DNA from: Rubrivivax sp.
GTDB lineage: Bacteria > Pseudomonadota > Gammaproteobacteria > Burkholderiales > Burkholderiaceae_C
DNA: 40,133 nucleotides
Assembly (NCBI GenBank): GCA_016789865.1
Contig: JAEUPC010000028.1
Span: forward strand, 1-40,133
Direction of reading: 5' to 3'
Part shown: positions 1-40,133 of the stretch, piece after piece
Position numbering within the stretch: position 1 is the first letter of the stretch
Layout of the letters: each line of letters starts with the position of its first letter
The notes under the pieces: model-generated
Seen by the model: the letters and a program-made list of their open reading frames with translations, nothing else
Told to the model about the DNA's origin: nothing
Databases searched by the model: none
Translations under genes and position numbers: made by a program

Positions 1-1888
<1,888 letters not shown>

Positions 1889-1914
1889 GCCCGGCGCGCG
1901 CGACGCGAGGCGAG

Positions 1915-1928
1915 GTGAACCAGTTCAA
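1915..1928. promoter_or_regulatory. Second copy of the GAACCAGTTCAA inverted repeat
   Basis: GTGAACCAGTTCAA repeats 13 bases of the site at 1847-1860 and lies 40 bases, centre to centre, beyond the central FNR/DNR box. The in-frame GTG at 1915 that could start the TonB receptor is inside this repeat, which argues that the real start is downstream at 1966. Confidence 0.4.
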
Positions 1929-1965
1929 GGCCCGCCTGCGTGCGCCGCCACGATGCTCGCCCCCC

Positions 1966-4104
1966 ATGCATGCACGCCCACGCCTTCTCGCCGCCGCAGC
2001 CGCGGCTGCATCGGCCGCGCTGGCCGCTGGGGCGCCGGCGCAGACCGCCGACCCCAACCTCTCCACCGAGCGGCCCACCGCGCCGGGCCCTGTCGAGGCG
2101 CAGCGCATCGTGGTGACCACCACGCGCCACGCGATGCTGGCCACCGAAGCCCCGGGCACGCTGTCCATCGTCACGCGCCGGGATATCGAGGCGCGCGGCG
2201 CCGAAAACGTGCTCTCGGCGGTGCGCGGCGAGACCGGCCTGACCCTGCACGGCCGGGCGATCGGCGGGCGCCAGGTGCTCAGCCTGCGCGGGCTGGACAG
2301 CAAGCACACGCTGTTTCTGGTCGATGGCCGGCGCATCGGCGCGACCGACGGCGTGATCGGCCACTCGGACTTCGAGGTCGACTGGGTCGGCATGGACGAC
2401 ATCGAGCGCATCGAGATCGTGCGCGGCCCGCTGTCGGTGCTGTACGGGTCCGAAGCCCTGGGCGGCGTGGTCAACGTCATCACGCGCCAGCCGGGCGACC
2501 GCTGGGGCCTGAGTGCCACGGCAACCGGCAGCCGGGCCGAAGGCGCGCGCGGCGGCGACGGGCACGCGGTGTCGCTGCACGCCGACGGCCCGCTCGACGC
2601 GGCACTCGGGCTGGGCCTGCGCGCCGGCGCCGCCGAGCGGCGCAGCGCCGCCATTGCGTCGGCCACCGACCCGCGCATCTCCGAGCTGGAGGGGCGTGAC
2701 AAGCGCGACGGCTGGCTCGGGCTCGTGTGGCAGCCGCAGCCCGAGCACCGCGTCGAGGCCGAACACCGCGAAGGGAGCGAGCGCCGTTGGGCCGATGCGC
2801 GCGAGCGCGGGGGCGCGCGCCGCTACCACGTCACCGAGAACCTCATCGACCGCACGCTGAGCTCGATCGGCTGGGAGGCGCAGTGGCGCTCGCTGCCCGC
2901 GCTCGCTTGGCCTTCGCAGCCCATGAGCGCGCCGGGCCGTTCCCAAGCGCCCACGCCGGAGCGCATCGATCGCGAAGGACCTCCAGCGGACGCGCCGGGC
3001 CGTTCCCAAGCGCTCACGCCGCAGGGCTTCAGGCGCGAAGGTGCGCCAGTGAGCACGCAGCTGCGCGCGTACCGCAGCGTGATCGACGTGGTCAACGTGC
3101 GTACCGCCGGGGTGGCGGTCAATCCGCCGCAGCGCCTGGACGACCGCGTGCTGGAAGGCCAGGCGCGGGCCAGCTTCGGTGCGCAGGCCGTCACCGCCGG
3201 GTTCGAGGCGCACAACGAGGCGCTGCACGACCCCGGCTTGCCCGGCGGCCGCTCGATCGCGCAGCACCGCGCGCTGTACCTCCAGGACGAGGCCGCGCTC
3301 GACGAGGCGCTGCGCCTGACGCTCGGGCTGCGCCACGACCGCCACCAGCTGTTCGGCCAGGAGACGAGCCCGCGGGCCTACCTGGTGTGGCGCGCCGGTG
3401 GTGGCCTCATCGTCAAGGGCGGCGTGAGCCACGGCTTCAAGGCACCGAACCTGAAGCAGATCGTGCCCGGCGGCCGCAGCGAAGGCCCCAACATCTTCCT
3501 CGGCAACCCGGCGCTGCGACCCGAGACGAGCGACGGCGCCGAGCTGGCGCTCGGCTGGCAGCAAGCCGGCCGCGAGGTGCAGCTGGCGGCGTTCGAGCAG
3601 CGCGTCGACGACCTCATCGAGGTGCGGCTGGTCACCCCGGGCACGGTGCCGGGCACCGGCACGTACACCTACGAGAACCTGTCCCGCGCGAAGCTGCGCG
3701 GCCTCGAGGCGTCGCTGTCCGAGCGGCTGCCCGCCGGGTTCGCGGCGCTGGTGAGCTACACCTACCTCGACGCCAGCACGGGCGCCGGCGTGCGCCTGGA
3801 GCGCCGGCCGCGGCACAGCGCCGGTGCGCGCCTGGACTGGCAGCAGGGGCCGTGGCGCGCCGGGCTGCGCATCGAGTACAGCGCCGACCAGCGCCTGCCC
3901 GCGGCGACCGCCGGCGCGCCCGCGGTGGCGGCACCGGACCTGACGCTGCTGTACGCGCACGCCGGCTGGCAGCTGAGCCGCGAAGTCGAGCTGATGCTCG
4001 GCGTGGACAACCTCGGCAACGTGCGGCTGGCCGAGAAGTCGGCGCTCTTCCAGCAGGCCGAGCCACCACGCACGTGGCGCCTGACGTTGCGCGGGCGGTG
4101 GTGA
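1966..4104 (+). CDS. TonB-dependent outer-membrane receptor
   Basis: Energy-dependent outer-membrane receptor of the FepA/CirA siderophore or metal-chelate type; the substrate cannot be read from sequence. ATG 1966 gives 712 residues with an immediate signal peptide (MHARPRLLAAAAAA..., cleavage near APAQ). An in-frame GTG at 1915 would add 17 residues that spoil the signal and lie in an operator repeat. A TonB-box-like IVVTTTRHA is followed by a plug domain (VLSLRGLD, LVDGRRIG, IERIEIVRGPLSVLYGSEALGGVVNVIT), then a beta-barrel that ends in LRGRW with the usual terminal aromatic residue. Residues about 322-363 are a duplicated 21-residue insertion (see 2928-3053). It diverges from nirS, so its ligand may relate to anaerobic metal or heme supply; that is inference. 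Confidence 0.88.
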   Translation: MHARPRLLAAAAAAASAALAAGAPAQTADPNLSTERPTAPGPVEAQRIVVTTTRHAMLATEAPGTLSIVTRRDIEARGAENVLSAVRGETGLTLHGRAIGGRQVLSLRGLDSKHTLFLVDGRRIGATDGVIGHSDFEVDWVGMDDIERIEIVRGPLSVLYGSEALGGVVNVITRQPGDRWGLSATATGSRAEGARGGDGHAVSLHADGPLDAALGLGLRAGAAERRSAAIASATDPRISELEGRDKRDGWLGLVWQPQPEHRVEAEHREGSERRWADARERGGARRYHVTENLIDRTLSSIGWEAQWRSLPALAWPSQPMSAPGRSQAPTPERIDREGPPADAPGRSQALTPQGFRREGAPVSTQLRAYRSVIDVVNVRTAGVAVNPPQRLDDRVLEGQARASFGAQAVTAGFEAHNEALHDPGLPGGRSIAQHRALYLQDEAALDEALRLTLGLRHDRHQLFGQETSPRAYLVWRAGGGLIVKGGVSHGFKAPNLKQIVPGGRSEGPNIFLGNPALRPETSDGAELALGWQQAGREVQLAAFEQRVDDLIEVRLVTPGTVPGTGTYTYENLSRAKLRGLEASLSERLPAGFAALVSYTYLDASTGAGVRLERRPRHSAGARLDWQQGPWRAGLRIEYSADQRLPAATAGAPAVAAPDLTLLYAHAGWQLSREVELMLGVDNLGNVRLAEKSALFQQAEPPRTWRLTLRGRW
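2928..3053 (+). repeat. 63-bp tandem duplication inside the TonB receptor gene
   Basis: Two in-frame 63-base units, 2928-2990 and 2991-3053, share an identical 23-base start (CGCGCCGGGCCGTTCCCAAG and the next three bases) and similar 3' parts. They encode APGRSQAPTPERIDREGPP and APGRSQALTPQGFRREGAP. The composition is unlike a beta-strand, so the insertion most likely sits in an extracellular loop of the barrel. Confidence 0.85.
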
Positions 4105-4129
4105 GCGGGCAGCATGCCGGCCCGCGCCG

Positions 4130-4537
4130 ATGAGCCTGATCGCCACCCACTACCTGCTGCTCAAGCACACGCACATCGCGCTGGCGGCGCTGAGCGTGTC
4201 GCTGTTTGCCGCCCGCGTGCTGGGGGTGCTCGTCGGCGCACGCTGGCCGCACCGGCGGGTGCTGCGCGTGGCCAGCGTCGCCATCGACACGCTGCTCGTC
4301 GCCGCCGGCGGCACGCTGTGGTGGCTGCTGGCGCTCGATGCGCAACGCGACCGCTGGCTGCTGATCAAGCTCGTGCTGGTGGTGGCCTACATCGGCGCGG
4401 GGTCGGTGGCCATGAAGCGCGCGCGCACGCGCGCGGGCAAGGCGGCGGCGTTCGGCGTCGCGCTGCTGCTGGTCGGTGGGGTGTTGGCGCTGGCGCTCAC
4501 GCGCGATGCCGGCGTGCTGCTGCGCTGGGCGGGCTGA
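4130..4537 (+). CDS. SirB-family integral membrane protein
   Basis: Small inner-membrane protein of 135 residues, the usual SirB family length, with four hydrophobic segments at about residues 11-33, 45-66, 77-97 and 105-126. Family-like features are the LKHTHIALAALSVSLFAAR start, the RVASVAIDTLLVAAGGTLWW segment and the LIKLVLVVAYIGAGSVAMKR segment. SirB proteins have no firm biochemical role; some are linked to invasion-gene expression. It begins 25 bases after the TonB receptor and has no strong ribosome site, so it is probably translated from the same message. Confidence 0.75.
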   Translation: MSLIATHYLLLKHTHIALAALSVSLFAARVLGVLVGARWPHRRVLRVASVAIDTLLVAAGGTLWWLLALDAQRDRWLLIKLVLVVAYIGAGSVAMKRARTRAGKAAAFGVALLLVGGVLALALTRDAGVLLRWAG

Positions 4538-4573
4538 GCCCGGTCCTTCGTGGCAGAACCTGCCAGGGCGAAC

Positions 4574-4616
4574 TTGGCGCAAGTCAAGGAGGGGCACGCC
4601 ATGGCGACGTTAGCGT
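4574..4616 (+). promoter_or_regulatory. FNR/DNR-like box and -10 element before the first nnrS gene
   Basis: TTGGC-GCAA-GTCAA at 4574-4587 matches the FNR consensus at 7 of 10 positions. With its centre at -41.5, transcription would begin near 4622. TAGCGT at 4611-4616 lies close to the expected -10 position. The same layout is seen before the DUF2249 gene (TAGCCT at 6579-6584). Confidence 0.5.
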
Positions 4617-4625
4617 CGGCCCCTC

Positions 4626-5960
4626 ATGGACAAGCGTGGTGTGATCACCCTCGGACCGGCGGATGCGGCAGCGGTGCGGCGGATGAGCGGACCCGGCGAC
4701 TCGCCTGCCGCGAGTGACAACCCACCCTGGCGCGCCGCCCGGCTGCTGCAGGCGCCGCACCGGCTGGCGTTCTTCGCCGGCGCCGTGCTGATGGCCTTCA
4801 GCGCGCTGTGGTGGGCGGCCGCCTTGCTGGCCAGGCAGATGGCCGTCGCGTGGGCCTGGGCGGTGCCGCCCGCCGCAGCGCACGGGCTGGTGATGGCGCT
4901 GGCCTTCATGCCGATGTTCATGCTCGGCTTCCTGTTCACGGCCGGGCCGCGCTGGCTCGGCCAGCCCGAACAGCCGGCCCGCCGGCTGCTGGCCCCCGTG
5001 GCGATGATGTGCGCCGGGTGGAGCGTGGCGCTGCCGGGCTTTCACTGGCATGCCGGCTGGGCCGCGGCAGGCCTGGCCGGCGTGACGCTCGGCTGGCTGC
5101 TGGCGCTCGCGCGCTTCACGCACCTGGTGCGCACGAGCCGCGTGCCCGACCGCGCGCATGCGCGCCGCATCGTGGTGGCCGCGGGCCTGGGGGGCGTGGC
5201 AATGACCGCGGCCACCTTCGGGCTCGTGCTGGACGGGCCGGGCCTCGTTCGCGCCGCGGCGCACGGTGCGCTGTGGGCCTTCGTCGCGCCGGTGTTCGCG
5301 ATCGTCGCGCACCGCATGATCCCGTTCTTCACCGCCAGCGTGCTGCCGACGGTGACGGCGTGGCGGCCGTCCTGGCTGCTGGACGTGATGCTGGCAACGC
5401 TGTGGTTCACGGCCCTGGTCGAAGTGGCACAGGCACTGTGGTGGCCGCTGCCCGCCGCCGTGCACGGGCTGGCGGCCGCGGTGCAGGCGCCGGCCGCGGT
5501 GCTGCTGCTGTGGCTGGCGCTGCGCTGGGGTCTGGTGCAAAGCCTGCGCATCCGCCTGCTGGCCATGCTGCACGGGGGCTTCCTGTGGCTGGGGGTGGCC
5601 ATCGCGCTGGCCGCGGCTTCGCACCTGCGCGCCGCGCTGCTCGGCGAGGGCGCCGCGCTCGGCCTGGCCCCGCTGCACGCGCTGACCATGGGCTATCTGG
5701 GTGCAACGCTGTTCGCGATGGTCACGCGCGTGGTGGCCGGTCACAGCGGCCGGCCGCTGGTCGCCGACAACATCGCGTGGGCCCTCTACTGGGGGCTGCA
5801 GCTGGCGGTGCTGCTGCGCCTGGTGGCCGCGCTCGGGCCGCAGCTGCCGGCCGGCGTGCTGGCGGCCGCCGCGCTTGCCTGGGCCGCCGCCTGCGCCGGA
5901 TGGGCGGCGCGCTACGGTCGCTGGCTGGGCCGCCCGCGGGCCGACGGGCGGCCGGGCTGA
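4626..5960 (+). CDS. nnrS: NnrS family heme-copper membrane protein (paralogue 1)
   Basis: Polytopic inner-membrane protein of 444 residues with about 12 hydrophobic segments. NnrS proteins are heme- and copper-containing and protect denitrifying cells from nitric oxide and nitrosative stress. Family signatures are AAHGLVMALAFMPMFMLGFLFTAGPRW (about residues 83-109, normally HAHEM...GFLLTA in close homologues), the IVAHRMIPFFTAS loop, and HALTMGYLGATLFAMVTRVVAGHSGRP near residue 353. The start is uncertain. ATG 4626 would lie only 3-4 bases after the predicted transcription start; ATG 4683 would shorten the product by 19 residues and leave a normal leader. The FNR/DNR-like box upstream suggests induction under low oxygen or NO. 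Confidence 0.85.
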   Translation: MDKRGVITLGPADAAAVRRMSGPGDSPAASDNPPWRAARLLQAPHRLAFFAGAVLMAFSALWWAAALLARQMAVAWAWAVPPAAAHGLVMALAFMPMFMLGFLFTAGPRWLGQPEQPARRLLAPVAMMCAGWSVALPGFHWHAGWAAAGLAGVTLGWLLALARFTHLVRTSRVPDRAHARRIVVAAGLGGVAMTAATFGLVLDGPGLVRAAAHGALWAFVAPVFAIVAHRMIPFFTASVLPTVTAWRPSWLLDVMLATLWFTALVEVAQALWWPLPAAVHGLAAAVQAPAAVLLLWLALRWGLVQSLRIRLLAMLHGGFLWLGVAIALAAASHLRAALLGEGAALGLAPLHALTMGYLGATLFAMVTRVVAGHSGRPLVADNIAWALYWGLQLAVLLRLVAALGPQLPAGVLAAAALAWAAACAGWAARYGRWLGRPRADGRPG

Positions 5961-6032
5961 AACACCGCAAGCGCCGCAATCACCCTGCGCCGCATGCCAT
6001 TCGTCCAACCACCGTCGACAAGGAGACCGCCC

Positions 6033-6461
6033 ATGCCCTACCGACGCATCCTGGTGCCCGTGGACGGCAGCGAGCTGACGCCGCGCGCCATCGAGGCCAG
6101 CGTTGCGCTCGCGCAGCAGCTGCGGGCCACGATCGTCGGCTTCATCGCCGGGCCGCCGGCCCAGGCCGCCGCGGCGGGCAGCCCGGGTCTCGACGAGGAC
6201 GAGCGCCTCACCGCCTCGCAGGCTCAGCCGGTGCTCGCCCGTTTCGGCGCCGCGGCACAGGCCGCCGGCGTGCCGTTCGAAGGCGCCATCGACCCGCTGC
6301 CGCATGTGCACCGGGCGATCATCGCCGCGGCCGAGTCGCACGCTTGCGACCTGATCGTGATGGTCACGCATGGCCGCGGGGCGTTCGGCGAGTTCCTGTT
6401 CGGCTCGCAGACCAAGGCGGTGCTGGCGGGCAGCCGGCTGCCGCTGCTCATCCTGCATTGA
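6033..6461 (+). CDS. Universal stress protein, UspA family
   Basis: Single-domain 142-residue Usp protein. The start at 6033 is set by AAGGAG seven bases upstream; an in-frame ATG at 5994 lacks a ribosome site. It opens with the typical MPYRRILVPVDGSE strand and ends with the conserved LPLLILH strand. The nucleotide-binding loop HGRGAFGEFLFGS keeps the G-x9-GS part, but the first glycine of the G-x2-G motif is replaced by Val, so ATP binding is plausible but not certain. Usp proteins are often induced under anaerobic and respiratory stress. It sits 72 bases after nnrS and may share its message. Confidence 0.88.
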   Translation: MPYRRILVPVDGSELTPRAIEASVALAQQLRATIVGFIAGPPAQAAAAGSPGLDEDERLTASQAQPVLARFGAAAQAAGVPFEGAIDPLPHVHRAIIAAAESHACDLIVMVTHGRGAFGEFLFGSQTKAVLAGSRLPLLILH

Positions 6462-6542
6462 GCCCGCGAGAAGAGCGCGGCGGCGCGCTGTGCGGTGATG
6501 CACGGCTGGCCTTCGCGCCGGGCATCCGGGGCCCGCATTTGT

Positions 6543-6584
6543 TTGAAGCGCGTCAAGGTCGGGCCGGCCGACCGGCCCTAGCCT
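6543..6584 (+). promoter_or_regulatory. FNR/DNR box and -10 element before the DUF2249 gene
   Basis: TTGAA-GCGC-GTCAA at 6543-6556 matches the FNR/DNR consensus at 8 of 10 positions. Its centre predicts transcription from about 6591. TAGCCT at 6579-6584 is then exactly at -12 to -7. The start codon at 6620 follows a leader of about 29 bases with a ribosome site. Confidence 0.6.
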
Positions 6585-6619
6585 GCAGGCTCATCGCTGT
6601 CACTCAGGGAGAGCCGATC

Positions 6620-6913
6620 GTGACCATCGCCGCCGAGCTCATCGACGTCCGCATCGTGCCGCCGCCGCGGCGGCACCCGCTGATCTTCGGCACCTTCGAC
6701 ACGCTGGAGCTCGGGGAGGGCTTCGAGATCGTCAACGACCATGACCCGGCGCCGCTGCGCGCGCACTTCGAACGCACGCGTCCCGGGCAGTACGTGTGGC
6801 GCTACCTGGAGACCGGCCCGCTGCGCTGGCATGTGCGCATCGACCGCGTGGCCAGCGGGCCGGTCGTCGGCTCGCCGGGCGAGTGCCACGCCTGCAGTTG
6901 CCACGGCGCCTGA
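6620..6913 (+). CDS. DUF2249 domain protein
   Basis: Small cytoplasmic protein of 97 residues beginning with GTG at 6620, preceded by the ribosome site AGGGAGAG. The DUF2249 core is clear: IDVR, then PPRRHPLIFGTFDTLELGEGFEIVNDHDP, then HFERTRPGQYVWRYLETGPLRWHVRI. The function is not established, but DUF2249 genes recur beside denitrification and NO-response genes, as here. The C-terminus carries a short cysteine/histidine cluster (ECHACSCHGA), a possible metal or heme site. It has its own FNR/DNR-type promoter and converges with the Rrf2 gene. Confidence 0.85.
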   Translation: MTIAAELIDVRIVPPPRRHPLIFGTFDTLELGEGFEIVNDHDPAPLRAHFERTRPGQYVWRYLETGPLRWHVRIDRVASGPVVGSPGECHACSCHGA

Positions 6914-6951
6914 GGCGCCCGGTCCCGCCTGCCTCCACCCTTGCGAGCTGG

Positions 6952-7458
6952 CTAGCTGCGGCCCTGGGCGCGCACCATCTTGAGCATCGTGTCGACGGTG
7001 ATCGAGCCGAAGGTCGCGATCGCCGTCTGATCGATCTCCTCCAGCACCTGGCCGAGTGCACGATCGACCGCGCTGGCGCTGCCGTTCGGGCTGCCGTTCG
7101 TGCCCTCGTTCGTGCCGTCGTTCGTGCCGTCGTTCGTGCCGTCGTTCGTGCCCTCGTTCGTGCCACCGCCCGCGGCCGCCAGCCCGTTGCTGCCTTCCGC
7201 ACCCAGTGACTCGAACAGCCGGATCACGTCCAGCAGCGTGAGGCGCTTCGGGTTGGCCACGAAGCGGTAGCCGCCGCCCACGCCCCGCACCGACTCGACG
7301 ATGCCGGCGCGCACCAGTTCCGACAGCACCTTGGCCAGATGGTGGGCCGACTCGCCGAACTTGCCGGCCACCTCGCCGGCGGCCACGTGCTCGCCGGGGC
7401 GGGCAGCGAACTCCAGCACGCTGTACAGCGCCAGCTGGGTGTTCTTCTGCAGCTTCAT
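6952..7458 (-). CDS. Rrf2-family transcriptional regulator without cysteines
   Basis: 168-residue winged-helix regulator of the NsrR/IscR family. Residues 1-70 match the family closely: MKLQKNTQLALYSVLEFAA, a helix-turn-helix around residues 28-50 (VAGKFGESAHHLAKVLSELV) and the wing GIVESVRGVGGGYRFVANP. Where NsrR-type proteins carry three cluster-binding cysteines (about residues 90-106), this protein has a glycine-rich loop with six GTN(E/D/G) units at residues 98-122, and there is no cysteine anywhere. It therefore cannot bind an Fe-S cluster through family cysteines. Its ATG overlaps the stop of the upstream GNAT gene by four bases. Possible targets are the sites at 8021-8030 and 24706-24724 (inference). 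Confidence 0.88.
   Translation of the reverse strand: MKLQKNTQLALYSVLEFAARPGEHVAAGEVAGKFGESAHHLAKVLSELVRAGIVESVRGVGGGYRFVANPKRLTLLDVIRLFESLGAEGSNGLAAAGGGTNEGTNDGTNDGTNDGTNEGTNGSPNGSASAVDRALGQVLEEIDQTAIATFGSITVDTMLKMVRAQGRS
7083..7164. repeat. 12-bp tandem repeat in the Rrf2 gene
   Basis: About six copies of a 12-base unit (GTTCGTGCCGTC on the plus strand, with GTC/CTC variation in the last position) encode the GTND/GTNE units of the Rrf2 protein. The unit is a multiple of three, so copy-number change keeps the frame. The near-identical copies suggest recent slippage. Confidence 0.9.
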
Positions 7459-7955
7459 GGGCGGGCGCCGGCCGCCGGGCCGATGTCCAGCTCCAGCGGG
7501 ATCAGCCGGCCGGCGGTCAGACCCTGGCTGCGGAAGAACGACAGGATGAGCGTGTTGTCGCGCGCCAGCATCGTGCGCAGCTTGTCCACGCCCACGCGCT
7601 CGAAGCGCTCGCGCATCGCGGCCAGCAGCGCCGTGCCCACCCCGCGCTGGCGCACCCGCGGGTCGACGTCGATCGCGAACACCCAGCCGCAGGGCGGCGA
7701 GCCGAACTCCCAATCGCGCACCTCGCCGATGACGAAGCCGCACACCTGTTGCCGACTGACCGCCACCAGGAAGTGCCTGAGGCCCTGCCCGGCCACACCG
7801 TAGCGGCGGTAGACCCGCTGCCAGTAGTCGGCCTTGTGCAGCCCGGTCACGGTGGCGTCCAGCGCGATGACCTGCGGCAGGTCGGCAGCCTTCACGGGCC
7901 GCACCTGCAGGGCCGGCTCGGGCGCGGCCGCACCCGTGGCAACGCGCTTGGGCAT
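7455..7955 (-). CDS. GNAT-family N-acetyltransferase
   Basis: Predicted acetyl-CoA-dependent N-acetyltransferase of 166 residues; the substrate is unknown. ATG 7955 is preceded by GAGGG. An in-frame GTG at 7979 would add eight residues. The acetyl-CoA-binding motif A is VDPRVRQRGVGTALL, preceded by the beta-strand WVFAIDV; motif B ends with DNTLILSFFRSQGL. The N-terminal DLPQVIALDATVTGLHKADYWQRV resembles both GNAT domains of the protein at 25267-26343. It is translationally coupled to the downstream Rrf2 gene, so the two probably act together, for example with the regulator controlling the pair. Confidence 0.85.
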   Translation of the reverse strand: MPKRVATGAAAPEPALQVRPVKAADLPQVIALDATVTGLHKADYWQRVYRRYGVAGQGLRHFLVAVSRQQVCGFVIGEVRDWEFGSPPCGWVFAIDVDPRVRQRGVGTALLAAMRERFERVGVDKLRTMLARDNTLILSFFRSQGLTAGRLIPLELDIGPAAGARP

Positions 7956-7988
7956 CCGTGTTTTCCCTCGGTGGCTCACGGGGCGGGG

Positions 7989-8030
7989 ACGATCCAGATC
8001 AAGTCAAAACCTGCATTCCAGTACCAGAAT
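7989..8030 (+). promoter_or_regulatory. Possible FNR-type promoter of the liv-pad-hcr operon
   Basis: ACGAT-CCAG-ATCAA at 7989-8002 matches the FNR consensus at 8 of 10 positions, with a perfect right half. Placed at -41.5 it predicts transcription from about 8037, which puts CAGAAT (8025-8030) exactly at -12 to -7. The region diverges from the GNAT-Rrf2 genes. This fits anaerobic induction of aromatic catabolism, as known for the FNR homologue AadR in Rhodopseudomonas; the link here is inference. Confidence 0.4.
8015..8030. promoter_or_regulatory. Imperfect palindrome ATTCCAGTACCAGAAT
   Basis: Inverted repeat, 12 of 16 positions symmetric, overlapping the proposed -10 element of the livK promoter. 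On the minus strand it reads ATTCTGGTAC, which matches ATTCTGGTAT at 24706-24715 before the hemerythrin gene at nine of ten positions. It may be an operator of the adjacent Rrf2 regulator, but this is not proven. Confidence 0.35.
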
Positions 8031-8117
8031 GATCCTGAAGCGCATTCTAGCCACCCTGCCCCCTGTCCCCTTCGGCGTAGGGGGTTCACGGCCGCGCCTG
8101 CGGCAAGGAGATTCCCG

Positions 8118-9332
8118 ATGAGCATCCGTCGCCTGGCTCTGGGCGTGGCCCGACGCATCACCGCCCACATGACGGACCGCATGGCGCGCTGCGTCGGCGG
8201 CGGCGCCCTCGCCGCTGCGCTGCTGCCGTGGGCGGCTTTCGCGCCCGCCGCGCACGCCCAGGAACCCATCCGCGTCGGCACCTTCCTGTCCGTCACCGGC
8301 CCGGCGTCGTTCCTCGGCGACCCCGAGTTGAAGACGCTGGAGATGCAGGTCGAGGCGATCAACGCCGCCGGCGGCGTGCTCGGCCGCAAGCTGCAGCTGG
8401 TCAGCTACGACGACGCCGGCGACGCCGAGAAGGCGCGCACCTTCGCCAAGCGCTTGCTCGAGCAGGACAAGGTCGACGTCATCGTCGGCGGCTCGACCAC
8501 CGGCACGACGATGGCCGCGGTGCCGCTGGTGGAAGCGGCCGGGGTGCCGTTCATCTCGCTGGCCGGCGCCGTGGTGATCGTCGAGCCGGTGAAGAAGTGG
8601 GTCTTCAAGACCCCGCACACCGACCGCATGGCCTGCGACAAGATCTTCGTCGACATGAAGGCGCGCGGGCTGACGAAGGCCGCGCTCATCTCCGGCAGCG
8701 GCGGCTTCGACAAGAGCATGCGCGGCGAATGCCTGAAGGTGGCCGGCAACCACGGCGTGCAGATCGTCGCTGACGAGACCTACGGCGCGGCCGACACCGA
8801 CATGACCGCCCAGCTCACCAAGATCAAGGGCAGCGGCGCGCAGGCGGTGCTGAATGCCGGCTTCGGCCAGGGCCCGGCGATCGTCACGCGCAACCACAAG
8901 CAGGTGGGCGTGGCGCTGCCGCTGTACCAGTCGCACGGCGTGGCCTCCAAGGAGTACATCAAGCTCGCGGGCGACGCCGCCGAGGGCGTGCGGCTGCCCG
9001 CCGCGGCGCTGCTGGTGGCCGACCTGCTGGCCGCCGGTGACCCGCAAAAGCCCGTCGTCACCGCCTACCGCAACGCCTTCGAGGGCAAGTACAAGTCCGA
9101 GGTTTCCACCTTCGGCGGCCACGCACTGGACGGCCTGATGATCGCCGTGAACGCGATGAGGGCTGCCGGCAGCACCGACAAGACCAAGGTGCGTGAGGCG
9201 ATCGAGGCCACCAAGGGCTACGTCGGCACCGGCGGCGTGGTCAACATGTCGGCCACCGACCACATGGGCCTGGACCTGAGCGCGTTCCGCATGCTCGAGG
9301 TGAAGGGCGGCAACTGGTCGCTGGTCAAGTAG
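8118..9332 (+). CDS. ABC transporter substrate-binding protein, branched-chain/aromatic acid type (LivK-like)
   Basis: Periplasmic binding protein of 404 residues, first gene of an ABC uptake operon. AAGGAG lies seven bases before ATG 8118. A long signal peptide spans residues 1-47 (AHA-QEP cleavage); internal Met18 or Met22 could also be starts. The mature part is a type I periplasmic-binding domain (IRVGTFLSVTGPASFLGDPELK, LEMQVEAINAAGGVLGRKLQLVSYDD, VDVIVGGSTTG). Followed by complete LivHMGF subunits and then by arylacetate genes, it more likely binds phenylacetate, 4-hydroxybenzoate or similar aromatic acids than leucine. That specificity is inferred from context only. Confidence 0.9.
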   Translation: MSIRRLALGVARRITAHMTDRMARCVGGGALAAALLPWAAFAPAAHAQEPIRVGTFLSVTGPASFLGDPELKTLEMQVEAINAAGGVLGRKLQLVSYDDAGDAEKARTFAKRLLEQDKVDVIVGGSTTGTTMAAVPLVEAAGVPFISLAGAVVIVEPVKKWVFKTPHTDRMACDKIFVDMKARGLTKAALISGSGGFDKSMRGECLKVAGNHGVQIVADETYGAADTDMTAQLTKIKGSGAQAVLNAGFGQGPAIVTRNHKQVGVALPLYQSHGVASKEYIKLAGDAAEGVRLPAAALLVADLLAAGDPQKPVVTAYRNAFEGKYKSEVSTFGGHALDGLMIAVNAMRAAGSTDKTKVREAIEATKGYVGTGGVVNMSATDHMGLDLSAFRMLEVKGGNWSLVK

Positions 9333-9381
9333 CGCCGCGCCGAGGCTTCAGCGCAGCGGGCATGGGCGGCACGGGCTCACG

Positions 9382-10266
9382 ATGTCCGGCTCCTGGCTGC
9401 AATTCGTCGCCGGCGGCTTGACCGCCGGCGCCATCTATGCGCTCGTCGCGCTGGGCTTCTCGATCGTCTACAACGCCAGCCACGCCATCAACTTCGCGCA
9501 GGGCGAGTTCGTGATGCTGGGCGGCATGGGTGCCGTGTCGCTGGTGGCGCTGGGCCTGCCGCTGTGGCTGGCGGTGCCGCTGGCGGTGGCCGGTGCGGCG
9601 GTCGTCGGCGTGCTCGTGCAGCGGCTGGCGCTGCAGCGCGCGCAGGCCGGCGGCCAAGCCGACGTGGTGACGCTGATCATCATCACCATCGGCGTGGCGC
9701 TGTTCCTGCGTGGGGCGGCCCAGGTGGTGTGGGACAAGCGCATCCATGCGCTGCCGGCCTTCGGCGGCAGCGAGCCGCTGCGCCTGGGCGGCGCCACCTT
9801 GCTGCCGCAAAGCCTGTGGGTGTTCTTCGGCAGCGCGCTGGCGGTGCTCGCGCTCGGCTGGTTCTTCGGCCGCACGCTGTATGGCAAGGCGATGCGCGCC
9901 ACCGCCATCAACCCGCTGGCCGCGCGGCTGATGGGCATCTCCACCCGTGGCGTGATGCGCGTGAGCTTCGCGCTCGCTGCGGCGCTGGGGGCGCTGGGTG
10001 GCGTGCTCACCGCGCCCATCACCTTCACCTCGTACGACGTGGGCGTGATGCTGGGGCTGAAGGGTTTTGCCGCCGCCATCCTCGGCGGCCTGGGCAGCTT
10101 CGGCGGCGCGGTGGCCGGCGGCCTGCTGCTCGGGCTGCTCGAAGGCCTGAGCGCAGGCTTCGTGTCCTCGGCCTACAAGGACGCGCTGGCCTTCGTCGTC
10201 ATCCTCGGCGTGCTGTTCTTCCTGCCCGGAGGCATTGCCGGTGCACGCGGCAGCGAACGTGTCTGA
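9382..10266 (+). CDS. ABC transporter permease LivH-like
   Basis: Inner-membrane permease of 294 residues with eight or so hydrophobic helices. The LivH signature is clear: GGLTAGAIYALVALGFSIVYNASHAINFAQGEFVMLG near the start, and GLKGFAAAILGGLGSFGGAVAGGLLLGLLE near residues 224-254. It pairs with LivM to form the channel for the ligand delivered by the binding protein at 8118. It starts 49 bases after livK with a weak ribosome site, and its stop overlaps the start of livM. Confidence 0.93.
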   Translation: MSGSWLQFVAGGLTAGAIYALVALGFSIVYNASHAINFAQGEFVMLGGMGAVSLVALGLPLWLAVPLAVAGAAVVGVLVQRLALQRAQAGGQADVVTLIIITIGVALFLRGAAQVVWDKRIHALPAFGGSEPLRLGGATLLPQSLWVFFGSALAVLALGWFFGRTLYGKAMRATAINPLAARLMGISTRGVMRVSFALAAALGALGGVLTAPITFTSYDVGVMLGLKGFAAAILGGLGSFGGAVAGGLLLGLLEGLSAGFVSSAYKDALAFVVILGVLFFLPGGIAGARGSERV

Positions 10267-11284
10267 ACGCGCCCCGACCGGCAGCGCGCGCGCCCCCGAG
10301 GTCGCGCCGGCCGGCGTGCCGGCACCCGCCGCGGCCTCGGTGCGCCGGGCGCGCCTGAAGTCGCCGCGCACGCTCTCGCTGGCGGCCTTTGCCGCGCTGC
10401 TGGTGGCGCTGCCGCCGTTCTTCCCGAACAACTTCTTCTTCGAAGTGGCGATCCTGGTCGCCATCAACGCCATCGTCTGCGTCGGGCTGAACCTGCTCAT
10501 CGGCTATGCCGGGCAGATCAGCCTCGGCCATGCCGCGTTCTACGCGCTCGGCGGCTACGGCAGCGCCATCCTCGCGGCGCGCTGGGGCTGGCCGGTGTGG
10601 GTGTCGCTGCCGGTGGCGGTGGCCGGGGTCGGCGCGCTCGCCTGGGCCGTCGGCCGCCCGACGCTGCGGCTCAAGGGCCACTACCTGGCGATGGCCACGC
10701 TGGGCCTGGGCGTCATCGCGTCCATCGTGCTCACCAACGAAGACCGCCTCACCGGCGGCCCCGACGGCATGAGCGTGCCGCCGCTGGTCGTGCTCGGCCA
10801 GCCGGTGCAGGGCGAACTGCTGTGGTACGCCATCGTCGCCGCCGCGCTGTGGCTGACGGTGCTGCTGGCGCTGAACATGATCGATTCGCCGATCGGCCGC
10901 GCGCTGCGCGCGCTGCACGGCTCGGAGGTGGCCGCGGGCACGCTGGGCATCGACGCGGCGCGCTTCAAGCTGATGGTGTTCGTGCAGTCGGCGCTCATCG
11001 CCGCCACCGCGGGTGCGCTCACCGCGCACTACGCCGGCTTCATCACGCCGGCCAAGGCGTCGTTCCTGCACTCGGTGGAGCTGGTCATCATGGTGGTCTT
11101 CGGCGGCATGGCCTCGGTGTGGGGTGCGGTCGTCGGCGCCGCGGTGCTGACGCTGTTGCCGCAGTTCCTCACCGTGCTGAAGGACTACGAGATGATGGTC
11201 TTCGGCGCGGTGCTCATCGCCACCATGGTGGGCATGCCGCACGGCATCGTGCCGACGCTGGCGCGGCTCATCGGCCGGCGCTGA
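10259..11284 (+). CDS. ABC transporter permease LivM-like
   Basis: Second permease, 341 residues. I chose GTG 10259, which overlaps the livH stop (TGA at 10264). An in-frame TTG at 10235 would extend the protein by eight residues. The first 40 residues are an Ala/Pro-rich cytoplasmic leader. The LivM core follows: AINAIVCVGLNLLIGYAGQISLGHAAFYALGGY, LRLKGHYLAMATLGLGVIA and VELVIMVVFGGMASVWGAVVGA. It works with LivH and the two ATPases encoded next. Confidence 0.92.
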   Translation: MSERAPTGSARAPEVAPAGVPAPAAASVRRARLKSPRTLSLAAFAALLVALPPFFPNNFFFEVAILVAINAIVCVGLNLLIGYAGQISLGHAAFYALGGYGSAILAARWGWPVWVSLPVAVAGVGALAWAVGRPTLRLKGHYLAMATLGLGVIASIVLTNEDRLTGGPDGMSVPPLVVLGQPVQGELLWYAIVAAALWLTVLLALNMIDSPIGRALRALHGSEVAAGTLGIDAARFKLMVFVQSALIAATAGALTAHYAGFITPAKASFLHSVELVIMVVFGGMASVWGAVVGAAVLTLLPQFLTVLKDYEMMVFGAVLIATMVGMPHGIVPTLARLIGRR

Positions 11285-11307
11285 ACCTGCCGGGAAGCGA
11301 GGTCACG

Positions 11308-12081
11308 ATGACGCTGCTGCAGGTTGCCGGCTTGAGCAAGCGCTTCGGCGGCCTGCAGGCCATCGACGGCGTGTCGTTCGAGGTGCAGGCGGGCAAGGTG
11401 TACGCCGTCATCGGCCCCAATGGCGCGGGCAAGACGACACTGCTGAACCTGCTGACCGGCGTGTACACGCCCGATGCCGGGCGCATCGTGCTCGGCGGGC
11501 GCGACCTCACCGGCCAGCCGACGCACCGCTTCGCCGCCGCCGGCCTGGCCCGCACGTTCCAGAACCTGCAGGTCTTCTTCAACATGAGCGCGCTCGAGAA
11601 CGTGATGACCGGGCGCCACCTGCACGAGAACCGCTCGCTGCTTTCGGCCTTGATGCGCCTGGAGCCCGCGGTGTGGGCCGAGCACGCCAGCGGCGCGCGC
11701 GCCGCAGCGCTGATGCAGCGTGTGGGCCTGGCCGCCTGGTTGCACGCGCGCGCCGACGCGATGCCCTACGGCGCGCTGAAGCGCCTGGAGATTGCGCGCG
11801 CACTGGCCACCGAGCCGAAGCTCCTGCTGCTGGACGAGCCCGCCGCCGGCCTGAACCCCACCGAAGCACGCGAGATCGACACGCTCATCCGCGGCCTGGC
11901 CGCCGAGGGCATGGCGGTGCTGCTGGTGGAGCACAACATGCAGCTCGTGATGGAGGTGTCCGACCGCGTGCTGGTGCTCGAGCGCGGCGCGCGGCTGGCC
12001 GAAGGCACGCCAGCCGAAGTGAGCCGCGACCCGCGCGTCATCGAGGCCTATCTCGGCGCCGAGGAGCCGGCCCATGCCTGA
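11308..12081 (+). CDS. ABC transporter ATP-binding protein LivG-like
   Basis: Cytoplasmic ATPase of 257 residues. GAGG lies five bases before ATG 11308. Walker A is GPNGAGKT (about residue 38), the signature region is YGALKRLEIARALA, Walker B is LLLLDEPAAGLNP, and the switch histidine is in VLLVEHNM. The LivG-specific features are a longer segment after Walker A (AGLARTFQNLQVFFNMSALENVM) and the absence of a canonical LSGGQ. It ends eight bases inside livF, so the two ATPases are probably made in equal amounts. Confidence 0.94.
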   Translation: MTLLQVAGLSKRFGGLQAIDGVSFEVQAGKVYAVIGPNGAGKTTLLNLLTGVYTPDAGRIVLGGRDLTGQPTHRFAAAGLARTFQNLQVFFNMSALENVMTGRHLHENRSLLSALMRLEPAVWAEHASGARAAALMQRVGLAAWLHARADAMPYGALKRLEIARALATEPKLLLLDEPAAGLNPTEAREIDTLIRGLAAEGMAVLLVEHNMQLVMEVSDRVLVLERGARLAEGTPAEVSRDPRVIEAYLGAEEPAHA

Positions 12082-12784
12082 GCCGCAGCCGCTGCTGCAG
12101 GTGCGGGGCCTGGCCAGCCGCTACGGGCGCATCCCGGCGCTGGACGGCGTCTCGCTGCACGTGGCGGCCGGCGAACTGGTGGCCATCGTCGGTGCCAACG
12201 GCGCCGGCAAGACGACGCTGCTGCGCACGCTGTCGGGTGTGCAGCCGCTGGCCGCCGGCACGATCCGCTTCGACGGCGCCGACATCGGCCGCGAGACACC
12301 CCGCCAGCGCGTGCAGCGCGGCATGGTGCAGGTGCCCGAAGGGCGGCAGGTGTTCGGCGCGCTCAGCGTCGAAGACAACCTGCGGCTGGGCGCCTTCGCG
12401 CGCGGCACCGGCGGCACGGTGGACACGGTGTGGGCCATGTTTCCGGCGCTGGCCGGCAAGCGCAGCGAAGCCGCCGGCACGCTGTCGGGCGGCCAGCAGC
12501 AGATGCTGGCCATCGGTCGCGCGCTGATGGCCGACCCGCGCCTGCTGCTGCTCGACGAGCCGAGCATGGGCCTGGCCCCCAAGCTGGTGGCCGAGATCTT
12601 CAACCACGTCAAGGCGCTCAAGGCGCGCGGCACGACGATCCTGCTGGTCGACCAGAACGCCCGCGCGGCGCTGGCCATCGCCGACCGCGGCTACGTGATG
12701 GAGACCGGGCGCCTGGTGACCGAAGGCGCCGCGGCCGAACTGCTGCGCGACGCCGCGGTGCGCAAGGCGTACCTCGGGCAATGA
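12074..12784 (+). CDS. ABC transporter ATP-binding protein LivF-like
   Basis: Second ATPase of the importer, 236 residues. Walker A is GANGAGKTT (about residue 37), the signature is LSGGQQQML, Walker B is LLLLDEPSMGLAP and the switch region is ILLVDQNARAAL. The LivF-typical QVPEGRQVFGALSVEDNL follows Walker A. Its last codons precede a 55-base gap before the thioesterase gene, which has its own AAGGA ribosome site. Confidence 0.94.
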   Translation: MPEPQPLLQVRGLASRYGRIPALDGVSLHVAAGELVAIVGANGAGKTTLLRTLSGVQPLAAGTIRFDGADIGRETPRQRVQRGMVQVPEGRQVFGALSVEDNLRLGAFARGTGGTVDTVWAMFPALAGKRSEAAGTLSGGQQQMLAIGRALMADPRLLLLDEPSMGLAPKLVAEIFNHVKALKARGTTILLVDQNARAALAIADRGYVMETGRLVTEGAAAELLRDAAVRKAYLGQ

Positions 12785-12839
12785 GCGCACACCGTACAGC
12801 GAGCCACCACCCATCGCCCTCCTGCCAAGGAACACCCCC

Positions 12840-13253
12840 ATGAAACCCACCCTGCAGACCGGTCTCACCGCCGAAGCCTCGTTCGAAGTCGACCGCGGGC
12901 GCACGATCGACTTCATGGGCGAGGCCGCGCGCGTCTATGCCACGCCGATGCTGGTGCGCGACATCGAGATGACCTGCCGCAACCTGCTGCTGGCCCACCT
13001 CGATGCCGGCGAAGACTCGGTGGGCACGCGGGTGGAGATCGACCACATCGGCGCCACGCTGCTGGGCATGCAGGTCACGCTCACGGTGCGCATCGCCGAA
13101 CTGAACGGCCGGGCCGTGGTGTTCGAGGTCGAGGGCCGCGACGCGGTGGAACCGATCGTGCGCGGCAAACACTCACGATTCGTCGTCGACGTGACCAAGA
13201 CCGCGCAGCGCCTGGCCGCGAAGGCCGAGAAGGCGCGGGCCGCCAAGGCCTGA
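12840..13253 (+). CDS. FlK-like hotdog-fold acyl-CoA thioesterase
   Basis: Small hotdog-fold protein of 137 residues. The fluoroacetyl-CoA thioesterase FlK uses Thr42, Glu50 and His76. Here Thr35 (ATPML), Glu43 (RDIEMT) and His69 (EIDHIGAT) have exactly the same spacing (8 and 26 residues), and the next strand G-MQVTLTVRIAELNGRAVVFEVEG fits the fold. It is encoded between the importer and padB. A plausible role is hydrolysing a dead-end or excess arylacyl-CoA, or the CoA ester product of PadBCD, to recycle free CoA; the substrate is inference. The C-terminus is a short Lys/Ala-rich tail (KAEKARAAKA). Confidence 0.8.
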   Translation: MKPTLQTGLTAEASFEVDRGRTIDFMGEAARVYATPMLVRDIEMTCRNLLLAHLDAGEDSVGTRVEIDHIGATLLGMQVTLTVRIAELNGRAVVFEVEGRDAVEPIVRGKHSRFVVDVTKTAQRLAAKAEKARAAKA

Positions 13254-13304
13254 TCTCCCCCTTCCCCCCGACGACGCCGCAGCCACAACGCACCGGGAAC
13301 CACG

Positions 13305-16088
13305 ATGCCGGCGACCTCCAAGCCCCACCCCGCCACGCCGGGCGTGCGCAAGGTGCCGACCTACTGCTACCAATGTGTGGCCGGCCCCGACCTGCTGACG
13401 GTCAAGGTGGAAGACGGCGTGGCCACCGAGGTCGAGCCGAACTTCTGCGCCGCCGGCATCCACCCGGCCGGCGGCAAGGTCTGCGTCAAGGCCTACGGGC
13501 TGGTGGAGAAGACGCACAACCCGCACCGCATCCTGGCGCCGATGAAGCGCACGAACCCGAAGAAGGGGCGCAGCGAAGACCCGGGCTTCGTCGAGATCTC
13601 GTGGGACGAGGCGTTTGCGCTGGTCACCGACAAGCTGCAAGCCATCCGTGCGCGCGGCCTCGTCGACGAGTCGGGCTACCCGCGCGTGGCGGCCAGCTTC
13701 GGCGGCGCCGGCACGCCGCAGTCGTACATGGGCACGTTCCCGGCGTTCCTTGCGGCCTGGGGTCCGGTGGACATGGGCTTCGGCTCGGGCCAGGGCGTCA
13801 AGTGCTACCACTCCGAGCACCTGTACGGCGAGTTCTGGCACCGCGCCTTCATCGTCACGCCGGACACGCCGCTGACCAACTACCTGATCTCCTGCGGCTC
13901 CAACATCGAGGCCTCGGGCGGCGTCACCGGCGTCGCACGCCACGCGCAGGCCCGCGTGCGCGGCATGAAGCGCGTGCAGGTCGAGCCGCACCTGTCGATC
14001 ACCGGCGCCTGCTCGGCCGAGTGGGTGCCGATCAAGCCCAAGACCGACGCCGCGTTCCTGTTTGCGCTCATCCACGTGCTGCTGCACGAGGTGGCGCGCG
14101 AGCAGCTCGACCTGCCCTTCCTCGCCACACGCACCGCGTCACCCTACCTCGTGGGGCCCAACGGCTACTACCTGCGCGACCGCACGAGTCGCAAGCCGCT
14201 GGTCTGGGACCACGTTCGGGGCGCCGCCCGCGAGCACGATGCCGCCGACCTGCACGAGGCGCTCGAAGGCCGCTACGAGGTCGCGGCGATCGAGGTCGGC
14301 CCCGACGGCGACCTGCTCGCCGACAGCGGGCGCGATGGCCGGCTGCCCGGCACCACCGCCTTCAGCTGCCTCGTCGAGCACATGCGGCCCTACAGCCCCG
14401 AGTGGGCCGAGAAGGTCTGCGACGTGCCCGCAGCGACGATGCGCCGCATCGCCAACGAGTGGATCGCCCACGCCTGCATCGGCCAGACGATCGAGATCGA
14501 CGGCCTGACGCTGCCCTACCGCCCGGTGGCGGTGACGCTGGGCAAGACGGTCAACAACGGCTGGGGCGGCTTCGAGTGCTGCTGGGCGCGCACGCTGATG
14601 GCCACGCTGGCCGGCGCGCTGGAAGTGGCCGGCGGCACGATCGGCACCACCATCCGGCTGACGCGGCCGATGTCGCACCGCCACGAGAGCGTCAAGCCCG
14701 GGCCCGACGGCTTCATGCACTACCCGCTGAACCCGACGAGCAAGGAGCATTGGTCGCCGAACCCGAACATCCGCAACGCCTACCGCACGATGGTGCCGCT
14801 GGCCGCCGACGGGCCGTGGAGCCAGGCGCTGGGGCCCACGCACTTCTCGTGGCTCTTCCTCGACGAGACGCCCAAGGGCCTGCCGCGCGTGACGCTGCCC
14901 GAGGCCTGGTTCGTCTACCGCACGAACCCCGGCGTCTCGTTCTGGGACACGGCGGCGCTGGGCGAGAAGATGGCGCGCTTCCCGTTCACGGTGGCGTTCG
15001 CCTACACGCACGACGAGACGAACCACTTCGCCGACCTGCTGCTGCCCGACGCGATGGACCTCGAGAGCCTGCAGCTGTGGCGCGTGGGCGGCACCAAGTA
15101 CCAGGAATCGTTCTGGGACCACCAGGGCTTCGCGCTGCGCCAGCCGGTGATGGCGCCGCATGGCCAGGCGCGCGACTTCACCGACATCAGCACCGAACTG
15201 GCGCACCGCGCCGGCATCGCCGAGAAGTACTACGCCGCCATCAACAAGGGCGCCGGCGGCGTGCCGCTGAAGAGCGAGTTCGGCGACTTCTCGCTCGACA
15301 CGCGCGCGCGCCACGACCGCGAGCAGATCTGGGACGCCGTGTGCCGCGCCGCCAGCGCCGAGGTCAGCGACGGCGTTGAGGCGCACGGCCTGCCCTGGTG
15401 GAAGGAGCACGGCCTGGCGACGAAGCCCTTCCCGCGCAGCGAGTGGTACCTGCTGCCGACGATGGTGAAAGAGGGCCTGCGCTTCGAGCTGCCCTACCAG
15501 GAACGGCTGCTGCGCGTGGGCCGCGAGCTGGGCCGCCGGCTGCACGAACACGACATGCACTGGTGGGACACGCAGTTGAAGGAGTACCAGGGCCTGCCGG
15601 TGTGGAAGGACTTTCCGGGCCTGTGGGAGGCGAGCGTCGCGCGGGCCGGCGGCCGCGTCGAGGACTACCCGTTCTGGCTGCTCACCGCGCGCAGCATGCA
15701 GTACGCCTGGGGCGCCAACGCCGGCATGCAGCTGATGCGCGAGGTGTCGCAGAACATCGCCGGCCACCAGGGCGTGATCCTCAACACCGGCGCGGCCGGC
15801 CGGCTGGGCATCGCCGACGGCGATGCGGTCGAGATCGCGACGCCGCGGCGCAAGGTGCGCGCCCGCGCCGTGCTGCGCCAGGGCATCCGGCCCGACACGC
15901 TGCTGCTGATCGGCCAGTTCGACCACTGGGCGACGCCGCACGCCAAGGACTTCGACATGGCGAGCATGAATTCGCTCACGACGATGTCGATGGAACTCAC
16001 CGACGCCACCGGGTCGGGCGCCGACGTCGTGCGCGTGAAGCTGGCGAGGGCGCGCTCGCTGGCGCCGCGCGAAGGAGCCGCGGCATGA
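13305..16088 (+). CDS. padB: Phenylacetyl-CoA:acceptor oxidoreductase molybdopterin subunit (PadB-like)
   Basis: Large catalytic subunit, 927 residues, of the DMSO-reductase molybdoenzyme family. PadBCD oxidises phenylacetyl-CoA at the alpha carbon to phenylglyoxylate under anaerobic conditions, passing electrons to quinone. The N-terminal Fe-S region has Cys21, Cys24, Cys48 and Cys60 (CYQC, NFC, GGKVCVKA), a spacing unlike the usual C-x2-C-x3-C pattern. A likely molybdenum ligand is Cys167 in SGQGVKCYHSEH. The end has the usual molybdopterin-dinucleotide cap (SRMGIADGDAVEIATPRRKVRARAVL-like segment near residues 836-862). There is no Tat signal, consistent with a cytoplasm-facing enzyme acting on a CoA ester. 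Its stop overlaps the padC ATG. Substrate assignment rests on the PadC, PadD and PaaK neighbours. Confidence 0.85.
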   Translation: MPATSKPHPATPGVRKVPTYCYQCVAGPDLLTVKVEDGVATEVEPNFCAAGIHPAGGKVCVKAYGLVEKTHNPHRILAPMKRTNPKKGRSEDPGFVEISWDEAFALVTDKLQAIRARGLVDESGYPRVAASFGGAGTPQSYMGTFPAFLAAWGPVDMGFGSGQGVKCYHSEHLYGEFWHRAFIVTPDTPLTNYLISCGSNIEASGGVTGVARHAQARVRGMKRVQVEPHLSITGACSAEWVPIKPKTDAAFLFALIHVLLHEVAREQLDLPFLATRTASPYLVGPNGYYLRDRTSRKPLVWDHVRGAAREHDAADLHEALEGRYEVAAIEVGPDGDLLADSGRDGRLPGTTAFSCLVEHMRPYSPEWAEKVCDVPAATMRRIANEWIAHACIGQTIEIDGLTLPYRPVAVTLGKTVNNGWGGFECCWARTLMATLAGALEVAGGTIGTTIRLTRPMSHRHESVKPGPDGFMHYPLNPTSKEHWSPNPNIRNAYRTMVPLAADGPWSQALGPTHFSWLFLDETPKGLPRVTLPEAWFVYRTNPGVSFWDTAALGEKMARFPFTVAFAYTHDETNHFADLLLPDAMDLESLQLWRVGGTKYQESFWDHQGFALRQPVMAPHGQARDFTDISTELAHRAGIAEKYYAAINKGAGGVPLKSEFGDFSLDTRARHDREQIWDAVCRAASAEVSDGVEAHGLPWWKEHGLATKPFPRSEWYLLPTMVKEGLRFELPYQERLLRVGRELGRRLHEHDMHWWDTQLKEYQGLPVWKDFPGLWEASVARAGGRVEDYPFWLLTARSMQYAWGANAGMQLMREVSQNIAGHQGVILNTGAAGRLGIADGDAVEIATPRRKVRARAVLRQGIRPDTLLLIGQFDHWATPHAKDFDMASMNSLTTMSMELTDATGSGADVVRVKLARARSLAPREGAAA

Positions 16089-16813
16089 CGCGCTGGGCGA
16101 TGGTCGCCGACCTGCGCCGCTGCGTCGGCTGCCAGACCTGCACCGCGGCGTGCAAGCACGCCAACGCCACGCCGCCCGGCGTGCAATGGCGGCGTGTGCT
16201 CGACATCGAGACCGGCGAGTACCCCGACGTGCGCCGCAGCTTCGTGCCGGTGGGCTGCCAGCACTGCGACGAGCCGCCGTGCCTGGACGTGTGCCCGAGC
16301 ACCGCGACGCGCAAGCGCGCCGACGGCATCGTCACCATCGACTACGACCTGTGCATCGGCTGCGCCTACTGTGCGCTCGCCTGCCCGTACCAGGCGCGCT
16401 ACAAGACCGACCGCGCCAGCTTCGCCTACGGCAAGCCGAGCGCGCACGAAACACAGCGGCACGACGCCGGGCGACTCGCGGTCTCCACCAAGTGCACCTT
16501 CTGCGTCGAGCGCATCGACGCCGGCACCGCCGCCGGCCTCACGCCGGGGGTCGACCCGGCGGCCACGCCGGCCTGCGTCAACGCCTGCATCGCCGATGCG
16601 CTCGCCTTCGGCGACCTCGACGACCCGCAGAGCAACGTCAACCGGCTGCTGGCCGAGAACCAGCACTTCCGCATGCACGAGGAACTGGGCACCGGGCCCG
16701 GCTTCTTCTACCTCTGGGACAGCAGCCCCCAGGGCGGCGCGAGCCCGGCGCGCCCCCCGAGAGGGCTCGAGGGGCCCGGCGAAGGCGCAACCGCTCGCGA
16801 GGTGACCCCATGA
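16085..16813 (+). CDS. padC: PadC-like four-cluster ferredoxin subunit
   Basis: Electron-transfer subunit of 242 residues, starting with ATG in an ATGA overlap with padB. Cysteine groups for four [4Fe-4S] clusters are visible: CVGCQTCTAAC near residue 13, CQHCDEPPCLDVC near 59, CIGCAYCALAC near 95, and CTFC near 139 with CVNAC near 164. This is the usual PsrB/DmsB/NrfC arrangement. It would carry electrons from the PadB molybdenum site to PadD. The last 30 residues (from about 212) are an unusual Gly/Pro/Ala/Arg-rich tail encoded by a GC-rich palindromic stretch. The tail may be a repeat captured into the reading frame. Confidence 0.88.
   Translation: MTRWAMVADLRRCVGCQTCTAACKHANATPPGVQWRRVLDIETGEYPDVRRSFVPVGCQHCDEPPCLDVCPSTATRKRADGIVTIDYDLCIGCAYCALACPYQARYKTDRASFAYGKPSAHETQRHDAGRLAVSTKCTFCVERIDAGTAAGLTPGVDPAATPACVNACIADALAFGDLDDPQSNVNRLLAENQHFRMHEELGTGPGFFYLWDSSPQGGASPARPPRGLEGPGEGATAREVTP
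16735..16800. repeat. GC-rich palindromic repeat within the padC 3' end
   Basis: A run containing CCCCCCGAGAGGG and CTCGAGGGGCCCGG can form a bulged hairpin and encodes the odd Pro/Gly/Arg tail of PadC. CTCGAGGGG (16766-16774) also occurs in the perfect palindrome at 26349-26360, suggesting a family of dispersed elements in this genome. Confidence 0.5.
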
Positions 16814-17661
16814 GCGGCGCCGGCCTGCCCGCGAGCTTCGGCCCGCACCCACGCCAGCAGGGCAACTGGGACCTGCGCGCCGCGATCAACTTCACGGCCG
16901 GCGGCGTGGGCAGCGGGCTGATCTTCACGCACGCCTTGGCGGGCACCGCGGCTTCGTGGCCGTGGCTCGTGGGCGGTGCGCTGATCGGGCTGGGCCTCTT
17001 CGCGGTGTGGCTGGAGATCGGCCGACCGCTGCGCGCGATGAACGTCTTCCGGCACCCCGGGCGTTCGTGGATGACGCGCGAGGCGATCGCCGCCACCGTG
17101 CTCTTCGCCATGCTGGCACTGGCGCTGCTGGGCACCCCTGGCGCGGCGTGGGGCGCGGGCCTCGTCGCGGCGGTGTTCGCGTACTGCCAGGCGCGCATCG
17201 TGCGCGGGGCGCGCGGCATTCCCACCTGGCGCGAGCCGCGCGTGGTGCCGTTGCTGGTGGCCACCGCGCTGGCCGAAGGCGCCGGGCTGTACGTGCTGGT
17301 CACCGGCACGCCGCGCTGGCTGGCCGCGCTGCTGCTGACCGCCGCGCTCGCGGCACGCCTGGCCAGCTGGCTGGCCTGGCGGCGACGCCTGGCCACGGCC
17401 CCGGCGAGAGCCCTGGCCGCAGTGGACCGCGCCGGCCACGTCTTCAACGCCGCCACGCTGCTGGCGCTGGCGGCGTGCGTGGTGGCGTGGCTGTCGCCGC
17501 CGCTGCCGGCCGCGCCCGCCGTGGCGTGGCTGTGGCCGTTGGCCGGTGTGCTGGCGCTGGCCGGCGGGCTGTGGTTCAAGGTCACGCTGGTGGTGCGCGG
17601 CGCCTACACGCAGGGCTTCGCGCTGCCGCACCTGCCGGTGCGCGGCGCGCGCCGCGGCTGA
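16810..17661 (+). CDS. padD: PadD-like membrane anchor (DmsC/NrfD type)
   Basis: Integral membrane subunit of 283 residues with about eight hydrophobic helices, starting in an ATGA overlap with padC. Family-like parts are NFTAGGVGSGLIFTHAL, the RPLRAMNVFRHPGRSWMTREA loop typical of DmsC-like anchors, and a final helix followed by GAYTQGFALPHLPVRG. It anchors the PadBC pair to the inner membrane and probably passes electrons to the quinone pool, linking arylacetate oxidation to nitrate or nitrite respiration. The exact role of PadD is less well established than those of PadB and PadC. Confidence 0.85.
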   Translation: MSGAGLPASFGPHPRQQGNWDLRAAINFTAGGVGSGLIFTHALAGTAASWPWLVGGALIGLGLFAVWLEIGRPLRAMNVFRHPGRSWMTREAIAATVLFAMLALALLGTPGAAWGAGLVAAVFAYCQARIVRGARGIPTWREPRVVPLLVATALAEGAGLYVLVTGTPRWLAALLLTAALAARLASWLAWRRRLATAPARALAAVDRAGHVFNAATLLALAACVVAWLSPPLPAAPAVAWLWPLAGVLALAGGLWFKVTLVVRGAYTQGFALPHLPVRGARRG

Positions 17662-17674
17662 AGGGGGCTTCGTC

Positions 17675-19087
17675 ATGGGCATGCCGGCCGAGCCCTCACG
17701 TTTCGCACCTGCCGGCGCGGCGCGCGCCGCGGCGTGGACCACGCCACCGGCCGCGAACACGCCCTCGGAGGTCGAGTGCTGCTCGCGCGACGCGCTGGCC
17801 GCGCTGCAACTGGAGCGCCTGCGCGAGACGCTGCGCAACGCCTGGGACCATGTGCCATGGCAACGCGCGCGGCTGCAGGCCGCCGGCCTGCACCCCGATG
17901 CGCTGCGCTCGCCGGACGACCTGCGCCGGCTGCCGTTCATGGTCAAGGGCGACCTGCGCGAGCACTATCCGTTCGGCCTCTTCGCGCGGCCGGTGGAGCA
18001 GCTCGCGCGCATCCACGCCTCGTCGGGCACCACGGGCAAGCCCACTGTCGTGGGCTACACGCGCGGCGACCTCACCCGCTGGGCGGCGCTGATGGCGCGC
18101 TCGATGGCCGGCGCCGGCGTGCGCCCGGGCGACCTGGTGCACAACGCCTACGGCTATGGCCTCTTTACCGGCGGGCTCGGCGCGCACGCCGGCGCCGAGC
18201 ACCTGGGCTGCCCGGTGGTGCCCGTCAGTGGCGGCGGCACGGAACGCCAGGTGGCGCTGATCATGGACTTCGGGCCGCGGGTGCTGTGCGCCACGCCCTC
18301 CTACGCGCTGGCCATCGCCGAGGTCGCCGAGCAGCAAGGCGCCGACCTGCACCGCAGCCGGCTCGCCATCGGCATGTTCGGCGCCGAGCCGTGGAGCGCG
18401 GCGATGCGCCACGAGATCGAGGCGCGCCTGGGCCTGCGCGCGCACGATGTCTACGGCCTGTCGGAGATCATGGGCCCGGGCGTGGCCTGCGAGTGCGAAG
18501 CACGCGAAGGCCTGCATGGCTGGGAGGACCATTTCCTCTTCGAGCTGGTCGACCCCGACAGCGGTGAGCCGGTGGCGGAAGGCGTTGCGGGCGAGCTCGT
18601 CATCACCACACTGACCAAGGAAGCGCTGCCGATGCTGCGCTACCGCACACGCGACATCACGCGCCTGACCACCCAGCGCTGCGCCTGTGGCCGCACGCAC
18701 CTGCGCATCCTGCGCGTGGCCGGGCGCAACGACGACATGCTCATCGTGCGTGGCGTCAACGTCTACCCGTCGCAGATCGAGGCGGTGCTCGTCGGCCGGC
18801 CGGGGCTGGCACCGCATTACCAGCTGGTGATCGAGCGCGTGGGCGCACTGGACCACCTGCGCATCGAGGTCGAGGCGCTGCCCGGCTGGCCGCAAGACGG
18901 CTACGCGGCCGCGGCCCAGGACACGCGCCACCACGTCAAGTCGCTCATCGGCCTCAACGCCGACGTGGCGGTGATGGCACCCGGCACGCTGCCGCGCTCG
19001 CAGGGCAAGGCCCAACGCGTGCGCGACCTGCGTCCCGCGGCCGAAGGCGCCGGCGCCGCCACCCGAGGGCCATCCACCGAGGAATGA
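17675..19087 (+). CDS. paaK: Phenylacetate-CoA ligase (PaaK/PadJ-like)
   Basis: AMP-forming ligase of 470 residues that activates phenylacetate (and perhaps 4-hydroxyphenylacetate) to its CoA thioester, the substrate of PadBCD. ATG 17675 follows AAGGGGG by seven bases. The phosphate-binding loop is SSGTTGKP (residues 116-123). PaaK-typical segments are AWDHVPWQRARLQAAG, GYGLFTGGLGAHAGAEHLG, VYGLSEIMGPGVACEC, RYRTRDITRL and GRNDDMLIVRGVNVYPSQIE; the C-terminal LPRSQGKAQRVRD carries the catalytic lysine of the family. It begins 13 bases after padD, and its stop overlaps the first hcrC ATG. Confidence 0.93.
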   Translation: MGMPAEPSRFAPAGAARAAAWTTPPAANTPSEVECCSRDALAALQLERLRETLRNAWDHVPWQRARLQAAGLHPDALRSPDDLRRLPFMVKGDLREHYPFGLFARPVEQLARIHASSGTTGKPTVVGYTRGDLTRWAALMARSMAGAGVRPGDLVHNAYGYGLFTGGLGAHAGAEHLGCPVVPVSGGGTERQVALIMDFGPRVLCATPSYALAIAEVAEQQGADLHRSRLAIGMFGAEPWSAAMRHEIEARLGLRAHDVYGLSEIMGPGVACECEAREGLHGWEDHFLFELVDPDSGEPVAEGVAGELVITTLTKEALPMLRYRTRDITRLTTQRCACGRTHLRILRVAGRNDDMLIVRGVNVYPSQIEAVLVGRPGLAPHYQLVIERVGALDHLRIEVEALPGWPQDGYAAAAQDTRHHVKSLIGLNADVAVMAPGTLPRSQGKAQRVRDLRPAAEGAGAATRGPSTEE

Positions 19088-19560
19088 TGATGCGCGCCAA
19101 GCTGATCGAACTGCAGGTCAATGGCCGCGCGCACGCGGTGGCCGCCACCGAAGGCGTGCTGCTGCTGGACGTGCTGCGCGAGACGCTGCGCCTGACCGGC
19201 ACCAAACAGGGCTGCGACGGCGGCGAATGCGGCGCCTGCACCGTGCTGGTCGACGGCCAGCCGCGGCTGGCCTGCATCACGCTGGCCGCCAGCGTGCAGG
19301 GCCGCGCGATCGAGACCATCGAGGCGCTGGCCACGCAGGGGCGCCTCGCGGCGCTGCAGCGCGCCTTCCACGAAAAGCTCGGCGCGCAGTGCGGCTTCTG
19401 CACGCCGGGCATGGTGATGGCCGCCGAAGCGCTGCTGCGCGAGGTGCCGCGGCCCAGCGATGCGCAGGTGCGCGAGGCGCTGGCCGGCAACCTGTGCCGC
19501 TGCACCGGTTACGTGAAGATCGTCGAGGCGGTGCTCTGCGCCGCGGGAGAGCCCCCATGA
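19084..19560 (+). CDS. hcrC: 4-Hydroxybenzoyl-CoA reductase [2Fe-2S] subunit HcrC
   Basis: Small subunit, 158 residues, of the xanthine-oxidase-family reductase that removes the para-hydroxyl group of 4-hydroxybenzoyl-CoA, giving benzoyl-CoA. Two [2Fe-2S] clusters are fully visible: plant-type Cys44, Cys49, Cys52, Cys64 (GCDGGECGACTVLVDG) and the second cluster Cys103, Cys106, Cys138, Cys140 (CGFCTPG and NLCRCTGY). Three consecutive ATG codons at 19084, 19087 and 19090 make the exact start uncertain. The first overlaps the paaK stop. The downstream hcrA start overlaps its stop by four bases. Confidence 0.93.
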   Translation: MMMRAKLIELQVNGRAHAVAATEGVLLLDVLRETLRLTGTKQGCDGGECGACTVLVDGQPRLACITLAASVQGRAIETIEALATQGRLAALQRAFHEKLGAQCGFCTPGMVMAAEALLREVPRPSDAQVREALAGNLCRCTGYVKIVEAVLCAAGEPP

Positions 19561-21989
19561 AGGGTAGACACGACGCGACTCCGCTGCGCGAGCCGGCGCC
19601 ACCCACGCACTCGGTGGGCCGCGCGCAGCCGCTGATAGACGGCATCGAGAAGGTGACGGGCCGCGCGCGCTACACCGCCGACCTCCCTTTCGCCGGCGCG
19701 CTGGTCGGCCGCATCGGCCGCAGCCCGGTGGCGCATGGCGTCATCCGCCGCATCGACGCCGCTGCGGCGCTGGCGCTGCCGGGCGTGCGTGCGGTGATCA
19801 CCGGCGAGGACTTCGCCGCGCCGTACGGCGTGATCCCGATCGCGCAGAACGAATGGCCGCTGGCGCGCGGCAAGGTGCGCTACCGCGGTGAGCCGCTCTT
19901 TGCGGTGGCGGCCGACGACGAGGCCAGTGCCGCCGCTGCGCTGGCCGCGGTGCGCTTCGAGATCGACCCGCTGCCGGCGCTGTTCGACACCGAGGCCGCG
20001 CGCGCGCCCGACGCGGTGCAACTGCACGACGACAAGCCCGGCAACGTCGAGCGCCGCGTCGAGCAGGACTTCGGCGATGTCGAGGCCGGCTTCGCCGCCG
20101 CCGACCTCGTGCTCGAGCGCGAATACGACTGCGCCGAGGTGTCGCACGGCCAGATCGAACTCAACGCCACCGTCGCCGAGTGGAACGCCGAGACGTCGCA
20201 GCTCACCGTGCACTCGGTGACGCAGGTGCCGTACTACCTGCACCTCACGCTGGCGCGCACGCTGGCGCTGCCCACCGAGGCGATCCGCGTCGTCAAGCCG
20301 TTCGTCGGCGGCGGCTTCGGGCACCGCGTCGAGCCGCTGAACTTCGAGATGGTCACCGCGGCGCTGGCGCGCGCCGCCGGCGGCACCGTGAAGCTGCAGT
20401 GCACGCGCGAGGACTCGTTTCTCACCCATCGCGCGCGGCCGGCCAGCCGCATCCGGCTCAAGCTCGGGTTGAAGAACAGCGGCGAGATCACCGCCGTGGA
20501 CGCCGAGGTGGTGCAGCGCGGCGGCGCCTATGCCGGCTACGGCCTCGTCACCATCCTGTACGCCGGTGCGCTGCTGCACGCGCTGTACCGCGTGGGCGCG
20601 GTGCGCTGCCGCGGCTGGCGCGTCTACACCAACCTGCCGCCGTGCGGCGCGATGCGCGGGCATGGTGCGGTCAACGTGCGCTTCGCCTTCGAGTCGCTGC
20701 TGGACGAGATGGGGCAGCGGCTGGGCCTCGATCCCTTTGCGCTGCGGCGCGCCAACCTCATCGCGCCGCCGTACCGCACGCTCAACGACCTGCAGGTCAA
20801 CTCGTACGGCCTGCCGCAATGCCTCGAAGCGGTGGAGCTTGCCAGCGGCTGGAAGCATCGGCACGGCCGGCTGCCGAAGACGGGCCCGGTGCGCCGCGGC
20901 CTGGGCATGGCCTGCTCGCACTACGTCTCGGGCTCGGCCAAGCCGGTGCACTGGAGCGGCGAGCCGCATGCCGTCATCCACCTCAAGCTCGACTTCGACG
21001 GCAGCATCACCGTGCTCACCGGCGCGGCCGACATCGGCCAGGGCTCGTCGACGCTGCTCGCGCAGGTGGTGGCCGAGGTGCTGCTGCTGCCGATGGCGCG
21101 CATCCGCGTCGTCGCCGCCGACAGCGCGCTCACGCCCAAGGACAACGGCTCGTACTCGTCGCGCGTGTCGTTCATGGTCGGCAACGCGGCGCTGCGCGCC
21201 GCCCAGGCGTTGAAGCGCGTGCTCGTCGAGGCGGCGGCAAGGAAGCTGGAAGCCGCCGCCGACGACATCGAGTGGCGGGGCGAGAGCTGCGTCGTTGCCG
21301 GCACCGACCGCGGCTTGCACTTCGCCGAGGTGGTGCGCGCGGCGCTGGCCGACACCGGCACGCTCACCACCCAGGGCACCTGGTCGACGCCGCCCCAGAC
21401 GCAAGGCGGCAGCTTCCGCGGTGCCGCGGTCGGCTCCACCGCCGGCTTCTCCTACGCGGCGCAGGTGGTGGAGGTCGAGGTCGACGAGGACACCGGCAGC
21501 GTGCGCGTGCTGCATTGCTGGACCGCGCACGACTGCGGCCGCGCGATCAACCCGCTGGCCGTGGCGGGCCAGGTGCAAGGTGCGGTGTGGATGGGCATCG
21601 GCCAGGCGCTGAGCGAGGAGAACAGCTACCACGAAGGCCTGCCCCTGCGCGCCAACTTCCTCGACTACCGCATGCCCACGGCGCTGGACTCGCCGCCGAT
21701 CGACGTGACGCTGATCGAGAGCCGCGACCCGCTGGGCCCCTTCGGCGCGAAGGAAGCCAGCGAAGGCGGCATCCACAGCGTGCCGCCGGCGCTGGCCGCG
21801 GCAGTCCACGATGCGGTCGGCCTGCGCGTTCGCGCGCTGCCGATCACGCCCGACCGGCTGCTCGAAGCGCTGGTCGAGAAGCGGCGCGAAGAGCAGCGCG
21901 AGCGCCAACGTGAAGCGCGGCGGCCGAGCGGGCAAGCGCCCTCGGGCCGCCCCGCCTTCCCTGCCACCCCCCGCACGGAGGTGCGCTGA
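19557..21989 (+). CDS. hcrA: 4-Hydroxybenzoyl-CoA reductase molybdenum subunit HcrA
   Basis: Catalytic molybdenum (cytosine dinucleotide) subunit, 810 residues. Family motifs in order are KVTGRARYTADL near residue 32, FVGGGFGHRVEP near 254, GAMRGHGAVNVRFAFE near 363, GAADIGQGSSTLLAQV near 487 and GPFGAKEASEGG near 728, which holds the active-site glutamate. The enzyme reduces 4-hydroxybenzoyl-CoA with ferredoxin electrons. The last 35 residues are an Arg/Glu-rich then Pro/Ser-rich extension (RREEQRERQREARRPSGQAPSGRP) that looks additional to the family core. Start and stop overlap both neighbours, so the three subunits are translationally coupled. Confidence 0.93.
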   Translation: MKGRHDATPLREPAPPTHSVGRAQPLIDGIEKVTGRARYTADLPFAGALVGRIGRSPVAHGVIRRIDAAAALALPGVRAVITGEDFAAPYGVIPIAQNEWPLARGKVRYRGEPLFAVAADDEASAAAALAAVRFEIDPLPALFDTEAARAPDAVQLHDDKPGNVERRVEQDFGDVEAGFAAADLVLEREYDCAEVSHGQIELNATVAEWNAETSQLTVHSVTQVPYYLHLTLARTLALPTEAIRVVKPFVGGGFGHRVEPLNFEMVTAALARAAGGTVKLQCTREDSFLTHRARPASRIRLKLGLKNSGEITAVDAEVVQRGGAYAGYGLVTILYAGALLHALYRVGAVRCRGWRVYTNLPPCGAMRGHGAVNVRFAFESLLDEMGQRLGLDPFALRRANLIAPPYRTLNDLQVNSYGLPQCLEAVELASGWKHRHGRLPKTGPVRRGLGMACSHYVSGSAKPVHWSGEPHAVIHLKLDFDGSITVLTGAADIGQGSSTLLAQVVAEVLLLPMARIRVVAADSALTPKDNGSYSSRVSFMVGNAALRAAQALKRVLVEAAARKLEAAADDIEWRGESCVVAGTDRGLHFAEVVRAALADTGTLTTQGTWSTPPQTQGGSFRGAAVGSTAGFSYAAQVVEVEVDEDTGSVRVLHCWTAHDCGRAINPLAVAGQVQGAVWMGIGQALSEENSYHEGLPLRANFLDYRMPTALDSPPIDVTLIESRDPLGPFGAKEASEGGIHSVPPALAAAVHDAVGLRVRALPITPDRLLEALVEKRREEQRERQREARRPSGQAPSGRPAFPATPRTEVR

Positions 21990-22972
21990 TGCTGCCCGCC
22001 GGCGAACTGGAACTGCTGCGCCCCACCACCCTCGAGGACGCGGCGGCGCTGCTGCTGCGCCCGCGCGCGCGCCTGGTGGCCGGCGGCACCGACCTGCTGC
22101 CCAACCTGCGCCGCGGCATCGGCACGCCGAGGTGGCTGGTGGATCTCGGCGCCATCGAAGGCTTTGATGCCGTGCGCGAAGACGGAGAAGGCCTGCGCCT
22201 GGGTGCCGGCCTCACCCTGTCGGCGTTGATCCGCCGCGCGCAGGCCACCGACCTGGCCGAGGTCTGGCCGGCGTTGGTGCATGCCGCCTCGCAGGTGGCC
22301 GGCCCCGGCCACCGCAGCGCGGCCACGGTGGGCGGCAATCTGTGCCAGGACACGCGCTGCATCTACTACAACCAGAGCGCGTGGTGGCGGCAGGCCAACG
22401 AGCACTGCCTGAAGCACGAGGGCACCACCTGCCACGTCGCGCCGCAAGGCCAGCGCTGCCACGCCGCCTACGCCGGCGACCTGGCGCCGGCGCTGATCGC
22501 CTACGGCGCGACGGTGGAGCTGGTGAGCCTGGAGGGCCGACGCACGCTGCCGCTGGCCGAGCTGTACCGCGACGACGGCGCCGCGCACCTGACGATGGCG
22601 CCCCACGAGCTGCTGGCCAGCGTGTGGCTGCCCCGCCCGGCCGCCGGCAGCGCGAGCGCGTATCGCAAGATGCGCTCACGCGCTGCGATGGACTTCCCGC
22701 TGGCCGGCGTGGCCATGGTGCTGCGGCTGCGGCAAGGCACGATCGCCGAGTTGGCGGTGGGTGTGAGCGGCACCAACTCGCACCCCGTGCGGCTGCAAGG
22801 CACCGAAACGCTGCTGGGCCAGGCGCCCGGCGAGGAGGCCGCGCGCGCACTCGGCAAGCTGGTCGCCAAGCAGGTGAGCCCCATGCGCAGCACCGTCACG
22901 GCGGCGCATTACCGCCGGCTGGTGGCGGCGACGGCGGCCGAGCGCCTGCTGCGGGAGCTGGCCTCGCGATGA
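21989..22972 (+). CDS. hcrB: 4-Hydroxybenzoyl-CoA reductase FAD/[4Fe-4S] subunit HcrB
   Basis: FAD-binding subunit of 327 residues. The FAD motifs are AGGTDLLPNLRRG and GHRSAATVGGNLCQD. The diagnostic extra loop of HcrB is present: Cys124, Cys140, Cys148 and Cys157 have spacings 15, 7 and 8, the same as Cys122/138/146/155 that bind the extra [4Fe-4S] cluster in the Thauera aromatica enzyme. This loop separates true 4-hydroxybenzoyl-CoA reductases from ordinary xanthine or CO dehydrogenase medium subunits, so it is the strongest evidence for the whole hcrCAB assignment. Start and stop overlap hcrA and the ligase gene. Confidence 0.95.
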   Translation: MLPAGELELLRPTTLEDAAALLLRPRARLVAGGTDLLPNLRRGIGTPRWLVDLGAIEGFDAVREDGEGLRLGAGLTLSALIRRAQATDLAEVWPALVHAASQVAGPGHRSAATVGGNLCQDTRCIYYNQSAWWRQANEHCLKHEGTTCHVAPQGQRCHAAYAGDLAPALIAYGATVELVSLEGRRTLPLAELYRDDGAAHLTMAPHELLASVWLPRPAAGSASAYRKMRSRAAMDFPLAGVAMVLRLRQGTIAELAVGVSGTNSHPVRLQGTETLLGQAPGEEAARALGKLVAKQVSPMRSTVTAAHYRRLVAATAAERLLRELASR

Positions 22973-24636
22973 ACGCCGCCGAGCTGCTGCTGCGGCCTGC
23001 GGGCCCGCGCGGCGATGCCGGCATCGCGATCGAATGTGAAGGCGAGCGCGTCTCGCGCGGCGAGCTGCGCGAGCGTGTCGCACGGCTGGCCGGTGCGTGG
23101 CGCCGGCTCGGCCTGCGGCCGGGCGGCGTGGTGGCCGTGCGGCTCACCGACGGCATCGGCTGGGTCGAAGCCTGGCTGTCGGTGATCTGGGCCGGCGGCG
23201 TGGCCGTGGGCGTGAACCCCCGGCTGCCGGCCGACGAGTGGCGCGCCGCCTGCGAGGAATCCGGCTTCTCGTTCGTGGTCGGCGACGTGGCCGACCTGGC
23301 CTGCATGGCCGACACGGCCGGCACGGGCGACCCGGGCAGCCCGGCCGGTACCGGCAACGCGGGCAGCGCCATCGGTGCAGGCGATGTGGGCAGCGCGCCC
23401 GACGCGGTTTGCACAGGCCACGCAGCGGGTGCTGCCGATGCCGCCGCGCCCGGATCGACGCCCGCCCCGACCCTCGACCTCGCGACGCTGCGCGCCGCCG
23501 CCGGCGCGCCGATCGAGCCGCTGCCCCGGCGCGAGGACGACCCGATGCTGTGGGTGCACTCGTCGGGCACGTCCGGCCGGCCGAAGGCCGTGGTGCATGC
23601 CCACCGCGCGGCGAACCACATCGCGCAAATCTCGGCCGAGCGGCTGGGCCTGACGGGCGACGATCGGCTCTTCGCCAGCTCGCGTCTGTTCTTCACCTAC
23701 CCGCTGGTCAACGGCCTGCTGACCGGCCTGCGCCTGGGCGCCACGCTGCTGATCGACCCGCGCTGGCCCACGGCGGCTGGCGTAGCGGCCTTCGTGGGCG
23801 AACACCGGCCGAGCGTGCTGTTCTCGGTGCCTTCGCTGTATCGCGGCCTGCTTCACGATGGGCACGAAGGCCACGACGGGCACGCCGCCACGTTGCGCGG
23901 CTCGTCGCTGCGCCAGGCGGTATCGGCCGGCGAGGCCTTGCCGGTGCGGCTGCGCGAGCAGTGGCGGGCCACCACCGGCGTGCCGCTGTGGGACGGCTGG
24001 GGCACTTCGGAAACGCTGGTGCTGGCGCTCACCGCGGCGCCCGACGAACCGCAGCTGTCGCCGTCGCCGGGCGTGCAGGTGCGGCCCGCGGACGAGCGGG
24101 CCGCCGCCGCGGGTGAACCGACGCGGCTGCTGCTGGGCTGCCCGACGCTGGCGCTGGGCTACCACCGGCGGCCGGCCGCCGACGCCGAGAGCTTTCGCGA
24201 CGGCCGCTTCTGCCCGGCGGACCTCTTCGTGCGCGAAGGGACCGGGTGGCGCTTCGCCGGCCGCGAGGACTCGCTGGTCAAGCAGCGCGGCCGCTGGGTC
24301 GACCTCGCGCAGCTGGAGGAACAGCTGACCGCCGGCGTGCGCGGCCTGCGCGAGGCGGCGCTGGCCTGCACTGAAGACGCCGACGGTCTGAGCGAACTGC
24401 AGCTGTACTACGTGGCGGCCGACCTGTCGGGCGACACCGTGGCGGCCGTGCGCTCGCGGCTGGCCGAACGCGTGCGCGCGCTGCCGCCCCATCAACGGCC
24501 GACGCGGCTGGCAGCCCTCGAGGCGCTGCCGCGCACGCCCACTGGCAAGCTGCTGCGCCGCGCGCTGGGCACGAGCCGCGAGGTGGCGGCGCCGGCGTCC
24601 GCGGCGCCGGCCGGGGCCGCGGTGCGGACCTCTTGA
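22969..24636 (+). CDS. Aryl-CoA ligase, benzoate/4-hydroxybenzoate-CoA ligase type
   Basis: AMP-forming acyl-CoA ligase of 555 residues, starting in an ATGA overlap with hcrB. Adenylation motifs are WVHSSGTSGRPKAVVHAH near residue 189, the FTYPLVNGL segment typical of benzoate-CoA ligases, GWGTSET near 343, GREDSLVKQRGRWVDLAQLEE near 430 and the catalytic lysine in PRTPTGKLLRR near 520. Position after hcrCAB suggests 4-hydroxybenzoate-CoA ligase, supplying the HcrCAB substrate; benzoate is the alternative. Residues about 113-167 are a low-complexity Ala/Gly/Thr/Ser insertion, absent from the family core, between the GFSFVVGD strand and the phosphate-binding loop. The C-terminal 16 residues are also Ala-rich. 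Confidence 0.85.
   Translation: MNAAELLLRPAGPRGDAGIAIECEGERVSRGELRERVARLAGAWRRLGLRPGGVVAVRLTDGIGWVEAWLSVIWAGGVAVGVNPRLPADEWRAACEESGFSFVVGDVADLACMADTAGTGDPGSPAGTGNAGSAIGAGDVGSAPDAVCTGHAAGAADAAAPGSTPAPTLDLATLRAAAGAPIEPLPRREDDPMLWVHSSGTSGRPKAVVHAHRAANHIAQISAERLGLTGDDRLFASSRLFFTYPLVNGLLTGLRLGATLLIDPRWPTAAGVAAFVGEHRPSVLFSVPSLYRGLLHDGHEGHDGHAATLRGSSLRQAVSAGEALPVRLREQWRATTGVPLWDGWGTSETLVLALTAAPDEPQLSPSPGVQVRPADERAAAAGEPTRLLLGCPTLALGYHRRPAADAESFRDGRFCPADLFVREGTGWRFAGREDSLVKQRGRWVDLAQLEEQLTAGVRGLREAALACTEDADGLSELQLYYVAADLSGDTVAAVRSRLAERVRALPPHQRPTRLAALEALPRTPTGKLLRRALGTSREVAAPASAAPAGAAVRTS
23307..23468 (+). repeat. Low-complexity in-frame insertion in the aryl-CoA ligase gene
   Basis: Degenerate short repeats built on GGCACGGGC, GGCAGC and GGCAACGCG encode repeated GTGDPGS, GTGNAGS and GAGDVGS units. 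The segment looks like an expanded linker, with more variation between units than the Rrf2 and oxidoreductase repeats, so it may be older. Confidence 0.65.
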
Positions 24637-24668
24637 CGACGCGCACCGGCGCACCCGACGGCCGGCGA

Positions 24669-24724
24669 TTGACCTGCGACAAGGCTGGATGGGCCGGCCG
24701 CACCTATTCTGGTATCGTCATACC
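24669..24724 (+). promoter_or_regulatory. Hemerythrin promoter: FNR-like half-consensus box, -10 element and GGTAT-N4-ATACC operator
   Basis: TTGAC-CTGC-GACAA (24669-24682) matches the FNR consensus at 7 of 10 positions. Its centre at -41.5 predicts transcription from about 24717, which puts TATTCT (24705-24710) exactly at -12 to -7. The perfect inverted repeat GGTAT-CGTC-ATACC (24711-24724) then covers the start site, where a bound repressor would block transcription. ATTCTGGTAT at 24706-24715 resembles the site before livK. The regulator is not known. Confidence 0.5.
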
Positions 24725-24743
24725 GATTTAAGGCACCACCCCC

Positions 24744-25223
24744 ATGTCTTCTGCCCGCCACGTCTGCCAGGTGCTCGACGAGGAACACCGCGCCACGCTC
24801 GACCTGCTCGCCCGCGTGCGCCGCGCCGCGGTCGACCCGGAACCGGCGGCCCTCGCCGCCATCGCCCCCGGTCTGGCGCGCGCACTGACGCTGGAGATCG
24901 GACGCCACTTCGACTTCGAAGAGCAGCAGCTCTTCCCGCGCCTGCATGAAGGCGGCGCCGGCGATCTGGCCGCGCTGCTGCTCGAGGAACACCACACTTT
25001 GCGCGCCGTGGCCGACGAGCTGCTCGCCCCGGCGCGCCGCCTGGCCGCGGGCCAGCCGCTGTCGGCCGACGCAGTGACCTCGATGCGCCGCGCCGCGCTG
25101 GAGTGGGTGGAGCGGCTCGAGGCGCATGTCCACAAGGAGACGCTGGCGCTGCTGCCCGAGCTCGAGCGCGTGCTCGACGTGGCCAGCGACGCCGAGCTCG
25201 CGATGGCCTACGCGGCGCAGTAG
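24744..25223 (+). CDS. Hemerythrin HHE-domain protein
   Basis: Cytoplasmic four-helix di-iron protein of 159 residues. Probable iron ligands are His15 (DEEHRAT), His55 and Glu59 (HFDFEE), His83 or His84 (EEHHTLR), and His128 and Glu132 (HVHKE), the complete hemerythrin set. It lacks the N-terminal ScdA domain of YtfE/RIC repair proteins, so it is a short form. Such proteins in denitrifiers respond to NO or oxygen and may repair Fe-S clusters or buffer NO or oxygen. Its own promoter region with an FNR-like box and a palindromic operator supports a redox or NO-responsive role. Confidence 0.88.
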   Translation: MSSARHVCQVLDEEHRATLDLLARVRRAAVDPEPAALAAIAPGLARALTLEIGRHFDFEEQQLFPRLHEGGAGDLAALLLEEHHTLRAVADELLAPARRLAAGQPLSADAVTSMRRAALEWVERLEAHVHKETLALLPELERVLDVASDAELAMAYAAQ

Positions 25224-25266
25224 GCGCCGCCGGCGCAAGCCCAGCCTACGAAAGGGAACCAGGTCC

Positions 25267-26343
25267 ATGATGTCGCCGACGACCCCCACCGCGGCGGCTG
25301 CGCAGCCGCCGCACGCCGCCACTGCTGCGTTCCAGGTCCGCGCGCTGGCCGCCTCGGACTTCGAAGCCGTGGTCGCCATCGACGCCACGGTGCAGGGCCG
25401 CACCCGCCGCAGCTACATCGAGCGGCGGCTTGCCGCGGCACTGCGCGAACCATCGCTGCACGCGCAGTTCGCGGCCACCGGCGCCGACGGCGTGGCCGGC
25501 TTCATGCTGGCGCGCGTGCTGGCCGGCGAATTCGGCCGCACGCGGCGCACGCTGCGGCTGGAGATGATGGGCGTGCGGCCGGAGTGCCGCGGCGCCGGCG
25601 CCGGGCACCAGCTGTTCGAGGCGCTGGCCGCCTGGGCGCGCCGGCACGGCGTGGCCGAGGTGCGCAGCACCGCGCAATGGCGCGACCACGACATCCTCGC
25701 CTTCTTCGACGCGCTGGGCTTCGAGCTCGCCGCCGAGCAAGTCGTGCAAGGCAGCGTCGAGGGCGGTGCCTACCACGCCGGCCGCGACGCGGCGCCGCCG
25801 GCCGCCGAGGAGGACGACGGCAACGAGCCGCCGCGCGAGATCGACTATGCGCGCCTCGAAGCCGAGGGCGGCAACGACCATGATCGTCATTCCCGCCATG
25901 CGCGCGACGCCGCCGACGTGCGCACCATGACGGCGGCCGACCTGGACGCCATCGTGCGCATCGATCGCCGCCTCACCGGGCACGACCGGCGTGCGTACAT
26001 CGCCGCGCGGCTGGACGAGGCGCTGGCGGAGTCGGGCGTTCGCGTCTCGCTGGTGGCGTGCAGCGACGGGCAGCCGGTGGGCTACCTGATGGCGCGCGCC
26101 GATCTCGGCGACTACGGCCGCACCGAACCGGTGGCGGTGATCGACACGCTGGGCGTGGACCCCGGCTTCGAGCACCGCGGCCTCGGCCGCGCGCTGATGT
26201 CGCAACTGTTCGCCAACCTCGGCGCGCTGCGCGTCGAGCGTGTGGAGACGGTGGCGCCGTTCCACGACCTGCCGCTGCTGGGCTTTCTCGCCGCCACCGG
26301 GTTCGAACCCGGGCAGCGCCTGTCGTTCGTGCGCAGAATCTGA
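25267..26343 (+). CDS. Tandem GNAT-domain protein
   Basis: 358-residue protein with two GNAT acetyltransferase domains, start ATG 25267 (or 25270). Domain 1 spans about residues 22-165, with motif A VRPECRGAGAGHQLF. Domain 2 spans about 215-358, with motif A VDPGFEHRGLGRALM. The linker (about 175-212) is acidic and Gly/Pro-rich. Each domain begins with a similar element (DFEAVVAIDATVQGRTRRSYIERRL and DLDAIVRIDRRLTGHDRRAYIAARL), also found in the GNAT at 7455-7955. The duplication is therefore local to this lineage. Substrates are unknown. It lies 43 bases after the hemerythrin gene and probably shares its transcript. Confidence 0.85.
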   Translation: MMSPTTPTAAAAQPPHAATAAFQVRALAASDFEAVVAIDATVQGRTRRSYIERRLAAALREPSLHAQFAATGADGVAGFMLARVLAGEFGRTRRTLRLEMMGVRPECRGAGAGHQLFEALAAWARRHGVAEVRSTAQWRDHDILAFFDALGFELAAEQVVQGSVEGGAYHAGRDAAPPAAEEDDGNEPPREIDYARLEAEGGNDHDRHSRHARDAADVRTMTAADLDAIVRIDRRLTGHDRRAYIAARLDEALAESGVRVSLVACSDGQPVGYLMARADLGDYGRTEPVAVIDTLGVDPGFEHRGLGRALMSQLFANLGALRVERVETVAPFHDLPLLGFLAATGFEPGQRLSFVRRI

Positions 26344-26348
26344 GTCAG

Positions 26349-26360
26349 CCCCTCGAGGGG
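26349..26360. repeat. Perfect 12-bp palindrome CCCCTCGAGGGG
   Basis: Lies in the 35-base gap between the tandem-GNAT and DUF59 genes. It shares CTCGAGGGG with the padC 3' repeat. It may be a remnant of a dispersed GC-rich element or a weak internal processing or termination hairpin. Confidence 0.45.
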
Positions 26361-26378
26361 ACGGGACGCGGCCGCCGC

Positions 26379-26696
26379 ATGGACACACCGATCGACGAAG
26401 ACAGCGTGCGCGAAGCGCTGCGCGCCGTGCAGGACCCCGAGGCCGGCATGAACATCGTCGACCTCGGGCTGATCTACGCTGTCACGGCGGCTGCCGACGG
26501 CGTGGCGGTGCAGATGACGATGACCAGCGCCGCCTGCCCGGTGGCCGAGATGCTGGTCGACGAGGTGCGCGAGGTGCTGCGGCGCACGCTGCCGGCGGGC
26601 ACGCCGATCGAGGTGGAACTGGTGTGGGACCCGCCGTGGACACCCGAGCGCATGAGCGGCCTGGCGCGCGAACACTTCGGCTGGGCGCCGAGGTGA
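26379..26696 (+). CDS. DUF59/MIP18-family protein (SufT/PaaD-like)
   Basis: Small protein of 105 residues. The family pattern is complete: VQDPEAGMNIVDLGLIY (residues 17-33) and the conserved cysteine Cys53 in SAACPVAEML, followed by VELVWDPPWTPERMS. DUF59 proteins act in Fe-S cluster assembly or transfer (SufT, MIP18), and PaaD helps mature the aerobic phenylacetyl-CoA epoxidase. No paaABCE genes are in the window. Between a hemerythrin and an NnrS-like gene, a role in Fe-S maturation or repair during NO stress is more likely; this is inference. Its stop overlaps the next GTG start. Confidence 0.85.
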   Translation: MDTPIDEDSVREALRAVQDPEAGMNIVDLGLIYAVTAAADGVAVQMTMTSAACPVAEMLVDEVREVLRRTLPAGTPIEVELVWDPPWTPERMSGLAREHFGWAPR

Positions 26697-27937
26697 GCCC
26701 GGCGCCTTTGCACGCGGGCACCGGGCCGAGGCGACCTGCGCCGCCCGGCCCCCGGCCGGGCCTCGCCTGGGGGCGGCTGCCGCTGCTGGTGCTGGGCTTC
26801 GCGGCGCTGGCGGTGGGCATCGGCGCGGGCCTGGCGCGGCTGGCGTGGCCCATGCCGTCACTCGCCGCGGGCGCCGCCGCGTGGCATGGGCCGCTGATGA
26901 TCTGCGGATTCTTCGGCGTGGTGATCTCGCTGGAGCGCGCGGTGGCCATTGCGTCGGCGGTGGTGCCTTCGGCGGCGGGTACCGCGGCAGCGACAGCGGC
27001 GGCGAGCGGCACCGCGGTCGGCCGCGGCTGGGCCTATGCGGCACCGGCCGCTGCGGCGCTGGGCACGGTGGCCCTCGTGCACGGCGCCGGCGCGGCGGCA
27101 CCCTGGCTGTACCTCGCCGCGTCGGTGGGGCTGCTGGCGGCTTCGCTGCACGTGCTGGCGCGGCAGCGCATGGCGTTCAACCTCGTCATCACGCTGGGCG
27201 CCGCCAGCTGGTGCGTGGGCACCGCGCTGTGGGCCACGGGCTCACCGGTGCCCGATGTCGTGGGCTGGTGGCTGGCGTTCCTCGTGCTCACCATTGCCGG
27301 CGAGCGGCTGGAGCTGTCGCGCTTCATGCCGCCGTCGGCGGCGGCGCAGCGCCTGTTCGGCGTCATCGTCGTCGCGTTGCTGGCCGCCCTCGGCGTGCTT
27401 GCCGCGACGCAGGCGGCCGCCGCCGGGCAGGCCTTCGGCCTGGCGCTGGCGGCGCTGGCGGCCTGGCTGCTGGCCAACGACATCGCGCGGCGCACGGTGC
27501 GCCAAAGCGGGCTCACGCGCTACATCGCGGTGTGCCTGCTGACGGGTTATGGCTGGCTGGCCGTGGGCGGCCTGGTCATCGCGTGGGCCGGGCTCGCCTC
27601 GGGCGGCCCGGCCTACGACGCCGCGCTGCACGCGCTGCTGCTGGGCTTCGTCTTCGCGATGGTGTTCGGCCACGCGCCGATCATCTTCCCGGCCGTGCTG
27701 CGCGTGAGGCTGCCGTACCACGCGGCGTTCTACGCGCCGCTGGTGCTGCTGCACGCCTCGGTGGCGCTGCGGCTGGCCGGTGATGCGCTGCAGGCGCTCG
27801 GGCAGGCGTTCGGGCGCGAAGGCGGCGCCGCATTCGGGCTCGTGCGCGGGGGCGCGCTGCTTTCGGCGCTGGCGCTCTTGGCCTTCGTGGCCACGATGGC
27901 GCAGGCGGCGTGGCGCGGGCGGCGCGCGGCGTCTTGA
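26693..27937 (+). CDS. NnrS-like polytopic membrane protein (paralogue 2, divergent)
   Basis: Membrane protein of 414 residues with about 11-12 hydrophobic helices, starting with GTG in a four-base overlap with the DUF59 stop. It is a distant NnrS relative. Conserved histidine-bearing helices are AAWHGPLMICGFFGVVISLERAVA (about residues 61-84) and DAALHALLLGFVFAMVFGHAPIIFPAVL near residue 311, which have the place of the NnrS HAHEM and HAFTVG motifs. Helices 1-2 are followed by an Ala/Thr/Gly-rich loop (residues 86-107). Similar proteins occur next to nitrite and NO reductase genes; heme or copper binding is likely but untested. Confidence 0.72.
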   Translation: MSPAPLHAGTGPRRPAPPGPRPGLAWGRLPLLVLGFAALAVGIGAGLARLAWPMPSLAAGAAAWHGPLMICGFFGVVISLERAVAIASAVVPSAAGTAAATAAASGTAVGRGWAYAAPAAAALGTVALVHGAGAAAPWLYLAASVGLLAASLHVLARQRMAFNLVITLGAASWCVGTALWATGSPVPDVVGWWLAFLVLTIAGERLELSRFMPPSAAAQRLFGVIVVALLAALGVLAATQAAAAGQAFGLALAALAAWLLANDIARRTVRQSGLTRYIAVCLLTGYGWLAVGGLVIAWAGLASGGPAYDAALHALLLGFVFAMVFGHAPIIFPAVLRVRLPYHAAFYAPLVLLHASVALRLAGDALQALGQAFGREGGAAFGLVRGGALLSALALLAFVATMAQAAWRGRRAAS

Positions 27938-27958
27938 AGCGGCCCCCGAATGTGGTGA

Positions 27959-30381
<2,423 letters not shown>

Positions 30382-30382
30382 G

Positions 30383-31786
30383 ATGAGCCTGCACATCATC
30401 CGCGTACCCGACATCGGCGAAGGCGTGGCCGAGGTGGAACTGGTGGCCTGGCACGTCAAGCCGGGCGACAGGATCATCGAAGACCAGGTGCTCGCCGACG
30501 TGATGACCGACAAGGCCACGGTCGAAGTGCCCTCGCCCGTGCACGGGGTGGTCGAGTCGCTCGGCGGCGAGACGGGGCAGGTGCTGGCGGTGGGGGCCGA
30601 GCTGATCCGCATCGAGACCGATGCGCCGGTGAAGCCGGCCAGGGGGTCGGCGGCGCGCGCCCCGGCTGCGGCGCCGGCAGCAGATCGAGCCTCGGCAGTG
30701 GCGGGCGCCAAGCAGGGAGCGCCCGCCTCTGCGACAACTGGGGCACGGGTGGCGGAGAAGGCGGCGGTACAGATGGCCGCCGCGGTGCCGCCGGCTCCAT
30801 CGGCCACCACCACCCAGGCGCCTGCCGCCGCGGCGACGACCGATGGGGCGCCGAGGAGTGCCACGCCGGCGCGCGTGCTTGCTTCACCCTCGGTGCGGGC
30901 GCGCGCCTGGGAGCTGGGCATCGACCTGGCGCAGGTGCAGGCCGGCAGCCCGAGCGGGCGCGTCATGCACGCCGACCTCGATGCGCATGCCGCGCGCCGC
31001 GGCGCTCGCCTGACACTGCCGCCGCTCGCCGTGCCGCCCAGGCCATCGACGCCGATGCCGCCGCGCCCTGCCGGCGAAGACACCGTCGAGGCGATCCGCA
31101 TCATCGGCCTGCGCCGCAAGATCGCGCAGAAGATGCAGGAGTCGACGCGCCGCATCCCGCACTTCAGCTACCACGAGGAAGTCGACGTCACCGAGCTCGA
31201 GGCGCTGCGCGAGCACCTGAATCAGCGTGGCGGCGCCGGTGGTGCGGTTCGGCTGTCGCCGCTGGCCTTTGTCATCGCCGCCATCTGCCGCGCGGTGCCC
31301 GAGTTCCCCCAGGTCAACGGCACGCTCGACGACGAGGCCGGCGTGTTGCACCGGCACAGCGCCGTGCACGTGGGCGTGGCGGCGCAGACCGACGCCGGCC
31401 TGCTGGTGCCGGTGCTGCGCGACGCGCACGCGCTCGGCCTGGCGGCCATCGCCGCCGAAACGGCGCGCCTGGCGGCGCTGGCGCGCAGCGGCAAGGCCAC
31501 GCGCGACGAGCTCTCGGGCTCGACGATCACCGTCACCAGCCTGGGCAAGCTGGGCGGCATCGCCACCACGCCGGTGATCAACCACCCGGAGGTGGCGATC
31601 GTCGGCGTCAACAAGATCGCCGAACGGCCGGTGATGCAGCGTGGCGCCGTGGTCGGCCGGCTGATGATGAACCTGAGCGGCTCATTCGACCATCGCGTGG
31701 TCGACGGCGCCGTGGCCGCCGGCTTCGTGCAGCGCGTGCGCGAGTTGCTCGAGCACCCGGCGACGCTGTTCCTTGGCGACGCTTGA
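30383..31786 (+). CDS. 2-Oxoacid dehydrogenase E2 dihydrolipoyl acyltransferase
   Basis: Core acyltransferase of 467 residues with one lipoyl domain (residues 1-80, lipoylated Lys44 in MTDKATVEVP), an Ala/Pro/Thr-rich flexible linker (about 82-160), an E3/E1-binding domain (about 162-200, LASPSVRARAWELGIDLAQV), and the catalytic domain ending in the active site FDHRVVDG (His437, Asp441). It transfers the acyl group from E1 to CoA. If the E1 substrate is an arylglyoxylate, the product is benzoyl-CoA or 4-hydroxybenzoyl-CoA; if it is branched-chain oxoacid, the product is isobutyryl-CoA and relatives. Confidence 0.92.
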   Translation: MSLHIIRVPDIGEGVAEVELVAWHVKPGDRIIEDQVLADVMTDKATVEVPSPVHGVVESLGGETGQVLAVGAELIRIETDAPVKPARGSAARAPAAAPAADRASAVAGAKQGAPASATTGARVAEKAAVQMAAAVPPAPSATTTQAPAAAATTDGAPRSATPARVLASPSVRARAWELGIDLAQVQAGSPSGRVMHADLDAHAARRGARLTLPPLAVPPRPSTPMPPRPAGEDTVEAIRIIGLRRKIAQKMQESTRRIPHFSYHEEVDVTELEALREHLNQRGGAGGAVRLSPLAFVIAAICRAVPEFPQVNGTLDDEAGVLHRHSAVHVGVAAQTDAGLLVPVLRDAHALGLAAIAAETARLAALARSGKATRDELSGSTITVTSLGKLGGIATTPVINHPEVAIVGVNKIAERPVMQRGAVVGRLMMNLSGSFDHRVVDGAVAAGFVQRVRELLEHPATLFLGDA

Positions 31787-31841
31787 CCCGCCGCCCTTCG
31801 CCGGATGCGCGCGCGAGGCGGTGCAGACACACAATCGCCGC

Positions 31842-32465
31842 ATGGAAGGCCCAGCCCCCTCCGGGAGCGTGCGCTTCTTCGACGCGCAGTTCCAGCGTCA
31901 GCTGCGCTCGGGCGACTTCGCGCTCAACCCCTTCGAGCGCGCCGCGTTGCCTTACCTGCGCGGGCAGCTGCTCGATGCCGGCTGCGGCCTGGGCAACCTC
32001 GCGGTCGCGGCGGCGGCCGGCGGTTGCTCGGTGCTGGCGCTGGACGGCAGCCCGGCCGCGATCGCGCACCTGAACACGCTGGCTGCCGAGTGCGGCCTGC
32101 CGATCCGCGCCGAGGAGGCCGACCTGCGCGAGGTCGAGCCGCCGCCGGCGGCCTTCGATGCCGTGGCGGCCATCGGGCTGGTGATGTTCTTCGACTGCCC
32201 GACGGCCCGCCGCCAGCTCGCGCGGCTGCAGGCGGCCGTCCGCCCGGGCGGCGTGGCCGCCATCAATGTGCTCGTCGAGGGCACCACGTTCCTCGACTTC
32301 TTCGGCAGCGACCCGTACTGCCTGTTCGGCCGCGACGAGCTGGCGCGCGCGTTCGAAGGCTGGCAGGTGCTCGAGCAGCGCACCGACGACTTCGACGCGC
32401 CCGATGGCCGACTCAAGCGCTTCTCGACGGTGATTGCCCGGCGGCCGCCCGCCGGCCACCGGTAG
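31842..32465 (+). CDS. Class I SAM-dependent methyltransferase (TehB-like)
   Basis: Cytoplasmic methyltransferase of 207 residues. I chose ATG 31842; an in-frame ATG at 31773 would overlap the E2 gene and add 23 unrelated residues. The SAM-binding motif I is LLDAGCGLGNLAVAAAAGG, followed by VLALDGSPAAIAHL (acidic motif II) and FDAVAAIGLVMFFD. This arrangement resembles TehB/tellurite-resistance methyltransferases, and the substrate is unknown. It ends the plus-strand series and converges with the NnrS gene across 111 bases in which I see no clear terminator. Confidence 0.8.
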   Translation: MEGPAPSGSVRFFDAQFQRQLRSGDFALNPFERAALPYLRGQLLDAGCGLGNLAVAAAAGGCSVLALDGSPAAIAHLNTLAAECGLPIRAEEADLREVEPPPAAFDAVAAIGLVMFFDCPTARRQLARLQAAVRPGGVAAINVLVEGTTFLDFFGSDPYCLFGRDELARAFEGWQVLEQRTDDFDAPDGRLKRFSTVIARRPPAGHR

Positions 32466-32576
32466 CCGGGCCGGCGCGCCCTCGACTCCTCGGCCGGCGC
32501 CGCCACCAGTGGCTTGGGTTGATGAAGGTCCGCGCCGCGTTCGCGCCGGTGGACCGCACGCGCGTCGGCGCGGGCC

Positions 32577-33875
32577 TCAGCCCGGGGTCGGCCCCCTCGT
32601 GCCACCGGCCCCATGCGTTGCTACTCGTGGCAGGCTCGGCGATACGAGGTCCACCCCATGCTGGGCGAGCCAGGCCGCGAAGACCAGCGCCCACGCGGCG
32701 GCGGCCGCTGCATGGGCCCAGGGGCCCAGCCACGGCGCACCGACACGCAACGCGGCGGCCACGCTGGCCAACGCGAGCCACAACCCGAAGCCGCGCGGCG
32801 CGACCGCCGGCCGGCCGGTGTGCCGCAGCGCCACGCGTGTCATCAGGCCGAGCATCATCGCGCCCAGCGCGCCGACGGTGAATGCGTGCACCCAGCTCGA
32901 TGCGGGCAGCGGTGCTCCCGCGGCGGCCGCCCCCCTCAGCGCCAGCGCCACCAGCAGCCAGGCGAAGCCCAGGTGCATCGCAAGGACCAGCAGGTCGCGT
33001 GCATCGGCGCGCTCGACTTCGTCCCCACGTTGGCCCGCACGTTGGCCTGCACCTTCGCTGGCCCTCGCGCCCGTGCGCCCGTGCCGCGCGGGCTGCCAGC
33101 CCCGGCCCCACGCGACGCGCCACCCACGCCAGCGCGCGACGCGCCAGGCCTGCAGCACGCAGGCCGCCGTGGCCGCCAGCGCGGTGGGGCCTGCCTCGGC
33201 GCCCGTGAGGTCGCAGGCCGCCAGCGCCAGCAACGCCAGCAGCGCTGCCACCTCCAGCGCGAGCCGCGGCGGCGCCGGCGGTTCGAGGCCGGCCGCACGC
33301 AGCACGTTGGCGGTGAACACCGGGGTCAGCAAACCGCCGGCCAGCGAGAACATCACGACGATCGGCCACAGCGCCAGGCGCACGGCCTGCGCGGCGCCGG
33401 CGGCGTCACCGCGCGCCTGCGCGACATGCCACAGCAGGTTGGCCGCGCCCAGGCCCGCGAGCAGCACCGGCAGCAGCAGCCAGCGCCGCCGCGGCAGCCG
33501 CGCCAGCATCGGCATCAGCAGCGCCACCAGCAGCGCGGGCAGCGCGAGATCGATCGCACCGGCCACGGCGGGCGGCAGGCTGTCTCCCGCGGCGCAGGCC
33601 ACGCGGCCGGCGGCCCACGCCGCGGCAAGCCCCGCGAGCGGGCCGCGCCCGACCTCGGCCATGCCGGCCCAGCTGGGCAGCGCGGTGAGCGCGGTGCCGA
33701 CGACGATGGCCAGCGCGAAGCCGAAGATCATCTCGTGCGCATGGCGATGCGCCGCCGGCCCGGCCGAGCCGGTGGCGAACGACCACGCCGTCGCGGCCAT
33801 CCACAGCACCGCGAAACCAGCACCCAGCAGGTAGAAGGCGCGAAAGGGGCTGGCGAGCCAGGGCGGGCCGTTCAT
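32577..33875 (-). CDS. nnrS: NnrS family protein (paralogue 3, canonical)
   Basis: Inner-membrane protein of 432 residues with about 12 helices. It matches NnrS best of the three paralogues: FRAFYLLGAGFAVLWM at the start, HRHAHEMIFGFALAIVVGTALTALPSW near residue 44, and HAFTVGALGAMMLGLMTRVALRHTGRP near residue 337. The histidines of these segments are the likely heme/copper ligands. A cytoplasmic or periplasmic loop at about residues 265-290 (GRTGARASEGAGQRAGQRGDE) is an extra hydrophilic stretch with short internal repeats. It is the last gene of the minus-strand operon, 35 bases after the oxidoreductase gene, tying NO defence to an oxygen- and NO-sensitive Fe-S enzyme. Confidence 0.9.
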   Translation of the reverse strand: MNGPPWLASPFRAFYLLGAGFAVLWMAATAWSFATGSAGPAAHRHAHEMIFGFALAIVVGTALTALPSWAGMAEVGRGPLAGLAAAWAAGRVACAAGDSLPPAVAGAIDLALPALLVALLMPMLARLPRRRWLLLPVLLAGLGAANLLWHVAQARGDAAGAAQAVRLALWPIVVMFSLAGGLLTPVFTANVLRAAGLEPPAPPRLALEVAALLALLALAACDLTGAEAGPTALAATAACVLQAWRVARWRGWRVAWGRGWQPARHGRTGARASEGAGQRAGQRGDEVERADARDLLVLAMHLGFAWLLVALALRGAAAAGAPLPASSWVHAFTVGALGAMMLGLMTRVALRHTGRPAVAPRGFGLWLALASVAAALRVGAPWLGPWAHAAAAAAWALVFAAWLAQHGVDLVSPSLPRVATHGAGGTRGPTPG

Positions 33876-33910
33876 CCGCCATGCGCCCGCTGGGTGGGAG
33901 GCGACCAGTC

Positions 33911-36900
33911 CTACGCGGTCACGGCCGCGTCATGCGTGCCGCCGCGCCGGTTGTCGCGCATTTCCAAGCCGGCCCCGTCGTCGGTGGCGCGACCGATGCC
34001 GTCGCCGAGGCCCTCGCCAAGGTCGTCCCTCGGCGGGCCGGCCACCGCAGCTTCGTAGCGCCGCAACGCCTCCTCCAGGCGCACGTGCAGGCGTTCGGCG
34101 GCCCGCGCTCGCACCTGCCCGAAGCCGCGCACTTCGGCCGGCAGCTCGGCGATGCGCACGGCGCTGTCCAGCCGCTCCTTGCTGAGCCCGCCGAGCACAC
34201 GCTCCAGGGCCTGCTCGTAGCGCGCGGCGAGGTCGCGGTCGAGCTGGCGCTCGGCGCTGCCGCGCCAGGGGTCGAGGCCGCTGCCGCGAAACCAGCGCAC
34301 GGCGGCCAGCAACCGCAGCCAAGGCCGCGCCCAGGGCCCGAGGTCGGCCTTGCGCAGCCGGCCGCCGCGCTGCCACGGCGGCGCGAGGTGGTAGTGGATG
34401 CGCAGCGCACCGTCGAACCGCGCGGCGATCGAGGCCTCGAAGGCCGGGTCGGTGAGCCGCCGCGCGGCTTCGAACTCGTCCTTCGGCGCATGCAGCCGGC
34501 AGGCGACCTGCGCCACCACCCGCGCCAGGCGCGCGCTGCCCGGAACCACGCGCTCTTCGGCGTCGCGCACGCGGTCGAAGAGCGCGCGGTAGCGATCGGC
34601 GGCCGCGACGCCGTGTGACGCACGCAAGGCCAGCTCGCGCCGCGCCACGAGTTCGGCCAGCGGCATCGCGGCCGCCGGCGCCCGAGCCGGGGCCAGCGCG
34701 GCCGCGCGTTGCAGCACCTCCTGCGGCGCGTGCGCCAGGCGCCTTCCCCAGGCGAAGGCGCCGAGGTTGTCTTGCACCGCGGCGCCGTTCAGTTCAATGG
34801 CGCGCACGATCGACTCGCGCGAAAGAGGCAGCCAGCCGCGCTGCCACGCGAACCCCAGCAGCAGCACATTGGCCGCGATGCTGTGGCCGGCCTGCTGCGC
34901 GGCCAGGCCGGTGGCATCGAACTCGTCGGCCGCGGCCGACGCATCGTGCCCCAGCGCGCGGCGCAGCGCAGCGAGCGCCGCCTCGTGCGGAAAGCCGAGT
35001 TCGGGGTGGCGGACGATGTCGCCGGTGATCGTGTCGGCCGTGTTGACCACCGCGCGCGTGTGCCCGGCGCGCAGCCGCGCGAGCGCGTCGCTGCCCGAGG
35101 CCACCAGCAGGTCGCAGCCGAGCAGCACGTCGGCGTGCACGATGCGCGGTGTGTGCAACGCCTGCGGCGCTTGCGGCAGTTGCGGCAGTTGCGGCAGTTG
35201 CGGCACATCCGGCACATCCGGCACATCCGGCACCTGTGGCGCATGGAGCGCTTGCGAGGCTTGCGACGCTTGCGACTCTTGCCGTTCCTGCGAGTCACGC
35301 TTCGCCCTCGGCCCGGGGGCAAAGCGCACGTGCGTCAGCACCGCGCCGCCCTTCTGCGCCAGCCCCGTCTGGTCGAGCACGGTCGCGTCCAGGCCCTCCA
35401 GGTGCGCGGCCATGCCCAGCAGCGCGCCGATGGTCACCACGCCGGTGCCGCCGACACCGGCAACCAGCACCGACCACGGCCCCGGCAGCGGCAGCGGTGC
35501 GGGCAGCGGCAGATCGCCCTCGTCGGCGGCGATGCCGCTGCCGCGCCGCGGCACCGCGCCTTCCACCGTCACCAGCGCCGGGCATTCGCCGTCCAGGCAG
35601 CTGTAGTCGGCATTGCAGGTGAAGGGGTCGACCGCGCGCTTGGTGCCGAGCTCGGTGGCCACCGGCACGACGGCCAGGCAGTTGCTCTTCACGCTGCAGT
35701 CGCCGCAGCCCTCGCACAGCTCTTCGTGGATCACCACCTGGCGTGGCGGCGCCGGCAGCGTGCCGCGCCGGCGGCGCCGGCGGGCCTCGGTGGCACACAG
35801 CTGGTCGTAGACGATCACGGTGGTGCCGCGCACCTCTCGCAGCTCGTGCTGCACGGCGTCGAAGCGCTCGCGGCCGAGCACCTGCACCCCATCGGCGAAG
35901 CGCGCGTCGCGCCCGTACTTGGCGGGGTCGTCGGCGATCACGACGATGCGCGCCACCCCTTCGGCGGCGAGCTGGCGCGTCAGCTGCGGCACCGTGAGCG
36001 GCCCGTCCACCGGCTGCCCGCCGGTCATCGCCACGGCGTCGTTGTAGAGCAGCTTGTAGGTGATGTCGACGCCGGCCGCCACCGCGGCGCGGATGGCCAA
36101 GAGCCCCGAGTGGAAGTAGGTGCCGTCGCCCATGTTGGCGAAGACATGGCGCAGGCCGGCGTGCGGCGCCATGCCGATCCAGGTGGCGCCCTCGCCGCCC
36201 ATCTGGCTGATGGTGAGCGTGCGCCGCTCCATGCCTACGGCCATCAGATGGCAGCCCACGCCCGCCAGCGCGCAGCTGTCCTCGGGCACCTGCGTCGAGC
36301 GGCTGTGCGGGCAGCCGGGGCAGAAATACGGCACGCGCTGCAGCGGCAGCTTCGCCGCCGCGGCCGGCGGCATCAGCGCCGCGGCGCGCTCGGGCCAGCC
36401 GCCTGCGGGGTCGAGCCGCGCCAGGCGCTGCGCGAGCGCGCGCGCCACCACGAGCGGGCTCAGCTCGCCGGTGGGCGGCAGCAGCCACGGCGCCTGCGGC
36501 GCCGCCCGCGCCAGCGTCCACTCGCCGCCTTCGTCGAACTTGCCCAGCACGCGCGGGCGCACGTCGTCGCGCCAGTCGTACAGCATCTCCTTGAGCTGGT
36601 ACTCGATGATCTGGCGCTTCTCCTCGACCACCAGGATCTCCGGCAGCCCGCTGGCGAAGCGCCGCACCGCGTCGGCCTCCAGCGGCCAGGGCATGGCGAT
36701 CTTCATCACCCGCAGCCCGAGCGCGGCGGCGTGCTCGTCGCCGAGGCCGAGGGCGACCATCGCCTCGCGCAGGTCGGCCCAGGCCTTGCCGCAGGCGATG
36801 AGGCCGAGCTTCGGTACTTGCCGCGGGGCCGGCTCGATCACCACGCGGTTCAGGCCGTTGGCGCGCACCCAGGCCAGCGCGGCGTAGATCTTCCACGCCT

Positions 36901-37645
36901 GCATGCGGTGTTCCTGCGCCGCCTGCGGGTCGGGCCAGCGGATGTGCAAGCCTCCGGGGGGCAACGCGAGGTCCGCGGGCGCGATCCACGCAGCGGCGAC
37001 GGGCAGCGTGACCACCGCGCTGCTCTCGACGACATCGGCAGCGAGCTTCAACGCCACCCACAACCCGGCGTGCCGCGACAGCGCCCAGCCGGCGAGCCCG
37101 TAGTCGATGATCTCCTGCACGTTCGACGGCGCCAGCACCGGCATCGCGCAGGCCGAGAACACGTGCTCGCTCTGGTGCGCCACCGCCGACGAGCGCGCCG
37201 CGTGGTCGTCGCCGGCAATCACGAGCACGCCACCGGCCGGCGCCGTGCCGGCATGGTTGGCGTGCTTGAAGACATCGACGCAGCGGTCGATGCCCGGGCC
37301 CTTGGCGTAGCACATCGCGAAGATGCCGTCGCGCCGCGCCGGCCCGAACAGGCCCAGCTGCTGCGTGCCCCACACCGCGGTGGCGGCGAGCTCCTCGTTC
37401 ACCGCCGGCTGGAAGCGCACGTCGTGTTCGGCGAGGTAGCGTTCGGCCTCGTGCAGCGTGGCGTCCAGCCCCGCGAGCGGCGAGCCGCGGTAGCCGCTGA
37501 CGAAACCGGCGGTGTTCAGCCCCGCGGCACGGTCACGCTCGCGCTGCAGCATCGGCAGGCGCGTGAGCGCCTGCACGCCGGTGAGCCAGACTCGGCCCTC
37601 GGCAACGCGCCAGCGGTCTTGCAGTTCTGCAGGCACGGCAACCAT
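33911..37645 (-). CDS. Single-chain indolepyruvate:ferredoxin oxidoreductase (fused IorA-IorB type)
   Basis: Thiamine-diphosphate and Fe-S enzyme of 1244 residues converting aryl pyruvates (indolepyruvate, phenylpyruvate, 4-hydroxyphenylpyruvate) and CoA to arylacetyl-CoA with ferredoxin reduction. ATG 37645 is chosen because family homology begins there (RWRVAEGRVWLTGVQALTRLP). In order: oxidoreductase alpha region (NTAGFVSGYRGSPLAGLD), FCPGCPHSRST near 440, thiamine motif GDGTYFHSG near 505, ferredoxin cysteines CEGCGDCSVKSNCL near 643 with a second CNADYSCLDGEC group, and the gamma domain (VAGVGGTGVVTIGALLGMAA). Residues about 783-829 are a repeat-rich insertion. Its product would be the PadBCD substrate. 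The upstream gene ends 28 bases away. Confidence 0.9.
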   Translation of the reverse strand: MVAVPAELQDRWRVAEGRVWLTGVQALTRLPMLQRERDRAAGLNTAGFVSGYRGSPLAGLDATLHEAERYLAEHDVRFQPAVNEELAATAVWGTQQLGLFGPARRDGIFAMCYAKGPGIDRCVDVFKHANHAGTAPAGGVLVIAGDDHAARSSAVAHQSEHVFSACAMPVLAPSNVQEIIDYGLAGWALSRHAGLWVALKLAADVVESSAVVTLPVAAAWIAPADLALPPGGLHIRWPDPQAAQEHRMQAWKIYAALAWVRANGLNRVVIEPAPRQVPKLGLIACGKAWADLREAMVALGLGDEHAAALGLRVMKIAMPWPLEADAVRRFASGLPEILVVEEKRQIIEYQLKEMLYDWRDDVRPRVLGKFDEGGEWTLARAAPQAPWLLPPTGELSPLVVARALAQRLARLDPAGGWPERAAALMPPAAAAKLPLQRVPYFCPGCPHSRSTQVPEDSCALAGVGCHLMAVGMERRTLTISQMGGEGATWIGMAPHAGLRHVFANMGDGTYFHSGLLAIRAAVAAGVDITYKLLYNDAVAMTGGQPVDGPLTVPQLTRQLAAEGVARIVVIADDPAKYGRDARFADGVQVLGRERFDAVQHELREVRGTTVIVYDQLCATEARRRRRRGTLPAPPRQVVIHEELCEGCGDCSVKSNCLAVVPVATELGTKRAVDPFTCNADYSCLDGECPALVTVEGAVPRRGSGIAADEGDLPLPAPLPLPGPWSVLVAGVGGTGVVTIGALLGMAAHLEGLDATVLDQTGLAQKGGAVLTHVRFAPGPRAKRDSQERQESQASQASQALHAPQVPDVPDVPDVPQLPQLPQLPQAPQALHTPRIVHADVLLGCDLLVASGSDALARLRAGHTRAVVNTADTITGDIVRHPELGFPHEAALAALRRALGHDASAAADEFDATGLAAQQAGHSIAANVLLLGFAWQRGWLPLSRESIVRAIELNGAAVQDNLGAFAWGRRLAHAPQEVLQRAAALAPARAPAAAMPLAELVARRELALRASHGVAAADRYRALFDRVRDAEERVVPGSARLARVVAQVACRLHAPKDEFEAARRLTDPAFEASIAARFDGALRIHYHLAPPWQRGGRLRKADLGPWARPWLRLLAAVRWFRGSGLDPWRGSAERQLDRDLAARYEQALERVLGGLSKERLDSAVRIAELPAEVRGFGQVRARAAERLHVRLEEALRRYEAAVAGPPRDDLGEGLGDGIGRATDDGAGLEMRDNRRGGTHDAAVTA
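35159..35297. repeat. 9-bp and related tandem repeats inside the oxidoreductase gene
   Basis: Plus-strand copies of TTGCGGCAG (three and a partial), ACATCCGGC (three) and TTGCGACGC-like units encode SQA, VPD and QLP triplet repeats in the gamma domain. All periods are multiples of three, so the frame is kept. The copies are near-identical, which suggests recent slippage. Confidence 0.88.
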
Positions 37646-37673
37646 CGATGGGGCTTCGAATGCGGCGGGCCGA

Positions 37674-39755
37674 TCAGCCCGTGCGCGAGAAGTCCGGCGC
37701 GCGCCGCTGCACGAAGGCCTCGATGCCCTCGCGCGCCGCGGCGGTGCAGGCGGCTTCGCCGAACGCGTGGTAGCCGACTTCGAGCGCGGCGTCCCACGAG
37801 GGCGCGCGCGCGGCGTCGCGCACCGCGCGCTCCACCAGGGCGGCCACGGTGGGACTGAAGACCTTGCCACGGCCGTTCGCGCCGCGCGAGTCCCCAGCGG
37901 CAGCGGCGGCCGCGGCACCGTCCAGCGGCGGCAGCGCCACCGGCTCGTCGCGCACATGCCGCCGCGCACCTCCCGCGGCGGCCAGCGCGCGCACGCACTC
38001 GAAAGCGCGCTCGAACAGCGAGGCCGGGTCGTCGGCCAGCGCATCGACGATGCCCAGCTCATGCGCGCGGGTGGCCGGCAGCCGCTCGGCATGCAGCAGC
38101 AGGCGCTGGAAGACCGGCGCCGCCGAGGGCCAGCGCCGCTGCGGCACCGCCAGCGCGCCGATGCCCGGCACGATGCCCAGCGTGATCTCGGGCATCTGGA
38201 ACCAGGCGCGCCGCTCGGCCACGATGCCGTGGCAGCGCATCACGAGCTCGAAACCGCCACCCAGCGCCATGCCCTGCACCGCAGCGACCACCGGCTTGGT
38301 GCAGCGGTCCAGGTGCACGAGCAGCCGCGAGCAGTCGCGCGCGTACTGCGCCGCGGCGGCGGCGTCACCCAGCAGCGCGGGGAAGCGCCCGATGTCCGCG
38401 CCGGTGCAGAACGCCTTCGTACCGTAGCCGGTGAGGACGAAGCCGCGCACCGCGGGGTCGCGCTCGTGGCGGCGAATGGTGCCGAGGATTTCGTCGGTCA
38501 TCGCGTCGTGCAGCGCATTGAGCGCCTCGGGCCGCCGCAGCGTGATGACGACGATGTCTTCGACGCGGTCCACCACGGTGTGCCGCGCGCCGCCGGCGAG
38601 GTCGGTGCGGCCGGCCAGGGGCTGCGCCGTGCCGGGCATGCCTGGGCGCTCGCGCCCGAAGCGATCGAGCACACGGGCCACTTCGGCCACGCCGGCCTGC
38701 TCGGCCAGTTCGATGGGCCCGTGCTTGAAGCCCAGCGCCAGGCGGCAGCCGAGGTCGAGGTCGGCCGCGCCGCCGATGCCGCGGTCGAGGATGTCGCCGG
38801 CCTGCGACCACAGCACGCCGAGCAGGCGGTCGCGCACCGCCGCCGCGCACGCGCCCTCGATGGCGCGCATGCCTTGGGGCGCCGCGCCGGGCGCGCCGGT
38901 GAGCCAGCGCTCGACCGAACCGAAGATGGCCGCCGGCCGGTAGTGCTCGCCTTCCTCGTCGGCCTGCAGCGTGTTCGTCTCGACGATGATCGGGTTGCCG
39001 TGCGCGAGGTTGAGCACGAAGAACGGCCCGGCGTGCACGAAGGCCTCGGCGACCGCGTCGATCTGTGCCGCGCTGGCCTGCGGCAGCAGCAGTGCCGCGT
39101 CGTTGCACCAGTTGTCGAAGATGCGGTCGAGCATGAAGCAGGGCACGTCGGCCGTGGTCAGCGGCACCTTGCCCGTCAGCGCGAAGAGGCGCCGCAACGC
39201 ACCCAGCAGGCAGCGGTCGGCGCGCGGCCAGTCGATCACCTCGACGATGGGGTTGCGCCAGGCGGGCGCGAAGAAGTGCGTGACCGTCGCGCGCTCGGGG
39301 TGCTTCAGCTCGGCGAACAACCGCTCGGCGGGCAGCGAACTGGTGTTGGAGGTGATGACCGCGTCGCGCGCGACGCGCGCCTCCACCGCCGCGAAGATGC
39401 GGCGCTTGAGCGCGAGGTCTTCGGTGGCGGCCTCGATCACCCAGTCGCAACCCTCCAGCAGCGCGTAGTCGGTGCCGCCGCCGAGGCCTTCGAGCACCGC
39501 TCGCGCGTCTTCGGCTTTCATCTTGCCCTTGGCCACCGCCTTGTCGGCGTAGCCGCGCAGCCGCGCCAGCGCGGCGTCCACCGCGTCCTGCCGCAGATCA
39601 AGCAAAGTGAGTTCGAGTCCCGGCAGCGCACTCTTGAGGTAGTAGCCGATGTCCGGCCCGATCGTGCCCGCGCCGATCACCGCCACGCGGCGCGGCGCGG
39701 GATCGAGCGTGCTCCAGCGGCTGCGGTCGAGCAGCGGGTTGGCGAGGGTCTTCAT
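37674..39755 (-). CDS. 3-Hydroxyacyl-CoA dehydrogenase/enoyl-CoA hydratase fusion
   Basis: Two-domain beta-oxidation-type enzyme of 693 residues with the dehydrogenase first (about 1-390) and the hydratase second (about 400-690). This is the reverse of FadB and the order seen in archaeal crotonyl-CoA hydratase/hydroxybutyryl-CoA dehydrogenases. The NAD loop is GAGTIG (28-33). Of the dehydrogenase catalytic residues, Ser139/140, His160 and Glu172 are kept, but the usual Asn in the GFIVNR motif is Asp210 (CFMLDR), and HFFNP is HFFAP. The hydratase keeps both glutamates, 20 residues apart (GGGFELVMR and FQMPEITLG). A Gly/Ala/Arg-rich linker lies near residues 610-625. It may act on ring-opened or side-chain intermediates; the substrate is not known. 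Confidence 0.85.
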   Translation of the reverse strand: MKTLANPLLDRSRWSTLDPAPRRVAVIGAGTIGPDIGYYLKSALPGLELTLLDLRQDAVDAALARLRGYADKAVAKGKMKAEDARAVLEGLGGGTDYALLEGCDWVIEAATEDLALKRRIFAAVEARVARDAVITSNTSSLPAERLFAELKHPERATVTHFFAPAWRNPIVEVIDWPRADRCLLGALRRLFALTGKVPLTTADVPCFMLDRIFDNWCNDAALLLPQASAAQIDAVAEAFVHAGPFFVLNLAHGNPIIVETNTLQADEEGEHYRPAAIFGSVERWLTGAPGAAPQGMRAIEGACAAAVRDRLLGVLWSQAGDILDRGIGGAADLDLGCRLALGFKHGPIELAEQAGVAEVARVLDRFGRERPGMPGTAQPLAGRTDLAGGARHTVVDRVEDIVVITLRRPEALNALHDAMTDEILGTIRRHERDPAVRGFVLTGYGTKAFCTGADIGRFPALLGDAAAAAQYARDCSRLLVHLDRCTKPVVAAVQGMALGGGFELVMRCHGIVAERRAWFQMPEITLGIVPGIGALAVPQRRWPSAAPVFQRLLLHAERLPATRAHELGIVDALADDPASLFERAFECVRALAAAGGARRHVRDEPVALPPLDGAAAAAAAGDSRGANGRGKVFSPTVAALVERAVRDAARAPSWDAALEVGYHAFGEAACTAAAREGIEAFVQRRAPDFSRTG

Positions 39756-39800
39756 CCGTTGTTCAACGATGCGAGGCGTCGCGGCCAGCCAAGCGACCGC

Positions 39801-39870
39801 CCCGGAACCGGCTTTGCCGGGCCGCTGGCGGTGCCGGCTGGGGGGAGGCGCCGAAGGCGCTTCGGGGGGG
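39801..39870. repeat. Intergenic GC-rich double hairpin
   Basis: Two perfect hairpins lie between the TrpB-like gene and the dehydrogenase/hydratase gene: CCGGC-TTT-GCCGG (39808-39820) and CCGAAG-GCG-CTTCGG (39851-39865), followed by a G run. The composition fits a dispersed intergenic repeat. In the direction of transcription (minus strand) it could also attenuate or process the message between the two genes. Confidence 0.6.
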
Positions 39871-39877
39871 ACTCATG

Positions 39878-40133
39878 TCACGCCGCCACGGCCGGCAGCC
39901 CGGCCAGCGCCATCGCCAGCTCCTTCTCGTCGTAGGCCTGGTCGGTGAGCTTGCCCGCGGTGTAGTTGCTGTACGCGCTCATGTCGAAGTGCCCGTGGCC
40001 GCACAGGTTGAAGAGAATCACCTCGCTCCTGCCCTCGCGCTTGCAGCGCAGCGCCTCGACGATCGCGCCCTTCACGGCATGGTTGGCCTCCGGCGCCGGC
40101 ACGATGCCCTCGGCCCGCGCGAACAGCACGCCC
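39878..40133 (-). CDS. TrpB-like PLP-dependent enzyme, C-terminal part (cut by the right edge)
   Basis: The visible 84 codons are the C-terminus of a tryptophan-synthase-beta-like enzyme of the TrpB2 type; the reading frame is open to the window edge, so the start is outside. Diagnostic segments are AEGIVPAPEANHAVKGAI, where TrpB2 proteins have EGI-PAPES-HA, and NLCGHGHFDMSAY, which matches the TrpB2 NLSGHGHFD pattern with Cys for Ser. TrpB2 enzymes condense indole with serine or act as serine deaminases. No trpA or other trp biosynthesis gene is next to it. It is followed by the dehydrogenase/hydratase and oxidoreductase genes, so a catabolic or salvage role with aromatic amino acids is more likely. 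Confidence 0.85.
   Translation of the reverse strand, partial: GVLFARAEGIVPAPEANHAVKGAIVEALRCKREGRSEVILFNLCGHGHFDMSAYSNYTAGKLTDQAYDEKELAMALAGLPAVAA

Follow-up and report, generated by a model that had tools for sequence, protein, structure and literature searches.

The window analysed here is a 40,133-nucleotide stretch of contig JAEUPC010000028.1 from Rubrivivax sp. It carries a gene for an Rrf2-family regulator beside an acetyltransferase gene, followed on the opposite strand by transport and aromatic-metabolism genes.

6952–7458, minus strand: gene for a cysteine-free, BadM-like Rrf2-family regulator (profile searches, model, alignment)
7083–7164, minus strand: 12-bp tandem array coding for GTN(E/D/G) units, an expanded interdomain linker (repeat call, alignment, model)
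7455–7979, minus strand: GNAT acetyltransferase, BadL-like (PF00583, 40.7 bits; conserved pair)
7989–8002, minus strand: FNR/AadR-like box TTGATCTGGATCGT next to the palindrome (consensus score)
8014–8031, no strand given: palindrome CATTCCAGTACCAGAATG in the GNAT–liv intergenic region, a candidate operator (site searches, conservation)
8118–9332, plus strand: periplasmic binding protein of LivK type, encoded divergently from the GNAT (PF13458, 194.7 bits; PDB neighbours)
9382–12784, plus strand: livHMGF-type permease and ATPase genes (gene calls, translations named by eye)
12840–13253, plus strand: FlK-type thioesterase (PF22636, 107.6 bits; frequent neighbour)
13305–17661, plus strand: three-subunit molybdopterin oxidoreductase with Mo subunit, Fe–S subunit and DmsC-type anchor (profile searches)
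17675–19087, plus strand: phenylacetate-CoA ligase-like protein (TIGR02155, 558.4 bits, under the cut-off of 646.3)
19084–22972, plus strand: 4-hydroxybenzoyl-CoA reductase genes hcrC, hcrA and hcrB (profile searches)
22969–24636, plus strand: benzoate/hydroxybenzoate-CoA-ligase-like protein (best matches NF053567 and TIGR02262, under cut-off)

The reading frame at 6952–7458 is intact, starts with ATG and is translated into 168 amino acids; the first-pass annotation had stated that it has no cysteine, and none is present. In profile searches the product scored 74.4 bits against PF02082 (cut-off 30) and passed only one NCBIfam model, that of the TIGR00738 superfamily (78.2 against 73.3); the equivalog models for NsrR, IscR, RirA and CymR all scored it far under their cut-offs. 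The family match covers residues 1 to 84–89. Together with the modelled helix–turn–helix and a helix at residues 130–152, these scores place the protein in the Rrf2 superfamily. The DNA-binding half had been described as NsrR/IscR-type; it is an Rrf2 helix–turn–helix, but a generic one. The winged-helix domain is shared with NsrR, IscR and RirA, whereas the three cluster-binding cysteines of those Fe–S sensors are missing here. Foldseek matches of the model were CymR at the top (2y75, TM 0.53), RsrR, IscR and NsrR. Cofactor-free Rrf2 proteins are known, CymR being one according to PMC5411485. The present protein resembles CymR of Bacillus and Staphylococcus in its fold and its predicted freedom from cofactor; CymR, in contrast, regulates cysteine metabolism with another partner and other targets, and identity in the Foldseek alignment is 20%.

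Homologues were collected from a genome sample holding one genome per species. The 60 genus genomes gave 17 strong matches and, at a contig edge, one fragment, in 18 genomes (one of which, G058, rests on that 30-residue match), the 299 family genomes gave 20 matches with E ≤ 1e-20, and three of six loci were taken from named contigs. The resulting near set comprises 35 loci including the window, the partial L056 and L057 being excluded. A distant set of 20 loci came from 398 phylum genomes (six loci) and a further 199 genomes (14 loci). The tree, from which the partial L055 and L038, with its run of N, were left out, has long branches that were flagged, and the join between near and distant sequences has a support of only 86/72.

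Cysteine was absent from all 35 near loci, counting the window and the 69-residue piece of L055, and no loop cysteine occurred across 33 near rows of the alignment. In contrast, 12 of 13 Rrf2 paralogues in the genus carry two or three cysteines in the loop. Among the distant relatives, 9 of 20 have one or two cysteines, placed in the loop in only two of those nine. Loop length was measured on the alignment columns between window residues E83 and R133. It is 49 residues in the window, 14–33 (median 17) in the 33 near rows and 17–19 in the 20 distant rows. Since the near orthologues are cysteine-free with shorter loops and the paralogues mostly have loop cysteines, the lack of cysteine is a trait of the clade that preceded the GTN expansion.

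These comparisons bear on the reading first put forward, in which the repeat displaced the cluster loop of a former Fe–S sensor of NsrR/IscR type, ending its sensing and leaving a constitutive repressor. The missing cysteines speak for it, as does the position of the repeat, which sits where the Fe–S-type paralogues carry theirs. Nevertheless, it is largely contradicted by the cysteine-free relatives, whose loops are not only shorter but mostly non-repetitive, and the conserved GNAT partner and palindrome described below point to an inducible system. Loss of an Fe–S loop within this lineage was rejected on the first of these grounds, and the constitutive repressor is very improbable. The first-pass annotation had named close homologues of equal loop length with a cysteine triad elsewhere as grounds for refutation; the near relatives found have shorter loops and no cysteine.

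The array itself consists of 6.8 copies of a 12-bp unit with 91% matches. Its score of 129 is the highest among the 29 tandem-repeat rows of the window, the next being 78. As assembled it is short (82 bp) and in frame, and it reads GTNE-GTND-GTND-GTND-GTNE-GTNG in nearly identical codons, so the six GTNx units reported earlier were borne out, the sixth being GTNG. A reading of the repeat as a shared domain was rejected: the hits L007–L009 matched around the repeat only, which indicates low complexity. A second whole-codon minisatellite, 9 bp × 7.9, lies at 35163–35233 inside a gene for a 1244-residue POR/TPP/DUF6537 oxidoreductase (33911–37645, minus strand).

The nearest relative, L004 on a Rubrivivax MAG contig, is 93% identical and has the longest loop after that of the window, 33 residues, with a single GTN unit and then GAN; as DNA, the two genes share 90.6% identity over 459 aligned bases, with 54 gap positions. 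With loops of 49 residues here, 33 in L004 and at least 14 in the others, tract length changes between species. The variation in loop length proposed earlier thus holds at that level; the proposal had concerned strains, which lie outside a sample of one genome per species. In the AlphaFold2 model, built from only four sequences and with a mean pLDDT of 64.8, residues 87–129 between the winged helix and helix 130–152 have pLDDT below 50. The tract is a late expansion of what is, on this model, a low-confidence and probably flexible linker, one that looks recently lengthened.

The acidic and amide residues of the six repeats had raised the idea that the Asn/Asp/Glu-rich loop is a new sensor binding a metal or another ligand. 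We give this hardly any credence, as the tract is missing from the relatives save for the one unit in the nearest, and the model is of low confidence exactly there. The tract is most likely incidental. We infer that it is neutral, although a linker of this kind could yet influence function.

The end of the GNAT gene overlaps the start of the Rrf2 gene by 4 bp, and translation of the GNAT may instead begin at the ATG at 7955. In every one of the 35 near and 20 distant loci, the gene immediately upstream of the Rrf2 gene encodes a GNAT homologue; in the window it is assigned at family level (PF00583). The livK gene follows upstream on the opposite strand in 22 of the 35 near loci, the others showing the sequence end or other genes. 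The livHMGF-type genes are conserved near the pair, and the Mo subunit of the molybdopterin oxidoreductase is a frequent neighbour.

By comparison, the window's genes for NnrS, Usp and DUF2249 are not conserved neighbours of the pair in the near loci. A role in NO response or denitrification through nnrS and DUF2249 was rejected as the main link, the block being adjacent in only two of the 34 other near loci, L004 and, without NnrS, L044. The DUF2249 gene (6620–6913), in a block with the Usp and NnrS genes, is preceded by an FNR/Dnr-like palindrome, TTGAAGCGCGTCAA, at 6543–6556. A second NnrS-family gene is found on the contig at 32577–33875 (PF05940, 235.9 bits).

The partner and its setting recall BadM and BadL of Rhodopseudomonas palustris. 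According to PMC6191541, growth of that organism on benzoate requires BadL, whose homologues acetylate aminobenzoates; binding of BadM to the badDEFGAB promoter was blocked by 2-acetamidobenzoate at 10 mM, though not at 5 mM, and more weakly by 3- and 4-acetamidobenzoate. The same source shows badL and badM clustered in further proteobacteria, Magnetospirillum and Geobacter among them. By analogy, the GNAT of the window would acetylate aromatic amines such as aminobenzoates. The pair might instead regulate aromatic genes with the repressor, or another protein, as the substrate of the GNAT. GNATs are able to modify proteins, and the two genes stand together in every locus seen; yet PMC6191541 reports no product from trials of BadL homologues on BadM, and aminobenzoates were acetylated. 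Protein acetylation is in our judgement unlikely.

The metabolic setting was read from the window and from the wider genomes. The best PDB sequence matches of the LivK-type protein (8118–9332) are 3sg0, 4dqd, 3ukj, 3tx6, 4jb0 and 3uk0, which we take to be aromatic-acid binding proteins of Rhodopseudomonas; on that assumption, the matches suggest a role in aromatic uptake. The oxidoreductase at 13305–17661 is possibly PadBCD-like. HcrA scored 1137.3 bits against TIGR03194 (cut-off 994.55), and HcrC (239.8; cut-off 257.8) and HcrB (392.3; cut-off 404.55) fell slightly short. After the hcr genes, 24771–26696 holds genes for a hemerythrin, for a 358-residue protein in which two GNAT stretches occur, and for a FeS_assembly_P protein.

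The marker enzyme of the anaerobic benzoyl-CoA pathway, OAH (TIGR03200), exceeded its cut-off in 16 of the 60 genus genomes. Both OAH and the Rrf2 gene were present in 15 genomes, Rrf2 only in three, OAH only in one and neither in 41 (Fisher p = 2.3e-10, a value that does not refer to independent events, the genomes sharing ancestry). Completeness is below 85% in the OAH-only genome, G005, and in each of the three Rrf2-only genomes; with the sample limited to the 41 genomes of 90% completeness or more, the corresponding counts are 9, 0, 0 and 32. In the genome of the window, had, oah, dch, bcrC and the start of bcrB lie on contig C203, apart from the window contig.

Direct adjacency to benzoyl-CoA reductase genes was seen in relatives. 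In four family genomes (L080, L081, L083 and L089) the pair has liv genes on one side and kor-oah-dch-bcr genes on the other, and in the distant L125 it lies within a bcr-dch-oah-had-kor cluster. Other distant relatives have the pair by hcr-like genes (L128) or beside boxC-boxB (L129); L126 and L127 have no aromatic-degradation neighbours of such kinds. The one named relative found in a plasmid collection, distant with 35.6% identity and on Agrobacterium plasmid NZ_CP123840.1 (L153), also has the GNAT–Rrf2 pair, near a gene of the benzoate-CoA ligase family and a liv-type transporter. The plasmid is predicted to be conjugative, and the pair sits on it between a molybdopterin-binding oxidoreductase gene and the transporter.

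Between the GNAT and liv genes stands the candidate operator. In 28 of the 35 near loci, the stretch upstream of the GNAT gene holds a palindrome of the form CATTCYGGTACYRGAATG with at least 13 of 18 matching bases, a threshold chosen after the sites had been viewed, the position weight matrix (PWM) likewise being built from the same sites. The seven loci below it are L047, which is cut off, L051 and L089 with 12, and L090–L093 with 11. In the distant set its presence is doubtful, 8 of 20 loci reaching 13–14 of 18 in a count without a control. An FNR-like box with at least 7 of 10 consensus bases follows the palindrome in 24 of the 28 loci, compared with 10.5% of base-shuffled segments; these controls, like those for the PWM, keep base content only. 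A sigma-54 promoter behind the conserved TGGTAC was considered and dropped by eye, the spacing being one base short and the sequence palindromic.

The exact pattern ATTCYGGTACYNGAAT occurred in 14 of the 18 genus genomes with the Rrf2 gene and in none of the other 42, against 1 of 60 for the reversed control pattern. The family sample contained it in 14 of 299 genomes (control, 1 of 299): 12 of the 20 with the Rrf2 gene, together with G165, where it adjoins a GNAT gene truncated at the contig's edge, and G095, whose copy falls inside an unrelated predicted CDS.

The GNAT-promoter site is physically linked to the Rrf2 gene, and so the unlinked sites are the informative ones. Intergenic sites between had and korA were found in L131 (G001), L132 (G029), L134 (G023) and L137 (G026), 50–110 bp from the had start, with PWM scores of 22–29 (22.1 in G023, 25.9 in G026); those in L130, L135 and L136 are weak. 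G261 has a perfect palindrome at had/korA, G022 (L133) a site 48 bp from hcrC, and G201, in which liv lies further from the pair, one site at the GNAT promoter and another at the livK promoter. Beside had/kor, L131 (6083–10441) and L134 (2735–6092) carry a second 2-oxoacid:acceptor oxidoreductase set with PadE/PadG/PadI-like matches under cut-off, which may be a phenylglyoxylate oxidoreductase.

In the window the palindrome precedes the liv and 4-hydroxybenzoyl-CoA reductase genes, and it is the only strong copy in its genome. A search allowing three mismatches returned two other palindromes there, with three mismatches each and no aromatic-gene link seen. Predicted sites stand ahead of had-oah-dch-bcr in relatives, with only a weak one at had/korA in this genome, TATTCAGGTACCGATTTA (PWM 9.9). 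Its 18-mer recurs identically in G009 and G012, 50–85 bp from had. Given this weakness, it is uncertain whether the central pathway is under such control in this genome.

The palindrome could belong to another regulator, with the Rrf2 protein acting elsewhere. Its assignment was made from sequence; among genomes carrying the Rrf2 gene, the exact match is missing from four of the 18 in the genus sample and eight of the 20 in the family sample, and L125 retains the pair inside its bcr cluster with no palindrome above PWM 9.7. None was found by PWM in the Agrobacterium locus L153. Nevertheless, in the genus and family samples exact matches occur only in genomes with the Rrf2 gene or the GNAT partner, bar the one copy inside a CDS, palindromes stand at unlinked aromatic promoters, and the GNAT-promoter palindrome is kept where liv is not adjacent (for example in L053, L084, L085 and L087). 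We hold a different owner of the site to be improbable.

The reading we favour, and hold to be probable, is a cofactor-free BadM-like repressor with a BadL-like GNAT, governing an aromatic regulon through the palindrome and released by an acetylated inducer, with a GTN linker that does not sense. The regulator and the adjoining acetyltransferase most likely switch on genes for anaerobic aromatic breakdown. Drawing on the conserved pair, its gene context, the co-occurrence with OAH, the conserved palindrome and the cysteine-free clade, as read from the genomes, we infer palindrome binding, repression and an acetylated ligand. Encoded in one operon with the GNAT, the repressor would bind the palindrome beside FNR-type boxes as a dimer and control its own operon, the divergent liv genes and the Mo-oxidoreductase and hcr genes. 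Elsewhere in the genome it would control had/oah/dch/bcr and kor, and with them anaerobic benzoyl-CoA breakdown. The GNAT would acetylate a small aromatic amine, the product being the inducer that frees the repressor from DNA. The GTN tract would have arisen by recent expansion of a minisatellite within the flexible linker that joins the winged-helix domain to the dimerisation helix, having neither replaced an Fe–S site nor gained a sensing role.

The pair reads as working like BadM/BadL because the parts are of the same kinds, an Rrf2 protein and a GNAT encoded together, and the setting of anaerobic benzoyl-CoA genes is the same. This likeness was drawn from partner gene and metabolic setting. 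FNR-type boxes lie nearby here, and in R. palustris the Crp-type regulator AadR activates the badDEFGAB operon (PMC6191541). Unlike BadM/BadL, the present system has an expanded GTN linker, lies in a Rubrivivax-like genome and has a predicted regulon spanning liv, 4-hydroxybenzoyl-CoA reductase and kor/had.

A literature search on the pair or its operator in Burkholderiales gave no report among the matches listed, as far as titles and abstract openings show; to that extent the pair, the candidate operator and the wider predicted regulon look new here. The available part of a 2024 survey (PMC10803450) places BadM solely in Alphaproteobacterial contexts, which counts against the favoured reading; a Geobacter pair is already shown in PMC6191541. 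The analysis corrects a misreading, in that missing cysteines and a repeat do not amount to a lost Fe–S sensor.

More speculatively, and less likely than not, a GNAT-made acetylated aromatic amine may be a dedicated signal within the cell throughout Burkholderiales and other Pseudomonadota, coordinating uptake and the peripheral and central anaerobic aromatic pathways via one palindromic operator beside FNR boxes, with the linker minisatellite tuning the switch in this lineage. For Rubrivivax-like bacteria and their family, the finding offers a concrete predicted regulon for anaerobic aromatic degradation, with a candidate operator and the enzyme that probably makes its inducer.
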